Below, one piece after another: positions 1 to 64,000 of a stretch of DNA of 64,000 bases; the first letter of the stretch is position 1, and each line of letters opens with the position of its first letter. A program made the translations under genes and the position numbers. Below the pieces are notes generated by a model. The model searched no databases, was not told the origin of the DNA, and saw nothing but the letters and a program-made list of their open reading frames with translations. The stretch is from Xylophilus sp. GOD-11R. GTDB lineage: Bacteria > Pseudomonadota > Gammaproteobacteria > Burkholderiales > Burkholderiaceae_C. The DNA lies in the NCBI RefSeq assembly GCF_033546935.1, contig NZ_CP137854.1, positions 1,798,001-1,862,000 of the forward strand, written 5' to 3'.

Positions 1-294
1 CCCAAGCTCACCCGTGACGACTGGACTGGTCAAGTCACCTTCGGTCCGCCCCAAATCTTTGCCTGTGACTACAGCGCCGAGTCCAAGCGCGTGACCGACC
101 CCGCCGGCGTCGAGTTCATCGCCCGCCAAATCATCTACACCGAGATGTCTACGGCAAAGCAGGGAGACATGGTGCTAATTGGTGAGTCGTATTTGCTAAG
201 CCCCATCGTGGCTGGCGCCCTGGAAATCCGCGCCATCACCCGAGATTCAGACACCTTCGAGCAGGCTGCCGACGATTTCACCTTGTTCACCTAG
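1..294 (+). CDS. Phage protein, 5'-truncated by the window edge; possible head-tail joining protein
   Basis: The frame is open from base 1 and ends in TAG at 292-294, leaving about 97 residues. No start or upstream part is visible. I do not recognise a domain. Its place immediately before an HK97 gp10-like gene and a tail terminator suggests a head-closure or connector component, which is an inference from gene order only. An element shared with three other tail-gene starts lies between this stop and the next gene. Confidence 0.6.
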   Translation, partial: PKLTRDDWTGQVTFGPPQIFACDYSAESKRVTDPAGVEFIARQIIYTEMSTAKQGDMVLIGESYLLSPIVAGALEIRAITRDSDTFEQAADDFTLFT

Positions 295-302
295 CTCGGT
301 CG

Positions 303-320
303 CTTCCTAGCATTTGCGGG
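303..320 (+). promoter_or_regulatory. Start-associated repeated element, copy 1
   Basis: CTTCCTAGCATTTG at 303-316 followed by CGGG and the ATG at 321. The same 14-mer recurs exactly at 6011 and 8909, and with changes at 5036, each time 18 to 20 bases before a start codon. There is no purine-rich Shine-Dalgarno sequence at the usual distance here. Function unknown. Confidence 0.7.
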
Positions 321-668
321 ATGCCAGCCCGCATCGTCAACAAGCTCCCGCAGTTCGTCTCCAAGGTCGAGCAGCGCGCCGCGCGCGGCATGGTGCAGGG
401 CCTCGTCCTGGGCGCCAGCGAAGCGAGCGTGCTGACTCCGATCGACACGTCTAAACTGCTCAACTCGCAGTACCGCAGCGTCGAAAAGCAGGGCGACAAG
501 ATCGTCGGCACTGTCGGCTACACCGCCGAATACGCCATCCCGGTCCATGACCCGGACGTGAAGCAGCGTTTCCGCCGGCCCACCGCGAAGAAGGAATTTC
601 TTCGCCTCGGCTTCGAGCGGGCTGAACCGAATATCCGCGCGGTGATCAAGGGGGCCATCAAGACATGA
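321..668 (+). CDS. HK97 gp10-like head-tail connector protein
   Basis: A 115-residue protein in the position of the HK97 gp10/tail-completion family, which links the capsid connector to the tail. Support is size, the conserved gene order (next are tail terminator and tail tube), and the sequence pattern of an N-terminal amphipathic helix, a central region rich in Thr/Ser around TPIDTSKLLNS, a GYTAEYAIPVH segment and a C-terminal FLRLGFERAEP helix typical of this family. The ATG at 321 follows the repeated element. The stop overlaps the next start (ATGA). Confidence 0.75.
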   Translation: MPARIVNKLPQFVSKVEQRAARGMVQGLVLGASEASVLTPIDTSKLLNSQYRSVEKQGDKIVGTVGYTAEYAIPVHDPDVKQRFRRPTAKKEFLRLGFERAEPNIRAVIKGAIKT

Positions 669-1012
669 GCGCCGCTGACTCCCTGCGCAACTTCATCACG
701 CCGCTGCTGCCCGGCTGGCGCATCCAGTTCGGCCGCTGGGTCGATGGCTCGAAGACCGATCGATTCGCCGTGCTCCGGCCGGCCGGCGGCCTGCCCGCCG
801 AGCTCGTTCGCCGCCCGCACTTCACGCTGATGCTGGTCGGCGCGCTGGACCAGCCATCCGGCGAGGTCTCCGCCGCGGCCAACAGCGTCATCGAAGCCAT
901 GCGCGTGAGTAGCGGCGACCTTGTTTTCATGCAGCCGGGCGAGCCGGTCTACCACGCGACCGATGACGGCAGACCCGTCTTCGAGATCGCCATCACCACC
1001 ATCACCAACTGA
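665..1012 (+). CDS. Phage tail terminator-like protein
   Basis: A 115-residue protein translated from an ATG that overlaps the previous stop. Tail terminator proteins cap the tail tube and set its final length, joining it to the head; they sit between the gp10-like and tail-tube genes, as here. The sequence is a small alpha/beta protein with segments ending in a beta strand (FEIAITTITN), which fits the family fold, but I see no diagnostic motif. Assignment is mainly positional. Confidence 0.6.
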   Translation: MSAADSLRNFITPLLPGWRIQFGRWVDGSKTDRFAVLRPAGGLPAELVRRPHFTLMLVGALDQPSGEVSAAANSVIEAMRVSSGDLVFMQPGEPVYHATDDGRPVFEIAITTITN

Positions 1013-1022
1013 GGAATCCACC

Positions 1023-1478
1023 ATGTCTGGAGCTTTCACCGGCCGCGACGTCATCCTGAACTTCGCCATTGCGCTCGAAACCGGCGCCGCGCCCACCACC
1101 TGGAAACGCCTGGGCATGATGCGCGGCAAGTCTATGAAGACTTCCTGGGACACCGTCGACACCACCGCCGACATGTCGCCGGCCTTTACCAAGACCAACC
1201 TGGTGACGTTCAAAGCTGTGGAGTTCTCCGGCGACGGCGTGAGCTATGGCGAGGACGCTGCCAACCAGAAGGAATTCAAGGCCCACGTCATCAGCCCGGG
1301 CAGTGCTACCGACAACCAGCCCAAGGTCTGGCTGCAGATGATCGACCCGGACGGCGACGAGTACGAAGGCCCCTTCATCGTCAGCGAGTGGTCCGACGAC
1401 CGTCCGTACTCCGACACGGCGACCTGGTCGATGACCGCCATGAGCAACGGCAACGTCGTCTTCACGCCGGCTGCCTGA
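1023..1478 (+). CDS. Major tail tube protein
   Basis: A 151-residue protein preceded by GAGGAA six bases before the ATG at 1023, the best Shine-Dalgarno in the tail module, as expected for an abundant structural protein. The pattern GKSMKTSWDTVDTTAD near the N-terminus and the beta-rich middle with the segment IVSEWSDDRPYSDTATWSMT match siphovirus tail tube proteins, which polymerise as hexameric rings around the tape measure. An in-frame extension to 921 exists but has no ribosome site and would overlap the previous gene by 90 bases. Confidence 0.82.
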   Translation: MSGAFTGRDVILNFAIALETGAAPTTWKRLGMMRGKSMKTSWDTVDTTADMSPAFTKTNLVTFKAVEFSGDGVSYGEDAANQKEFKAHVISPGSATDNQPKVWLQMIDPDGDEYEGPFIVSEWSDDRPYSDTATWSMTAMSNGNVVFTPAA

Positions 1479-1481
1479 CTG

Positions 1482-2042
1482 ATGTTGGTCGAATCCGGGT
1501 ACGTCCGGGCCTGCACGCCTGACGGCTCGGAATTCACCTTTGCGCCATCGTTTGGGCGGATCTCCGGCCTGGGCGACCCGCAGGCTATTGTCGCGCTGTA
1601 TGCCGGGCTGTTTGGGCCGCGCGCCGAGGATGACGCCCGGTACGTCCTGGCCTGCCTATGCGAGCAGGACGACCCGACCCCCCTCATCGGCTGGGCTGAG
1701 GCTGGCGGCAACGAACTGACCTTGCATGCCGGCGCCATGCCGGCCGTCGAGCAGGTGCTGATCGCCCGCCACCTCATGCAGCACGGCATCGCCGGCAAGG
1801 CTCGACCAGGGCAGGCCGAAGGCAACGGGAAGTACTCCGATCGATTCGACGCGGCTGAGTATGTGTCCGCCGCGCGCGTGCATCTTGGTCTGTCCAGCGC
1901 GGACGCCGAGGCGCTGTCGATGACCGAATTCCAGACCATGCTGGAGATGAAGTTTCCCGAACAGAACAAGAAACGGAACGTGCCAAGCCGCGAGGAATAC
2001 GCCGCTCGAATGGCCGAAATGAAGGAGAAAAGGCGTGGCTGA
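1482..2042 (+). CDS. Tail assembly chaperone-like protein (gpG/gpT position)
   Basis: A 186-residue protein between tail tube and tape measure, where lambda has gpG/gpGT. The C-terminal part (about residues 140-186, TEFQTMLEMKFPEQNKK and a Lys/Arg/Glu-rich tail) resembles the tape-measure-binding end of such chaperones. The whole length is in one frame, so no programmed frameshift is needed, unlike lambda G-GT. The stop overlaps the tape measure GTG by 8 bases, suggesting translational coupling. Confidence 0.65.
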   Translation: MLVESGYVRACTPDGSEFTFAPSFGRISGLGDPQAIVALYAGLFGPRAEDDARYVLACLCEQDDPTPLIGWAEAGGNELTLHAGAMPAVEQVLIARHLMQHGIAGKARPGQAEGNGKYSDRFDAAEYVSAARVHLGLSSADAEALSMTEFQTMLEMKFPEQNKKRNVPSREEYAARMAEMKEKRRG

Positions 2043-4593
2043 GCAGGTCGGACAGATTTACTACGACGTCACGCTCGACACCGGCAAACTGTTGGTCGAG
2101 GTTCGGGTCGTCAACGAGCAGCTCGACCGCGTCACACGGCAGAGCGACAAGCTTGATGCCAAGTTCAACGCGCTAGCTCTGGCCGCCAAGGCACTAGCCG
2201 CTGCCTTTGCCACGATCAAGGCTGCTCAGCTTGCCGATGAGATCCGGCTCATGGCCTCCCGGGTCGAAGTTGCGGCAGGCAGCCTCGACAGCGGGGTCGC
2301 CGCGATGGCCCAACTCATCGCCATCAGCCGGAACACTCAGACCGCGGTATCTGCGAACGTCGAGGTCTTCTCTCGGCTGAACCAATCCTTGCTTCAAATG
2401 GGCGGCACCCAGGCCGACACGCTGCGCATCACCGAGCTTCTCGGCAAGGCCATCAAGGTCTCCGGCGCGTCGGCCGTCGAGGCGAAGTCGGCCATGCTCC
2501 AGTTCGGCCAAGCCCTGGGATCCGGAAAGCTGCAGGGCGACGAGCTGCGCTCGCTCATGGAGAACGCCCCATACTTGATGCGCCAGCTTGCCGACGGCAT
2601 CGGCGTGCCAGTGGGCGCTCTGAAGAAGCTGGGGGAGGAAGGCAAGCTGACTTCCGACGTGGTGGTCAATGCGCTCGGCAAGGCCGCCACCCAGATCGAG
2701 TCGGATTTCTCTCGCTTCCCGCAGACCGTGGCTGGCGCATTTCAGGTGGCGATGGATGCTGCCGAGCGCGCCAACGAAAAGCTTGACCAGCTGGCCGGCA
2801 CCAGTCAGCTGCTGACGGGCGCGTCGCAAGGCCTGGGCCAGGTGCTTGATAAGCTGGCCGACCAGTTCGGCTCGGTCAACGCCGAAGCTGGCACGCTGGG
2901 CCGAAATGCGGCCGTCAAGACCTGGGCGGACCAGACCCGCAACGCGCTTTCCTATGTGATCGACGCAGCAGACATGGTCTGGCAGACCTTGAGCGTGCTT
3001 GGCCGAAACGTCGCCTTCGTCTTCACGGGCATCGGCACGGAGATCGGCGGCATCGGAGCGCAGATCGCGGCCGTAATGCGCGGTGATTTCGCTGGCGCGC
3101 GGGCCATCGGCGAGGCCATGACCGCCGACGCCCAAGCCCGGCGCGCGAAGCTGGACGCCGAAGACGCCAAGACACTGGCCAAGCGAAAGCTATTTGGCGA
3201 ACAGATGCGCGAGGCGTGGGAGCAGGGTGCAGGCGGCGGCCGGGGCTCGGTGAATCCAACAACGGGTCCGGCGAAGCTGAAGCCAACTCCCGGGAGCGGC
3301 GACACGAAGAAAACCGCGAAGTTCGATGCCGACGGCTACATGGCCGGCCTATCTGCCGCTGCCGCATCCGAGTGGGACCGAATCGACCTAATCGAGAAGG
3401 AAGCGCTTCGAAAGAACGCCGAACGCCTCAAGGCCGGGCAGATCACCAAGAAGCAATCCGAAGAGGCTGTCACACTCATAGCCGAGGCCGCCCGCCAAGA
3501 TCGTCAGAAGATCATGGACCGTGAGTTCGACGAGGTCGTGAAGGACGGCGACAAGCGGGCTGAAGCGCAGAAGCGGTCCGAGGAAAAGATCGCTGCTGAG
3601 CGCAAGGCGGCCATGGAATATGGCGCGCAGCTCACCAAAGCCATCAACCCGGTCGATGCGCTGCGGCAGGAACTGCAGGCCAAGCTTGACTTGGTCAAGC
3701 AGTACGAGACGATGATGGCGGCCGCCGGCGTCGATGCCACAGCGCAGGGCATGGCTGCGCGGACTCAGATCCAGAACGAATACGAGAAGCAACGCTTGGC
3801 CCTTGCGGAGGCGTCATATCGTTCGCAGAGTGAATCGAATGCCCTGGTGGTCGACTCGCTCAACGCGCTGAGCAGCACGGGCGCCAATGCGATCGTGGGC
3901 CTCATCAACGGTACGATGAGCCTTCAGGACGTCATGCGGGGGTTGGCCAACACGGTGACTACCGAGGCAGTCGGCGCCCTGATCCGCGTGGGCATGGAGA
4001 TGGTAAAGAATTCGCTGCTCGCCAGCACGCTAGCGGCATCTGACAAAGCTCGTGGAGCCGCGCAGGGGGCTGTCTACGCGGCGAGCGTTAGCGCCCAAGT
4101 GGCCGGCATGACGGCCCTTGCTGCGCAAAATGCCTTTGCAGCTACCGCTGCCATTCCCATCGTCGGTCCGGGCTTGGCGCCAGCAGCGGCTGTGGCCGCC
4201 GGCGCGGCAGCCGCAGCCCTTGGCGCTCCAGCGGTTTCGACGGCGCCGTTGGCGGGGGCTCGTCAGTACGGGGGCAGCGCCGATGCTGGCCGCATGTACC
4301 GCGTGAACGAAACTGGCGCCCCTGAAATGTTTACAGGTTCGAATGGCCAGCAGTACCTGCTGCCCACAAAGTCAGGCTCTGTCACGCCGGCTGATCAGGT
4401 TGGCGGAAATGTGCAGTGGGTCATCAATATCAACAACACCGCGGCCGGAGTTCAAGCAGCCGCATCTGTTGACCAGACATCCCGCACGGTCGAAATTGCG
4501 GTTTCCACCGTGGCTAGCCAGATTGCCAATAACGAAGGAAAGGTGTGGTCGGCGCTGAAGGGCTCGACCAATGTGCGCGGTGCTGGGCTTTGA
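2035..4593 (+). CDS. Tape measure protein
   Basis: An 852-residue protein from a GTG at 2035 overlapping the chaperone gene. The N-terminal domain includes LDTGKLLVEV and a region around residues 95-230 (AISRNTQTAV, GELRSLMENAPYLMRQLADG-like) that is the tape-measure N-terminal family seen in many siphoviruses. Long helical, Ala/Lys/Glu-rich stretches occupy residues 350-620, and a hydrophobic Ala-rich segment near residue 700-750 is the likely membrane-inserting part. Length sets tail length, which at about 1.5 Å per residue suggests a tail near 125 nm; this is family knowledge applied to the length. Confidence 0.92.
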   Translation: MAEQVGQIYYDVTLDTGKLLVEVRVVNEQLDRVTRQSDKLDAKFNALALAAKALAAAFATIKAAQLADEIRLMASRVEVAAGSLDSGVAAMAQLIAISRNTQTAVSANVEVFSRLNQSLLQMGGTQADTLRITELLGKAIKVSGASAVEAKSAMLQFGQALGSGKLQGDELRSLMENAPYLMRQLADGIGVPVGALKKLGEEGKLTSDVVVNALGKAATQIESDFSRFPQTVAGAFQVAMDAAERANEKLDQLAGTSQLLTGASQGLGQVLDKLADQFGSVNAEAGTLGRNAAVKTWADQTRNALSYVIDAADMVWQTLSVLGRNVAFVFTGIGTEIGGIGAQIAAVMRGDFAGARAIGEAMTADAQARRAKLDAEDAKTLAKRKLFGEQMREAWEQGAGGGRGSVNPTTGPAKLKPTPGSGDTKKTAKFDADGYMAGLSAAAASEWDRIDLIEKEALRKNAERLKAGQITKKQSEEAVTLIAEAARQDRQKIMDREFDEVVKDGDKRAEAQKRSEEKIAAERKAAMEYGAQLTKAINPVDALRQELQAKLDLVKQYETMMAAAGVDATAQGMAARTQIQNEYEKQRLALAEASYRSQSESNALVVDSLNALSSTGANAIVGLINGTMSLQDVMRGLANTVTTEAVGALIRVGMEMVKNSLLASTLAASDKARGAAQGAVYAASVSAQVAGMTALAAQNAFAATAAIPIVGPGLAPAAAVAAGAAAAALGAPAVSTAPLAGARQYGGSADAGRMYRVNETGAPEMFTGSNGQQYLLPTKSGSVTPADQVGGNVQWVININNTAAGVQAAASVDQTSRTVEIAVSTVASQIANNEGKVWSALKGSTNVRGAGL

Positions 4594-4699
4594 AGACGGT
4601 AGCGGGGGAGGCGATAGGCTTATCTGCAAAGTCCGCACAACCCACTACTTCGGCCGCTATAGTTATGAGGACACAATTTGCAACGCTCTGGAGATACTA

Positions 4700-5029
4700 G
4701 TGGCAATATGGGATTCGTTTTTTGGAAGTACTTCGGACAAAGAAGACAAGCTCAGGGAGTTGTGGGTCAGCATCAAAGACATGCCCGAGCAGCAACTCAA
4801 GGATATTCTTGAGTTCCGCCCCAATACTCCACACGGACGCCTAGCGCTTGTGCGGCTTTTCCAAGTCAATACTTACGCAGCCAATGAAGTGGTTCAGGCT
4901 CACGTTGGGTTTGTTCCGGGCCTTAAACACATGATGGCATCGGATGAAATGTTGTTGGGCAAGGGGCAACATTTCGATGAACTTCGCCGGTTGACCAAGG
5001 ATGCAATTAGCGCTTTGGATAAAGTTTAG
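4700..5029 (+). CDS. Small protein of unknown function inserted in the tail module (moron-like)
   Basis: A 109-residue protein from a GTG at 4700 with GGAG six bases upstream. An in-frame start at 4571 would give 43 more residues overlapping the tape measure end; the ribosome site favours 4700. The codon use and base composition are clearly more AT-rich than the neighbouring tail genes. The sequence is helical and acidic with the segment LWVSIKDMPEQQLKDILEF; I recognise no family. It sits between tape measure and tip genes, where phages often carry acquired single genes, so a lysogenic or exclusion role is possible but not shown. Confidence 0.6.
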   Translation: MAIWDSFFGSTSDKEDKLRELWVSIKDMPEQQLKDILEFRPNTPHGRLALVRLFQVNTYAANEVVQAHVGFVPGLKHMMASDEMLLGKGQHFDELRRLTKDAISALDKV

Positions 5030-5035
5030 TACAGC

Positions 5036-5053
5036 CTTCCTAGTATCGGCTGG
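5036..5053 (+). promoter_or_regulatory. Start-associated repeated element, copy 2 (variant)
   Basis: CTTCCTAGTATCGG at 5036-5049, then CTGG and a GTG start at 5054. It matches the 14-mer at 303 in its first eight bases and at most others, at the identical distance (18 bases from its first base to the start codon). Confidence 0.6.
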
Positions 5054-5527
5054 GTGCACTTCCCCTATCCAGCCACCCTCCCGCTCCTTCAAAGCGCGAG
5101 CAAGAGCCGAAGCCAACCGACAGCGTTCTCCATCGCTGAGCCTCGCCGAGGTTACGGCTATGCCCAGGCGACAGGCACCGACACGCCGGTTTTCTGGGAT
5201 GGCGAATTCAAATTCACCACTGATCAGGCGATCGCGTTCCAACTCTGGTTTACCCAAACCCTGCGGCGAGGGCTGCTCGAGTTCACGATGCCTATCCGGA
5301 CAGAATTCGGCCTACTTGAGCATTTGTGCCGTTTCCTAGCCGACGACCTCGGCAACGCATCGGAAAACGGCGGCATCTGGACATATCCGGTGAAGCTGAT
5401 GACGCGGCGGCAGTTGATTCCCGCCGCGTTCATCGAGGCCCAAGACCTCATTACCGGCCTTCCTAGCTGGCGCTTGTGGTCCGAGATGCTGGACCGGACG
5501 GTGAACGCCGCAATCCCGGAGTCGTAA
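5054..5527 (+). CDS. Phage minor tail (tail tip) protein
   Basis: A 157-residue protein from the GTG at 5054, placed between the tape measure and a DUF1833-type protein. In related siphoviruses a conserved protein of this size in this position is a tail tip component. The segment WFTQTLRRGLLEFTMPIRTEFGL is the type of conserved core seen in such proteins, but I assign the role mainly from position. The stop TAA at 5525-5527 abuts the next start with no gap. Confidence 0.65.
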   Translation: MHFPYPATLPLLQSASKSRSQPTAFSIAEPRRGYGYAQATGTDTPVFWDGEFKFTTDQAIAFQLWFTQTLRRGLLEFTMPIRTEFGLLEHLCRFLADDLGNASENGGIWTYPVKLMTRRQLIPAAFIEAQDLITGLPSWRLWSEMLDRTVNAAIPES

Positions 5528-6010
5528 GTGGACAAAAAAGAGTTTTGGTCCACGAAGAATCCGCTGCCACAGTTCCAAGCGGTGGTCTTCTCACATCCGG
5601 CCTTCACGCAGGATTTCCGCCTGGTAGCTGATCAATTTGAACCTGTGACACTCGGCGGCCAGGTGCACCAGCCGGCCCCGATGACCGTCAAGCCGCCCGA
5701 TCAGACGGGTGACGCGACGGCGAAGCTCACTTTGGCATTCCCGCGAAACGTGGTCGGGCGCGAATTCAAGAAGCAGCTGAAACTGGTGCGCAATGCGGCC
5801 ATGCGCGCGCCTATCCGCTGCTGGTACCGGCTCTACCTTGATGACCGGTCAACGCCTGCGGTCGAATGGGCTCTCTATGTCTCTGACGCAGGTGGCGTCA
5901 CTTTCAACGCAGAGGCGGTCCAGGTAACGGCCACACTCGACAACCCCATGAGGCGAAGCGCCGGCCCCATCTACACGCCTGACCCGTTCACTGGGTTGGA
6001 ATTGATCTAG
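5528..6010 (+). CDS. DUF1833-like tail tip protein
   Basis: A 160-residue protein from a GTG at 5528 that follows the previous stop directly. The pattern with an N-terminal region ending in QAVVFSHPAF, a central beta-rich part, and the C-terminal segment GVTFNAEAVQVTATLDNP matches the DUF1833 family found just before NlpC/P60 and J-like genes in siphoviruses. These proteins are thought to be part of the baseplate-like tip. No enzyme motif is present. Confidence 0.68.
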   Translation: MDKKEFWSTKNPLPQFQAVVFSHPAFTQDFRLVADQFEPVTLGGQVHQPAPMTVKPPDQTGDATAKLTLAFPRNVVGREFKKQLKLVRNAAMRAPIRCWYRLYLDDRSTPAVEWALYVSDAGGVTFNAEAVQVTATLDNPMRRSAGPIYTPDPFTGLELI

Positions 6011-6029
6011 CTTCCTAGCATTTGGGCGG
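6011..6029 (+). promoter_or_regulatory. Start-associated repeated element, copy 3
   Basis: CTTCCTAGCATTTG at 6011-6024, identical to the copy at 303, then GGCGG and the GTG start at 6030. It begins directly after the TAG stop of the DUF1833-like gene. Confidence 0.7.
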
Positions 6030-6443
6030 GTGACATCCAGCCTTGCTCCCTTGCTCTCGCCATCCGAGTTCGCCGCCAAGATGGTGGGTATCCCATGGCG
6101 CAAATGGCGGTCAGATTTCCGCGCCTGCGATTGCTTCGGTTTGATCGTGCTCTGGTTCCGGCATGTTGTTGGAATTGAGCTCGGGCCGGTGCCCCACACC
6201 GACATTGCCAATGGCTTCAGCCAGGCGGCGGGTTGGCTCGAGAGCCCCCCAGAGGCTGGGGCCACCTGTTGGATGGCGTGGCGCGACGGGGCGCCAACGC
6301 ACTGCGGAATTCTGCTTACGGCCGACTCGGTGCTTCACGCCGAGGGTGGCGAAGAGCATCCAGGAAGCGTGCGAGTTTCCCGGCTGCGCGCCGTAGAGCT
6401 GGTGTACGGGCAAATCCGCTTCTACCGGTACACAGCATGCTGA
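6030..6443 (+). CDS. NlpC/P60-type tail tip peptidase (gpK-like)
   Basis: A 137-residue protein from the GTG at 6030. The segment ACDCFGLIVLWF contains the Cys of the NlpC/P60 active site, and THCGILL contains the following His; together these give the Cys-His pair of the family. Lambda gpK has the same domain and sits just before the J-like gene. It is expected to cut peptidoglycan cross-links locally during DNA entry. The stop overlaps the next ATG by several bases. Confidence 0.82.
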   Translation: MTSSLAPLLSPSEFAAKMVGIPWRKWRSDFRACDCFGLIVLWFRHVVGIELGPVPHTDIANGFSQAAGWLESPPEAGATCWMAWRDGAPTHCGILLTADSVLHAEGGEEHPGSVRVSRLRAVELVYGQIRFYRYTAC

Positions 6444-8902
6444 CCATCCTCAACGATCCGGCCGGTCTCACGGGCCGCCAGCGGCACGAATGGGACTTCG
6501 ACATCACCGTGCAAGCGAACATCGAGCGCCACCTCCGATCGGGAGGTGGCTGCAAGGTACTCGCCCTGGGAATCGAAATCGACCCGCTGGTCGACCCGCT
6601 GCTTGACCGGCACCCGACAGTTGTTGACTCTGTGACTGTCGTCCGCCGGCCTGAAGGGCTCGAAGCGTTGGCATACCTCGTAATCGCAGCCATCGCGGCA
6701 GTCGCCGTCACCTATGCCTTGATGCCCAAGGTAGCCACCTCGGCCAGCGGCAAGGACAGCCCAAACAACCAACTGACAGGCCAGACGAACGTCGCCCGGG
6801 CCTACCAGGCGATCCCCGACGTCTACGGCTACCGTCGAGTCTGGCCCGACCTGATCCAACCCAGCACGGTCGAATACATCGACCACATCAAATACGTTAC
6901 CGAGTGGATGTGCATCAGCCGCGGGAAAGGAGCGATCACCGCAGTTAACTATGCAGAGACGCCGATCGGAGACATCGCCGGCGCTAGCTATGAGGTTTTC
7001 TCGCCGGTCGCAACGTCGGGCTATCCCGAGTTCGGCCAGACCACGCTGCTCGATGTGTTGGAGACTTTCGCTAGCGACGAGGTCAACGGCCAAGAGCTTG
7101 TGCCTAGCGCCGCCTATGCGCCAGTGATGCGCAGCAGCAGCGTGTCATACGACACCGTACAGGGCCAGCCCGGGATCACGATCACCTTACCGGATGGCGC
7201 GGACCTTGCACAACTCAAGAGTCTGGCACCGACCGGGTTCGCCGCGGTTGCGTTTGCTGCCGGGGAAGAGTCGAGAACCTTCTACGGCAAGCTTTCAGGG
7301 TTCAACACCAACGGCGGAGGGTGCGCTCTTCACTTCGAGTCAGGGCCTCAGGCAGCAACGGCATCTTTCGGTGCCGGTTCCGTTACGATCACGCCAGATG
7401 CGACGACCATCACGGTCGCCGGCCCCTACACCCTGCCGGTGACTGGCAGCCGAATCCGATGGAACACGGTGTTTCTGCGAGGCCTAAGAGGATCGGTCAC
7501 CATCCGTGCCGAGTGGTGGCAGGTCGACAATGGCGGCGCCGAGCTTCCGGGCACGAGGCAATCTCAAAACAATACCTACACAGCAAAGACCTACGACCAA
7601 CGGTTCTACACGACAGATGTGATTCCGGCGGCGGGAACAGGGCGTTATCGAATCCAGTTCACGCGCACGTCGGCCGTCATTGGAGACGGCAGTTTCGATG
7701 TTGCCAAGCTGGAGGAGCTCTACGCCGTTCGGCATTACCCGGCAAAGGTCCTGCCTGGCGTTACGGTGATTCGTGTCACCACGAAGGCCACCGAGGACGC
7801 GACCGGCTACAGCGACCGCAAGTTCAACCTTCGTTGGCTCAGGCACGTCCGGGCGCTCTCGAATGACACCCTGGGCCCATCTCGAAATTTTGCCCGGGCC
7901 ATGGCTCACATTTGGACTATCAGCGGGAACAGAATCGCGGAACTGGACACGGCACGTCTGGCCGCGATCAATGCCGAATTCGGTGAGGAGCATCCGTTGC
8001 TCCGGTTTGACGCCAGCCTAGATGACGCAGACATGAGCCTGGGCGATCGCCTGCAGCTTGCTGCGGACGCCGCCCGGTGCGTTCTTTGGCGTGACGGCCA
8101 GAAATGGACCGTTACCCGCGATCAGCGGCGAAGCTACCCAGAGCTCCAGCTGGATTACCGGAATCTGGCAGCCGGCGGAGAGTCAGCAATCAGCTACGCA
8201 GCCCACCTGCCGGCTAGCAACGACGGCGTGGAGGTCGAATACATCGACGAGCTGAGCCAAGCAAAAAAAGCATACATCCGCCTCAGCATCGCTTCGGGCG
8301 CAGTGGTTTCGATGGAGGCAGGCAACCCGAAGAAGGTGAAGCTAGCGGCCTGCACCACCGCGGCGCAAGCCAACAACCGCGGGCAGTTCGAGGCGCGGCG
8401 ACTGCTGTACCAGCGGGTGAGCGTGACTGACACTGCGATGAGCGATTCGGGCACGCTGGGTATCGGTTCGCTCGTCCGGTGGATTGACCCAAATGATTTT
8501 GCCGGGGACGATGGATTGCAGGCGGGGGAGGTCCTGGCGATCAAAGGAAATTTCATAGCCACCAGCGAGCCGCTGGATTGGAAAGGGGAGCCGGACGGGC
8601 GGATTCTGTTCACCGGTCCGGATGGCAGGCACCTCGGCGCTCCCATCCGATGCTTGCCAGTGGTTCACGCCAACGGAGCAATAGTGCCCGATTTTGTCGA
8701 GCTCACGAACGTGCCGGACGGCTTATACGTGGCAGACGGTGAGCGCCAGCTCGGAAGCCGATACGCTTTTGCAGTTGGCCTGACGGATGCCGAGGTTGAA
8801 TCTGCCGGCCTATTCCTCACGACATCGATCAAGCCCGATTCCGCCACCAGCGCGGTGTTGGCATTGGCGGAATACGACGAGCGGATCTACGCGGGCGATT
8901 GA
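6437..8902 (+). CDS. Tail tip host-specificity protein (gpJ-like)
   Basis: An 821-residue protein starting at the ATG at 6437, which overlaps the end of the NlpC/P60 gene; a longer in-frame reading from 6233 overlaps that gene by about 200 bases and is rejected. Residues near 75-95 form a hydrophobic segment (LAYLVIAAIAAVAVTYALM), and the following QTNVARAYQAIPDVYG is typical of J-like tip proteins. The rest is beta-rich with repeated Fn3-like strands. This is the central tail tip protein that contacts the host receptor in lambda relatives. It lacks the large size of lambda J (1132 residues), so the receptor-binding end may be supplied by the following fibre. Confidence 0.85.
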   Translation: MLTILNDPAGLTGRQRHEWDFDITVQANIERHLRSGGGCKVLALGIEIDPLVDPLLDRHPTVVDSVTVVRRPEGLEALAYLVIAAIAAVAVTYALMPKVATSASGKDSPNNQLTGQTNVARAYQAIPDVYGYRRVWPDLIQPSTVEYIDHIKYVTEWMCISRGKGAITAVNYAETPIGDIAGASYEVFSPVATSGYPEFGQTTLLDVLETFASDEVNGQELVPSAAYAPVMRSSSVSYDTVQGQPGITITLPDGADLAQLKSLAPTGFAAVAFAAGEESRTFYGKLSGFNTNGGGCALHFESGPQAATASFGAGSVTITPDATTITVAGPYTLPVTGSRIRWNTVFLRGLRGSVTIRAEWWQVDNGGAELPGTRQSQNNTYTAKTYDQRFYTTDVIPAAGTGRYRIQFTRTSAVIGDGSFDVAKLEELYAVRHYPAKVLPGVTVIRVTTKATEDATGYSDRKFNLRWLRHVRALSNDTLGPSRNFARAMAHIWTISGNRIAELDTARLAAINAEFGEEHPLLRFDASLDDADMSLGDRLQLAADAARCVLWRDGQKWTVTRDQRRSYPELQLDYRNLAAGGESAISYAAHLPASNDGVEVEYIDELSQAKKAYIRLSIASGAVVSMEAGNPKKVKLAACTTAAQANNRGQFEARRLLYQRVSVTDTAMSDSGTLGIGSLVRWIDPNDFAGDDGLQAGEVLAIKGNFIATSEPLDWKGEPDGRILFTGPDGRHLGAPIRCLPVVHANGAIVPDFVELTNVPDGLYVADGERQLGSRYAFAVGLTDAEVESAGLFLTTSIKPDSATSAVLALAEYDERIYAGD

Positions 8903-8908
8903 CCGCGC

Positions 8909-8928
8909 CTTCCTAGCATTTGGTGTCC
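8909..8928 (+). promoter_or_regulatory. Start-associated repeated element, copy 4
   Basis: CTTCCTAGCATTTG at 8909-8922, identical to copies 1 and 3, then GTGTCC and the ATG at 8929. A GTG at 8923 is in frame with that ATG and directly abuts the element, so the start of the fibre gene is ambiguous by two codons. Confidence 0.7.
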
Positions 8929-10164
8929 ATGACGACACCCACGAGCGCTCCTGTTCCGAGCACCAGTCCGACCGATTTGCTGTTCAACGCCGAAAAGTTG
9001 GACCAGGCAATCAATTCGGCGGCCCTGAACTTCGTTGACCGGCTCGGAAGGGCGCGCCACACTTGGTCAGGACTGGAAGCCCAGGTCGATCTGGAAGCTA
9101 CTGCGCAGCGCAGTCAAATTCAATCAGCGGCCAATTTAGTGCTGGGTCAGGCTGGCTACGCACCGCCCGTCTTGTATGCCGCAGGCCTCCCGATGACGAC
9201 GCAGACCCAGACGGTCGATTACTCGGGCAACACCTACGCGCCGAAACCATCAGCACTTCCGTTCACGACCGGCAGCACCTTCGATCCCACAAAGTTCCGG
9301 CTGATCCAAGGAATTAGTGGCGGCGACCTGGCGGAGGTTGGCGCAGCGGCGCTCATAGGCACCGCCAGCGGCATGTCCGCCCAGGGCACCTTTGATCTGC
9401 TGCTGGCCAACGGCGGCACGCGCAACAAGATCATCAACGGCAACTTCGCCGTCAGCCAGAGCGCGCAGACCGGAACGATCACGCTCGGCCCGAACCAGTA
9501 CGGCCCGCACGACATGTGGCGCGCTGGTGCCGGCGGGTGCGTCTACACGTTCTTCTCGAACGGCATCGATACGGTCGTCACCATCGAGTCGGGCACGCTG
9601 GTGCAGGTCATCGAGCCGCTGTTGATCCAGGGCGCGAACTACTGCATCAGTTGGGCGGGCAGCTCGCGGCTGCAGACCGGCGGCGGCACATCGGCTGCCT
9701 CGCCGTACCTGCCGGCCTACACCGCGCCGGGCGCCTCTGGCATCGGGGTGGAGTTCGGCCCGGGCAGCCTGACGCTGGTGCAGTTCGAACCGGGCCCAGC
9801 GCCGACACCTTTCGAACGCCGGCTGTATCCGATCGAGCTGGCCCTGTGCCAGCGCTACGCCTGCCAGGGCGGAGACACGCCAAACGCATTCGTCCTGATT
9901 GCGCAGGCGAACACAACCACTCAGGCATTCGGCCATATCGCATTTCCTCAGCCGATGCGTACCCCTCCTACGTTTACTGCTGCAGCCGGCGCATTCCGCC
10001 TTGGCGGAGAAGTGGTCGGTGCGCTGGTGCCGGTGTCCATCACGCGATTCGGCGTCCTGGTGTCGTTCGCGCCCATGGGCTCGTTCACGCCCGGGGACGC
10101 CGTGTTGATCACACAGAGCGTCAACCCTAACGGCCCCATCTGGAACGCCAAGGCAGGACTCTGA
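8929..10164 (+). CDS. Phage tail fibre protein
   Basis: A 411-residue protein with helical N-terminal part (about residues 15-70, tail-attachment) and a beta-rich C-terminal half. The segment NKIINGNFAVSQSAQTG near residue 165 is a hallmark of many phage fibre and tailspike proteins, marking the start of the receptor-binding region, followed by DMWRAGAGGCVYTF. It follows the J-like gene directly and precedes a small accessory gene, the usual location of receptor-binding fibres. Start ATG at 8929 or GTG at 8923. Confidence 0.8.
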   Translation: MTTPTSAPVPSTSPTDLLFNAEKLDQAINSAALNFVDRLGRARHTWSGLEAQVDLEATAQRSQIQSAANLVLGQAGYAPPVLYAAGLPMTTQTQTVDYSGNTYAPKPSALPFTTGSTFDPTKFRLIQGISGGDLAEVGAAALIGTASGMSAQGTFDLLLANGGTRNKIINGNFAVSQSAQTGTITLGPNQYGPHDMWRAGAGGCVYTFFSNGIDTVVTIESGTLVQVIEPLLIQGANYCISWAGSSRLQTGGGTSAASPYLPAYTAPGASGIGVEFGPGSLTLVQFEPGPAPTPFERRLYPIELALCQRYACQGGDTPNAFVLIAQANTTTQAFGHIAFPQPMRTPPTFTAAAGAFRLGGEVVGALVPVSITRFGVLVSFAPMGSFTPGDAVLITQSVNPNGPIWNAKAGL

Positions 10165-10166
10165 CC

Positions 10167-10568
10167 ATGTACCAACTTACCGCAGTCCCGGGCATCATCC
10201 TGCGCACCACCGATGGCTATTTTGTCCCTGTGGCAGAGGGGAACGCCGACTACCTGGCCTACCTCGCGTGGGTCGAGGAGGGCAACGAGGCCGAGCCTGC
10301 GCCGGCGCCCGAGCCCGACGAAGCTTCGGTGCCGCGCTCCGTCACGCCTAGCCAGGCGCGCGAAGCCCTTATCGACGCCGGCCTGCTGGAGCAGGTCGAA
10401 GCGGCAATCAATGCAATTCCTGGCGTCGAAGGTCTGAAGGCCCGCAACAAGTGGGAGCACGCAACGAGCGTTGATCGCGACTGGCCGCTCCTGGCGCAGG
10501 TATCCGAGGCGCTGGGGTTGTCAGATGCTGACCTCGATGCGCTCTTCGCGGCGGCTGGAAAGCTCTGA
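10167..10568 (+). CDS. Small phage protein behind the tail fibre, possible fibre assembly or fibre-associated protein
   Basis: A 133-residue acidic protein two bases after the fibre stop. The N-terminal segment IILRTTDGYFVPVAEGNADYLAYLAWVEEGNEAEP is of the type found at the start of tail-fibre accessory proteins in P2- and lambda-like phages; the C-terminal half is helical (SQAREALIDAGLLEQVEAAI). The two parts are joined by a Pro/Ala/Glu linker. Function is inferred from position and this N-terminal pattern. Confidence 0.6.
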   Translation: MYQLTAVPGIILRTTDGYFVPVAEGNADYLAYLAWVEEGNEAEPAPAPEPDEASVPRSVTPSQAREALIDAGLLEQVEAAINAIPGVEGLKARNKWEHATSVDRDWPLLAQVSEALGLSDADLDALFAAAGKL

Positions 10569-10570
10569 CC

Positions 10571-11068
10571 ATGATGCTCGGCATGTACCCCGCAGCGGGC
10601 GAGCCTACCCAGCCGCCTGACCACATGGCCGCCCGGCTGGCGGATCTTCACATTGTGCTGCGCATTGCCCTGGCCCTGGGCCTGGGCGGCGTTATGTGGA
10701 ACGCGTACAAGGGTGGTGCGCTGACGCTGTTCAGCGAGCAGACCATGGTCTATCAAGCCGCGCGGCAGGCGGGCTGGCCGCACGGCATCGTCTGGCTTTT
10801 TGCCCTGGGCCTGGTGCTGCCGATTCCGCGCCTGGTGGCGGTGATCGGTTGGCCTCACTGGCGCTTCAACCGGGTGAGCGCAAAGGTGGCGGTGTTCGGC
10901 GCGTACTTCAACGCGCTCGGAAGCGCCGGCCTGGCCTACGGCTCCATCCCCTTCAAAGACACCGCCCTGACCCTGCAGTTCATGGGCAACGGGCTTTTCT
11001 CCATCGTGGCCGGCTTCCTTATCGGAGTCATCCTGAACACGGATCTGAAGTGGGAGCGCTTGGAATGA
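10571..11068 (+). CDS. Phage membrane protein, candidate holin or antiholin
   Basis: A 165-residue protein starting ATGATG at 10571 with three to four hydrophobic segments (roughly residues 28-46, 72-92, 108-130 and 140-158) and a charged C-terminal end. It is the first gene after the fibre module and precedes a second membrane protein and the endolysin, so a holin-type role in membrane permeabilisation is plausible. I do not recognise a named family. Its stop overlaps the next start (ATGA). Confidence 0.55.
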   Translation: MMLGMYPAAGEPTQPPDHMAARLADLHIVLRIALALGLGGVMWNAYKGGALTLFSEQTMVYQAARQAGWPHGIVWLFALGLVLPIPRLVAVIGWPHWRFNRVSAKVAVFGAYFNALGSAGLAYGSIPFKDTALTLQFMGNGLFSIVAGFLIGVILNTDLKWERLE

Positions 11069-11544
11069 TTTCGCTCAAAACCCGCCGGATCGGCTTGGCG
11101 GTCCTGCCGCTGTGGCTGACTTCTGTTGCGCTGCTCTGGCCCCATGCGGCCTATGCCCTGACCCAGGTGCAGTACATCCAGCAATTCGACTGGGCAAGCC
11201 TCGGCACGACGTGCGGCATCGCCATCGTCGGCGGTACCGGTCCCACGCTGGTGGCTTTGCTCACCGACCAGTTCGTGCTGACCAATGTCCTGCAGCGCAC
11301 GGTGAAGGACATCGGTATCGCAGCAATTAACGGTGCGATCTTCTTCGTAGGCGTCATCGTGGTCGAGAGCTTCAAGGTGGACGTGCCTGACGGCATCGCC
11401 TTCGCTGGTGTGCTGTGCGCGGGCTGGGCGCGGCGGGACTTCATCCGCCTGGTCAGCACAGGCGTGCAGCAGCTGGCGAAAGGGCTGTTCCTGCGCCTGC
11501 TGGTGCGCCTGGGCATTGGCTCCGACGAGCGAGGTGCGCCATGA
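11065..11544 (+). CDS. Phage holin-like membrane protein
   Basis: A 159-residue protein from the ATG at 11065. It has a signal-like N-terminal hydrophobic helix ending in AAYALTQ and two further membrane segments (around residues 48-68 and 84-104). The IGIAAINGAIFFVGVIVVESF region resembles predicted holins of beta-proteobacterial phages. It lies immediately before the endolysin with a 4-base ATGA overlap, the classic place for a holin. Together with the preceding gene it may form a holin/antiholin pair. Confidence 0.6.
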   Translation: MISLKTRRIGLAVLPLWLTSVALLWPHAAYALTQVQYIQQFDWASLGTTCGIAIVGGTGPTLVALLTDQFVLTNVLQRTVKDIGIAAINGAIFFVGVIVVESFKVDVPDGIAFAGVLCAGWARRDFIRLVSTGVQQLAKGLFLRLLVRLGIGSDERGAP

Positions 11545-12113
11545 CGCGCTACCCGCTTTCAGAAACGGACTTCGCGCTGGCTGCAGCGGCACTTGGCTGC
11601 GCCGTGCCGGCGGTCAAGGCGGTATGCATCGTCGAAGCTCCTGGCGGTGGCTTTCAGGATGACGGCCAAGTGCGGATCCTGTTCGAAGGTCACGTCTTCC
11701 ATCGCCTGACAGGCGGCAGATTCGACGCGGCGGCGCCAGACCTCAGCAACGTCAAGCCGGGCGGGTATGGCTTGGAGTCGTCGCAACATGACCGGCTGCA
11801 GCGAGCCGTGGCGCTGAACCGTGACGCAGCGCTGCGGTCGGCCAGCTGGGGAAAGTTCCAGATCATGGGCTTCAACTTCCCTTCTTGCGGGTTCGGGTCG
11901 CTGCAGTCGTTCATCAATGCTATGCACGACAGCGAGTCGGCGCAGCTCGATGCGTTCGTTGAATTCATCCTGGCCAACCCGGGGCTTGCGCGAGCGATCC
12001 GCGCTCAGGACTGGACCACCTTTGCGCGGCTCTACAACGGGCCCGACTACGCCAAGAACCAGTACGACGTGAAGCTGGCGAAGGCGTTCACCGCAGCTAA
12101 GGCGTCTGCATGA
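11541..12113 (+). CDS. Phage endolysin, N-acetylmuramidase (DUF3380 type)
   Basis: A 190-residue protein starting at the ATG at 11541. The segment VCIVEAPGGGFQDDGQVRILFEGHVFHRLT contains the likely catalytic Glu (in IVEAP) and the LFE.HVFHRLT signature of N-acetylmuramidase-type endolysins; SASWGKFQIMGFN and YNGPDYAKNQYD are further conserved pieces. The whole protein is this catalytic domain, with no N-terminal peptidoglycan-binding domain and no signal peptide, so export relies on the holin. It cuts the glycan backbone at the end of the lytic cycle. Confidence 0.9.
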   Translation: MTRYPLSETDFALAAAALGCAVPAVKAVCIVEAPGGGFQDDGQVRILFEGHVFHRLTGGRFDAAAPDLSNVKPGGYGLESSQHDRLQRAVALNRDAALRSASWGKFQIMGFNFPSCGFGSLQSFINAMHDSESAQLDAFVEFILANPGLARAIRAQDWTTFARLYNGPDYAKNQYDVKLAKAFTAAKASA

Positions 12114-12694
12114 GCCCGCTGTCGCTCATCGTCAAGGTATCAGCGACTGCCTGGCTTTGCATCGTCGGTGGGCTGATCGCCATAGCCAGCGTCCAAACGC
12201 TGCGGCTGAGCAATGCCGAAAGGGATATCGCGCAGCTGGAGGCGGCCGCCGCCAAGGGCACGGCGGCGCGGTCCGTCGCCTATGCCGCTGACTCCGACCG
12301 CACCGCTGGCAAGGAAGCGGTCCACCACACGTCTATCCAGAAAGCCTCCGATGACTTCACCCAGGCCGCTCCTGCTCGCGCTGTCGATTTCAGCGCTGAC
12401 CTTGCTCGCACTCGCCGGCTGCTCGACAGCGCCAACGATCGAGCCGCCAGTTATCGGGCGCAAGCCGAATCCGGGGCCGCTGCCTGCAGTCATCTTGCAG
12501 ATCGATCGACGGCCCTCGACCGACAGCTTGCAGAAGGCGTCGGTGTGGTCGCAGAACTCCGTGCAGCTCTTGAACGCCGAGACGCCGAAGTAGCGCTACA
12601 GGGCGCGGTGATCGATGCGGACCGGGCGCTCTTCAGCCCAGTTGAGCAGCCGAAGCCAGCGATTTTTGAACCTCCCAGAGCGCCACAGCTCTAG
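12110..12694 (+). CDS. rz: Rz-like inner-membrane spanin
   Basis: A 194-residue protein that overlaps the endolysin stop by 4 bases. Residues about 8-30 form one N-terminal membrane helix, followed by a long Ala/Glu/Arg-rich coiled coil in the periplasm. This is the i-spanin layout; it pairs with the Rz1 lipoprotein to fuse inner and outer membranes at lysis. A separate gene for Rz1 is nested inside in the next frame, as in lambda. Length is a little over the lambda protein (153). Confidence 0.85.
   Translation: MSPLSLIVKVSATAWLCIVGGLIAIASVQTLRLSNAERDIAQLEAAAAKGTAARSVAYAADSDRTAGKEAVHHTSIQKASDDFTQAAPARAVDFSADLARTRRLLDSANDRAASYRAQAESGAAACSHLADRSTALDRQLAEGVGVVAELRAALERRDAEVALQGAVIDADRALFSPVEQPKPAIFEPPRAPQL
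12351..12593 (+). CDS. rz1: Rz1-like outer-membrane lipoprotein spanin, nested in rz
   Basis: An 80-residue protein in the +1 frame relative to rz, from the ATG at 12351 to the TAG at 12591-12593. It has a positively charged start, a hydrophobic signal (PLLLALSISALTLLALAGC) with a clear lipobox LAGC and Cys at residue 24, followed by a Pro-rich short periplasmic part (APTIEPPVIGRKPNPGPLP). These are the hallmarks of o-spanins. A longer reading of this frame begins at 12213 but puts the signal in the middle of the protein, so 12351 is chosen. Confidence 0.87.
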   Translation: MTSPRPLLLALSISALTLLALAGCSTAPTIEPPVIGRKPNPGPLPAVILQIDRRPSTDSLQKASVWSQNSVQLLNAETPK

Positions 12695-12822
12695 TTTCCC
12701 GGGAAAAATGTTACCGACTTGTTGTTTTGGCTACATTGCTGACAACTTTTCTAACAACTTACATACAATGTCACCTTTGACATCGTCTACTGATCTTGCT
12801 GCTGGCGCTCTCGAAAACTCTT
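12695..12822. promoter_or_regulatory. AT-rich leader of the cargo segment, possible promoter
   Basis: Directly after the rz stop is a perfect 12-base palindrome TTTCCCGGGAAA (12695-12706), then an abrupt change to AT-rich sequence. A possible -10 box TACAAT is at 12763-12768, with a weak CTGACA about 19 bases upstream. This is a candidate promoter for an independently transcribed cargo unit, a guess from sequence only. Confidence 0.3.
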
Positions 12823-13023
12823 ATGCACGAAGAATCTTTTAATCATGAGGCGCTCGGTTATCTCAACAGCAAGACCTTGCCTGAGCACCCGCCAGCTCCG
12901 CCCACTAATCGATTCTCAGTTTTGTTGCGCAATTTGATCCGGTATGTCAAAGAAGACGGTCCAATCGATCAAATGTGGAGGGGTCGGTATGAAAAGTCTG
13001 ATTTGGATCAGCCGCAGCATTAA
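12823..13023 (+). CDS. Short hypothetical protein in AT-rich cargo segment
   Basis: A 66-residue reading frame (ATG at 12823) with no recognisable domain and no clear Shine-Dalgarno sequence. It contains the helical stretch NRFSVLLRNLIRYVKEDG and ends 64 bases before the acyltransferase gene. The local base composition is the same AT-rich type as that gene, so they may have been acquired together. It could be a chance open frame. Confidence 0.3.
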   Translation: MHEESFNHEALGYLNSKTLPEHPPAPPTNRFSVLLRNLIRYVKEDGPIDQMWRGRYEKSDLDQPQH

Positions 13024-13087
13024 ACAAAAGAGTTTGATTTCCCACATTATTATTGTGTGAGTACGCTTCTTTATTTGCGTTAATTAC

Positions 13088-14233
13088 ATGCAGAAATTGA
13101 ACGAAGTTACTTCTTTGGCTCATCCCGAAACCATATCGTCGCGGTACAAATCAATCGGGGGCTTCACCACTGGTTTTGACTATCTCCGAATAGGCTTGGC
13201 ATGCGCAGTGGTGTTTCAGCACAGCTTCCTTGCGAGCTATGGGCACTCGAGTAATTCATATATTTGGGCTGACTGGCACAGAGTTTTTTTTGCGCCCATT
13301 CTTTTGATGTTTTTTGCGTTAAGCGGATTTCTCGTCGCTGGCAGCTTGAAGAAAAACCCGAGTGTCACCTCGTTTGTGACGCTAAGAGCGGTCAGGCTGG
13401 TGCCAGCGTTAGCCATTGAGATTTTGCTTTCCGCATTACTGTTGGGGCCGGTGCTAACTGTGCTCCCACTATCGGAATACTTTTCAAGCAAAACCTTTTA
13501 TGCATACTTCGCAAATATAGTCGGTCATATAAGATTTTTCCTGCCGGGTGTTTTTCTTGATAATCCTGCGGCTAAGTTCGTGAACATTTCGTTGTGGACT
13601 GTTCCTTATGAACTTGAGTGTTATTTGGCATTGATTTGCTTGTGGCTTTCTGGAGTTATTAAACGGCGGGCGGCGGTAGTTGGTATCACTGCTGCAGTCA
13701 TTTTGGCGGGAACCGTATCCGCTTTTTTTGAATACGACCATGGGTGGGCCAATAATGCACCATTGCCCCGATCACTCATTGCAGCTTTTTTGGTTGGCCT
13801 TTGCATCAACCTATACGCAGATCGAGTGCGGTTAAATTGGCAGATTGCATGTGCCTGCTTGGCTGGGCTAATACTCACAACTGTAGGTTATCAGACTGTA
13901 TATCTGGCAGCAGGCTTTGCGGCGTACATCGTTGTTTATCTTGGAATGATGAATCCCGCGAAAAAAAGTTTCCTTTTTTCTGGCGATTATTCATATGGTC
14001 TGTATTTGTTCGCCTTTCCAATACAACAAACTTACAGCCTTCTCTTTCCAGAACATAGAGTTTGGTATTTGAATTTCTTTTTTGCAATGGTTTTTGGCCT
14101 TGTGTATGCGGCTTTTTCTTGGTGGGTAATAGAGAAGCCGGTCTTATCGAAGAAAAAGAAGATAGTTGACTACGCCGAGCAGTACACCTCCCGATTTGAA
14201 GCAAGATTTCAGATTCGCCGATTCTCGCGTTAA
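13088..14233 (+). CDS. Acyltransferase-3 family membrane protein, probable O-antigen/surface glycan acetyltransferase
   Basis: A 381-residue polytopic membrane protein with about ten hydrophobic segments. The family pattern is present: FDYLRIGLACAVVFQHS near residue 30, FALSGFLVAGSL near residue 79, the basic LRAVRLVPAL near residue 100, and WTVPYELECYLAL near residue 170. Such proteins move acetyl groups from the cytoplasm to surface sugars. Carried by a prophage they commonly alter O-antigen and block superinfection. The gene is much more AT-rich than the phage backbone. The ATG at 13088 lacks an obvious Shine-Dalgarno sequence. The exact glycan target is unknown. Confidence 0.85.
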   Translation: MQKLNEVTSLAHPETISSRYKSIGGFTTGFDYLRIGLACAVVFQHSFLASYGHSSNSYIWADWHRVFFAPILLMFFALSGFLVAGSLKKNPSVTSFVTLRAVRLVPALAIEILLSALLLGPVLTVLPLSEYFSSKTFYAYFANIVGHIRFFLPGVFLDNPAAKFVNISLWTVPYELECYLALICLWLSGVIKRRAAVVGITAAVILAGTVSAFFEYDHGWANNAPLPRSLIAAFLVGLCINLYADRVRLNWQIACACLAGLILTTVGYQTVYLAAGFAAYIVVYLGMMNPAKKSFLFSGDYSYGLYLFAFPIQQTYSLLFPEHRVWYLNFFFAMVFGLVYAAFSWWVIEKPVLSKKKKIVDYAEQYTSRFEARFQIRRFSR

Positions 14234-14281
14234 ATAAATATCGCCGAAAAAGCACGCTGTAGAATTGGTACGCGCCAAGAA

Positions 14282-14316
14282 AGCGGCGCAAGCATTTCTG
14301 TATTTGCGCTTTCTGG
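14282..14316 (+). terminator. Weak hairpin after the acyltransferase gene
   Basis: Inverted repeat GCGCAA and TTGCGC separated by 12 bases, followed by a short TTTCT run, about 55 bases after the acyltransferase stop. Stem is only six base pairs, so terminator activity is uncertain. Confidence 0.3.
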
Positions 14317-14365
14317 CCGGTAGATTGGCTAACCATCCTGCGTAACGCAATCCGCAAATGACACC

Positions 14366-14794
14366 GTGATAGGGGCTATCCTCCTTTGTCTCGTCGTCGG
14401 CATCGCCGACGGCGACACCCTCACTGCTCGCTGCGGCGAGCCCGGCGCCTACCAGCAGGTCAAGGTGCGCATAGCTGCGATCGACGCGCCTGAGCGGCGC
14501 CAGCCCTTCGGTGAGGTCTCGCGTCAGTATCTGGCCGACCTATGCAACTTGCAGGAAGCCGAGATCCGCGTGCGGTCCAAGGATCGATACGGGCGCACCG
14601 TTGCTGACGTGAAATGCCGCGACCAAGATGCGGCGGAAAATCAGGTGAGGGCGGGCATGGCCTGGTACTACACGCGGTACGGCCAGGGCTATGGGGGCTT
14701 GGCGATCGTGGAGCAGGAGGCTCGACGTGTCCGCGCAGGCTTGTGGGCCGATCGCGATCCTGTGCCGCCGTGGCAGTGGCGCAGGACCAAATAG
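14366..14794 (+). CDS. Staphylococcal-nuclease-like (SNase/thermonuclease) protein
   Basis: A 142-residue protein from a GTG at 14366. The N-terminus is hydrophobic (IGAILLCLVVGI), suggesting export or membrane anchoring. IADGDTLTARC, VRIAAIDAPE and KDRYGRTVADV hold the Asp, Arg and Glu positions expected for the Ca-dependent SNase active site, and NQVRAGMAWYYTRYG is the usual C-terminal conserved part. It hydrolyses DNA or RNA. Base composition returns here to GC-rich. In a prophage it may be cargo for nucleic acid scavenging or phage competition; that role is inference. Confidence 0.85.
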   Translation: MIGAILLCLVVGIADGDTLTARCGEPGAYQQVKVRIAAIDAPERRQPFGEVSRQYLADLCNLQEAEIRVRSKDRYGRTVADVKCRDQDAAENQVRAGMAWYYTRYGQGYGGLAIVEQEARRVRAGLWADRDPVPPWQWRRTK

Positions 14795-14822
14795 CACGCA
14801 CCTGCCAGGCCTGAGTCGCCGG

Positions 14823-15302
14823 TTAGTGGAAGAGATCCGGTTGTGCGGGCGGCATTTGTTTGACGGCCACGGCAGTAGGTGGCGCAACAGGTCGAACCGA
14901 GCGAACTTCGAACCATGCTGTGTGCGAATCGGCCAGCCCACGCATGCCCTCGGCCCGGGCTTTCGCGGTGGCCGAAATCCAGGCCTCGGCCAGCGCGCGC
15001 TCCGATTCGGTCAGCTCGTCGGCGCTGCTGTCCTGCGCCAAGCTGAAGGCCCGAAGCGCGCCGGGCACCGCCAGCGGCCCGTGCAGCGCGCGTTCCAACG
15101 CGAGCCGATATCGCCACTCCGCATCCCCTGGTTCGGCACCCGGGTAGGGCGTGTAATCCTGCAGCGTGATCGACACCAGCCGCCGGGCTGCGGTGACGGC
15201 CGCATCGGCCTCGTGGTCGATCTTGTCCAGCGTGCGGCCACGCGTCTCGGCCATCGCGGCGCCGATGGCGGCGAACACCTCTTCGCGGGTGCGTTTCTTC
15301 AT
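14823..15302 (-). CDS. Conserved protein of unknown function, last gene of the SOS operon; homologue of the operon's first gene
   Basis: A 159-residue protein whose ATG at 15302 overlaps the umuC stop by 4 bases. I recognise no named family. Residues about 65-137 align with residues about 31-100 of the protein encoded at 17089-17397 on the other side of umuDC: shared pieces are RY..ALE.AL, RAF.LA, ALA.AW..AT, GMR.L and FE.R. By eye identity is about 40 percent over 70 residues. It has an extra N-terminal helical part (MKKRTREEVFAAIGAAMAE) and a Pro-rich tail. A partner or regulator of UmuC or UmuD is a reasonable guess from the bracketing position, but nothing in the sequence proves it. Confidence 0.75.
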   Translation of the reverse strand: MKKRTREEVFAAIGAAMAETRGRTLDKIDHEADAAVTAARRLVSITLQDYTPYPGAEPGDAEWRYRLALERALHGPLAVPGALRAFSLAQDSSADELTESERALAEAWISATAKARAEGMRGLADSHTAWFEVRSVRPVAPPTAVAVKQMPPAQPDLFH

Positions 15303-16606
15303 GCGATCACCAGCGGCATGCTGTCCCAGCAGGTCGTGTAGTCGGGCGTGCGGCGCTCGGCCTTCATAACCCATCGCCGGCGGCTGCCGTCCAGGCCGGC
15401 GCTGGCCATTGCCACGGTGCCCCGGCCGTAGCGCTGATTGAGCACGTCGACTGCCTTCATCAGACCGCCGCGGTCCTCGACGCCATCGTCGAGCTCCAGC
15501 TCGCCCTGTTCTACGGTGCCGTCCTGCAGGTCGAGCAGGTGCACGCCGGCCTTGGACATGTTGTAGCCCGGCCGGTAAATCGCCTCCATGCCGCGCACGG
15601 CCGCCTGCACCAGCAGCCCGGTGTCCGCCGTGGCCTTGCGCAGCGGCACCATGATCGCTCGGCTGTATTGCTTGTCCTGCCGGCGGAAGGGGCTGGTGTG
15701 CACGAAGACGCTGACCTGGCCGGCCAGGCTGTTCTGCCGGCGCAGTTTCTCCGCGGCGCGCTGCGCGAACTCGGTCACGGCCTCGGTCAGATCCTGTAGC
15801 CGCGTCACCGGCCGGCCGAAACTGCGGGTACTGGCGATTTCCTTCTTGTTCGGCGCCACCGCTTCCATGTCGACACAGGGCGTGCCCTGCAGCTCGCGCA
15901 CGGTGCGCTCCAGCACCACGCCCCAGCGCGCGCGGACCATCGCCGCGTCCATGCGGGCCACGTCGAGCGCGGTCACCAGGCCATCTGCCTGCAGCTGCGC
16001 GCCGATGCGCCGACCGATGCCCCAAATGTCTCCCAGCTCGGTGGCCTGCAGCACCGCGTCCATGTCCGAGGCGGGTAGGGCGGCCAGGTTGGCGACCTGG
16101 GCGAACTCGACCGGGTAGCTGCCGGGCTTGCGTTCTGCGGTCTTGGCGACGTGATTTGCGAGCTTGGCCAGGGTTTTGGTGCCGGCGATGCCGATGCCGC
16201 AAGGGATGCCGATCCAGTCGAGTATGCGGCCGCGCACCGCGCGGGCTCGCCGCGTCACATCGCGCACGCCGGCGACATCGACGAAGCTCTCGTCGATGCT
16301 GTAAATCTCCTGCTCCGGACCGAGTCCGGCGGCCAGGCTCATCATCCGGTTGCTCATGTCGCCGTACAGGCCGTAGTTCGCGGAGAGCGCGACGATCGCG
16401 CCGTCAGGGAGTTTGTCGCGGATCTCGAAGTAGGGCGTGCCCATCTTGATGCCCAGGGCCTTGGCCTCGTTGCTGCGGGCGATCGCGCATCCGTCGTTGT
16501 TGGACAGCACGACCACGGCGCGCTCGCGCAGGCTGGGTCGGAATACCCGCTCGCAGCTCACGTAGAAATTGTTCCCATCGACCAGGGCAAAAAGCGGTGC
16601 GGCCAT
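15299..16606 (-). CDS. umuC: Error-prone DNA polymerase V subunit UmuC
   Basis: A 435-residue Y-family polymerase that copies past lesions. The palm residues are present: ALVDGNNFYVSCE with Asp10 and the YSIDESFVDV motif with Asp105 and Glu106. The finger segment VVLSNNDGCAIARSNEAK and the helix-hairpin-helix region IWGIGRRIGAQLQADGL follow, so the enzyme looks intact. Length is close to the family norm (about 420). The ATG at 16606 has GGTGAGG upstream; an in-frame GTG at 16612 is the alternative. It follows umuD closely and ends by overlapping the next gene. Confidence 0.95.
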   Translation of the reverse strand: MAAPLFALVDGNNFYVSCERVFRPSLRERAVVVLSNNDGCAIARSNEAKALGIKMGTPYFEIRDKLPDGAIVALSANYGLYGDMSNRMMSLAAGLGPEQEIYSIDESFVDVAGVRDVTRRARAVRGRILDWIGIPCGIGIAGTKTLAKLANHVAKTAERKPGSYPVEFAQVANLAALPASDMDAVLQATELGDIWGIGRRIGAQLQADGLVTALDVARMDAAMVRARWGVVLERTVRELQGTPCVDMEAVAPNKKEIASTRSFGRPVTRLQDLTEAVTEFAQRAAEKLRRQNSLAGQVSVFVHTSPFRRQDKQYSRAIMVPLRKATADTGLLVQAAVRGMEAIYRPGYNMSKAGVHLLDLQDGTVEQGELELDDGVEDRGGLMKAVDVLNQRYGRGTVAMASAGLDGSRRRWVMKAERRTPDYTTCWDSMPLVIA

Positions 16607-16613
16607 GGACACC

Positions 16614-17057
16614 TCACCGGCGGAACTGCTTGATGCTGGCCGTTACCACGCCCCAGACCTCAAGCGTCTGACCTTCGCGGGGCACGATGTCGGGATAGGT
16701 CGGATTGGCCGCCACCAGCCGGATGTGCCCGGCGCGCCGCTGCAAGTACTTCACCGTGAACTCGCCACCGTCGAGCACGGCCACCACAATGTGACCTTGC
16801 GCCGCTCGAATCGCCCGGTCGACCACCAGAACGTCGCCATCGAAGATCCCGGCCTCTTTCATCGAGTCGCCGCGGACTTTCACCAGAAATGTGGCCTGCG
16901 GGTGCTGCACCAGCTGTTCGGTCAGGTCGACGCGCTTGCAGTTGAAGTCATCGGCCGGGCTGGGGAAGCCGCAGCGGACGGTGTATTCGGCCAGCGGCAG
17001 GACGAGCGGCAACAGGGAAACAGGGACCGGGAGGCCCGGCAGCAGAGCGATGCTCAT
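16614..17057 (-). CDS. umuD: Polymerase V accessory protein UmuD (LexA-type self-cleaving)
   Basis: A 147-residue protein. The cleavage site is Cys29-Gly30 in VRCGFPSP, with Ser65 in RGDSM and Lys103 in TVKYLQR forming the Ser-Lys dyad of the S24 family. RecA filaments trigger self-cleavage to UmuD', which joins UmuC to form polymerase V. There is no helix-turn-helix domain, so it is not a LexA-type repressor. One base separates its stop from the umuC GTG/ATG region. It is the second gene of a leftward operon under a LexA box. Confidence 0.95.
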   Translation of the reverse strand: MSIALLPGLPVPVSLLPLVLPLAEYTVRCGFPSPADDFNCKRVDLTEQLVQHPQATFLVKVRGDSMKEAGIFDGDVLVVDRAIRAAQGHIVVAVLDGGEFTVKYLQRRAGHIRLVAANPTYPDIVPREGQTLEVWGVVTASIKQFRR

Positions 17058-17088
17058 GGATCAAGGCAGTACGGAAGCGGAAGGGCAG

Positions 17089-17397
17089 TCAGGCGAGCCG
17101 GATCTCGAAATAGGCGCCGGTGTCCTCGCCGAGATCTCGCATGCCGGCCTGCTGAGCGAGGTTCGTCGCCTTCTGCCAAGCCATCGCCAACGCCTTGTCG
17201 TCGCCGGTCGGTGGCTCGTCGCCCTCGAAGGCCAACTGAAAAGCACGATGTGCTGCCATCACACCATCGGCGCCACCCAGCGCCTTCTCCAACGCAGCCG
17301 AGTAGCGCGACTCAGCGCGGATCCGATGCTCTATAGGTATGGGGTCGGCCCCCTCGAGGCTGACGGTGTACGGCGATTCGATGACGATGTGGTCCAT
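17089..17397 (-). CDS. Conserved protein of unknown function, first gene of the SOS operon
   Basis: A 102-residue protein from the ATG at 17397, with GGAG six bases upstream on this strand. A longer frame to 17538 would run through the LexA box and is rejected. Residues 31-100 resemble the C-terminal half of the protein at 14823-15302 (RYSAALEKAL, RAFQLAF, ALAMAWQKAT, AGMRDLGEDTGAYFEIR). It is 20 bases from the LexA box and 31 bases before umuD, so it is the promoter-proximal member of the operon. Function unknown. Confidence 0.78.
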   Translation of the reverse strand: MDHIVIESPYTVSLEGADPIPIEHRIRAESRYSAALEKALGGADGVMAAHRAFQLAFEGDEPPTGDDKALAMAWQKATNLAQQAGMRDLGEDTGAYFEIRLA

Positions 17398-17416
17398 GGC
17401 GAGCTCCTGCGTTTGG

Positions 17417-17435
17417 TACTGTTCAAATATACAGT
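17417..17435 (-). promoter_or_regulatory. LexA (SOS) box between divergent transcription units
   Basis: TACTGTTCAAATATACAGT, a match to CTGT-N8-ACAG with an AT-rich spacer and TA flank, as in the E. coli consensus. It lies 20 bases before the leftward operon of the small protein, umuD, umuC and a second small protein, and about 20 bases before the rightward gene at 17455. It should keep the operon off until DNA damage removes LexA. Confidence 0.92.
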
Positions 17436-17454
17436 CCTTCGGCACAATCGAGCA

Positions 17455-17769
17455 ATGCGTATCGACCAACTCGCCATCGCTCTGCTCAGTCCGCTCGCGG
17501 TCTGGCTTACCCAGCAAACGGGCAATGAACGGCGTCAACGCTGGGCGTGCGTCGTGGGCCTCGTGTCACAGCCGTTCTGGTTCTACAGCGTGTGGCTTTC
17601 CGGCGACTGGGGCATCGGAGTGGGGTGCGTCATCTACACCGCAATCTGGGTGCAGGGGGCTTGGAAGTACTGGGTGGAACCGCGCCGCGCCGGCGGGTGG
17701 CCGTTGCGGCTGGTGACGGGAAGTGCTGGGGTGCGCATACAGTGGCGGAAACCATCGGAGACCCCATGA
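17455..17769 (+). CDS. Small membrane protein of unknown function, divergent from the SOS operon
   Basis: A 104-residue protein from the ATG at 17455. It has two to three hydrophobic segments (residues about 7-18, 32-52 and 54-72), rich in Trp (WFYSVWLSGDWGIGVGCVIYTAIWVQGAWKYW), and a basic C-terminal tail. Longer in-frame starts to the left run through umuD antisense and are rejected. The LexA box immediately upstream could control it too. The stop overlaps the next start (ATGA), so the two small genes form a pair. I do not recognise a family. Confidence 0.6.
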   Translation: MRIDQLAIALLSPLAVWLTQQTGNERRQRWACVVGLVSQPFWFYSVWLSGDWGIGVGCVIYTAIWVQGAWKYWVEPRRAGGWPLRLVTGSAGVRIQWRKPSETP

Positions 17770-18020
17770 AGCGCCATGCCCTGCAAATCCTGTCGGATGA
17801 CCCTGGAACCTACCGGTGGGTGGTGATGGAGCCGACGGACGACGCGCTCGCCTTCGAGCCGCACAGCCACGCCGAGTGTGACTACCCGGATTACGAGTCA
17901 GCGCTCAACGCTGGAACGCTGGCGCTGGCTGCCGCGGATGGTGAGGCGTATGAGAACGAGGCAGCCGACCCGGTAGGCGAAGGCGATTGCGGCGCGGTCG
18001 CTGACCTCCCGCCTACCTGA
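17766..18020 (+). CDS. Small acidic protein of unknown function
   Basis: An 84-residue protein overlapping the previous stop by 4 bases. Its pattern, a beta hairpin-like start (KRHALQILSDDPGTYRWVVM) followed by an acidic part (SHAECDYPDYESALNAGTLALAA), is of a type found in small proteins of beta-proteobacterial prophages and plasmids. It carries no catalytic motif. Coupled translation with the membrane protein suggests a joint role, unknown. Confidence 0.55.
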   Translation: MKRHALQILSDDPGTYRWVVMEPTDDALAFEPHSHAECDYPDYESALNAGTLALAAADGEAYENEAADPVGEGDCGAVADLPPT

Positions 18021-18033
18021 TCAATATCGTCTT

Positions 18034-18300
18034 TCACTTCCTGCCGTGCGCAGAAATCTGTGCGGCTGCTTCACGGCCAGCTGCCGTGATGCCGGTTACA
18101 CAGGCCCAAGATGTTGGCAAGCCCGGTATGTCTGGAGCGAAATGAGCTTCCACCAACCCGGCGGCGAAATACGAACGAACAAGATCTACCTCGTCGGTGG
18201 ATGAAACAATCTGAGGAAATCGATTGGTGACCGTTATGCGTGCAAGAAGTCCGTAAACCTTGCGGAGCCGAGTACGGGATGGCGGGTTGAATTTTTTCAC
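18034..18300 (-). CDS. Small phage-region protein of unknown function
   Basis: An 88-residue frame from a GTG at 18300 (in-frame extension to a TTG at 18372 possible). RTRLRKVYGLLARITV, VDLVRSYFAAGLVEAHF and ITAAGREAAAQI give a compact helical protein of the winged-helix sort seen in small transcription-associated proteins, but I cannot assign it. It lies tail to tail with the small protein pair and head to head with the SRAP gene. No clear ribosome site. Confidence 0.45.
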   Translation of the reverse strand: MKKFNPPSRTRLRKVYGLLARITVTNRFPQIVSSTDEVDLVRSYFAAGLVEAHFAPDIPGLPTSWACVTGITAAGREAAAQISAHGRK

Positions 18301-18388
18301 GCGCAATATTTTGCGAAGCGGCCCCCAACCGATCAATAGGTAAACCGGCCCAATGCCGCGCGTCGACGGCAAAGCCAGAATCCACGAG

Positions 18389-19081
18389 ATGTGCTCCCAC
18401 TACGAAGCGCCGCTGCGCAAATTGCTCCAGTCCGCATTTCCGTCCGCATCAGTCCTAGATGCCTGGGACAAGCCGGATATGTGGCCAGGGTACATCGGCC
18501 CTTTTCTTCGACGCTCAGATCATGCAAGCGTTGGCGATGATGCCGTGCCACCGCTGGAGGTTTTGACCGGCAACTTCGGGTTGTTGCCCCTATGGGCGAA
18601 AGATGAGAGCTTGGCCAAGCGCACCTACAACGCTCGATCTGAGACGGTTTCGGAAAAGCCGGCATTCAAAAACGCATGGCGCTGGGCGCAACATTGCATT
18701 ATTCCCGCAACTGCAATCTACGAGCCTGATTGGCGAAGCGGCAAGGCCATCGCAACGCGGATCACCCGAGCCGATGACGAAGTGTTGGGCATTGCCGGGC
18801 TTTATGAACGCCGAAGTGGCGCCGACGGGGGATGGGCTTTCAGCTTCACCATGCTGACGTTGAACGCTAACGGTCACCCCATCTTCAAAGAATTGCACCG
18901 CTCTGACCCGAAACGACCGCCGGAGATGCAGGACAAACGCATGGTGGCGATCCTGCCGCGCGGGCTCTACGACGCGTGGCTTGACGCGCCGGCAGAACGA
19001 TCGATTGATTTCATGCGGCAGTTTCCGGCGGATCGATTGATGGCAAAGGCGCGGCTGACGACTCCCGAATCGACTGGATAG
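18389..19081 (+). CDS. SOS response-associated peptidase/abasic-site shield (SRAP, YedK/HMCES family)
   Basis: A 230-residue protein. The ATG at 18389 puts the essential Cys at position 2 (MCSHYEAP), as required because the Met is removed and Cys2 forms a DNA-protein bond at abasic sites. ARSETVSEKPAF, the IIPATAIYEPDW segment with the conserved Glu, and a His-containing segment ending RMVAILP follow the family order. The region between that His and RMVAILP is longer than in E. coli YedK, marking a divergent phage-type branch. It lies in the same damage-response block as the umuDC operon, next to the prophage end. Confidence 0.88.
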   Translation: MCSHYEAPLRKLLQSAFPSASVLDAWDKPDMWPGYIGPFLRRSDHASVGDDAVPPLEVLTGNFGLLPLWAKDESLAKRTYNARSETVSEKPAFKNAWRWAQHCIIPATAIYEPDWRSGKAIATRITRADDEVLGIAGLYERRSGADGGWAFSFTMLTLNANGHPIFKELHRSDPKRPPEMQDKRMVAILPRGLYDAWLDAPAERSIDFMRQFPADRLMAKARLTTPESTG

Positions 19082-19195
19082 GTATCCAGACTGCCAGGGA
19101 ACTTCCCCGGGAACTTCGTGGCCCGAGCCGGTCCGCGATGGACACGTCTCCGCAGGAGCAGAGCTGACTGCATGTGACCTGATTAGCCAAGCAAA

Positions 19196-19222
19196 CTGGT
19201 TCGAGTCCAATCGCGCCTACCA
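19196..19222 (+). repeat. tRNA 3' fragment, probable prophage attachment site (att)
   Basis: Bases 19196-19222 read as a T-arm (GGTTCGAGTCC), a 3' acceptor strand CGCGCCT, a discriminator A and CCA. No 5' half with a matching AGGCGCG start exists upstream; SRAP coding sequence is there instead. This is what is left when a phage integrates into the 3' end of a tRNA gene and carries a copy of the end. The T-arm and acceptor recall beta-proteobacterial tRNA-Val(GAC), but identity cannot be fixed from 27 bases. Confidence 0.82.
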
Positions 19223-19239
19223 ACTAACCATTGGTACTA

Positions 19240-19274
19240 AAGCCTTCCAGGTACATGATCTGGAAGGCTTTTTT
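19240..19274 (+). terminator. Intrinsic terminator of the original tRNA gene
   Basis: Perfect inverted repeat AAGCCTTCCAG (19240-19250) and CTGGAAGGCTT (19260-19270) with a 9-base loop, followed by a T-run to 19274. It lies 18 bases after the tRNA CCA, so it is the host tRNA terminator now separated from its promoter by the prophage. Confidence 0.92.
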
Positions 19275-19769
19275 CATTTCTGGCCAGCGCTCCAAAATAC
19301 GGCCCATCCCACCCCGCCGTGCGCAGTTGGCGACGCCTTGTCGGGTCGCGGGTATTGGCTTGTTCCCAAGCAGATATTCCGTTGGCGAGCCTTGCCAAAT
19401 GCTCAGGAGCTCTCGCGCGAACCGCCGTAATCGCCCTCGATGACCAATTTCGTTATCTGATCGAATCCAAGCCGGTCGTCAGGCTGGATTCGCTTGGCGG
19501 GAAGTGCCTGAAGGTCAGGGTGGCAAAAGACACGCGTCGGCGTGCCCACGACCCTTGACGATCGAGCGCAACCGGGCGATCGAGCTTTGCCCAAAATAGT
19601 TTGGTTGTTGGCACGGGTGACAGGCGCGCATGTCTTTCGCAATAATTTCTGAGGGCCTACGGTATGCGCTGTGTACCTTTTCATGGGTCTGCAGATCCCT
19701 ATCTGACTCAGCCAGAACTCTTGCCCCGATTCATACATTCGCATCAAGGGCTTTGTCGTTCTGACTGCC
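19275..19769. other. About 495 bases without a supportable gene
   Basis: Several short frames occur but none has a ribosome site, conserved motif or codon pattern. A frame around 19400-19500 reads ALARTAVIALDDQFRYLIESKP, which may be a remnant of a coding gene. It precedes a decayed glycosyltransferase, so the stretch is probably degraded coding DNA of the same former locus. Confidence 0.5.
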
Positions 19770-20370
19770 TCTCAGACCAGCTCGATGGAGGCTTTGCTTG
19801 CGCAGCTGGCCGATCCGAAGACTACGCAGATCGTAGCGTTCGTCAGCGTGCACTTGGAGAATTCACGGCAACTTTGATGGGACCGATCTGATTCAGCGCA
19901 TCCTCAAAATTGACGAGGGCGGCGCATTGCGCTTTTTGGAGCGCGGGTGAATTTGCGGGGCACGCGCGACGTCATTGCCGGATCGCTCGGCGGTACTTCG
20001 GAGGTCGACTCCATTCACAAATTCCACGACATCGATATGTATGCGGCGTCTGCCTTGCAAACGCGCCCTGATCTGATCGTGCTTGAAACGGGCATGCCCA
20101 AACAGGAGCCTATGGCGGCGGAATTACGCAAGGTCATAACCGATTGGCCGCGCCTGATCGAGTGTGGCAGCGCCATTCTGGATTTTGTGGGGGCAGGGTG
20201 CGCCGTGCGCCCGTGTGGGTGAGAAATATAGGTTGCGAATGGGCGTTCCGCTTCGTGCTGGAGCCACCTCGCCTGCTCAAGCGATACATCATCGGCAACC
20301 CGGTATTTCTGGCGCGCTCCATGTTGGTCCAGCGGCACATTTCGGTAACCGCGGAACGACGCTTCAATTT
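19770..20370 (+). pseudogene. Decayed WecG/TagA/CpsF-family glycosyltransferase
   Basis: Pieces of one family occur in order but in different frames. Near 19,780-19,870 is MEALLAQLADPKTTQIVAFV; near 19,877 is DGTDLIQRILKIDEGGALRF; around 20,040-20,200 is PDLIVLETGMPKQE followed by WPRLIECGSAILDFVGA; and from about 20,200, in a shifted frame, RAPVWVRNIGCEWAFRFVLE then LLKRYIIGNPVFLARSMLVQRH. The central block PDL....GMPKQE.W...R and the C-terminal WAFR..LEP.RL..RY..GNP are the signature of GT26 enzymes that add N-acetylmannosamine or a similar sugar to a lipid-linked glycan. A segment of about 50-60 residues near the N-terminus is missing and at least two frameshifts are present, so the gene is dead. 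Confidence 0.8.
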
Positions 20371-20398
20371 GGGTGACTATCGCGGCTCGAGTTGCGGG

Positions 20399-21652
20399 CT
20401 AGGCCAGCAATTCGCTGAGTTCGCCGACGTTTGCGCAGCGGCTGGTAATTTCTTCGATGAGTATCCGAAGCGCTCGGTTCTCGAAGCGCAACACGGCGGC
20501 CAATGCACCTGGTTCGAGGGCGGAAGTTCGCGACGCGGCGCCGAAATCACTGAGCAAGGCATTTCCGGTCGGATCGACCAAAAGGTTGTGCGCGTAGAGG
20601 TCACCGTGCGAAAGGCCCTGTTTGTGAAGGTGGGTGAGCGCTGCTGATGCCGCCTTGATCATCTTCGCCGCGCTTTCAGCGCTTATGGCCAGTCCCGAAT
20701 CGTATATGTCCCGTGTGCACGAATCGAGACTGGGCGGCTGGGCAAGGGCTTGGTAGGTTTCGTTGAGGAGCGGCATGACCAACCCGTGCAAGCCAAGGGG
20801 GTGGTGGCTTATCTTGGCCAGCGCACCGATGAGATGCGCGTGTTTTCCTGCGGCGAGGCAGGCGTCCATTTCATCGCTCGGCCGGCCGTCGCTGGTGATG
20901 TCGCCCTTGAAAATCTTGATCGCTACTCGTTGGCCACCATTGCCATGCTGCCTGACCCGACCTTCGTGAATGACACCAGACGCACCTTCGCCCAGAACTT
21001 TGCCGAGTTGTAGTGATTCCCACGCTAGTTCCGGAATGATCGATGCGGGGGCCTGGTTCGCGTCCACCGGAGCGCTGAAGGGGTTTCCCGAGAACGCCAA
21101 CCATGCCAACTTGGGCAAATCCAACAGACAAGCTGGAAACGTCGTCAATCGATTGGCTGCAATTCGAACCAACTCCAGGTTGCTGCATTTCGCCAAGTCT
21201 GCCGGAAGTTTCTGCAGCCTATTGCCGGCAAGCATCAGCTTCTGAAGGGCCGGGCGGTTTCCAATTTCCGTCGGAAGGGCCTCCAAAGCGTTGTCAGTCA
21301 AAATCAACCAGCGTAGCCGTTCCGGAAGGGCTGCTGCCTCCACCGATTGAATTTGATTGGCCTTGAATCCGAGGGTGTCGAGGGACGGGCATCGACCCAG
21401 CGCGATGGGCAATTCTGAAAACAGATTGTCCGAACAAAAAATGACTTTTAGCCTATGCAGCCTGTGCAGGTCCGCTGGAAGCTCGGTCAATTGATTGCCC
21501 GAAAGGTTCAGGACTTCCAGGGAATCAGCCAAGGAAAAAATTTCGCGCGGAAATTCTTTCAGTCCACCACTTAAATCCAGGCGCTTGATGCCGGAGAGTT
21601 GGCCGGCGAGTAGTTGGGAGTAGGTATCGCAGAAGTAAGTATCGGAGGTCAT
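20399..21652 (-). CDS. Leucine-rich-repeat protein with C-terminal serine/threonine-like kinase domain
   Basis: A 417-residue protein in two parts. Residues about 20-190 are seven or so leucine-rich repeats with the pattern L..L.LSGNQLTELP. Residues about 213-417 are a protein kinase domain: Gly-rich loop GEGASGV (221-227), VAIKIF with Lys246, HGDLYAHN (349-356, with Gly in place of the usual Arg) and SDFG (DFG 369-371). The key Lys, Asp and Asn are kept, so activity is possible. The domain is shorter than classical kinases. There is no signal peptide or membrane helix. Genes of this architecture occur in some pseudomonads and plant-associated Burkholderiales; substrate and role are unknown. 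It runs tail to tail with the pseudogene and lacks a well-spaced ribosome site. Confidence 0.9.
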   Translation of the reverse strand: MTSDTYFCDTYSQLLAGQLSGIKRLDLSGGLKEFPREIFSLADSLEVLNLSGNQLTELPADLHRLHRLKVIFCSDNLFSELPIALGRCPSLDTLGFKANQIQSVEAAALPERLRWLILTDNALEALPTEIGNRPALQKLMLAGNRLQKLPADLAKCSNLELVRIAANRLTTFPACLLDLPKLAWLAFSGNPFSAPVDANQAPASIIPELAWESLQLGKVLGEGASGVIHEGRVRQHGNGGQRVAIKIFKGDITSDGRPSDEMDACLAAGKHAHLIGALAKISHHPLGLHGLVMPLLNETYQALAQPPSLDSCTRDIYDSGLAISAESAAKMIKAASAALTHLHKQGLSHGDLYAHNLLVDPTGNALLSDFGAASRTSALEPGALAAVLRFENRALRILIEEITSRCANVGELSELLA

Positions 21653-21709
21653 GCTCCCGCGAGCATGACATAACTCGGAATGCGCTCAGGGGCGGAAGGC
21701 AGCCAGGCT

Positions 21710-21910
21710 TCAGACGACAGCCAGACCCTCGCCCTGTGGGTTACCGACACCACCGGCCCGTGCCGCTCTTTGGCGGCGCATGTTCTGTTGCGCTATGGCT
21801 CGCGCTTTGGCGTCCAGTGAATCAGCCCGCCGCGCAACATTGGCCAGCCCGAAAAACAGCAGTCCGAACGGAACATAAAGGGCTAAGAGGCCAAGGGCGA
21901 TCGGGGCCAT
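21710..21910 (-). CDS. Small single-span membrane protein
   Basis: A 66-residue protein from the ATG at 21910, with GAAGGAG six bases before it, which decides this start over the upstream one at 22033. Residues 4-25 (IALGLLALYVPFGLLFFGLANV) form one membrane helix followed by a basic tail (ARAIAQQNMRRQRAARAGG). Function unknown. It has no partner on the same strand nearby and may be independently expressed. Confidence 0.7.
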   Translation of the reverse strand: MAPIALGLLALYVPFGLLFFGLANVARRADSLDAKARAIAQQNMRRQRAARAGGVGNPQGEGLAVV

Positions 21911-22137
21911 GGAATCTCCTTCGTTATAAGAGCGACACCGTTGTCTTGAATGGGGAGCCGGGGGTGAGATTCCAACTAGGGTTTCTGCTGACGCCGTCAC
22001 ACGCTTGAAATAAGTCTGTGTATTACACGCCAAAATTCTGCTGGACCCTATCCGGCAAAACGCTGACTTTTCATAGAAATTTGGAATGGCGCTTATTGCC
22101 CCGAGCGTTGGGGCTTAGGAGACATCCGAGCCAGATC

Positions 22138-22797
22138 TCAGATGCGGCCGGTGTGGAGATCCGCGCGGGTATAGGGTTCGGTGACGCCCAGGAGTCGCAC
22201 CACGGTGACTTCGATGAGCTGGGTGGTCGGTGCGGGGCGGCCGTGTTGAAACACCACCAGTCCCGCCACGAACACCATGGCGCCAGAAACGAAGATGCGA
22301 AGCGGCGAGCGGCTCTCCCGCGATTGACTCATGAACCAGGCGCTGCCGAGGAAGCCCACCAGCAGGCCCGCCAGCACTTCGGATGGCGAATGCGCGTCGA
22401 GGGGGATGCGCGAGAAGCCGATCGCCGCGGCGAACATGAAGCCCGAGACGATCAGCAGGCCGCGCATCGGCTGCCGGCGATTGCGACCGACCAGCCAGGC
22501 CACGACGGGCCAGAAGGCCGCGGAAAGCGCCGAATGCCCGCTCAGGCCTGTGAAATCGGCGGCGGCGCTGCCGATGCCCCAGCCCATGAAGGCGATCTTG
22601 GTGACCAGCGTGAGTAGGCCGACGCCGCCGAATGCAATGGCCCAGCGCACCGCCATGGCTCGCGAGCCCGGGGCGATCAGGAATGCCAGTCCCAGCGCCG
22701 CTGCTGCGGGCAATAGCAGTCCGCTGTCGCCGAACCAGGTCAGGGCGCTCCAGCTGAACCAGGAGGAAGAGGTGTAAGGCTCGGCAGAAAAATGCAT
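22138..22797 (-). CDS. PAP2-family membrane phosphatase
   Basis: A 219-residue protein with about six membrane segments. The phosphatase signature is present as LVTKIAFMGWG, LSGHSALSAAF (with the His) and SRIPLDAHSPSEV (Arg and His), which correspond to the KX6RP, PSGH and SRX5HX3D motifs in relaxed form. Such enzymes remove phosphate from lipid-linked diphosphates or phosphatidic acid at the outer side of the membrane. The first motif is weak (no RP), so the substrate cannot be guessed. If uppS is missing nearby, undecaprenyl-diphosphate recycling is one possible role, but there is no direct evidence. Confidence 0.8.
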   Translation of the reverse strand: MHFSAEPYTSSSWFSWSALTWFGDSGLLLPAAAALGLAFLIAPGSRAMAVRWAIAFGGVGLLTLVTKIAFMGWGIGSAAADFTGLSGHSALSAAFWPVVAWLVGRNRRQPMRGLLIVSGFMFAAAIGFSRIPLDAHSPSEVLAGLLVGFLGSAWFMSQSRESRSPLRIFVSGAMVFVAGLVVFQHGRPAPTTQLIEVTVVRLLGVTEPYTRADLHTGRI

Positions 22798-22916
22798 GGA
22801 GAGAACGCGGAGGAGCGGGAGGCGGACGCGAGGAAATCAGACGAGCATTATCCGAGCCCGGTTGCTCTGTGGCCTAATCGCGGGTTACCCGTTTTCATTC
22901 ATAGGAGTATCCCGTC

Positions 22917-23087
22917 ATGGGCAACAAGATCGTTACCGAAGCTGATCGTAAAGCCACCCCGCCTCTGCCGGCCCTGCCTGGCACCTCGCTGCGCACTGGC
23001 GGCCGTGGCCAGAAGATCAGCCTGGAACGCGGCACCGCCACCCGCAGCAAGAAGAATCCCGGCAAGCGTCCCAGCAAGGGCGGTTGA
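22917..23087 (+). CDS. Small basic protein of unknown function
   Basis: A 56-residue protein, too short for usual ORF cut-offs. The ATG at 22917 is preceded by TAGGAG at a good distance (11 bases from the end of the GGAG-like core). The C-terminal part is very basic (TRSKKNPGKRPSKGG), and the middle reads LPGTSLRTGGRGQKISLERG, suggesting RNA or DNA binding. It lies upstream of phaR on the same strand. No family is recognised. Confidence 0.6.
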   Translation: MGNKIVTEADRKATPPLPALPGTSLRTGGRGQKISLERGTATRSKKNPGKRPSKGG

Positions 23088-23198
23088 ACGTTTTCTTGCG
23101 GTCCGGCCGGGCGGCATTCTCCGGTCGGTCCTGCGGTAGCGGTGCCTAGAATGGCCGGCAGCTCAACAGTCCCGTCCCGGGGCGCAGGAGGTTCGGAA

Positions 23199-23774
23199 TT
23201 GGTAGACGGTCACCACGATAAAGATGGCGGTGCGGATCCGGCCACACCTGCGGACAGTGGCCTGGCTCCGGACGCTGTTCGCGTCATCAAGAAATATCCG
23301 AACCGCCGGCTCTACGACACCGCGACCTCGGCCTACATCACCCTGGCCGAGGTCAGGCAACTGGTCATGGACAGCGTGCTCCTGGTGGTGCGCGATGCCA
23401 AGACCGGCGAAGACCTGACGCGCAGCATCCTGCTCCAGATCATCCTGGAGGAAGAGGCGGGCGGTGCGCCGATGTTCAGTGAGGCGGCGCTGGCCAACAT
23501 CATCCGGTTCTACGGACATGCGATGCAGGGCTTCATGGGCGCCTACATCGAGAAGAACATGCAGGCTTTCTCGGATATCCAGAGCAAGCTGACCGAGCGG
23601 TCCGCCGGCATCACGCCGGAGATGTGGACCCAGTTCATGAAGCTGCAGCCGCCGCTCATGCAGAGCCTGCTGGGCAATTACGCCGAGCAGTCCAAGAGCA
23701 GTTTCCTGCAGATGCAGGAGCAGTGGCAGAAGCAGACCGAGCAGATGCTGGAAGCCTTCGGCCTTAAGCGCTGA
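23199..23774 (+). CDS. phaR: Polyhydroxyalkanoate synthesis repressor PhaR
   Basis: A 191-residue regulator. The conserved DNA-binding end is [15 protein letters not shown] followed by [12 protein letters not shown] (PHB/PHA accumulation regulator domain), then a helical repeat region ([18 protein letters not shown]) and a Gln/Met-rich tail. It binds free polymer and target promoters, controlling phasin and PHA synthase genes. A perfect AGGAGG at 23186-23191 seven bases before TTG at 23199 decides that start; an ATG at 23151 in the same frame lacks a ribosome site. Confidence 0.88.
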
Positions 23775-23820
23775 TCGCCCGCGTTTTGGCGGGGCAGGCC
23801 GCACAAGGGACAATACGCGG

Positions 23821-25227
23821 ATGAGCGAAGTCCTTTCCCCCACGAAAACCAATTCCAGCACGCCGCCGCGTGTAGGCTTTGTCAGCCTCGGCTGCCCGAA
23901 AGCCCTCACCGACTCCGAACTGATCCTGACCCAGCTGAGTGCCGAGGGTTACCAGACTTCCAAGACCTACGAGGGCGCGGATATCGTCGTAGTTAACACC
24001 TGCGGGTTCATCGACGACGCGGTGCGCGAAAGCCTCGACACCATCGGTGAGGCCTTGGCCGTCAACGGCAAGGTCATCGTGACCGGTTGCCTCGGTGCCC
24101 GCAGCGGTGCCGATGGTGAAAACCTGGTGCGGCAGATGCACCCCAGTGTGCTGGCGGTGACCGGCCCGCATGCCACCCAGGAGGTGATGGATGCGATCCA
24201 CCTGAACCTGCCGAAGCCGCACGACCCTTTCATCGACCTGATTCCTGGTGGATTCGGCGAGGCGGGCGTCAAACTGACGCCGCGCCACTACGCCTACCTG
24301 AAGATCAGCGAGGGCTGCAACCACCGTTGCACTTTCTGCATCATCCCTTCGATGCGCGGCGACCTAGTGTCGCGCCCGATCGGTGACGTGCTCAAGGAGG
24401 CCAGGGCGCTGTTCGAGGGTGGGGTGAAGGAGCTGCTGGTGATCAGCCAGGATACGTCGGCCTACGGTGTCGACGTGAAGTACCGCATGGGCTTTTACGA
24501 AGGCCGGCCGGTCAAGACCCGCATGCTCGACCTGGTGCAGGCGCTCGGGGAACTAGCCGAGCCGCATGGCGCCTGGGTGCGGCTGCATTACGTCTATCCC
24601 TACCCGAGCGTGGACGATGTGATTCCGCTGATGGCCCAGGGCCTGGCGCTGCCTTACCTGGATGTGCCCTTCCAGCACAGCCATCCCGATGTGCTGCGTC
24701 GCATGAAGCGGCCCGCCAGCGGCGAGCGGAACCTGGATCGCATCCGGCAATGGCGCGAGACCTGTCCGGAACTGGTGGTGCGCAGCACCTTCATCGCCGG
24801 GTTTCCGGGTGAGACCGAAGAAGAGTTCCAGCACCTGCTCGATTTCGTCCGTGAGGCCGGCATCGATCGTGCGGGCTGCTTCGCCTACAGCGCGATCGAC
24901 GGCGCTGTCGCCAACGAGATCCCGGGCATGCTTCCGCTGGAGGTGCGTGAAGAACGCCGTTCGCGTTTCATGGCGGTGGCCGAAGAGGTTTCCGCCGAAC
25001 GGCTGCGACGACGGATCGGCGCTTCGATGCAGGTGCTGATCGATTCTGCGCCGGCGCTGGGGCGCAAGGGCGGCGTGGGCCGCACGTATGCCGACGCGCC
25101 GGAGATCGACGGTGTGGTGAGGCTGCTGCCGCCCGAGAAGGCCAGCAAGACCTTGAGGGTCGGCGAGTTCACGCGTGCTCGCGTCGTTGCGACCGATGGG
25201 CACGACCTGGTGGCGCAGCCCATTTGA
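23821..25227 (+). CDS. rimO: Ribosomal protein S12 methylthiotransferase RimO
   Basis: A 468-residue radical-SAM enzyme that adds a methylthio group to an Asp of S12. The N-terminal cluster domain begins [16 protein letters not shown] with the first conserved Cys, and [12 protein letters not shown] and CLGAR hold the others. The radical-SAM motif CNHRCTFC is in [20 protein letters not shown]-terminal TRAM domain (MQVLIDSA to the end) is present. Length is normal. It follows phaR by 46 bases and likely shares its transcript or has its own promoter there. Confidence 0.97.
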
Positions 25228-25550
25228 GCCTTGTGCATTGCCGGGCTGCGGCTGCCAGCCGCAGTTGGCAGGGGCAAACGGCCGCCGGAGCCGGTGAGGA
25301 TTTGTTCTGGTTGGCTCTGCGACCGGCTCTCGATACGTGCTAAGGTGTTCACGAACCTAGTGTGGTTGCGCAGGCGCAGAAACTATTGCGGTTGTCGGCA
25401 CCACGCCCGCTTTTGGCCCCTCTGCAAGCACGCCTCGTTTGCCATTCTTTCCGACAAATTCGCCGCTTTCCTCTTCGAGCCATATTGCTCATGGCCGCGA
25501 CACCGCCGGCTATTGGCAACATTACCGGGCAAATCACCAGCTCCAAAACA
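25228..25550. other. About 320 bases between rimO and the tRNA-Leu terminator, no gene seen
   Basis: A hairpin CTGCGGC-TGCCA-GCCGCAG at about 25,247-25,265 lies shortly after rimO but has no T-run. Short frames here run into the reverse of tRNA-Leu and end in the familiar false peptide PGEDSNLHDVTR, so they are not genes. Confidence 0.6.
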
Positions 25551-25584
25551 AAAAACCCGACAGATCCAAAATCTATCGGGTTTT
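25551..25584 (-). terminator. Intrinsic terminator of tRNA-Leu
   Basis: AAAACCCGACAGAT at 25552-25565 pairs with ATCTATCGGGTTTT at 25571-25584 with one mismatch in 14. Read leftward, the hairpin is followed by TTTTTTGTTTT, an ideal terminator for the tRNA on the minus strand; it could also work rightward for rimO. Confidence 0.9.
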
Positions 25585-25595
25585 CGGGGTATTCA

Positions 25596-25680
<85 letters not shown>

Positions 25681-25699
25681 ATTTCAGGAAAAACACGAT

Positions 25700-25727
25700 T
25701 CTATACTAAAAAAATGAGTTCGATCAA
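25700..25727 (-). promoter_or_regulatory. Promoter of tRNA-Leu, overlapping the rnr start
   Basis: On the minus strand TTGATC (25722-25727) and TATAGA (25700-25705) are spaced by 16 bases, about 20 bases before the tRNA. The -35 element and spacer include the rnr start codon at 25714. Confidence 0.75.
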
Positions 25728-27978
25728 TACCGCTCTCGACGAGTTCAACGCCACCGTTCAAGGTCACCGTGACGGACATGGTTTCCTGCAGCGCGACGAC
25801 GGCGAGGCCGATGTCTACTTGCCGTCCAACGAAATGCGCGCGGTGCTGCACAAGGACCGGGTGAAGGCCAAGGTGGTGCGCCATGACCGCCGTGGCCGGC
25901 CGGAAGGGCGCGTGCTCGAAATTCTGGAGCGCCCGCCCCAGCCCATCATTGGCAGGTTGCTGCAGGAAAGCGGCATCTGGCTGGTGGCGCCGGAGGACAA
26001 GCGCTACGGCCAGGACGTGCTGATTCCCAAGACGGCGATCGGCGACGCCAAACCCGGTCAGGTCGTGGTGGTGGAGCTCACCGAGCCGCCTGCGCTGTAC
26101 GGCCAGCCGGTCGGCCGCGTCGTCGAGGTGCTGGGCGAGGTCGATGACCCCGGCATGGAGATCGAGATCGCCGTACGCAAATACGGCGTGCCGCACGAGT
26201 TCTCCGACGATGCACTGGCAGCAGCGAAAAATCTGCCCGACAAGGTGCGGCCCGCCGATCGCAAGAACCGGATCGACCTGCGCGACGTTCCGCTGGTGAC
26301 GATCGATGGCGAAGACGCACGCGACTTCGACGATGCCGTCTACTGCGAGCCGGCGAAGGTCGGCCGGGGCAAGGGCTGGCGTCTGCTGGTGGCCATTGCC
26401 GATGTCAGCCATTATGTGAAGACCGGCGACGCGATCGACATCGACGCCTACGACCGCGCCACCAGCGTCTACTTTCCCCGCCGCGTGATTCCGATGCTGC
26501 CGGAGAAGCTCTCCAACGGGCTCTGTTCGCTGAACCCGGAGGTCGAGCGCCTGTGCATGGTCTGCGACATGCTGGTCAATGCCAAGGGCGACGTGCATGC
26601 CTACCAGTTCTACCCGGCGGTGATGTACAGCCACGCCCGGTTCACCTACACCGAAGTCGCTGCGATCCTGACCAACACCCGCGGGCCGGAAGCGGCGCGC
26701 CGCAAGGATCGGGTCGGTGATCTGCTGAATCTGGCCGATGTCTATCGTGCGCTGCTCGGTGCACGCGGCGTGCGCGGAGCGGTGGATTTCGAGACGACCG
26801 AAACCCAGATCGTCTGCGACGAGAACGGCCGCATCGAGAAGATCGTGCCGCGCACGCGCAACGAGGCCCATCGGGTCATTGAAGAGGCGATGCTCGCCGC
26901 CAACGTCTGCAGCGCCGATTTCGTGCTGCAGGGCAACCAGCCCGGCCTGTACCGGGTGCACGAAGGCCCCACGCCGGAGAAGAAGGAGATTCTTCGCAGC
27001 TACCTCAAGGCCATGGGCGTGGGCATGACCATCGGCGACGAACCGACGCCGGGCGAGTTCCAGGCCATCGCGCAGGCCACCAAGGAGCGACCGGACGCCC
27101 AGCAGATCCACAACATGCTGCTGCGCTCGATGCAGCAGGCCATCTACACGCCGTTCAACAGCGGCCATTTCGGGCTGGCCTACGAGGCCTACACCCATTT
27201 CACCAGCCCGATCCGGCGATATCCCGATCTGCTGGTGCATCGGGTGATCAAGGCGATCCTCGGCAAGTCCAAGTACCAGTTGCCCGCCCTGCCGACACCG
27301 GGCGAGGCGCACGCCAAGCTTGCCAAGCGACTGGCCCAGCGGGTGAAGGCACCGTCGCAGAAACCGATGAAGGTCGTCGGTTCGCCCAAGGACATGCAGG
27401 CCTGGGAAGCCGCCGGCCTGCATTGCAGCGCCAACGAGCGACGCGCCGACGAGGCCAGCCGCGACGTGGAGGCATGGCTCAAGTGCAAGTACATGCGCGA
27501 GCATCTCGGCGAGGAGTTCGGCGGCGTGGTCACGGGCTGCACCACCTTCGGCATCTTCGTCACGCTCGACGCCATGTACGTGGAAGGGCTGGTGCACATT
27601 ACCGAACTCGGCGGGGAGTATTTCCGCTTCGACGAGGCTCGGCAGGAGTTGCGCGGCGAGCGCACCGGCATCCGTTATGCGGTGGGAACCCGGCTGCGCG
27701 TGCAGGTCAGCCGTGTCGACCTGGACGGCCGCAAGATCGACTTCCGCCTGGTGCGCGAAGGCGAGGATCTGCCCGTGCGTCCATCGCGTGAAAAGCCGGC
27801 CCGGGAGGCGTCGTCCGCCGCCGCGACCGCCAACAGCGAGAAGCGCGCGGCGCGTCCCAAGACGCGCAAGGGCGATGCCGGCGGCGAGGCCGCTCTGACG
27901 CTCGGTCGGCCGGTCAAGCCGTCGGCCAAGAAGTCGACCGGCAGCGCCAAGGGCAAATCCCGCAAGGCCCGCCGTTGA
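25714..27978 (+). CDS. rnr: Ribonuclease R
   Basis: A 754-residue 3'-5' exoribonuclease. The cold-shock-type domain begins at once with VQGHRDGHGFLQRDDGEADVYLP; the catalytic RNB domain holds DGEDARDFDDAVYCE with the metal-binding Asp residues; an S1 domain follows (GVVTGCTTFGIFVTLDAMYVEGLVHI), then a Lys/Arg-rich tail. The N-terminal helix-turn-helix domain of E. coli RNase R (813 residues) is absent. There is no Shine-Dalgarno sequence before the ATG at 25714, which is preceded by a run of A residues and overlaps the divergent tRNA promoter. Confidence 0.95.
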   Translation: MSSINTALDEFNATVQGHRDGHGFLQRDDGEADVYLPSNEMRAVLHKDRVKAKVVRHDRRGRPEGRVLEILERPPQPIIGRLLQESGIWLVAPEDKRYGQDVLIPKTAIGDAKPGQVVVVELTEPPALYGQPVGRVVEVLGEVDDPGMEIEIAVRKYGVPHEFSDDALAAAKNLPDKVRPADRKNRIDLRDVPLVTIDGEDARDFDDAVYCEPAKVGRGKGWRLLVAIADVSHYVKTGDAIDIDAYDRATSVYFPRRVIPMLPEKLSNGLCSLNPEVERLCMVCDMLVNAKGDVHAYQFYPAVMYSHARFTYTEVAAILTNTRGPEAARRKDRVGDLLNLADVYRALLGARGVRGAVDFETTETQIVCDENGRIEKIVPRTRNEAHRVIEEAMLAANVCSADFVLQGNQPGLYRVHEGPTPEKKEILRSYLKAMGVGMTIGDEPTPGEFQAIAQATKERPDAQQIHNMLLRSMQQAIYTPFNSGHFGLAYEAYTHFTSPIRRYPDLLVHRVIKAILGKSKYQLPALPTPGEAHAKLAKRLAQRVKAPSQKPMKVVGSPKDMQAWEAAGLHCSANERRADEASRDVEAWLKCKYMREHLGEEFGGVVTGCTTFGIFVTLDAMYVEGLVHITELGGEYFRFDEARQELRGERTGIRYAVGTRLRVQVSRVDLDGRKIDFRLVREGEDLPVRPSREKPAREASSAAATANSEKRAARPKTRKGDAGGEAALTLGRPVKPSAKKSTGSAKGKSRKARR

Positions 27979-28017
27979 GCGTCATCTCCTGACTTCCGCT
28001 TTTTCGATCTTTCAGAC

Positions 28018-28782
28018 ATGCAGACAACTTCTTCTCCTCGCGGTATTGCCATCGTGACCGGCGCCGGCAGCGGCGTAGGTCGTGCGGCCGCCCTGGCGCT
28101 CTTGCAGGACGGATGGTCCGTCGCCCTGGCCGGCCGCCGACCGGAACCGCTCGCCGCGGTCATCGCTGAAAGCGGTGCTGCCGACAAAGCTTTGGCCGTC
28201 CCGACCGACGTGGCTAACCCCGAGTCGGTCGCGGCGCTCTTCGGCGCCGTCGTCGCCCGGTTCGGTCGCGTCGACCTGCTCTTCAACAACGCAGGCGTCG
28301 GCAATCCGCCAGGTCCGTTCGAGGACTGGACTGCCGAACAATGGCGAGGCGTCGTCGACATCAACCTCAGCGGCATGTTCTTCTGCATGCAGCAGGCGTT
28401 CAGGGTCATGCGGGATCAATCGCCGCGCGGCGGGCGAATCATCAACAACGGTTCCATTTCCGCCCATGCGCCGCGGCCGAACTCGATGGCCTACACATCG
28501 ACCAAGCATGCGGTGGCCGGCCTGACCAAGTCGGGCGCGCTCGACGGGCGCAAGTACGACATCGCGGTCGGTCAGATCGACATCGGCAATGCCGCGACGC
28601 CACTGGCATCGCGCATGGCCAAGGGCGTGCCGCAGGCCAATGGCGAGATCGCGCCGGAGCCGCTGATGGACGTGGCGCTGGTCGGCCAGTCCGTGCTCTA
28701 CATGGCCAACCTGCCGCTGGAGGCCAACGTGCTGTTCCACACGGTGATGGCGACGAAGATGCCGTTCGTCGGCCGGGGCTAA
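28018..28782 (+). CDS. Short-chain dehydrogenase/reductase
   Basis: A 254-residue [16 protein letters not shown] is the nucleotide-binding Gly motif near residue 15, NNAG is at about residue 90, and SISAH followed by YTSTKHA gives the Ser-Tyr-Lys catalytic set near residues 145-165. The cofactor is NAD(P); Arg residues after the second strand favour NADPH. The substrate is not evident. It lies 39 bases after rnr on the same strand and is tail to tail with the NAD(P)HX repair gene. Confidence 0.9.
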
Positions 28783-28787
28783 CGACT

Positions 28788-30314
28788 TCAGCTCGTGGCC
28801 GAGCGGCGGGCCAGTCCGCCGGCGGTCAGCGGCAGGTGATTCGGCCAATCGTCCGCCAGCGCCCCGTGGCGGTAGGCGGCGTCCCGGGCGGCGTCGAAGG
28901 CCTGCTCCATCGACGGTGATCGGCCGGCGGCTGCCAGGCTGGCGCCGACCATTCCCGCCAGCACATCGCCGGTGCCGGCCGTCGCCAGGCGTCCGTTGCC
29001 GGTCGGGTTGATCGCCGGCGTCAGGCCGGGTGCCGCGATGACCGTGCCGGAACCTTTCAAAACCGCGACGCAGGCGTAACGCTCGACCAGATGCGCGGCT
29101 GCGGCGAGCCGGTCGGACTGCACGCGCGCGGCGTCGGTGCCGAGCAAGCGTCCGGCCTCCAGGGGATGCGGCGTGAGGATGGTGACGACGCCCTGGTCGG
29201 CGCGCTTGCGCAACTGGTCCTGCAGTGAGCGTTCGGCCGCGATCGTGTTGAGCGCGTCGGCATCCAGCACCAGTCGTGTCGCCTCGGCCAGCACGCGAGG
29301 CAAATGGTCGCGAACCGCTTCGCCGCCACCGCATCCGCAAACCAGCGTGGTGGTCGCCAGGTCGAGGGCGGCCGGTGTGCGGAACATCAGTTCGGGTTGC
29401 GACATGTCGAGCGCCATTCCGCCGGGGCCGTCCAGCAGGGCCACCAGGACGCGGCCCGCTCCGGCATGCAAGGCGGCGCTGCCGGCCAGCAGGGCCGCGC
29501 CGCCCATGCCCATGCCGCGTCGCCTGAGGGCTTCGCCGCCCAGGATGGCGACATCTCCGAAACTGCCTTTGTGCGAAGCGTGGGTTCGCGGCCGGGGCGC
29601 GACCTGGCCGCTCAGCCATGCCGTCGGTGGTGTCCGGTCGAGCCAGGACGGGTCGATGCCCAGACCGTCGAACCAGACGATGCCGGCCGCGTCGCGACCG
29701 TGTCCGGTGAACAGGCCGGGCTTCAGCGTCATAAGCGACAGCGTGTGGCGCTCGCCTGCGCATGCCGGGTCGGGTGCGAAGCCTTCCGCGTACTGGCCGG
29801 TGGACGCGTCGAGTCCGGACGGCACGTCGATGCACAGCACCTTGCAGGGCGCGTCGTGCAGGGCGTGCAAGCTGGCCTGCATCCAGGGTGGGGCAGGGCG
29901 TTGACTCCCGCCGATGCCGAGCAGGGCGTCGATGCAAAGATCCTGCTCGACCAGATCGTCGGGCGGCGTTTCCGCGACCGGGATGCCTGCCGCCCGCACG
30001 CGCTTGAAGGCCCAGCGTGCATCATCGGGCAGGCGGCCGACGTCGCCGGCTAATCCCACCGACACGCGGCGGCCGGCACGGTGCAGTTGCACTGCGGTTT
30101 CGAATCCGTCGCCGCCGTTATTGCCTTGCCCGCAGGCAATCCAGAACTGGCGGGCGTGCGGTGCCAAAGCTCTGGCCAGCCGCGCGGTGGCCGCGCCCGC
30201 CTGCTCCATCAGCGCGTGATTGGCGGCATGTGCGAGTGCGGCCTGCTCCAGGCATTTGGTCGCGGTGACGTCGTAGAGCGGCTGGCGCGACAGGGAATGG
30301 GCACGCGTTGTCAT
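28788..30314 (-). CDS. nnr: Bifunctional NAD(P)H-hydrate epimerase / ADP-dependent dehydratase
   Basis: A 508-residue YjeF-type fusion that repairs hydrated NAD(P)H. The N-terminal epimerase domain has CGQGNNGGDGFETAV and DALLGIGG; the C-terminal ribokinase-like domain has KGSFGDVAILGG, LTPHPLEAGRLLG and TAGTGDVLAGM. Start is the ATG at 30314; a longer frame to 30440 runs into the rpsB promoter region and is rejected. It points away from rpsB, with a divergent 217-base gap. Confidence 0.95.
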   Translation of the reverse strand: MTTRAHSLSRQPLYDVTATKCLEQAALAHAANHALMEQAGAATARLARALAPHARQFWIACGQGNNGGDGFETAVQLHRAGRRVSVGLAGDVGRLPDDARWAFKRVRAAGIPVAETPPDDLVEQDLCIDALLGIGGSQRPAPPWMQASLHALHDAPCKVLCIDVPSGLDASTGQYAEGFAPDPACAGERHTLSLMTLKPGLFTGHGRDAAGIVWFDGLGIDPSWLDRTPPTAWLSGQVAPRPRTHASHKGSFGDVAILGGEALRRRGMGMGGAALLAGSAALHAGAGRVLVALLDGPGGMALDMSQPELMFRTPAALDLATTTLVCGCGGGEAVRDHLPRVLAEATRLVLDADALNTIAAERSLQDQLRKRADQGVVTILTPHPLEAGRLLGTDAARVQSDRLAAAAHLVERYACVAVLKGSGTVIAAPGLTPAINPTGNGRLATAGTGDVLAGMVGASLAAAGRSPSMEQAFDAARDAAYRHGALADDWPNHLPLTAGGLARRSATS

Positions 30315-30531
30315 GGGAGGCCTCGGGTGAGCTGCCGGTCGGATGCTACAATCTCGCGGTTTCGCCCCATACCCGCAGTTCGAACACGTTTCATGTGTAG
30401 GCCTGCGTCGCCGAGGCGGATCAATCGCAAACCGGTCCAAAAAAGGTGTTGCGCGGATCAGGCGGCCATTCTGCCGCCGGTCATCGCGATAACGGCCCGG
30501 ATTTCAGACCCAACCTTCTGGAGTTTTTACT
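30315..30531 (+). promoter_or_regulatory. Divergent intergenic region with rpsB promoter and long leader
   Basis: A -10-like TACAAT is at 30347-30352 with a weak -35. The distance to the rpsB ATG (30532) implies a leader of about 170 bases. Such leaders often hold autoregulatory sites for S2, but I cannot show a conserved fold here. No gene is present. Confidence 0.5.
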
Positions 30532-31290
30532 ATGTCCGCAACCATGCGCGAAATGCTGGAAGCCGGTGTCCATTTCGGTCACCAAACCCGCTTCTGGAAC
30601 CCCAAGATGGCCCCGTACATCTTCGGCCATCGCAACAAGATCCACATCATCAACCTGGAAAAGACGCTCCCGCTCTTCCAGGAAGCCGAAAAGTTCGTCA
30701 AGCAGCTGGCTGCCAACCGCGGCACCATCCTGTTCGTCGGCACCAAGCGCCAGGCCCGTGAGCTGGTGGCTGCCGAAGCGAATCGTGCCGGTGTTCCCTT
30801 CGTCGACCAGCGCTGGCTCGGCGGCATGCTGACCAACTTCAAGACGGTCAAGACCTCCATCAAGCGCCTGAAGGACCTCAAGGCCCAGCAGGAAGCCGGT
30901 CTGGCCAGCATGAGCAAGAAGGAACAGCTCACCTTCACCCGCGAAATCGCCAAGCTCGAAAAAGACATCGGCGGCATCCAGGACATGGCAACCCTGCCGG
31001 ACGCCATCTTCGTGATCGACGTTGGCTACCACAAGATCGCCATTTCTGAAGCCCGCAAGCTGGGCATTCCGCTGATCGGCGTCGTCGACTCCAACCATTC
31101 GCCCGAAGGCATCGACTACGTCATCCCCGGCAACGACGACTCGGCCAAGGCCGTGGCGCTGTATGCCAAGGGTATCGCCGATGCGGTGCTCGAAGGCCGT
31201 GCCAACTCCACCACCGAAGTCGTCAAGGCCGCCGGCACCGGCGAGGCTGGCGACGAATTCGTCGAAGTCGAAGAAGGCGCGTCCGCCTGA
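30532..31290 (+). CDS. rpsB: 30S ribosomal protein S2
   Basis: A 252-residue S2 protein. [23 protein letters not shown] near the start, [14 protein letters not shown], and [30 protein letters not shown] are family signatures. It has an acidic C-terminal extension ([19 protein letters not shown]) common in this group. It heads the cluster with tsf and pyrH. An intrinsic terminator after it separates it from tsf. Confidence 0.98.
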
Positions 31291-31321
31291 GGGCGTAGCG
31301 CCGTCGCCGCGCCGGCGAAAG

Positions 31322-31349
31322 AAAAGGGGCCTCGTCGCCCCTTTTTTTT
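31322..31349 (+). terminator. Intrinsic terminator between rpsB and tsf
   Basis: AAAAGGGG pairs with CCCCTTTT around an 8- to 9-base loop and runs into eight T residues. It is 63 bases before tsf, so it probably acts as a partial terminator that gives S2 in excess over EF-Ts, as in other bacteria. Confidence 0.85.
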
Positions 31350-31411
31350 AGCCGGCTCGCCGGCAGCCTCGCTGCCGAAACCGAACTGAACTGCATACGG
31401 AGAATGAACTG

Positions 31412-32332
31412 ATGGCTGCAATTACCGCAAGCATGGTGGGCGAACTGCGCGCCAAGACCGACGCCCCGATGATGGAATGCAAGAAGGCCCTGACCGAGGC
31501 CGCCGGCGACATGGCGAAGGCCGAAGAGCTGCTGCGCGTGAAGCTGGGCAGCAAGGCCGGCAAGGCCGCCACCCGCGTTACCGCCGAGGGCGTCATCACC
31601 AGCTACATCGCCGGCGACACCGGCGCGCTGCTCGAAGTCAACTGCGAAACCGACTTCGTCACCAAGAACGACAGCTTCCTGGCCCTGGCGCGTGCCGCGG
31701 CCGAACTGGTGGCCAAGCACAATCCCGCCGACATCGCCGCCCTGGGTACGCTGCCTTACGAGCAGGACGGCTTCGGCCCGACGCTCGAAGACGTGCGCAA
31801 GGGCCTGATCGGCAAGATCGGCGAGAACATGTCCTTCCGTCGCTTCAAGCACTTCACCGGTGCCAACCTGGCTTCCTATCTGCACGGCACCCGCATCGGC
31901 GTGGTCGTCGAGTTCGACGGCGATGCCGCGGCCGCCAAGGACGTGGCCATGCACATCGCCGCCATGAAGCCGGTCGCGCTGACCAGCGCCGAGGTGCCGG
32001 CTGAATTGATCGAGAAAGAGCGCGCGGTCGCTGCCGGCAAGGCCGAAGAGGACCGCAAGCAAGCCGAAGCCGACGGAAAGGCTGCACAGTCTCCGGAAAT
32101 CGTCGCAAAGCGCATCGAAGGCGGCGTGCAGAAGTTCCTCAAGGAAGTCTCGCTGTTCAACCAGCCCTTCGTGAAGAACGACAAGCAGACCGTCGAGCAG
32201 ATGCTCAAGGCCGCCGGCACCACCGTGAAGAGCTTCACCCTCTACGTGGTCGGTGAAGGCATCGAGAAGAAGGTCGACGACTTCGCCGCCGAAGTCGCCG
32301 CACAGGTCGCAGCCGCCAAGGCCGCAGCCTGA
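31412..32332 (+). CDS. tsf: Translation elongation factor Ts
   Basis: A 306-residue EF-Ts that exchanges nucleotide on EF-Tu. The signatures [30 protein letters not shown] and [15 protein letters not shown] are in the expected places, along with [16 protein letters not shown] in the C-terminal core. Length is usual for beta-proteobacteria. It is preceded by GGAGAATGAACTG close to the ATG at 31412. Confidence 0.98.
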
Positions 32333-32401
32333 TTTCGCCGCGCACGGCCGGTTCCCGCTCGGGCGGGGGCCGGCCGTCGTTTCATCCGGATCCGTTTTTT
32401 C
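32333..32401 (+). terminator. Hairpin between tsf and pyrH
   Basis: ACGGCCGG and CCGGCCGT pair across an 18-base loop, followed by CGTTTC and later a TTTTTTC run near 32,396. It may be a weak terminator for tsf; pyrH starts at 32422. Confidence 0.4.
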
Positions 32402-32421
32402 TTTCCCCTCCAGGAGCTCCC

Positions 32422-33147
32422 ATGCCAGATACCCCGTCGCCAGCCCTCAAGCGCATCCTGCTCAAGCTGTCCGGCGAGGCCTTGATGGGAGATGACGCCT
32501 TCGGCATCAACCAGGCCACCATCGTGCGCATGGTGCAGGAAGTCGCCGAAGTGTCGCGCCTGGGCGTGCAGGTGGCCGTGGTCATCGGTGGCGGCAACAT
32601 CTTCCGCGGCGTTGCGGGCGGTGCGGTCGGCATGGATCGCGCCACCGCCGATTACATGGGCATGCTGGCCACGGTGATGAACGCGCTGGCCCTGGCCGAC
32701 GCCATGGACAAGCAGGGCCTCACCGCCCGCGTCATGTCGGCCATCGGCATCGAGCAGGTCGTCGAGCCCTACGTGCGCCCCAAGGCGCTGCAGTACCTCG
32801 AAGAAGGCAAGGTCGTGGTCTTCGCGGCCGGCACCGGCAACCCGTTCTTCACCACCGACACCGCCGCCGCGCTGCGTGGCGCCGAGATCGGTGCCGAACT
32901 GGTGCTCAAGGCCACCAAGGTCGACGGCGTCTACACCGCCGATCCCCACAAGGATCCGACCGCCACCCGGTATTCACGCATCAGCTTCGACGACGCCATG
33001 CAGCAGAATCTGGGCATCATGGATGCCACCGCCTTCGCGCTGTGCCGCGACCAGAAACTGCCCATCCGCGTTTTCTCGATCGTGAAGCATGGCGCGCTCA
33101 AGCGCGTAGTGATGGGCGAGGACGAGGGAACGCTGGTCCACGCCTGA
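32422..33147 (+). CDS. pyrH: UMP kinase
   Basis: A 241-residue bacterial-type UMP kinase of the amino-acid kinase fold. [46 protein letters not shown] and [17 protein letters not shown] ([16 protein letters not shown]) are family signatures. It makes UDP for RNA and glycan precursors. It is an uninterrupted member of the tsf-pyrH-frr block; frr follows after 16 bases. Confidence 0.97.
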
Positions 33148-33163
33148 ATTTCGGAGTAGTCAG

Positions 33164-33724
33164 ATGACCATCGCAGACATCAAGAAGACCGTCGAAGGCA
33201 AGATGGACCAGTCCATCGCCGCCTTCAAGAACAACCTCACCAAGATCCGCACCGGCCGCGCCAATCCCGCGATGCTCGATTCGGTTCAGGTCGATTACTA
33301 CGGCTCGCCCGTGCCCCTGAGCCAGGTGGCCAACCTGTCGCTCATCGACTCGCGCACCATCAGCGTCCAGCCCTGGGAAAAAGGCATGGGCCCGAAGATC
33401 GAGAAAGCCATTCGCGAAAGCGACCTGGGCCTCAATCCGGCTTCGATGGGCGACCTGATCCGTGTGCCGGTGCCCGCCATGAGCGAAGAGCGCCGCAAGG
33501 AAATGACCAAGCAGGTTCGTAGCGAAGGCGAGAATGCCAAGATCGCCGTGCGTAACCTGCGCCGCGACGCCAACGAATCGGTGAAGAAGCTCGTCAAGGA
33601 CAAGGCGGCTTCGGAAGACGAGCAGAAGCGTGCCGAGGCCGACGTCCAGAAGGTGACCGACCGGCACATCGCCGACATCGACAAGCTTGTCGTCGCCAAG
33701 GAACAGGAAATCATGGCGGTCTGA
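33164..33724 (+). CDS. frr: Ribosome recycling factor
   Basis: A 186-residue RRF that splits post-termination ribosomes with [46 protein letters not shown] and [19 protein letters not shown] are the usual landmarks. Length is normal (185-186). The gap after it to cdsA is 180 bases and lacks the uppS gene usually found there. Confidence 0.97.
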
Positions 33725-33904
33725 TGCCGCTGGGTCGATCGATGTCGCGATCGACTCACGGCCGTGTTCGCCTCGCGCCCGGTTCCCCGGGTGCTGCCGG
33801 CAGCGCAGCCGTTTCGCTTTTAAACGTGCGCATGCCGCGCCGGGAGCATGGTGCCGCAGAGCCCGCTCCCGCGATGAACCGGCCGCAGGCCCTAGGAGTA
33901 CTCC
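33725..33904. other. Gap where uppS normally lies; no gene seen
   Basis: In nearly all related bacteria frr is followed by uppS (undecaprenyl diphosphate synthase) and then cdsA. The 180 bases here have no frame with the UppS motifs (such as IVMDGNGRWA or ERRFG) on either strand, and the open stretch starting at the frr stop has no family resemblance. CTAGGAG before the cdsA start is the only clear signal. Confidence 0.7.
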
Positions 33905-34759
33905 ATGCTCAAGCAGCGCATCCTAACGGCCATCGTCCTGTTGGCCATCATCCTGTCGGCCCTGCTGGTGTCGTCGCCTTTGCCCTTCTGCGCAGTGGCC
34001 GTGGCGGCCATCGCCGCTGCGGGCTGGGAGTGGGGGCGGCTCAACGGCTACAAGGACACCGGTTCCCTGCTGATGGCCATCGTGCTGTTGGTGGCCTGTG
34101 TCATCGGCTGGCAGGCCGGACTCATGGCGCGGCCTTCGCCGGTTCTGTGGTGCGTGGTAGGCGGTATCTGGGTCCTGCTGGGCGCCTGGCTGCTGCGCCG
34201 GGGCGTCGGCGGATGGGCGCAGGTCCCGCGTGCGGTGCGATTGATCGGCGGTCTGGCGCTGCTGTGGCTGGCCTGGCTGGCCATCGCCCAGGCGCGATTC
34301 GTCGGCACAAATTTTTTGCTGTCGGTCATGGTGCTGGTGTGGGTCGCCGACATCGGCGCCTATTTCGCCGGGCGGGCCTTCGGCCTTAAGTTCACCCGCT
34401 CCAAGCTCGCGCCCTCGATCAGTCCGGGCAAGAGCTGGGAAGGCGTGTGGGGCGGCATGGTTGGGGTGCTGGTGTTGGCGGTGGCATGGGTCTGGGCCGA
34501 TGCCACATACGGTCTCTCGCCTGTCAGTCTCTATAGTCTGCTCGCCGCGCGTGGCTGGTGGCTGCTGGTGCCGGCGGTGGTGTTCCTCGCGGCGATGAGC
34601 GTAGTCGGCGACCTGGTCGAATCGCTCGTCAAGCGCAGCGCCGGCGCCAAGGACAGCAGCCAGCTCCTGCCTGGCCACGGCGGTGTGCTCGACCGCATTG
34701 ATGCGCTGTTGCCGGCAGTGCCGCTGGCGATGATGCTGGCCACGGCAGTCGGCGTATGA
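33905..34759 (+). CDS. cdsA: Phosphatidate cytidylyltransferase
   Basis: A 284-residue integral membrane enzyme that makes CDP-diacylglycerol. It has about seven to eight hydrophobic segments and the signature SVVGDLVESLVKRSAGAKDSSQLLPGHGGVLDRID-type sequence at the C-terminal end, with KRSAGAKD and PGHGG as the conserved core. SPGKSWEGVWGG is a second conserved region. The GTGAGGAG-type ribosome site (CTAGGAG) is 6 bases before the ATG. It overlaps dxr by four bases. Confidence 0.95.
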   Translation: MLKQRILTAIVLLAIILSALLVSSPLPFCAVAVAAIAAAGWEWGRLNGYKDTGSLLMAIVLLVACVIGWQAGLMARPSPVLWCVVGGIWVLLGAWLLRRGVGGWAQVPRAVRLIGGLALLWLAWLAIAQARFVGTNFLLSVMVLVWVADIGAYFAGRAFGLKFTRSKLAPSISPGKSWEGVWGGMVGVLVLAVAWVWADATYGLSPVSLYSLLAARGWWLLVPAVVFLAAMSVVGDLVESLVKRSAGAKDSSQLLPGHGGVLDRIDALLPAVPLAMMLATAVGV

Positions 34760-35970
34760 GCGCGGTGCTGCTTCCCTTGCCGGACGCGGCGCCCCGCCAG
34801 CGTGTGGCGGTGCTGGGCGCTACCGGCTCCATCGGCACCAGCACGCTCGACGTGATCGGGCGGCACCCTGATCAGTTCGAGGTCTTTGCCCTGTGCGCAG
34901 GCCGGCAGGTCGACGCGCTTTTTGTGCTGTGCCAGCGTTTCCGGCCGCCGTTCGCGGCCCTGGCGACCGAGGCCCACGCCGCGCAGCTGCGCGAGAAGCT
35001 CTCGGCGCATGGCATCGCGACCAAGGTGCTGAGCGGGCGGGCGGGTGTCGAGGAAATCGCGGCGCATCCGCAAGTCGATGCCGTGATGGCCGCCATCGTC
35101 GGTGCCGAAGGCCTGGGGCCGTGCCTGGCCGCCGCGCGGGCCGGCAAACGTTTGTTGCTGGCCAACAAGGAAGCCATCGTCGTGGGCGGTCGCTACTTCA
35201 TGGACGCGGTGCAGGCGGGGGGCGGCACCTTACTGCCGATCGACAGCGAACATTCGGCGATCTTTCAGTCGCTGCCGGACGATCCGGCCAGTTGGGACCG
35301 GCGCGTCGAAAAAATCATCCTCACCGCATCGGGCGGCCCGTTCCGCAGCCGCGACCCGGCCAGTCTGCGGAAGGTGACGCCCGACGAAGCATGTGCGCAT
35401 CCCAATTGGTCAATGGGCCGCAAGATCTCGGTCGACTCGGCCACCATGATGAACAAGGCACTCGAAGTCATCGAAGCCCGCCACCTGTTCGGACTGCCGC
35501 CAGCGCGCATCGAGGTGGTGATTCATCCGCAGAGCATCGTGCATTCGCTGGTCCAGTACCGCGATGGTTCGCTGGTCGCCCAGTTGGGTATGCCCGACAT
35601 GCGCGTGCCGATCGCCTATGGCCTGGCCTGGCCCGAGCGCATCGAGAGCGGCACGCCGCGCCTCGACTTTTCCAAGGTCGCCGCGATGACGTTCGAACAG
35701 CCGTCGGCCGAGCGCTTCCCCGGCCTGCAGCTCGCCTGGGACGCGCTCAACGGACCCGAGGGCACGACGGCGGTGCTCAATGCGGCCAACGAGGTCGCCG
35801 TCCAGGCTTTTCTCGACCAGCGCATCCGCTTCGACCAGATCCACGCGGTCAACCTGCACACGATCGCGACCGTCGCCACACAGGCGCCGGCATCGCTTGA
35901 AGCCCTGCTCGATCTCGATGCCCGTGCGCGCACCGAGGCTGAAGCAGCGGTCGCGCAACACTCGGCCTGA
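34756..35970 (+). CDS. dxr: 1-deoxy-D-xylulose 5-phosphate reductoisomerase
   Basis: A 404-residue enzyme of the MEP isoprenoid pathway. VAVLGATGSIGTSTLDVI is the NADPH fold start near residue 18, LANKEAIV and PIDSEHSAIFQ hold the metal and substrate contacts, and ILTASGGPFR and NWSMGRKISVDSATMMNKALE are hallmark segments. ATG at 34756 overlaps the cdsA stop. It shares the operon with cdsA and rseP. Confidence 0.97.
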   Translation: MSAVLLPLPDAAPRQRVAVLGATGSIGTSTLDVIGRHPDQFEVFALCAGRQVDALFVLCQRFRPPFAALATEAHAAQLREKLSAHGIATKVLSGRAGVEEIAAHPQVDAVMAAIVGAEGLGPCLAAARAGKRLLLANKEAIVVGGRYFMDAVQAGGGTLLPIDSEHSAIFQSLPDDPASWDRRVEKIILTASGGPFRSRDPASLRKVTPDEACAHPNWSMGRKISVDSATMMNKALEVIEARHLFGLPPARIEVVIHPQSIVHSLVQYRDGSLVAQLGMPDMRVPIAYGLAWPERIESGTPRLDFSKVAAMTFEQPSAERFPGLQLAWDALNGPEGTTAVLNAANEVAVQAFLDQRIRFDQIHAVNLHTIATVATQAPASLEALLDLDARARTEAEAAVAQHSA

Positions 35971-36012
35971 CAATAGCGTTATCGGCCCGCGGGCCATTTC
36001 CAGGAATTTTCG

Positions 36013-37374
36013 ATGCTCATGACCGTGCTGGCTTTCGTGGTGGCGCTGGCGCTGCTCATCGCAGTCCACGAATATGGGCATTACCGTGTGGCCATCGCGT
36101 GCGGCGTCAAGGTTTTGCGGTTCTCCATCGGCTTCGGCCATGTCGTCTGGCGCTGGCAGAAGCCGGGCTCGCCCACCGAGTTCGCCATCGGCGCTCTGCC
36201 GCTCGGCGGCTACGTGAAGATGCTCGACGAGCGAGAAGGTCCGGTCGATCCGGCCGAGCGGCACCTGGCCTTCAACAATCAGTCCGTGGGAAAACGCGCC
36301 GCCATCGTCGCCGCCGGGCCGGCTGCCAACCTGATCCTGGCGGTGGCCCTGTATGCCGTAGTGAACTGGATCGGGACCGACGAGCCGGTCGCGCGCCTGG
36401 CCGAGCCCTTGCCCGCCTCGATCGCCGCCAAGGCGGGTCTGCGCGGCGGTGACGAAGTCATCGCGCTGGGCCGCGACGGTGAACCGGCCGAGCCGGTGCG
36501 CTCCTTCGACGACATGCACTGGCAACTAACCCGTGCGGCAATCGACGGACAAACGGTCTCGATGGACGTACGAGGTTCCGATGGCCGCCAGCGGCGGATC
36601 GACCTGCCGCTCGACCGGCTTTCCAGCCGCGAGGCCGACGCGCGCATGACCCGCGAGATCGGTATCGCCGGACCGCTCACCGTTCCCCTGATCGGCGAGG
36701 TGCAGGCCGGCGGAGCCGCCGCAGCGGCGGGCCTGCAGCGCGGCGACATCGTGCGGCGCATCGGCGCAGTCGCCATCGCCGATGGCGTGCAGCTGCGCGA
36801 CGCAATCCGGGCGTCGGTGAAGAATGGGCGCGCGCTCGGGCAGACCTGGCAGATCGAGCGTGCCGGTCAGCGCCTCGATCTGGCGGTGACGCCGGCGGTC
36901 ATCGCCGAGAACGGACAAAATATCGGTCGGGTGGGCGCCTTCGTCGGCGGACCGCCGGAAACCGTCCGCGTGCGTTACGGCGTTGTCGAAGGGCTGTGGC
37001 GCGGCGTTGCCAAGACCTGGGAAGTCTCCTCCCTGAGTCTGCGCATGATGGGTCGCATGGTCATCGGCGAGGCCTCGCTGAAGAACCTCAGCGGTCCGCT
37101 GACCATTGCCGACTACGCCGGGCGCTCGGCCAGCATGGGGCTGGTGCAATACCTGGTCTTCCTGGCGCTCATCAGCGTCAGCCTCGGTGTTCTCAACCTG
37201 CTGCCACTGCCCGTTCTCGACGGCGGACATCTGGTGTTCTTCGCCTGGGAGGCGATCACCGGCCGTGGCGTCTCGGAGGCTTGGCTGGGCCATCTGCAGC
37301 GCGGCGGCGTGGCGGTGCTGATGCTCGCCATGTCGATCGCACTCTTCAACGACGTCAGCCGCATTTTCGGCTGA
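36013..37374 (+). CDS. rseP: Site-2 zinc metalloprotease RseP
   Basis: A 453-residue inner-membrane protease that cuts RseA to free sigma-E and removes signal peptides. The zinc motif HEYGH is in AVHEYGHYRVA near residue 22, the second metal segment is NLLPLPVLDGGHLVFF near residue 398, and two PDZ domains lie between (GLRGGDEVIALG and GLQRGDIVRRIG). Length fits the family. It follows dxr by 42 bases and precedes bamA. Confidence 0.96.
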   Translation: MLMTVLAFVVALALLIAVHEYGHYRVAIACGVKVLRFSIGFGHVVWRWQKPGSPTEFAIGALPLGGYVKMLDEREGPVDPAERHLAFNNQSVGKRAAIVAAGPAANLILAVALYAVVNWIGTDEPVARLAEPLPASIAAKAGLRGGDEVIALGRDGEPAEPVRSFDDMHWQLTRAAIDGQTVSMDVRGSDGRQRRIDLPLDRLSSREADARMTREIGIAGPLTVPLIGEVQAGGAAAAAGLQRGDIVRRIGAVAIADGVQLRDAIRASVKNGRALGQTWQIERAGQRLDLAVTPAVIAENGQNIGRVGAFVGGPPETVRVRYGVVEGLWRGVAKTWEVSSLSLRMMGRMVIGEASLKNLSGPLTIADYAGRSASMGLVQYLVFLALISVSLGVLNLLPLPVLDGGHLVFFAWEAITGRGVSEAWLGHLQRGGVAVLMLAMSIALFNDVSRIFG

Positions 37375-37516
37375 CAACGGGCTTGCTCTCGCACCGATCC
37401 TGGCGCTTTACCGCTGGCCCGACGCATCGACCGGAAGAAGCGTCGTCTGCCTCCGTCATAATCCCGCGTTGGCCGCGGCCGGGTTGCGGTCGCTGGCACA
37501 TTTTCATTCCGCGTAC

Positions 37517-39814
37517 ATGAAGCAAAAAATCCTCGGTTCCCACCTGCGCGCCGTCTCGGCGGTGGCCAGCTTGTTGTTTGCCGCGCAGGCTGCCTGGGCC
37601 ATCGACCCCTTCACGCTTGCCGACATCCGAATCGAAGGTCTGCAGCGGGTGGAGCCCGGTACGGTCTTCGCTTCGCTGCCGTTCCGAGTGGGCGACAACT
37701 ACAACGACGAGAAAGGCGCCGGCGCCATCCGTTCGCTCTTCGGCCTGGGCCTGTTCAAGGACGTGCGCCTGGAAGCGCGCGGCAACGTGCTGACCGTGGT
37801 TGTGGAAGAGAGGCCCACCGTGGCCGGACTCGACTTCGCCGGCACCAAGGAGTTCGACAAGGACACCCTCAAGAAGGCCATGCGCGACATCGGTCTGACC
37901 GAAGGCCGCCCCTTCGACAAGGCCCTGGCTGACCGCGCCGAGCAGGAGCTCAAGCGCCAGTACGTCAACCGCAGCCTCTATGGCGCCGAGATCGTCACCA
38001 CCGTCACGCCAATCGAACGCAACCGCGTCAATCTGACCTTTACCGTCACCGAAGGCGAGCCGGCACGCATCGCCGACATCCGCATCACCGGCAACAAAAC
38101 CTTCAGCGACGGCACGCTCAAGGGCCTGTTCGACCTCGATACCGGCGGCTGGCTGAGCTGGTACACCAAGTCCGACCGCTATTCCCGCGCCAAGCTCAAC
38201 GCCGACCTGGAAACCCTGCGCTCCTATTACCTGCAGCGCGGCTACATGGAGTTCAAGGTCGACTCCACCCAGGTCGCCATCTCGCCCAACAAACAGGACA
38301 TCAGCCTGACGATCAACGTCACCGAAGGCCAGCGCTACGTGGTGTCGGGCGTGAAGCTCGAGGGCAACTACCTCGGCCGCGAAGAAGAGTTCAAGTCGCT
38401 GGTCAAGATCGTTCCCGGCGAGCCCTACAACTCCGAGCAGGTCGCCCAGACCACCAAGGCCTTCACCGATTACTTCAGTGCGTTCGGCTTCGCGTTCGCG
38501 CGCGTCGAGCCGGTGCCCGACATCGATCGGGCCAACAACCGCGTGGCCCTGGTGCTGCAGGCCGAGCCGGCTCGCCGCGCCTACGTGCGCCGCATTTCGG
38601 TCGCGGGCAACAACCGCACGCGCGACGAAGTGATTCGCCGTGAGTTCCGGCAGTTCGAATCTTCCTGGTTCAATGGTGACAAGATTCGCCTGTCACGCGA
38701 CCGGGTAGACCGCCTGGGTTACTTCAGCTCGGTCGACGTCGAAACCCAGGACGTCGCCGGCTCGCCCGACCAGGTCGACGTGGTGGTGAACGTGGTCGAG
38801 AAGCCCACCGGCAGCCTGTCGCTCGGCGCCGGCTTCTCCAGCGCCGAAAAGGTGGCGCTGACCTTCGGCATCAAGCAGGAAAACGTCTTCGGCACCGGCA
38901 ACTATCTCGGTATCGACGTCAACACCAGCAAGTACAACCGCGCCATCGTGCTCAGCACGACCAATCCGTACTTCACGCCCGACGGCATCTCGCGCACCAT
39001 CGACCTGTACCACCGGTCCTCGCGTCCCTACCAGGACCAGGGCGGTAACTACCGACTGCTGACCTCCGGCGCCAGCATGCGTTTCGGTGTGCCGTTCAGC
39101 GAGCTCGACACGGTGTTCTTCGGTGCGGGCGCGGAGCGGACCGAGATCAAGCCGGGCACCAACATTCCGGCCACCTACCTGGCCTATGCCGAGCAGGTCG
39201 GCTACACCAGCTATTCGGTGCCGCTGACCATCGGCTGGGCCCGCGACAGCCGCGACAGTGCGCTGTCGCCCAGCACCGGACGCTACCAGCGTTTCAACTC
39301 CGAAATCGGCGTGGCGGGCGATGCGCGTTACATCCGCGGCAACTACCAGCTCCAGCAGTACGTGCCGCTGACCAAGAAGTACACCCTGGCGCTCAACTCG
39401 GAAATCGGCGCAGGGCGTGGTCTCAACGGCCTGCCTTTTCCGATCTTCAAGAACTTCTATTCGGGCGGTCTCGGTTCGGTCCGAGGCTTCGAACAGGGCA
39501 CCCTGGGTCCGCGTGACGTGACCGGCGCCTCCATCGGCGGTGCCAAGAAGATCACCCTGAACGCCGAGCTTTCTGCTCCGTTCCCAGGAGCCGGCAACGA
39601 CCGTACCCTGCGTGTCTTCGGCTTCACCGACGTCGGTAACGTGTACGGTGAGAACGAGCGATTCGATTTCGGCGACGTGCGCGCCTCGGTCGGTCTGGGC
39701 CTGAGCTGGGTATCTCCGGTCGGCCCTCTGCGCATAGCAATTGCTAACCCGATCCGCAAGGAGCCGGGCGATAGAATCCAAAGATTCCAATTCCAGATCG
39801 GAAGCTCTTTCTAA
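37517..39814 (+). CDS. bamA: Outer membrane protein assembly factor BamA
   Basis: A 765-residue protein. The ATG at 37517 begins a signal peptide (SAVASLLFAAQAAWA), then five POTRA domains over roughly residues 25-425 (starting FTLADIRIEGLQRV) and a 16-strand beta barrel ending in FQFQIGSSF, with the C-terminal Phe needed for barrel assembly. GSVRGFEQGTLGPRD is the conserved barrel loop (VRGF). An upstream in-frame start at 37469 would hide the signal peptide and is rejected. Confidence 0.97.
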   Translation: MKQKILGSHLRAVSAVASLLFAAQAAWAIDPFTLADIRIEGLQRVEPGTVFASLPFRVGDNYNDEKGAGAIRSLFGLGLFKDVRLEARGNVLTVVVEERPTVAGLDFAGTKEFDKDTLKKAMRDIGLTEGRPFDKALADRAEQELKRQYVNRSLYGAEIVTTVTPIERNRVNLTFTVTEGEPARIADIRITGNKTFSDGTLKGLFDLDTGGWLSWYTKSDRYSRAKLNADLETLRSYYLQRGYMEFKVDSTQVAISPNKQDISLTINVTEGQRYVVSGVKLEGNYLGREEEFKSLVKIVPGEPYNSEQVAQTTKAFTDYFSAFGFAFARVEPVPDIDRANNRVALVLQAEPARRAYVRRISVAGNNRTRDEVIRREFRQFESSWFNGDKIRLSRDRVDRLGYFSSVDVETQDVAGSPDQVDVVVNVVEKPTGSLSLGAGFSSAEKVALTFGIKQENVFGTGNYLGIDVNTSKYNRAIVLSTTNPYFTPDGISRTIDLYHRSSRPYQDQGGNYRLLTSGASMRFGVPFSELDTVFFGAGAERTEIKPGTNIPATYLAYAEQVGYTSYSVPLTIGWARDSRDSALSPSTGRYQRFNSEIGVAGDARYIRGNYQLQQYVPLTKKYTLALNSEIGAGRGLNGLPFPIFKNFYSGGLGSVRGFEQGTLGPRDVTGASIGGAKKITLNAELSAPFPGAGNDRTLRVFGFTDVGNVYGENERFDFGDVRASVGLGLSWVSPVGPLRIAIANPIRKEPGDRIQRFQFQIGSSF

Positions 39815-40347
39815 TGAACGCTTTTATCCGCCAAGGCGCCGTCGGCGTCCTGCTCGCGGCAGCAGCCTGTGCGGCCCCTGCCCAGGCAGACGATTTCCGG
39901 GTCGGCTTCGTCAATACCGATCGCATCTTCCGTGAAGCCACGGCCGCCAAGGCCGCGCAGTCCAAGCTCGAAGGTGAGTTCTCGAAGCGCGAAAAAGATC
40001 TGCTCGACCTCGGCAACTCGCTGAAGGCCGCTTCCGACAAGTTCGAAAAGGAAGCGCCGACGCTTCCCGATGCGCAGCGCACCAGCCGCCAGCGCAACCT
40101 CATCGAGCAGGACCGTGATTTCCAGCGCAAGCGCCGCGAATTCCAGGAAGACCTCAATTCCCGCAAGAACGAGGAACTGCAACAGGTGCTCGAACGCGCC
40201 AATCGCGTGGTCAAGCAGGTCGCCGAAACCGAGAAGTACGACGTCATCCTGCAAGAGGCCGTCTACATCAATCCCAAATACGACATCACCGATCGCGTCA
40301 TCAAGGCGCTGAACTCGGCAGCAACGACCACGCCTGCGGCGAAGTAG
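39814..40347 (+). CDS. skp: OmpH/Skp-family periplasmic chaperone
   Basis: A 177-residue protein starting at the last base of the bamA stop (TAATG overlap). The signal peptide runs to [10 protein letters not shown], then [15 protein letters not shown] and a long coiled-coil arm of Lys/Glu/Arg residues, then [27 protein letters not shown]. This is the usual Skp layout, holding unfolded outer-membrane proteins on their way to Bam. Confidence 0.95.
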
Positions 40348-40378
40348 GTCGGTGGCTGCGCGTAGCGGTAGCGACGCG

Positions 40379-41362
40379 ATGGCCCTGGCTTTGCAGGACA
40401 TCGTTTCCGAATTGGGCGGTGAACTGCGCGGCGATGGCGGGCTCGACATCACCGGCATCGCGCCGCTCGAATCGGCGGGGCAGGGCGACATCGCGTTTCT
40501 CAGCAACCCCCGTTATGCGCAGCAGCTGGCGACGTCTGGCGCAGCTTGCGTCATCGTGGCACCGGCCTTCGCAGAGCAGGCGGCGGCGCGCGGTGCCTGC
40601 ATCGTCACCGATTCCCCTTACGTCTATTTCGCGCGCCTGACGCAGCTCTGGCGGCGCCGCATCCGGCCACAGCGTCAGGTCGGCGTGCATCCCAGCGCGG
40701 TCGTGCATGCGGATGCAACGGTCCACCCGACGGCCTCCATCGGTCCCTTGTGCGTGGTGGAGCGGGGTGCCACGGTCGGCGCCGGTTCCGTGCTCACGTC
40801 GCGCGTCACCCTGGGTGAGGACTGCAGCGTGGGCCAACGTTGTCTGCTGCACGCTGGCGTCGTCATCGGTGCCGACGGATTCGGTTTCGCACCGCACGAC
40901 GGTGCATGGCTCAAGATCGAGCAGCTCGGTGCGGTGCGCATCGGCGACGACGTGGAAATCGGTGCCAACAGCTGTGTCGATCGCGGCGCTCTCGACGACA
41001 CTGTCATCGAGGACGGCGTGAAGATCGACAACCTGGTGCAGGTCGCCCACAACGTGCGCATCGGCCGCAACAGTGCGCTGGCGGGAAACGCCGGTGTGGC
41101 CGGCAGTGCGACGATTGGTGCGAACTGCACGATCGGCGGCGGTGCCGTGGTGCTCGGTCACCTTACGCTGGCCGACGGTGTACACATATCGGCCGCCTCG
41201 GTGGTCATGCGGTCCATCCGTCAGCCGGGGCAATACAGCGGCGTGTTTCCTATCGACGACAATAAGAGCTGGGAAAAGAACGCGGCCACCCTGCGACAAC
41301 TCCACGGTCTGCGCGAGCGCATCAAGGCGCTCGAACACCATCTCCAGAACAACGAATCCTGA
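40379..41362 (+). CDS. lpxD: UDP-3-O-(3-hydroxyacyl)glucosamine N-acyltransferase LpxD
   Basis: A 327-residue left-handed beta-helix enzyme of lipid A synthesis. The N-terminal uridine-binding domain ([20 protein letters not shown]) is followed by hexapeptide repeats (such as [21 protein letters not shown]) and NAAVRQLHGL-like end region with a C-terminal helix. [15 protein letters not shown] is a family marker. A GTG at 40352 with a fair ribosome site (AGTAGG) in the same frame is an alternative start nine residues earlier. Confidence 0.96.
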
Positions 41363-41370
41363 ATCTCGCC

Positions 41371-41811
41371 ATGTTGGACATCCACCAGATCCTCAAGCAG
41401 CTGCCCCACCGTTACCCCATCCTGCTGGTGGATCGGGTGCTCGAACTCGAGAAGAGCAAGCGCATCCTCGCGCTCAAGAACGTCACGATCAACGAACCTT
41501 TCTTCACTGGTCATTTTCCGCATCGGCCGGTCATGCCGGGTGTGCTGATCCTCGAAGCCATGGCGCAGGCCGCGGCGCTGCTGGCCTTCGACACCCTGGG
41601 TGTCGTGCCCGACGACAAGACCGTCTACTACTTCGCCGGCATCGACGGTGCCCGCTTCAAGCGCCCGGTGGAACCCGGCGACCAGTTGCGCATGGAAGTC
41701 ACCCTCGAGCGCATGAAGGCCGGCATCTTCAAGTTCAAGGGCACGACGCGCGTCGGCGAGGACATCGCCTGCGAAGCCGAACTCATGTGCACGATGCGGA
41801 CCATCGCCTGA
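41371..41811 (+). CDS. fabZ: 3-hydroxyacyl-[acyl-carrier-protein] dehydratase FabZ
   Basis: A 146-residue hot-dog enzyme. [17 protein letters not shown] is the start signature, with [25 protein letters not shown] holding the catalytic His and Glu. It supplies unsaturated acyl intermediates for fatty acids next to the lipid A genes that consume 3-hydroxyacyl-ACP. Short gap of 8 bases after lpxD. Confidence 0.97.
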
Positions 41812-41833
41812 AGGCGAGACGCAGGAGCCGGGC

Positions 41834-42631
41834 TTGAATCCATCCATCCATGCGACCGCCCTGGTCGCGCCGGGCGCCCGGGTCGACAGCTCGGTCACGA
41901 TCGGGCCTTACACCGTCATCGGCCCGGAAGTGACGATCGGCGCAGGCACGACGATAGGCGCGCATTGCGTCATCGAGGGCCGCACCACGATCGGCCGCGA
42001 CAACCGCATCTTCCAGTTCAACTCGCTGGGCGCCATTCCGCAGGACAAGAAGTACGCGGGCGAGCCCTGCGAGCTGGTCATCGGCGATCGCAACACCATC
42101 CGCGAGTTCTGCACCTTCAACATCGGCTCGCCTGGAGGCACCGGCGTGACCAAGGTTGGCGACGACAACTGGATTATGGCCTACGTCCATCTGGCGCACG
42201 ATGTCGTGGTTGGCAACCACACCATCTTCGCCAACAACTCGCAGCTCGCCGGGCATGTCGAAGTCGGTGACTGGGTGATCCTGGGCGGCTTCACGGTCGT
42301 CCACCAGTTCGTGCGCATCGGCGCCCACGGCATGACGGCCATGTGCTCGCTGCTGTTCGGCGACCAGCCGCCTTTCGTCATGAGCCAGGGCCAGCCCGCC
42401 GGTGCCCGCTCGATGAACTTCGAGGGCCTGCGTCGCCGGGGGTTTTCGGCCGACCGGATCTCGGCGGTCAAGGCGATGCACAAGGCGCTCTACCGCGAGA
42501 ACCTGACACTCGAAGAAGCGCAGAAGCGCATTGCGCAACTGCCCGAACGCTATGCCGAAGCGCAGCCCGATGTCGATCTGATGCTCGGTTTCCTGGCCGG
42601 CGTATCGCCTCATCGCGGCATTCTTCGCTGA
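41834..42631 (+). CDS. lpxA: Acyl-ACP--UDP-N-acetylglucosamine O-acyltransferase LpxA
   Basis: A 265-residue enzyme that starts lipid A synthesis. The start is a TTG at 41834 with AGGAG just upstream (CAGGAGCCGGGC), encoding [17 protein letters not shown]. Hexapeptide repeats form the beta helix, the [26 protein letters not shown] region contains the active-site area, and the C-terminal helices begin after [11 protein letters not shown]. It forms one operon with lpxD, fabZ and lpxB. Confidence 0.96.
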
Positions 42632-42638
42632 CAGCGCC

Positions 42639-43796
42639 ATGGCCGAGCGATCGACACGGGCGCCATTGCAGGCCGCGCTGGTCGCGGGCGAGACTTCTGG
42701 CGACCTCCTGGCCGGACTGCTGCTAGACGGCATGTCGCGGCGCTGGCCGCAAATGGCAAGCGCCGGCATTGGCGGTCCGCAGATGGTGCGACGCGGTTTC
42801 CAGGCCTGGTGGCCGAGCGACAAGCTCGCGGTGCGCGGTTATGTCGAGGTGCTGCGCCATTACCGCGAGATCGTCGGCATACGTCGCCAATTGCGCGACC
42901 GATTGCTCGCCGGCAAGCCCGATGTGTTCATCGGCGTGGACGCGCCCGACTTCAATCTGGACCTCGAAGCCGACCTCAAGGCCGCCGGCATTCCTTGCGT
43001 GCATTTCATTGCGCCGTCGGTTTGGGCCTGGCGGCCCGAGCGGGTCGACAAGATCCGGCGCAGCACCGACCACGTGCTGTGCATCTTTCCCTTCGAGCCC
43101 GAACTGCTGGCCCGCCACGGCATCGCCGCGAGCTATGTCGGCCATCCGCTGGCCAATGTGATTCCGATGGAGCCCGATCGCGCGGCCGCGCGCGTTGCGC
43201 TCGACCTGCCCTTGGATGCCAAGGTGTTGGCTGTGCTGCCGGGCAGCCGTGCCTCGGAGATCCAATACCTTGCCGCCCGCTTCTTCGACGCCTGCCGCCT
43301 GCTGCAGGCGCAGCGGCCCGACATGGTCTTCGTCGTGCCGGCCATTCCCGCGCTGCGTCCACGCATCACCGAGGCGGTGGCAGCGGCCGGCATGACCGAC
43401 CGCGTCCGCATCGTCGAAGGCCGTTCGCACCAGGTGCTGGCCGCCTGCGACCTCACCCTCATCGCCAGCGGAACCGCCACGCTGGAAGCGGCGCTCTACA
43501 AGCGGCCGATGGTCATCGCCTACAACATGCACTGGCTGTCCTGGCAGCTGATGAAACGCAAGCGCCTGCAGCCCTGGGTCGGCCTGCCCAACATCCTGTG
43601 CCGCGATTTCGTGGTGCCCGAGTTGCTGCAGGACCAGGCCAGCTCCCCGGCGCTTGCCGACGCGGTGCTTGCATGGCTGGCCGCGCCTGAGAAAATGGCG
43701 GCACTCACCCAACGATTCACCGCGCTGCACCACGAGCTGCAGCGAGACACGCCTTCTCTTTGTTCCGATGCCATCCAGACCGTCCTCCAAGCCTGA
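42639..43796 (+). CDS. lpxB: Lipid-A-disaccharide synthase LpxB
   Basis: A 385-residue glycosyltransferase that joins UDP-2,3-diacylglucosamine to lipid [18 protein letters not shown] is the start signature, with [14 protein letters not shown] and [18 protein letters not shown] downstream and [13 protein letters not shown] and [21 protein letters not shown] toward the end. Normal length. It overlaps rnhB. Confidence 0.96.
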
Positions 43797-44511
43797 ACAA
43801 GTGCGACTCGCCTGGGACGTCCCTGGCCTGGTCGCCGGTGTGGACGAAGCCGGGCGCGGCCCGCTGGCCGGCCCCGTGGTGGCCGCGGCGGTCATCCTCG
43901 ACCAGCCCGGTCGCATTCGCGGACTGGCCGATTCCAAGGTGCTCACGGCGCTGCAGCGCGAACGGCTTTACGACTTGATCCGCGAGCGCGCGCTGTGCTG
44001 CGCGATCGGGGTGGCGAGTGTCGAAGAAATCGACAGCATCAACATCCTGCAGGCCACCATGCTGGCCATGCGGCGAGCGGTAGAGGGACTGCGGCTCAAG
44101 CCCGCCAAAGTGCTGGTCGACGGCAACCGGCTGCCGACGCTCGACGTGATGGCCGAGGCCATCGTGAAAGGTGATGCGCTGGTGAAGTCGATCTCCGCAG
44201 CGTCCATCCTGGCCAAGGTCCACCGGGATCGCCTTTGCGCCGAGCTCGATCTTCAATATCCGCATTACGGCTTTGCCAGGCACAAGGGCTATGGCACGGC
44301 GGAACACCTGGCCGCGCTGCGCGAGCACGGGGCCTGCGAGCACCATCGTCGCTCGTTCGCGCCGGTGGCGCAGGTGCACATCGCCGCACGCGCGCCCCTG
44401 CCGCAGGCCGTGCCGGCGCTGATGCCGATCGACGACCCGCTGCTGCGGCCGGTCGTCCCGCCACGCCGTCCACGCGCTGTCCGGTCGGTGCGCGCGGTGC
44501 GCGCGGCATGA
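43768..44511 (+). CDS. rnhB: Ribonuclease HII
   Basis: A 247-residue RNase HII that removes ribonucleotides from [26 protein letters not shown] has the catalytic Asp-Glu-x-Gly motif, with [15 protein letters not shown] and [14 protein letters not shown] further on. Start ATG at 43768 overlaps lpxB by 29 bases; a GTG at 43801 is an alternative with almost no overlap. It has an unusual Pro/Arg-rich C-terminal tail of about 35 residues beyond the catalytic core. The stop overlaps the next gene (ATGA). Confidence 0.94.
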
Positions 44512-45278
44512 GCACCGAACCCTTGCAGATCGCCTCGCGCGACAACCCGCTGGTGCGCGAGTTGCGCAAGCTGGCCCAGGACAACGCCGCCTACCGCAAG
44601 CTCGGCCAGGTCTGGATCGAAGGCGATCATCTCTGCCGCGCCGCTCTGGGCCGGTCGTGGAGGCCGTCCACGGCGGTGTTCGGGGAGACCGCCTGGCCAC
44701 GGTGGCGCGGCGAATTCGCCGGCATCGCCGGCCGCGATGTGATCGTGGCCGACAAGCTGCTCGGCGAGATCAGCAGCCTGGAATCTCCCGCCTCGATGGG
44801 GTTTCTGGTCGACCTGCCGGGGGCTCCGGCCGTGATCGCGGGCGGTGCCGCCGTCGTACTCGACCGGGTTCAGGACGCAGGCAACGTCGGTTCCATCATC
44901 CGCAGTGCGGCCGCCTTCGGTTTCGAGCAGGTGCTGGCCATCAAGGGCACCGCCGCGCTGTGGTCGCCCAAGGTCCTGAGAGCCGGTATGGGGGCGCATT
45001 TCGGCCTGCGCCTCGTCGAGGGGCTGGCGGTCGAGGACATCGCCGGCCTCGGATTGGAGATGCTCGCCACCAGCTCGCACGGCGGCGAGCTGTTGCACCG
45101 TGCCGCCTTGCCCTGGCCCTGTGCGTGGTTGCTGGGGCACGAAGGGCAGGGCGTTTGCGCGGAACTGGAAGCACTGGCGCAGCGCCGGATCCGCATCGCC
45201 CAGCCGGGCGGGGAAGAGTCCCTGAACGTCGCGGCCGCCGCCGCGATATGCCTGCACGCGAGCGGCGCTTCGCGCTGA
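44508..45278 (+). CDS. TrmH-family RNA 2'-O-methyltransferase
   Basis: A 256-residue SPOUT methyltransferase. [23 protein letters not shown] is motif 1 with the NxGxIxR pattern, LLGHEGQGV is motif 2, and [16 protein letters not shown] is motif 3 with the knot. Residues 1-100 form the N-terminal L30e-like RNA-binding part ([18 protein letters not shown]). It modifies rRNA or tRNA; without a specific marker the target cannot be named. It is translationally coupled to rnhB. Confidence 0.92.
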
Positions 45279-45507
45279 ACCCCTGGCCCGGTCGCCTGCC
45301 TTCTTCATCGCGACGTCATGCCATTCGCGCATGATTCGATGTCGCCGAGGCGGCGGAAGCCTGTGATCCGGCCGGCTATAATCGGGGGCTTTCCTCAATC
45401 GCGTCGCCCCTTCGCGCCAAAGCCTCCTCCCTCTTGACGAGCAGCCACTTCGAGCCTTACCGGGCGCGAAGCCGCGCCGGGCGACCGTAACCATCCGGAG
45501 AAACCCA
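45279..45507 (+). promoter_or_regulatory. carAB upstream region with a promoter
   Basis: A GCTATAATCGGGGG segment gives a good -10 (TATAAT at 45377-45382) with a poor -35 box, and a leader of about 120 bases reaches carA. GAGCCTTACCGGGCGCGAAGC and following bases form a GC-rich hairpin near 45,455-45,485 (CGGGCGCG and CGCGCCGGG). No gene is present. Confidence 0.6.
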
Positions 45508-46677
45508 GTGCTCATGTCTCTACAGGGAAAATTCCCTTCCGCCATCCTGGCGCTTGCAGACGGCACAGTCTTTCTCGGCCAATCGATCGGAGCCGCCGGC
45601 TCCACAGTCGGCGAAGTGGTGTTCAACACCGCGATGACCGGCTACCAGGAAATCCTCACCGACCCCAGCTACTGCCAGCAGATCGTCACCCTGACGTATC
45701 CGCACATCGGTAACTATGGCGTGAACGACGAGGACATCGAAGCCGACAAGGTCTACGCCGCTGGCCTGATCATCAAGGATCTGCCGCTCGTCGCATCCAA
45801 CTTCCGCCAAACGCTCACGCTCACCCAATACCTGGTGCGCGAGAACACCGTCGCCATCGCCGGCATCGACACCCGCAAGCTCACCCGCCACTTGCGCAGC
45901 AAGGGCGCGCAGAACGGCTGCATCGTGGGCCTGGCGGCAGGCGAGCAGCCGAGCCAGGCGCAGATCGACCGTGCCATCGCGCAGGCCAAGGGTGCGCCCA
46001 GCATGGCCGGCCTCGATCTGGCCAAGGTCGTGAGCGTGAAGGAACCTTACGAGTGGACCCAGTCCGAGTGGAAGCTTGGCGAGGGCTACGGCATGCAGAT
46101 CGCGCCGCGGCACCACGTCGTGGCCTTCGACTACGGTGTCAAGAAGAACATCCTGCGCATGATCGCCGAGCGCGGCGCGCAGATCACCGTGGTGCCCGCG
46201 CAGACCAGCGCCGCCGAAGTCATGAAGCTCGCACCGGACGGCGTGTTCCTGGCCAACGGCCCCGGCGACCCGGAGCCCTGCGATTACGCGGTCGCCGCCG
46301 CGCGCGAGCTGATCGAAGCCGGCATTCCCACCTTCGGCATCTGCCTCGGCCACCAGATCATGGCCCTGGCCATGGGCGCCAAGACCTACAAGATGAAGTT
46401 CGGCCACCACGGTGCCAACCACCCGGTAAAGGACCTCGACAACGGCCGCGTCAGCATCACCAGCCAGAACCACGGTTTCGCGGTGGACGGCGAGTCGCTG
46501 CCCGCCACGCTGCGCCCGACCCACATCAGCCTGTTCGACAACACGCTGCAAGGCCTGGCACACACGTCCAAGCCCGCTTTCTGCTTCCAGGGCCATCCGG
46601 AAGCCTCTCCCGGTCCGCACGATATTTCCTATCTGTTCGACCGTTTCGCAGCCCTGATGGACAAGCAAAAACCATGA
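45508..46677 (+). CDS. carA: Carbamoyl-phosphate synthase small subunit
   Basis: A 389-residue glutaminase subunit. [21 protein letters not shown] in the first half and the GATase I domain with [18 protein letters not shown] (catalytic Cys) and [11 protein letters not shown] (His-Glu) are present. Start GTG at 45508 follows GGAG; ATG at 45514 in the same frame is an alternative. It releases ammonia for CarB in arginine and pyrimidine synthesis. Confidence 0.97.
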
Positions 46678-46697
46678 GCCCCCACGTTCGCGGCTTC

Positions 46698-46758
46698 GCC
46701 GTTTCACTGCCCCCCGAGGGGGGGCTTGCTCCCTTGGAGCGGTCCTGCGGGAGCAAAA
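46698..46758. repeat. GC-rich intergenic repeat of a kind common in Comamonadaceae, between carA and carB
   Basis: A G/C-rich block with the core CCCCCCGAGGGGGGGCTTGCTCCC followed by TTGGAGCGGTCC and GCGGGAG. This pattern of a palindromic C-run/G-run with a following TTGG.GCGG is, from my general knowledge, scattered in gaps of Comamonadaceae genomes. It lies in the middle of the carAB transcript just before the carB ribosome site (CGGGAG). Confidence 0.6.
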
Positions 46759-50004
<3,246 letters not shown>

Positions 50005-50019
50005 CCGGGAACGCGGCTC

Positions 50020-50892
50020 GTGGAAAAACAGATCGTCGAACGCGACCTGGCGGACTGGAAGGCGGCCGAGGCCGATGCCGCCCTGATCGCCGCGGTCGAG
50101 GCCGGCAAGGTGCTGTATTTTCCGAGCCTGCATTTCACGATCTGGCCGCAGGAGGCCGCGTTGCTCCGGCCGGAGCTATTGGCCAAGGGCAAGCGCAACA
50201 TCAGCCTGGATGCCGACGGCACGCTCAAGGGTGCCGACGCCTCCCTGGCGGAGCAGGCCGAGCTGGCCGGCATGATCGGCCGCTTCCGCGACGGGGCGCT
50301 GGCCCTGGTGCATGGCTTGCTGCCGGCTTACCAGCCGCATCTGCGCATCGCGCCCACCAGCTTCCGGCCAGCCGAAGTGCAGGGCCGGGCGCAGTCCTGG
50401 CGCGCGGACGACCGGCGGCTACATGTCGATGCCTTTCCTTCCCGGCCCAACCGGGGCGAGCGCATCCTGCGTGTCTTTGCCAACATCAATCCGATGGGCC
50501 AGCCCCGTACCTGGCGGGTGGGCGAGCCTTTCGAAGATGTCGCCCGCCGCTACCTGCCACGTGCCAAACCATACAGCGCCTGGCAGGCGCAGTGCTTGAA
50601 GCGACTCGGCATCACCAAGTCGTTTCGCAGCGAATACGACCACCTCATGCTGCAGTTGCACGACGGCATGAAGGGCGATGCCGATTACCAGAAGAACGCG
50701 CGGCAGGTGACCATGCCTTTCGCCGCCGGATCGGCGTGGGTCTGCTTTTCCGACCAGACGCCGCACGCGGTCATGTCGGGCCAGTTCATGATGGAGCAGA
50801 CCCTGCATTTGCCAGTCGAGGCGCAATACAATCCATCATCCAGTCCGCTTGCGATCCTGACGCGGCTGGCAGGGCATCCGCTCGTTCCCTAG
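50020..50892 (+). CDS. kdoO: Kdo 3-hydroxylase (Kdo hydroxylase family, Fe(II)/2-oxoglutarate)
   Basis: A 290-residue non-haem iron dioxygenase that converts Kdo in lipopolysaccharide to Ko. The iron ligands are His135 and Asp137 in RRLHVDAFPS and a distal His (His249 in DQTPHAVMSGQ); ILRVFANINP and FRSEYDHLMLQLHDGMK are further family markers. No signal peptide is seen, consistent with a membrane-associated cytoplasmic enzyme. Start GTG at 50020. It sits between carB and greA and is followed by a strong terminator. Confidence 0.85.
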   Translation: MEKQIVERDLADWKAAEADAALIAAVEAGKVLYFPSLHFTIWPQEAALLRPELLAKGKRNISLDADGTLKGADASLAEQAELAGMIGRFRDGALALVHGLLPAYQPHLRIAPTSFRPAEVQGRAQSWRADDRRLHVDAFPSRPNRGERILRVFANINPMGQPRTWRVGEPFEDVARRYLPRAKPYSAWQAQCLKRLGITKSFRSEYDHLMLQLHDGMKGDADYQKNARQVTMPFAAGSAWVCFSDQTPHAVMSGQFMMEQTLHLPVEAQYNPSSSPLAILTRLAGHPLVP

Positions 50893-50917
50893 CGGAAAAA
50901 GCCCTCACTCATTTCAC

Positions 50918-50950
50918 CGCCGGACCTATCCCGTCCGGCGTTTTGTTTTT
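50918..50950 (+). terminator. Intrinsic terminator or attenuator directly before greA
   Basis: CGCCGGAC (50918-50925) pairs with GTCCGGCG (50933-50940) and is followed by TTTTGTTTTT. It ends 14 bases before the greA ATG and overlaps the greA leader, so besides ending the kdoO transcript it may control greA. Confidence 0.85.
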
Positions 50951-50964
50951 GGAGAGAAGAACAC

Positions 50965-51441
50965 ATGGCGACCATTCCCATCACCAAGCGCGGAGCTGAA
51001 AAACTCAAGAGCGAACTGCACCGGCTGAAGACCGTGGACCGTCCCGGCGTCATCCAGGCGATCGCCGAAGCTCGTGCGCAAGGCGATCTGAGCGAGAACG
51101 CCGAGTACGACGCGGCCAAGGACCGCCAGGGCTTCATCGAAGGCCGCATCCAGGAAGTGGAAGGCAAGCTCGCTGCGGCGCAAGTGATCGATCCTTCGTC
51201 GCTGGATGCCGATGGCAAGGTGGTGTTCGGCGCAACCGTCGAACTCGAGGACGAAGACAGCGGCGACCAGGTTACCTACCAGATCGTCGGTGAAGACGAA
51301 GCCGACCTGAAGCTCGGTCTGATCAACGTGTCCAGCCCCATCGCCCGCGCCATGATCGGCAAGGAAGAGGGCGACAGCGTGAGCGTGCAGGCGCCGGGCG
51401 GCGTGCGCCATTACGAGATCGTCGCGGTCCGCTACGCCTGA
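50965..51441 (+). CDS. greA: Transcription elongation factor GreA
   Basis: A 158-residue factor that rescues backtracked RNA polymerase. The coiled-coil N-terminal domain holds the tip residues in [14 protein letters not shown] (Asp-Glu pair) and a C-terminal FKBP-like domain ([28 protein letters not shown]) follows. GGAGAGAAGAAC precedes the ATG at 50965. The stop overlaps the next gene by 1 base (TGATG). Confidence 0.97.
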
Positions 51442-51914
51442 TGTCCCGCGCGGCTGGCGACATGATCCACAACCGGCGTTTCTGCATCCTGGCCGCTGCG
51501 CTCTGGTGGGGCAGTCTCGGCACGGTCGGATTCTTCGTGGTGCCGATGCTCTTCGCGCACCTGCAGCCGGCAGCGCTCGCCGGCAATACGGCGGCCCATC
51601 TGTTCAGTGGGCAGACGTGGATTTCGGCGGTGTGCGCCATGCTGCTCATCGTGGCGTCTCGCGGACGAGGTCGTTCCGGCGATGGCGGCGATGGCGGCGG
51701 TTTCCCGGCCTATGGTTGGGTCGCGCTGGTGCTGGCGGGGCTGCTGCTGGCGCTGCTGTCGGAGTTCGCCGTGTCGCCGCGCATCGTCGCGCGGGAGAAC
51801 CTCAAGCTCTGGCATGCGGTCGGCACCGCCTTCTATTTTTGCCAATGGGCTTGTGCGGGCCTGGCGCTATGGCGTCTGCTGACGCCCAATGACAACAAAC
51901 CTGCCCAGGGCTGA
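51441..51914 (+). CDS. DUF4149-type integral membrane protein
   Basis: A 157-residue protein with four hydrophobic segments (residues about 14-36, 44-70, 88-108 and 125-146). The pattern AALWWGSLGTVGFFVVPMLFAHL near the start matches the small DUF4149 membrane family that often follows greA in Comamonadaceae. No enzymatic motif. Function unknown. It is coupled to greA by a shared TGATG. Confidence 0.75.
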   Translation: MSRAAGDMIHNRRFCILAAALWWGSLGTVGFFVVPMLFAHLQPAALAGNTAAHLFSGQTWISAVCAMLLIVASRGRGRSGDGGDGGGFPAYGWVALVLAGLLLALLSEFAVSPRIVARENLKLWHAVGTAFYFCQWACAGLALWRLLTPNDNKPAQG

Positions 51915-51918
51915 CGCC

Positions 51919-52668
51919 CTAGTCCTTCCAATGCTCTGCCACCCAGCCAGCCGGCTGGATGAAGCGGAAGCGCCGATTGCGCTGACCGTGCAGGGCATCC
52001 GGCGGATTGCATTCGCCGTGGAAGATCACCACCCGTGCGTCCTTCGGAATGGCCGGCTCCGTGAAGTAGTTCAAAGGCCAGCGCGGAATGCTGTGGTACT
52101 TGAAGCTCGGGCACCAGCGCTTGGGCCAATAGCGGAGCTTGCCCTGGCGATGGAGGTAGTCGGAGAGATAGGCCTGCTCGTTGCGAAACTGCAGGCGAAT
52201 CTCGTCCTCGTGGGCCTGGAAGGTGGCCAGCACGTCGATGTGGGCGCCGATCTCGAACCGGTAGACCGATGAGTTGCCGGTAACCCGCCAAGGACGCTTG
52301 TAGTCCTTGATGATGAGGAATTCGCCCGGTTCCTCGAAGAAGCCGTCGAGGCTGCCCACCACCACCACGTCCACGTCCAGGTAGAGCGCGGTGCCTTGCA
52401 GGCCGTGCAGGTCGGCCACGAAGGTGCTCAGCTTGCGCCAGGCGCGATCGGGCACGCCGGGCTTCTCGGGCTTGAGCGGCATCTCCGGCAGCGGCAGGCA
52501 TTTCACCTCGGGACGAATGCCTTTCGCGTCGTCCGTCAGGCAGACGAACTGGAAGTCGCCGCTCAGGTGGCGCCGTACCATGCCGTAGAGATGGTTGACG
52601 TATTCGGGGCCGTATTTATTGCCCCACTTCATGCACAGAACGTGGCGCTGGCGCCCCATCGCATCCAT
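51919..52668 (-). CDS. Glycosyltransferase (GT8-like, DxD motif)
   Basis: A 249-residue protein. LYLDVDVVVVGSLDGFFE near residue 95 holds the DxD metal/nucleotide-sugar motif in a pattern typical of GT8-type transferases, with VLCMKWGNKYGPEYVNHLYGM at the start and IFHGECNPPDA toward the end. It probably moves a sugar on a surface glycan or lipopolysaccharide; the donor is unknown. It lies right after yhbY on the same strand (1-base gap if GTG at 52680 is used). ATG at 52668 is chosen as GAGGTGG lies upstream. Confidence 0.75.
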   Translation of the reverse strand: MDAMGRQRHVLCMKWGNKYGPEYVNHLYGMVRRHLSGDFQFVCLTDDAKGIRPEVKCLPLPEMPLKPEKPGVPDRAWRKLSTFVADLHGLQGTALYLDVDVVVVGSLDGFFEEPGEFLIIKDYKRPWRVTGNSSVYRFEIGAHIDVLATFQAHEDEIRLQFRNEQAYLSDYLHRQGKLRYWPKRWCPSFKYHSIPRWPLNYFTEPAIPKDARVVIFHGECNPPDALHGQRNRRFRFIQPAGWVAEHWKD

Positions 52669-52681
52669 GGCGCGAACCACC

Positions 52682-53155
52682 TCAATCGGCCTGGCGTTTC
52701 TTGATCGATTTCTGCAGCACCTTGGCGCGCTTGATCGTGCCGCCGGAGGTGAGCCGCTGGTTGCCCAGCACCCGCAGGGTCTTCACTTCGGGGCGCTGGC
52801 CGCCGCGGCCGTACTTCAGCACTTTCACGTCCTTCGGGCCGGGCATGCGGTCTTCATCGGCTTCGGCGCGGGCCTTTTCGACGGGAGGGCGCCACAGCAC
52901 CAGCAGCTTGCCGATGTGCTGAATCGGAGCAGCGCCGAGTTCGGCGGCGAGGGACTGGAACATCAGTTCACGGCCGGCGCGGTCGTCGGAAGCGACGCGC
53001 ACCTTGATGAGGCCGTGGGCACCGAGCGCGGCGTCGATCTCCTTCTGGACAGCAGGAGTGAGGCCGTCGGAGCCGACGATCACCACCGGGTTGAGGTGAT
53101 GGGCATCGGCGCGCTTTTCGCGGCGCTGGGCGGGGGTCAGGGAAATCAGGGGCAT
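52682..53155 (-). CDS. yhbY: YhbY-family RNA-binding protein (CRS1/YhbY domain)
   Basis: A 157-residue protein that binds pre-50S particles. The domain runs from [31 protein letters not shown] through [11 protein letters not shown] to [12 protein letters not shown]-terminal basic extension ([14 protein letters not shown]) is added. Its start codon lies opposite an ATG for the divergent rlmE frame (shared CATG at 53153-53156). Confidence 0.93.
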
Positions 53156-53240
53156 GGGCCGTATTATCCAAGCTTATGCCCATGTATCCCCCAATCGGCC
53201 TTCGGCCCGTGTGCCGTCCTTTCAATTTCGAGGGCGCGCA

Positions 53241-53909
53241 GTGAAGGTCAAGACCAACAGCAAGAAGGTCAACAAGGCCTGGCTGAACGACCACGTCAAC
53301 GACACCTACGTCAAGCTCGCCGCCAAGGAAGGCTACCGGGCGCGGGCGGCTTACAAGCTCAAGGAAATCGACGAACTGCTCGGTCTGATCCGCCCCGGCC
53401 AGACGGTGGTGGACCTCGGGTCCACTCCCGGCGCATGGAGCCAGTACCTGCGGCGGCGGTTTTCGCCGGACGGCGCCGCGGCGGGCGCGCTCGACGGAAC
53501 CATCATCGCGCTCGACCTGCTGCCGATGGTGCCGATCGAGGGCGTGCAGTTCATCCAGGGTGACTTTCGCGAGGCGGAGGTGCTGGCGAAACTCGAGGAA
53601 GCGGTCGGCGGCAAGCCGGTTGACGTGGTGGTGTCGGACATGGCGCCCAACCTGTCCGGTATTGCGTCGTCGGACGCCGCGCGCATCCTCGATCTGATCG
53701 AACTGGCGGTGGATTTCTCGCGCCAGCACCTCGTCGCCGAAGGTGCGCTCGTCGCCAAGGTCTTCCACGGAAGTGGTTACAACGACTTCGTCAAAGTATT
53801 CAAAGATGCTTTCAAGGTGGTGAAAGTGGTCAAGCCGAAGGCCTCCCGGGACAAGTCTTCCGAGACCTTCCTCGTCGGCATCGGACTGAAAGATCCAATG
53901 CGGCCCTGA
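53241..53909 (+). CDS. rlmE: 23S rRNA 2'-O-ribose U2552 methyltransferase
   Basis: A 222-residue FtsJ-type methyltransferase. The GTG at 53241 begins [20 protein letters not shown], which is the family start; an ATG at 53154 in frame would overlap yhbY. The Rossmann motif [15 protein letters not shown], the Asp segment [12 protein letters not shown] and the Lys of [14 protein letters not shown] form the K-D-K-E site. Divergent from yhbY and 139 bases before ftsH. Confidence 0.94.
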
Positions 53910-53979
53910 GCGGCCCGCAATATCCCCAAAGCCCGTGCGTCCCCTAAGGACAGCGCCGGCCAAATTGCCGGTCTCGCAC

Positions 53980-53986
53980 CTTGAAA
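53980..53986 (+). promoter_or_regulatory. Possible heat-shock type -35 (CTTGAAA) before ftsH
   Basis: CTTGAAA is the sigma-32 -35 consensus; about 13 bases on is a poor match to CCCCATNT. FtsH is commonly heat-shock regulated, so this is a reasonable but unproven promoter. Confidence 0.35.
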
Positions 53987-54048
53987 CGCCTAGAATGCGT
54001 CACACATAGGTCATCCATGTCCCCCCACGTATCCGACCGGAGCCTCGC

Positions 54049-55974
<1,926 letters not shown>

Positions 55975-56000
55975 GCATCAGGCTCGCCGCTCACACAGAC

Positions 56001-56023
56001 AACGGGGCTTCGGCCCCGTTTTC
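56001..56023 (+). terminator. Intrinsic terminator between ftsH and folP
   Basis: AACGGGGC and GCCCCGTT pair around a TTCG tetraloop, followed by TTTTC. It begins 27 bases after the ftsH stop and ends 35 bases before folP. Confidence 0.8.
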
Positions 56024-56057
56024 GCTTCCCGCGCAACCGCATTCCTGATTCATATCG

Positions 56058-56897
56058 ATGTTCTGGCAAACCTCGCGATTCCGCATCGATCTGCGGGAGC
56101 CCCGCGTGATGGGCATCGTCAACGTCACGCCTGATTCCTTCTCGGACGGTGGCCGGCACGACGACCTGACAGGCGCCCTGCGCCATTGCGAAAAGCTGCT
56201 GGCCGAGGGGGCCGACATGCTGGATATCGGTGGTGAATCGACCCGTCCCGGCAGCCCGCCGGTCTCGCTCGCCGATGAGTTGGCGCGGGTGGTGCCTTTG
56301 ATCCGGGAGGCGGTGAAGTTCCAGGTGCCGATCTCGGTCGATACTTACAAGGCCGAGGTGATGCGCGCCGCGCTCGATCTGGGCGCCGATATCGTCAACG
56401 ACATCCTGGCGCTGCGTGATCCGGGAGCATTGGAGGCCGTACAGGGCCATTCGTCCTGCGGAGTTTGCCTGATGCACATGCACCGCGAGCCGCGCACGAT
56501 GCAGCAACTGCCGATGGAGGGCGACGTGGTGCCGCAGGTACATGACTTTCTGCAAGCGCAGGTGCAGCGCCTGGCGGCGGCAGGCATCGCGGCGGATCGC
56601 GTCGTGCTCGACCCGGGCTATGGCTTCGGAAAAACCGTGTCACAAAACTTCGCGTTGCTGGCACGCCAGCAGCAAGCGGTGCCGAGCGGTTATCCGATAC
56701 TTGCCGGCTGGTCGCGCAAGTCCTCGCTCGGTTCGGTGACTGGTCTGCCGGTGGACGAGCGCATGGTGCCCAGTGTGGTCGCGGCGGTGCTTGCGGCGGA
56801 GCGCGGGGCGACGGTTTTGCGTGTCCACGATGTGGCGGACACCGTAGCGGCGCTGCAGGTGCTCGCGGCCACACGGCAGCAAGCAACGGCCGGTTGA
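56058..56897 (+). CDS. folP: Dihydropteroate synthase
   Basis: A 279-residue enzyme of folate synthesis, target of sulfonamides. [16 protein letters not shown] and [16 protein letters not shown] are the two signatures, and [14 protein letters not shown] and [14 protein letters not shown] (as [15 protein letters not shown]) are downstream landmarks. Normal length. It pairs with glmM as in many bacteria. Confidence 0.97.
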
Positions 56898-56931
56898 ATA
56901 TTCCGATTACAACGAGAGACCCCAGACGAAC

Positions 56932-58299
56932 ATGGCACGCAAGTATTTCGGCACCGACGGCATTCGTGGCACCGTGGGCCGGCCACCCATCACCGCCGAC
57001 TTCGCGCTGCGGCTCGCCCATGCCGTCGGCCGTGTTCTCCGACGCACGGAAAGCAGGCCGCAGGTCATGATCGGCAAGGACACCCGGGTGTCGGGCTACA
57101 TGCTCGAAAGCGCACTCGAATCCGGCTTCAATTCCGCCGGCGTCGACGTGGTGCTGCTCGGACCGCTGCCCACACCGGGCGTCGCCTATCTCACCCGCGC
57201 GCTGCGGGCCAGCCTGGGCGTGGTGATCAGTGCCAGCCACAATCCGTTTGCCGACAACGGCATCAAGTTCTTCGGTCCCCACGGCACGAAGCTTGACGAC
57301 GCCTGGGAACTGGCGGTGGAAGAGGCCCTGGAAGAACCACCTGCCTGGGCCGATTCCCTGGTGATCGGCAAGGCCCGCCGCCTGAGCGATGCGGCCGGTC
57401 GCTATATCGAGTTCTGCAAGAGCACCTTTGCGAATGCACTGACCCTGCGCGGGCTGAAGATCGTGGTCGATGCCGCGCACGGCGCGGCGTACCACATTGC
57501 GCCGCAGGTCTTTCACGAACTCGGCGCGGAGGTGCAGTCCATCGGCTGCAAGCCTGACGGTCTCAACATCAACGACGGTGTGGGTGCCACGCATCCGCAG
57601 GCGCTGGTGGCCGAGGTGAAACGCCGTGGGGCGGACTTCGGCATCGCGCTCGACGGTGATGCCGACCGGCTCATGATGGTCGATGGCAACGGCCGCCTGT
57701 ACGACGGCGACGAACTGCTCTATCTGGTCGCCTGTGCGCGGCTCGATGCCGGCGAGCCCCTGCGGGGGCCGGATGCGCGCGACCCGTCGCTCGGCGTGGT
57801 CGGCACGCAGATGACCAACATGGCGATCGAGTTGGCCTTCCGGCGTCGGGGGGTGGAGCTGGTCCGTGCGCGCGTGGGCGACCGCTACGTGCTCGAGGAA
57901 CTGGATGCGCGCGGCTGGCTGCTCGGCGGCGAAGGCTCGGGCCACCTGCTGGCACTGGACAAGCACAGCACCGGCGACGGCCTGATCAGTGCGCTGCAAG
58001 TGCTGCAGGCCTGCCTGCGCAGCGGCCGAACCATGGCGGAACTGCTGGGCGATGTCGCCTTGTTCCCGCAGACCTTGCTGAACGTGCGCCTCGCCGGCGG
58101 CCGGTCGTGGGCGCAGAGCGCGGCCTTCGAGTCGGTACGCCAGGAGGTCGAGACCGAGCTGCACGGTGAAGGGCGCGTGCTGATCCGGGCGAGCGGTACC
58201 GAGCCCTTGCTGCGCGTGATGGTCGAGGCACGAGAGGCCGGTCTGGCGCAACGCTGCGCCGAGCGCCTGGTGGCAGCGGTCGAAGCCGAGGTCGGCTGA
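56932..58299 (+). CDS. glmM: Phosphoglucosamine mutase
   Basis: A 455-residue enzyme that makes glucosamine-1-phosphate for peptidoglycan and lipopolysaccharide. [12 protein letters not shown] is the start signature, [19 protein letters not shown] contains the phosphoserine (Ser in SASHNP), and [17 protein letters not shown] is the metal loop. C-terminal [14 protein letters not shown] is the phosphate-binding loop. Normal length. Confidence 0.98.
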
Positions 58300-58433
58300 C
58301 GGCGCGCGATTCGTGGCGCTGCGATAGGGCGCCAGGTGGCCGACACGGCGGTCACCGCGTGGTCACGGATGGGCCACGGACATGTCATGTGCCGGGCAGA
58401 GACTCCTCGCATACCATGAAGACGAGGACGTGC

Positions 58434-59309
58434 ATGCGTGAGTTGCCCAACCCCACCTTTCCGCTTTCGCCCGGCATTTCGCAGCGCCTGATGGCCTTGC
58501 TGCCCGTCCAGGCCACCGGCCTTGCGTTGCCGAAATCGGCGGGTGTGCCGGTTTCAAACCCGATCGTCGTGCCGGCGGAGCCCAAGGTCGAACTCCAGAT
58601 CTGCTGGGCGCGCCACCTCGACGAGGTCCGCGAGGCGCAGCGCCTGCGCCATTCGGTTTTTGTCGGCGAGATGGGCGCGCGGGTCGAGGCCTCGATCCCG
58701 GGTCATGACCTCGACCTGTTCGACGACTACTGTGAGCATCTGCTGGTGCGGGCGGGCGCGGGTGGCCCGGTGGTCGGCACCTACCGCGTGCTGACGCCCG
58801 CACAGGCCCGGCGCGCCGGCAGTTTCTACAGCGACACCGAATTCGACCTCGTTCGCCTGCGCAGCGTACGCGACCGCATGGTCGAGCTCGGCCGCAGTTG
58901 CGTGCATGCGGACCACCGCAGTGGCGGCGTCATCATGGCCCTTTGGGGTGCGCTCGCCGGTTTCATGGCGCGCAACAAGCTCGACACCATGATCGGCTGC
59001 GCCAGCGTTCCGATGGTGCACAACGGCGTGGCCGGTGGCGATGCGGCGGCCAGCATCTGGCGGCAACTCAGCCAGACCCACCTCGCGCCGGTCGAGTGGC
59101 GGGTGTGGCCGCGCCTGCCGTTGCCGATCGAGCGGCTCGACGACACGCTCGACGTGGAGCCGCCGGCACTGATCCGCGGCTATCTGCGGATGGGCGCCAA
59201 GCTGCTGGGCGCACCGGCGTGGGATCCGGACTTCAACACCGCCGATCTGCCCATGCTCATGCGGACCGGTGACCTTCCAGCGCGTTATCGCCGCCATTTT
59301 CTTGGCTGA
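58434..59309 (+). CDS. OlsB-like acyl-ACP-dependent N-acyltransferase (GNAT fold)
   Basis: A 291-residue protein of the Acetyltransf_5 group, with the core ICWARHLDEVREAQRLRHSVFVGEM, a GTYRVLTPAQARRAG segment and VELGRSCVHADHRSG as the acyl-donor-binding region. The C-terminal LIRGYLRMGAKLLGAPAWD and ARYRRHFLG end is typical for OlsB-type enzymes, which acylate ornithine for phosphate-free membrane lipids. ATG at 58434 has GAGGA six bases before it; ATG at 58416 is an alternative. It lies next to a Pho-box-like region, which fits lipid change under phosphate limitation, but direct proof is lacking. Confidence 0.8.
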   Translation: MRELPNPTFPLSPGISQRLMALLPVQATGLALPKSAGVPVSNPIVVPAEPKVELQICWARHLDEVREAQRLRHSVFVGEMGARVEASIPGHDLDLFDDYCEHLLVRAGAGGPVVGTYRVLTPAQARRAGSFYSDTEFDLVRLRSVRDRMVELGRSCVHADHRSGGVIMALWGALAGFMARNKLDTMIGCASVPMVHNGVAGGDAAASIWRQLSQTHLAPVEWRVWPRLPLPIERLDDTLDVEPPALIRGYLRMGAKLLGAPAWDPDFNTADLPMLMRTGDLPARYRRHFLG

Positions 59310-59321
59310 ACGCGCGGATTG

Positions 59322-59358
59322 TTACCAAATTCAGCTGTCATGACAGATGTCTTGGTAA
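59322..59358. promoter_or_regulatory. 37-base dyad element between the acyltransferase and ppk1
   Basis: TTACCAA (59322-59328) and TTGGTAA (59352-59358) are inverted repeats that enclose a perfect palindrome CTGTCATGACAG (59335-59346). It has no T-run, so it is more likely an operator than a terminator. Confidence 0.5.
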
Positions 59359-59375
59359 TGTCATGGAGTCGTCAC
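59335..59375 (+). promoter_or_regulatory. Pho-box-like repeats upstream of ppk1
   Basis: TGTCAT at 59336-59341, TGTCTT at 59348-59353, TGTCAT at 59359-59364 and CGTCAC at 59370-59375 form direct repeats spaced 12, 11 and 11 bases, as PhoB half-sites do (CTGTCAT-N4-CTGTCAT). The last pair reads ATGTCATGGAGTCGTCAC. It fits phosphate control of ppk1. Confidence 0.6.
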
Positions 59376-59408
59376 ACGCAGGAAGCAGGCTAGAAGGCAT
59401 GCTGTCGG

Positions 59409-59444
59409 CCGGCAGGACCGCACTGCGCAGTCCTGGCCGGTTTT
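59409..59444 (+). terminator. Intrinsic hairpin with T-run in the ppk1 leader
   Basis: CCGGCAGGAC (59409-59418) pairs with GTCCTGGCCGG (59430-59440) with one bulge, followed by TTTTGCCCTTTTTC. It lies between the Pho-box-like repeats and the ppk1 ATG at 59461, so it would act on the ppk1 transcript. Confidence 0.7.
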
Positions 59445-59460
59445 GCCCTTTTTCTCCCTG

Positions 59461-61692
59461 ATGACAACTTTTTCCTCCGCCACCCCTGATCCGGCCGCCC
59501 TGCCGGCGCCGGCTCTGGTTTCTCCGGCGCCGGCCATTCCGGAGACGACTTCGACCCTGACCGAACCGTCGGAGGCGAGCGTTGTCAACGCACCGCCCGC
59601 CGAGCTGGCGCACGCACCGATCGTGCCCAAGCCGTTGGCCCTGCTCGATCGTGATCGAAGCATCCTGGCCTTCAACGAGCGGGTTTTCCACTGGGCGACG
59701 CGGGAAGACATTCCGCTGCTGGAGCGCCTGCGCTACCTATGCATCGTGTCGTCCAACCTGGACGAGTTCTTCGAGGTCCGTGCCGCGCCGCATCTGGCGG
59801 CGGCACTTGCCGACGGCGACAAGCCGGGCGAGGCGACCGAGGTGTTCGAGGCACTCGCCCAGGCCGCGCACGAGCTGGTGGAGCGCCAGTATTCGCTCTA
59901 CAACCATTCGTTGGTTCCGGCCTTTGCCGCCGGCGGCATCCATATCCTGTCGCACGGCGCGCGCAATCATGCCCAGCGCAGATGGGTACGTGACTACTTC
60001 CATCGAGAGGTGGCGCCGCTGCTGGTCGCGATCGGGCTCGATCCGGCGCATCCCTTTCCGCAGGTCGCCAACAAGTCGCTCAACTTCATCGTGCGTCTGC
60101 AGGGCAGCGATGCCTTCGGCCGCGAGAACGAGATCGCAATCCTGAAGGTGCCGCGGGTGCTGCCGCGGCTCATCAAGCTGCCCGCCGACGTGGCGCGGGG
60201 GCGAGCGTCCTTCGTGATGCTGTCGAGCGTCATCCGCGCGCATCTGGGCGAGCTTTTCCCCGGTCGGCAGATGACGGAGTTCTCGCAGTTCCGCGTCACC
60301 CGTCATTCGGATCTGGCGGTGGACGAGGACGAGGTGCTGAACCTGCGCACCGCGCTGCGGCGTGGCCTCACGTTGCGGCACTACGGCCAGGCGGTGCGGC
60401 TGGAAGTGTCGTCGGGCTGCTCGCAACATCTGCTGGACTTCCTGCAGCGGCAGTTCCGCCTGCCGGAAGCGGCGCTCTACCGGGTGCACGGCCCGGTGAA
60501 CCTGGTGCGGCTGACGCAGCTGATCGACCTGGTCAACGACCCGGCCCTGCTGTATCCGCGCTGGACGCCGGCCCAGCCGGTCGGCCTGCGCACCGGCGTT
60601 TCGATCTTTTCGCAGCTGCGCGAGCGCGACGTGCTGATCCACCAGCCCTTCGAGAGCTTCGACGGCGTCGTCGATTTCCTGCGCGAGGCGGTGCACGATC
60701 CGCAGGTGCTGGCGATCAAGCAGACCATCTACCGCACCGGTTCCGAGTCGGTCATGATCGATCTGCTGACCGAGGCGGTGCGCCAGGGCAAGGAAGTCAC
60801 CGCCGTGGTGGAGCTGAAGGCGCGCTTCGACGAAGAGGCCAACATCAACTGGGCCGAGGCGCTGGAGTCGGTCGGCGCGCAGGTGGTCTACGGCATCGTC
60901 GGCCTGAAGACGCACGCCAAGATGCTGCTGGTGACCCGCCGCGAGGGCAAGCGCCTGCGCCGCTACGGCCACCTCTCCACCGGCAACTACAACGCACGCA
61001 CCGCGCGGCTCTACACCGACCTGAGCCATCTCACCGCCGACGTCGACATGACCGCCGACATGGACGCGGTCTTCGCCCATCTGGCCAGCCAGAACCAGCT
61101 GCCGCGCCTGAAGAAGCTGCTGCTCGCGCCTTTCCATCTGCAGGACGGACTCGTCGAGCGCATCGAATGCTGCGCGGCGGCCTCCCGTGCCGGCCTCGAC
61201 AGCCGCATCGTCGTCAAGATGAACGCGCTGACCGATGAGCGGCTGATCCGCGCGCTGATCGACGCCGGCCAGGCCGGCGTGTGCATCGACCTGATCGTGC
61301 GTGGTGCGTGCATGCTCCCGGCCCAGCAGCCCGGCGTGACCGACAACATCCGGGTGCGCTCGGTCATCGGCCGGTTCCTGGAGCACACGCGCGTTTTTTA
61401 CTTCCGCTGCGACGGGCGCGAAGAGCTTCATCTCTCCAGCGCCGACTGGATGAGCCGCAACATGCTGCGGCGGGTGGAGCTCGCCTGGCCGGTGAACGAC
61501 CCGGCGCTGCGCACCCGCATCGTCGACGAATGCCTGGTGGCCTATCTGCACGACAGCAAGGATGCCTGGACGCTCGACGCCGACGGCCGCTACCGCTGCG
61601 CCGAGCCGGTGCCCGACGGTGACCACGCCGCACAGGCGGCCCTGATGGACCGATACCGCACGCCGGCCAACCGGCGAGAAAGAGCCGCATGA
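59461..61692 (+). CDS. ppk1: Polyphosphate kinase 1
   Basis: A 743-residue enzyme that makes polyphosphate from ATP. LDRDRSILAFNERVFHWA starts the core; SSNLDEFFEVR, VYGIVGLKTHAKM (His near residue 485, the phosphorylated site) and HLSTGNYNARTARLYTDL are landmarks. An N-terminal stretch of about 60 Pro/Ala/Ser/Thr-rich residues precedes the core. The ATG at 59461 lacks a Shine-Dalgarno sequence; TTG at 59443 and GTG near 59,630 are alternatives. The stop overlaps the sixA-like gene. Confidence 0.96.
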   Translation: MTTFSSATPDPAALPAPALVSPAPAIPETTSTLTEPSEASVVNAPPAELAHAPIVPKPLALLDRDRSILAFNERVFHWATREDIPLLERLRYLCIVSSNLDEFFEVRAAPHLAAALADGDKPGEATEVFEALAQAAHELVERQYSLYNHSLVPAFAAGGIHILSHGARNHAQRRWVRDYFHREVAPLLVAIGLDPAHPFPQVANKSLNFIVRLQGSDAFGRENEIAILKVPRVLPRLIKLPADVARGRASFVMLSSVIRAHLGELFPGRQMTEFSQFRVTRHSDLAVDEDEVLNLRTALRRGLTLRHYGQAVRLEVSSGCSQHLLDFLQRQFRLPEAALYRVHGPVNLVRLTQLIDLVNDPALLYPRWTPAQPVGLRTGVSIFSQLRERDVLIHQPFESFDGVVDFLREAVHDPQVLAIKQTIYRTGSESVMIDLLTEAVRQGKEVTAVVELKARFDEEANINWAEALESVGAQVVYGIVGLKTHAKMLLVTRREGKRLRRYGHLSTGNYNARTARLYTDLSHLTADVDMTADMDAVFAHLASQNQLPRLKKLLLAPFHLQDGLVERIECCAAASRAGLDSRIVVKMNALTDERLIRALIDAGQAGVCIDLIVRGACMLPAQQPGVTDNIRVRSVIGRFLEHTRVFYFRCDGREELHLSSADWMSRNMLRRVELAWPVNDPALRTRIVDECLVAYLHDSKDAWTLDADGRYRCAEPVPDGDHAAQAALMDRYRTPANRRERAA

Positions 61693-62165
61693 TGGATCTC
61701 ATCTTCTGGCGCCACGCCGAAGCCGCGGAACGCGACGAGAACATTCCCGACCTGGAAAGAGCGCTGACCGCACGTGGCGAAAAGCAGGCCGCTCGCATGG
61801 CGCAATGGCTGGATCGGCAATTGCCCGAGGGACTGCGCATGATGGCCAGCCCCGCTCGGCGCACCGAGCAGACCGCCATCGCGCTGGGCCGCAAGTACAA
61901 GCTGCGCGCCGAATTGCTGCCCGAGAGCACGCCGGAAGACCTGCTGAGCGTGGTGCAGTGGCCGCATGCCCGCGGCGCCGTGCTGGTGGTGGGGCATCAG
62001 CCGATGCTGGGCCGCACCATCGCCCAGTTGCTGGGCCTGCAGGCCAGCGACTGCGCGATCCGCAAGGGCGCGGTCTGGTGGTTGCGTCACCGCAGCCGTC
62101 AGCGCGAGGGCGAACCTGCCGAGCAGACCGTGGTCGTCACGGTGCAGACGCCGGAATTTCTCTGA
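61689..62165 (+). CDS. sixA: SixA-like phosphohistidine phosphatase
   Basis: A 158-residue histidine phosphatase. LIFWRHAEAAE holds the RHG-type catalytic His, MASPARRTEQTA the Arg, and VVGHQPMLGRT the second His. It may remove phosphate from phosphohistidine signalling proteins or, by context, act in polyphosphate metabolism. Translational start overlaps the ppk1 stop (ATGATG). A hairpin TCGGGC and GCCCGA lies after the stop without a T-run. Confidence 0.9.
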   Translation: MMDLIFWRHAEAAERDENIPDLERALTARGEKQAARMAQWLDRQLPEGLRMMASPARRTEQTAIALGRKYKLRAELLPESTPEDLLSVVQWPHARGAVLVVGHQPMLGRTIAQLLGLQASDCAIRKGAVWWLRHRSRQREGEPAEQTVVVTVQTPEFL

Positions 62166-62263
62166 GGGCCGCCTTCGTTCAAGAAAGTTCGGGCTTCGCA
62201 TCGGGCCCGACGGAACCGGGTTGACAGGGGAGACTGGCGGTTTTGCCCGCCAGGGTCATTGTC

Positions 62264-63373
62264 ATGTTGCCAGTCAACCCCACGCCCGCCGCGTTGCCCG
62301 GGCGCCGGCCATCCGGGTTTCACGCGCGCCAGGCCCGGGCCTTCGAATCTTCCGACGCGGATCGCGCTGACTCCACAGCGTCGCACGGACCGCTGGCGCA
62401 GCTCCTGACGGGCGCCGGGGCGCCGGGCGGCGCGTCGGCGGCGGACTTCGAGGGTGCCGATGTCATCGACATCGACGGCTGGCACCTATCGATCGAACGC
62501 GTCTGGGAAGAGATTCTTCCCCAGTTCGAAGACCGGAAACTGGCCCCCGCTACCTTGGCCGCGCTGCGTGCCTTGCTCGGGCGGCTCGTATCGAGCCGGC
62601 GTTCGCCGCATCCGCCGCGCTTCGAGACTTTCGAGGATCTGGCCGAAAAGCTGCTGAAGCGCTTCAACAGGAAGGCTGCTGCCCGTGTGCCGGTCAAGTT
62701 TCAGCCGAGCCCACCTGGCGCCGCTTCCGGATGGATGAGGAATGCCTTGTTCTTCCTGTACTGCTTTCACTTGCTCGGCGGCACGACGGGCGCGTCCCTG
62801 GCGGGTCGGACCTTCCGCGCCTCGATAGGCGCGCCTCGCTACCGCAACCTGATGGCGGAGCAGGACGGTCGCAGCTATCCGACGCATGCGCTGCAACTGC
62901 CCGGTTCCCGGATCCTGCAAAAGGGCGTCGAGCTGCCAGACGGCCGCTACATCTACGTGTGGGATGCGGAAACCGGCCAAATCGTGGTTCATCCGGAGGA
63001 ACATGGCTCCAACCCACAGGCCACGGACGCCGTCCACCATTCGGACATCGCCTGTGGCCACGACGTGCACGCCGCCGGCCTTCTGGAGTTCCGCAACAAC
63101 TCCGTGCTCTATGCCGATGACCGCTCAGGCCATTACCAGCCAAAAGACGAGGTGCGGGTCGATTCGAACACCTGCGAACCGGATTACGCCTTGGTGAGCC
63201 TGGAACCACTGCGCCGTGCGCTCACCGAAATCGGCATGGCCGCCCCGGCAATGGTGCTGGAGCCCGCCAATGCACGGGATCTGGGGCGACTGATGAGGCG
63301 TTGCGAGCGACAGAAGGCTCGCCAGAAAAAATCGCGCCGCGAGCCGCCCAACCCTGTCTTCCCGCTCCGTTAG
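62264..63373 (+). CDS. Protein of unknown function with an IQM-like C-terminal motif
   Basis: A 369-residue protein from the ATG at 62264 (AGGG nine bases before it); a TTG at 62243 is an alternative. The N-terminal third is low-complexity and likely disordered. The C-terminal half contains GRYIYVWDAETGQIVV, HHSDIACGHDVHAAGLLEF, then VLYADDRSGHYQP. The pattern HS....G....AG.L.....VL....SGHY.P is that of plant calmodulin-binding IQM proteins. No signal peptide or membrane helix. It sits between sixA and ppx where related genomes have no such gene. Function unknown; a secreted effector is one possibility. Confidence 0.65.
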   Translation: MLPVNPTPAALPGRRPSGFHARQARAFESSDADRADSTASHGPLAQLLTGAGAPGGASAADFEGADVIDIDGWHLSIERVWEEILPQFEDRKLAPATLAALRALLGRLVSSRRSPHPPRFETFEDLAEKLLKRFNRKAAARVPVKFQPSPPGAASGWMRNALFFLYCFHLLGGTTGASLAGRTFRASIGAPRYRNLMAEQDGRSYPTHALQLPGSRILQKGVELPDGRYIYVWDAETGQIVVHPEEHGSNPQATDAVHHSDIACGHDVHAAGLLEFRNNSVLYADDRSGHYQPKDEVRVDSNTCEPDYALVSLEPLRRALTEIGMAAPAMVLEPANARDLGRLMRRCERQKARQKKSRREPPNPVFPLR

Positions 63374-63413
63374 GCGCGCGCGTGCGGCCCGGCACTCCCC
63401 CCCCCGGTGTGGC

Positions 63414-64000
63414 TCAGTTCCCGGCGACCGACAGCGACCGTTCCGTCTTCATCCACGCCTGGGACTCTTCGCGCAGCAGGTGCGCCGACTGCGGATGCTG
63501 CTTTTCCCAGCTATTGCTCCAGGCGAGCGACCAGCCGGTGCCGTTCTTCGATGGCGCCAGCCGCAGGTCGGTGAGATCAGGCTCACGCCGCGCATGGCAC
63601 AGCGCCACCGCCAGCCGCAGGCTGAGCACCTGGCGCGCAAAACCGTCGTCTGTGAGCGAGTCTTCGACCTTGCGCAGCTTGCCGCGCTGGGCGAGCACCA
63701 GCTCGGACAGCCGCTCCAGCTCCGGCACCGAGAAGCCGGGCGCGTCCGCGTTGGCCAGGATGTAGGCGCCGTGCTTGTGGGCGTCGTCGTGCGCCACCAG
63801 GCAGCCGACCTCGTGCAGGCGCGCCGCCCAGCGCAGCTTGCGGGCTTCGCGCTCGGCATGGTCGGCAGCGGCCTCCGGCTGCAGATTGCGATGCAGCGCG
63901 GCCGCGACGCGGCTCACGCGGTCGGCCTGGGTCTCGTCCACCTGGAAGCGACGGGCGAGGGCGTCGACCGACGCCGCGCGCAGGTCGGTGTTGGGCTGCT
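63414..64000 (-). CDS. ppx: Exopolyphosphatase Ppx, C-terminal part (runs off the window)
   Basis: The frame from the TGA at 63414-63416 stays open to the window edge, giving about 195 C-terminal residues. They begin (reading in) QPNTDLRAASVDALARRFQ and continue with the HD-type domain RWAARLHEVGCLVAHDDAHKHGAYILANAD and a final all-beta/helical region. This is the C-terminal domain of Ppx/GppA phosphatases that degrade polyphosphate. It faces ppk1 tail to tail, with the IQM-like gene between. Confidence 0.92.
   Translation of the reverse strand, partial: QPNTDLRAASVDALARRFQVDETQADRVSRVAAALHRNLQPEAAADHAEREARKLRWAARLHEVGCLVAHDDAHKHGAYILANADAPGFSVPELERLSELVLAQRGKLRKVEDSLTDDGFARQVLSLRLAVALCHARREPDLTDLRLAPSKNGTGWSLAWSNSWEKQHPQSAHLLREESQAWMKTERSLSVAGN

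Follow-up and report, generated by a model that had tools for sequence, protein, structure and literature searches.

Locus and copies of the element

The window, i.e. the whole stretch of 64 000 nt from Xylophilus sp. GOD-11R that was analysed, cuts a 46.2 kb prophage. The sequence CTTCCTAGCATTTG was found exactly at positions 303, 6011 and 8909 of the forward strand and a fourth copy with three mismatches, CTTCCTAGTATCGG, at 5036, all as reported in a sequence-only reading of the same DNA; the distances from the first base to the next start codon (18, 18, 19 and 20 nt to ATG 321, GTG 5054, GTG 6030 and ATG 8929, respectively) were likewise reproduced. That reading took all of the genes that follow to be tail genes, but the gene after 303 is a neck/tail-completion gene and not a tail gene in the strict sense. 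The features of the window, followed by four further core sites of the prophage that lie upstream of the window (genome coordinates), are as follows.

303..316, + strand: putative late-promoter element before the neck gene, core TTCCTAGCAT at 304-313
308-313, + strand: proposed -10 box TAGCAT of the first element; core also in relatives
321..668, + strand: neck/tail-completion gene (PHROG 5), ATG at the predicted transcription start
5036..5049, + strand: variant of the element, core TTCCTAGTAT at 5037-5046, directly 3' of a 152-aa ORF
5054..5527, + strand: gene for a 157-aa virion structural protein (PHROG 384), GTG start
5528..6010, + strand: gene for a minor tail protein (PHROG 396), which comes second in the 5036 unit and has no element of its own
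6011..6024, + strand: element before the NlpC-like tail gene, core TTCCTAGCAT at 6012-6021
6030..6443, + strand: minor tail gene (PHROG 329), GTG start; some of its matches in phage records carry the annotation NLP/P60
6437..8902, + strand: gene for a J-like tail protein (PHROG 469; PHROG 31 central fibre J), which comes second in the 6011 unit
8909..8922, + strand: element before the tail-fibre gene, core TTCCTAGCAT at 8910-8919
8929..10164, + strand: tail-fibre gene (PHROG 4492), ATG start
genome 1785889: core site before the portal gene
genome 1790350: core site before the 439-aa PHROG 760 gene
genome 1791230: core site inside the 439-aa PHROG 760 gene
genome 1797936: core site before the 113-aa PHROG 797 gene

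The shorter sequence CTTCCTAG occurs five times in the window against 0.42 expected (maximum of 2 among 100 shuffles), one of the five, at 5459, being intragenic and away from any gene start. Matching of the 14-mer with up to three mismatches gave seven window matches against 2.99 expected, so that loose matching of the 14-mer adds noise. The four copies are thus real and beyond chance, but the proposal of a 14-base signal was overstated, as the last bases fall outside the general signal. In the prophage the pattern T[TC]C[CG]TAG[CT]AT has eight forward sites and no reverse site, and at six of the eight a start codon follows 16–19 nt after the first T; the first-order Markov expectation per strand is 0.11 core sites, and 0.0075 with a start codon at that distance.

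Strand bias and gene specificity in relatives

Relatives were collected in two sets, one through the J-like tail protein (316 contigs, of which the best 80 were kept) and the other through a gene designated X alone. In 32 contigs of the first set the core had 62 forward sites and one reverse site, counted per contig, and the reversed and complemented control motifs gave 3/2 and 2/3 forward/reverse sites. The 48 distant viral contigs had 12 forward and 13 reverse core sites, which is the level of chance. Summed over 11 phages or prophages, each used once, the count was 63 forward and four reverse. The 43 contigs recruited by X gave 99 forward and five reverse sites (reversed-motif control 0/0), a count in which three repeats (L247, L279 and L283) and near-duplicates such as L249/L250 were kept. 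Contigs L123 and L204 share their site spacings, as do L138, L205 and G610, and these were taken as the same phages. The enrichment in related phages that the sequence-only reading had named as a check is therefore present (62/1, 63/4 and 99/5), in agreement with its view of a start-associated signal.

Six of the 43 X contigs lack the standard core. One of these, L280, has TATCAT in its form of the element, with copies at a portal-like start, at a PHROG 760-type gene and inside that gene. X is present in G697, yet few element sites are found among its late genes.

The element precedes particular genes. With automatic start calls it was present upstream of the portal gene in 8/8 cases, the PHROG 760 gene in 8/11, the PHROG 797 gene in 5/11, the PHROG 782 gene in 5/11, the 157-aa gene in 6/11, the NlpC-like gene in 6/11 and the neck gene in 1/11, all of these being lower bounds because of the automatic calls (the PHROG 760-type gene of G699, for example, was missed despite its element). 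Upstream of nine other late genes across the 11 phages it was found in 0/98 cases.

The exact 14-mer was also tried as a probe of viral contigs and rejected as uninformative: it occurs in at least 120 places in other viral contigs and is not linked to the starts of long genes, since among the places listed only 19/120 have an ATG or GTG 17–21 nt further on, with frames of at most 38 codons.

Core sequence, spacing and Shine–Dalgarno signal

A set of 159 non-redundant sites was obtained after exclusion of sites that contained N, lay close to the end of a contig or shared 80% or more identity over 60 nt. Beyond the core and base -1 no conserved position was found in these 159 sites, and no -35 box was seen. 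The core itself is fixed by the search pattern and the tolerance test allowed one change only; among the sites with one change 34/47 were not start-linked, and the start-linked departures fell at core positions 1, 5, 6 and 7, with none at T4, A8 or T9.

At 89/159 sites the start codon lies at an offset of 16–19, the position at which a transcript driven by a TAGCAT -10 box would be expected to start. A start was assigned at 24–54 nt for 46 sites and at 13, 20 or 21 nt for five, and 19/159 were without an assigned start. The genes behind the near-start sites (n = 89) lack a Shine–Dalgarno sequence, as had been noted for the window: their mean duplex energy was -0.84 against -1.06 for shuffled sequences, and energies of -4.5 or below were reached at 4/89 sites versus seven when shuffled. 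At the far-start sites (n = 46) the mean was -4.86 against -3.07, and 27/46 reached -4.5 or below (Shine–Dalgarno) versus 12 shuffled. The far-start class is mixed, with 19/46 sites lacking a clear Shine–Dalgarno sequence, and takes in GTG codons within the PHROG 760 gene, which are possibly not real starts. The base preceding the start is C or T at 68/89 near starts and 18/46 far starts. Terminator-like hairpins within 100 nt upstream of the element were modestly enriched (10/159 sites; controls: downstream 4/158, reverse complement 4/158, random 15/790).

The copy inside the PHROG 760 gene

An in-frame internal element was found in 14/16 PHROG 760-type genes, which had been selected for their length, for an element upstream of the start and for LS[AT] near the N-terminus, genes failing this filter being uncounted. 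The internal copy codes for S-L-A or S-V-A using CTA or GTA, codons that account for 53/2157 Leu and 50/1781 Val, respectively. It may start a nested message that covers the C-terminal portion of the protein. Phage lambda has a nested scaffold gene in the C/Nu3 pair. The arrangement here is alike in that a head gene weakly similar to proteases contains a signal from which a C-terminal product could be made separately; it differs in that the internal signal is the same element as that before the late genes and in that the nested product is only putative.

Gene X

In the GOD-11R prophage gene X (L121:2408-2893) is flanked by the early genes on one side and the terminase genes on the other. X co-occurs with the element: it is present in 10/11 phages with the element, the single miss being a partial contig, and in 0/20 of the distant relatives tested (57 fetched). 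In 10/22 distinct X genes the element is situated 300–650 nt ahead of the C-terminal motif, and 12/22, that of the GOD-11R prophage included, are without an upstream element; the repeats L247, L279 and L283, X proteins more than 70% alike and X genes near a contig start were excluded from this count. A second X of G686 sits in a decayed region with no elements in 24 kb.

The motif Q[LIM].LF occurs in 21/25 X proteins of a non-redundant set (0.05 on average and at most 1 after shuffling), these 25 having been kept from 130, namely 120 listed of 276 found plus ten read from phages. In its strict form the motif is absent from X of G686, G692, G699 and P0098. It was found in 12/1755 ORFs of at least 100 aa from the 11 phages, and seven of these 12 were X. 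This QLxLF motif is of the beta-clamp-binding kind and suggests that X ties the polymerase complex to the sliding clamp of the host. As a candidate activator, X would link late transcription to replication, a coupling that T4 achieves with other proteins.

No convincing match to X was obtained in Pfam, PHROG, NCBIfam or the PDB, and two X queries gave zero matches among 50 697 INPHARED phage records. X is poorly ordered in the structure model (mean pLDDT 67, pTM 0.25), which is too poor for fold comparison; no DNA-binding fold was recognizable. No universal early regulator other than X was seen among the ORF families present in at least 5/11 phages, which were sorted by eye, so that a fast-evolving one could escape.

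Interpretation as a probable late promoter

The element is probably a phage late promoter that consists of a -10 region only and often gives leaderless mRNA, with X likely to supply the specificity. The promoter would comprise 10–11 bp with the consensus [CG]T[TC]C[CG]TAGCAT, ending in TATCAT or TACCAT in some phages, and would be used about once per late transcription unit. TAGCAT would form the -10 box and the TYCS just upstream would add specificity, with no -35 box. RNA would start about 7 nt past the -10 box, at or a few nt from the ATG or GTG, giving leaderless or nearly leaderless mRNA from more than half of the sites, and many other sites would give a longer leader with a Shine–Dalgarno sequence. 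Transcription is expected to be by the host RNA polymerase because a search of seven phage records for sigma region 2 gave none (PF04542, 0/7 at E up to 1; control positive in 11/14 genomes); PF04545 gave sub-cut-off matches only, in 4/7 phage records. Specificity would come from the phage, most likely via X, which itself has an element in front of it in about half of the cases and would tether the polymerase complex to the host clamp through QLxLF.

Some observations speak against this reading. GTG, the start codon in two of the four window genes, is less favoured for leaderless mRNA. The 16–19 nt spread combined with a fixed RNA start would leave leaders of 1–3 nt in some genes, and starts close behind an upstream stop could rely on translational coupling.

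Among the other explanations, an operator or antitermination site, where a phage protein binds the element and acts on transcription already crossing the late genes, is considered unlikely. It would account for several one-strand copies at unit boundaries, and X precedes the late genes, the position in which lambda-type Q regulators sit. However, the tight start-codon spacing and the Shine–Dalgarno contrast would be unexpected, and minus-strand genes separate units in the GOD-11R prophage, so that re-initiation seems more useful than read-through.

The sequence-only reading left open a translational or a transcriptional signal, and the transcriptional one is the better fit. A translation-initiation element, in which either the ribosome or an RNA-binding protein of the phage binds the RNA UUCCUAGCAU in place of a Shine–Dalgarno sequence, as proposed for the start-associated sequences (SAS) of mycobacteriophages, would explain the fixed distance to most starts and the lack of a Shine–Dalgarno sequence there (16–19 nt, 89/159), but is judged quite improbable. 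The element is kept, often together with a Shine–Dalgarno signal, where the gene starts farther away (46/159 sites, 24–54 nt); one conserved copy lies within a coding sequence; and terminator-like hairpins are modestly enriched just upstream. Moreover, the start-linked departures spare T4, A8 and T9, and TATCAT is used throughout one contig, as would be expected of a -10 box. The likeness to the anti-Shine–Dalgarno strand that had been pointed out is not needed as an explanation.

Boundaries of recombination or moron insertion, the repeats being homology patches where cargo genes swap, are very improbable: extra genes do adjoin the elements upstream at the portal, PHROG 760, PHROG 797 and 5054 genes of the GOD-11R prophage, but the core is only 10 bp with a fixed spacing to most start codons, and it is kept at insert-free junctions (303, 6011 and 8909) and within a gene. 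Chance repetition, as might be supposed from the many places of the 14-mer in other viral contigs that are unlinked to long-gene starts, conflicts with the prophage counts and with the strand bias of contigs that were recruited independently, and can be neglected.

Comparison with known systems

The T4 late promoters (gp55/gp33/gp45) are described as short, -10-only promoters with no upstream element and a clamp-linked activator (PMC2988020 and PMC7892883). The putative late promoter resembles these as a short -10-only signal marking late genes, with no conservation beyond the core and base -1 in the 159 sites, and possibly in its activation, the candidate activator X having a motif of the sliding-clamp-binding kind. 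It differs in sequence, in being often leaderless and in its occurrence in siphovirus-type prophages. In X the motif lies near the N-terminus and is the bacterial QLxLF one, so that the clamp used would be that of the host; X has no known relative, gp33 included; and a gp55-type sigma factor was not found by the PF04542 and PF04545 profiles. It is possible, though less likely than not, that siphovirus-type prophages arrived independently of T4 at a replication-coupled late system of X, the host's beta sliding clamp and the host polymerase, with -10-only, often leaderless promoters, one nested in the PHROG 760 head gene and, in about half of the phages, one ahead of X.

In Deinococcus-Thermus a TANNNT -10 motif a few bp before the ORF is described as giving leaderless mRNA without a ribosome-binding site (PMC12340547). 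The likeness is a -10 box a few nt before the start with no Shine–Dalgarno sequence at 89/159 sites, the far-start sites being different; there the motif is a host-wide promoter of another phylum, whereas here it is a 10–11 bp phage signal with TYCS conserved before the -10 box.

The SAS of cluster K mycobacteriophages are described in PMC3203893 as repeated, almost all in one orientation and a few nt before starts; they contain AGGAG and mark non-structural genes. The analogy drawn in the sequence-only reading is apt as far as start-associated repeats in nearly one orientation are concerned and fails otherwise: the core TYCSTAGCAT has no Shine–Dalgarno sequence, with near-start duplex energies like shuffled ones, and structural genes (portal, head and tail) are marked.

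In the literature searched, the coverage of which was incomplete, neither the element nor a phage late system that works through the host clamp was found to be described; CCTAGCAT as a text string gave no title on a phage promoter among the matches listed, and late promoters combined with prophage and Comamonadaceae gave none. For phage Loki a MEME search for intergenic motifs stands in the methods (PMC5313236), and the portion of the text examined contains no such motif.

The proposed late promoter would provide a compact, testable late-expression code for an uncultured phage group. If correct, these phages would commonly express their structural genes from leaderless late mRNAs, start-codon calls could be corrected, the tolerance of minus-strand genes inside the late region without silencing would be explained and a second, unrelated case of late transcription possibly tied to the sliding clamp would be added.

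Distribution of the phage group

The J-like protein was found only in the window's own genome among seven genomes of the genus and, at E up to 1e-50, among 399 genomes of the order; the portal protein was found in 3/299 genomes of the family, the window's own included. The group was met only in prophages and in metagenomic or genome-derived viral contigs. Roseateles terrae CECT 7247 and Pseudorhodoferax sp. Leaf265 are two environmental strains with a prophage of this kind. The hosts, as far as they are named, are Pseudorhodoferax, Roseateles and a Burkholderiaceae MAG.

Element copies in the prophage and its genome

The 14-base element that the sequence-only reading had placed before four tail-gene starts was found exactly at 303, 6011 and 8909 and with three mismatches at 5036, and the distances to the start codons (18, 18, 19 and 20 nt) were confirmed for all four. 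The start of the window falls within a prophage, and the upstream genome (stretches L121 and L122) supplied four more copies of the core, T[TC]C[CG]TAG[CT]AT:

L121:5888, same strand as the window copies, before the portal gene
L121:10349, same strand, before a 439-aa PHROG 760 gene
L121:11229, same strand, within this PHROG 760 gene (L121:10384-11703)
L121:17935, same strand, before a 113-aa PHROG 797 gene

The core thus occurred eight times forward and never in reverse in the 46.2 kb prophage (0.11 expected per strand), and six sites had a start codon 16–19 nt on (0.0075 expected per strand). TYCCTAGCAT occurred eight times in the entire 5.1 Mb genome; because six of these copies sit in this prophage, there was no sign of a host-wide promoter.

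Distribution in related phages

Relatives were recruited with the J-like tail protein (window 6437..8902), which matched 316 viral contigs. Among the best 80 of these, 32 contigs with 51–65% identity carried the core (≤1 mismatch) 62 times forward and once in reverse, and 48 distant contigs (about 32% identity) showed no strand bias (12 forward, 13 reverse, as by chance). Enrichment in related phages, the check named by the sequence-only reading, was seen for the core. The exact 14-mer, met in at least 120 places in viral contigs, showed no comparable link to long genes. Long stretches were read for 11 phages or prophages, giving 63 forward and four reverse core sites; the site spacings of two were those of Pseudorhodoferax sp. 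Leaf265 and Roseateles terrae prophages, and one sits in a Burkholderiaceae MAG. Because the phages are related, site counts are not independent events, although the consensus was built after discarding sites with 80% or more identity.

Anatomy of the core

Across 159 non-redundant sites no −35 signal was found, and conservation was confined to the core and the C or G just before it. Most core positions were fixed by the search pattern, and single departures from TYCSTAGCAT were therefore counted separately. Exact sites numbered 138 forward versus three reverse and sites with one change 47 versus 13. Thirteen of the 47 were start-linked, with departures at positions 1 (three), 5 (one), 6 (six) and 7 (three) and none at T4, A8 or T9; TAnnAT is therefore the stricter part, as in the −10 box consensus. 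In one contig (L280) the form TATCAT stood at a portal-like start, at a PHROG 760-type gene and at a site within that gene, which suggests co-evolution with a factor.

Start codons and Shine–Dalgarno signals

Gene starts were assigned automatically throughout. The start codon lay 16–19 nt after the first T of the core at 89 of the 159 sites; RNA begun 7 nt past the −10 box would have its first base at offset 16. These near starts bore out the claim that the following genes lack a Shine–Dalgarno sequence (mean duplex energy −0.84 versus −1.06 for shuffled sequence), and a pyrimidine preceded the start codon in 68 of them. As a group, starts 24–54 nt away (46/159) were preceded by a Shine–Dalgarno signal (mean −4.86 versus shuffled −3.07; 27 at −4.5 or below), for example AAGGGG before ATG 10384 downstream of the L121:10349 element; this class is mixed, some of its assigned starts being GTG codons within the PHROG 760 gene. 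The remaining 24 sites had a start at 13, 20 or 21 nt (five) or no assigned start (19).

On this evidence, all of it from sequence comparison, the element is very probably a promoter: host RNA polymerase with phage help would use it as a −10-only late promoter, often yielding leaderless mRNAs, which are likely at most near-start sites.

Genes preceded by the element

By automatic start calls, the element preceded the portal gene in 8/8 cases and, among the 11 phages, the PHROG 760 gene in eight, the 157-aa and NlpC-like genes in six each, the PHROG 797 and PHROG 782 genes in five each and the neck gene in one. It preceded nine other late genes in none of 98 cases, and the late region is thus divided into units. 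Terminator-like hairpins within 100 nt upstream were somewhat enriched (10/159, against 4/158 downstream, 4/158 on the reverse complement and 15/790 random windows). In this prophage extra genes, often on the opposite strand, lie between several of the units:

L121:4816-5898, minus strand, DUF4238 gene directly before an element
L121:8244-10282, minus strand, cargo pair (AAA ATPase and partner) immediately upstream of the PHROG 760 gene's element
L121:15818-17850, minus strand, ORFs of 459 and 221 aa directly before an element
window 4571-5029, plus strand, 152-aa ORF between the tape measure gene and the 5036 element

In PADLOC the cargo pair matched PDC-M31A at E 9e-91 and PDC-M31B at E 1.5e-10; PDC-M31 is a candidate system of defence against phages. 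PADLOC gave no match for the 459-, 221- or 152-aa ORFs, the last of which may also be inserted cargo. A near-identical stretch, gcggatagggatgcaacccgaaaagcct, followed the element at five sites (L127:902, L129:1677, L148:3632, L150:489 and L285:13947) that differ in contig and gene position; its ATG opens a frame of only six codons in most, and it is perhaps a small RNA or leader.

The intragenic element was in frame in 14 of the 16 copies of the PHROG 760-type gene listed (codons 275–283), persisting though the residue alternates between Leu and Val and despite the rarity of the codons used, CTA and GTA. PHROG 760 has no assigned function and only weakly resembles head maturation proteases (E 0.003–0.004). 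The element possibly serves a nested C-terminal product; by analogy with the nested scaffold gene of lambda, this would be a scaffold message.

Candidate regulator

ORF families common to at least five of the 11 phages were sorted by eye. Outside the terminase and head–tail genes only one, X, was not an evident shadow frame:

L121:2408-2893, gene X, followed by a gene with weak HTH matches, presumably the small terminase gene, and by the large terminase gene

A profile of X detected it in 10/11 element phages, the positive control (the miss was a partial contig), and in none of 20 distant relatives (20 of 57 fetched). In 43 contigs recruited by X alone the core occurred 99 times forward and five in reverse. 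Six lacked it: L271 and L280 had variants, the late genes are missing from L279, and no site was found in three short contigs. The element preceded 10 of 22 distinct X genes, that of this prophage not among them. One genome stretch (G686) held a second X in a decayed region with no elements in 24 kb, and another (G697) had few sites despite carrying X. Pfam, PHROGs, NCBIfam and PDB gave no convincing match to X. The predicted structure had a β-hairpin and helix at residues 104–137 and little order elsewhere (mean pLDDT 67, pTM 0.25). X is a plausible, moderately favoured regulator of the element.

A QLxLF motif recurred near the N-terminus of X (21/25 non-redundant proteins; shuffled mean 0.05); among 1755 ORFs with 100 aa or more in 11 phages, 12 carried it, seven of them X. 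QLxLF is the consensus for binding the bacterial β clamp, usually C-terminal in known binders, in contrast to X (PMC9690074, PMC4549789). Coupling of late transcription to the clamp is a tentative reading of this motif.

T4 late promoters likewise have no upstream element and require clamp-bound factors (PMC2988020, PMC7892883), and Deinococcus has established −10 boxes adjoining ORFs that give leaderless mRNAs (PMC12340547), which the element resembles. Unlike T4, no gp55-like sigma domain was found; sigma region 2 was sought in seven phage records. Judged from its sequence, the element is predicted to work like both systems and is filed under neither, because that domain was not found and sequence and hosts differ.

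Other genes near the prophage end

Three further features were judged from the sequence alone:

window 13088-14233, 381-aa O-acyltransferase-like membrane protein near the prophage end, possibly for lysogenic conversion
window 15299-17057, minus strand, UmuC-like and LexA/UmuD-like genes adjoining the prophage end
window 20399-21652, minus strand, ORF with predicted leucine-rich repeats, then a protein-kinase-like stretch
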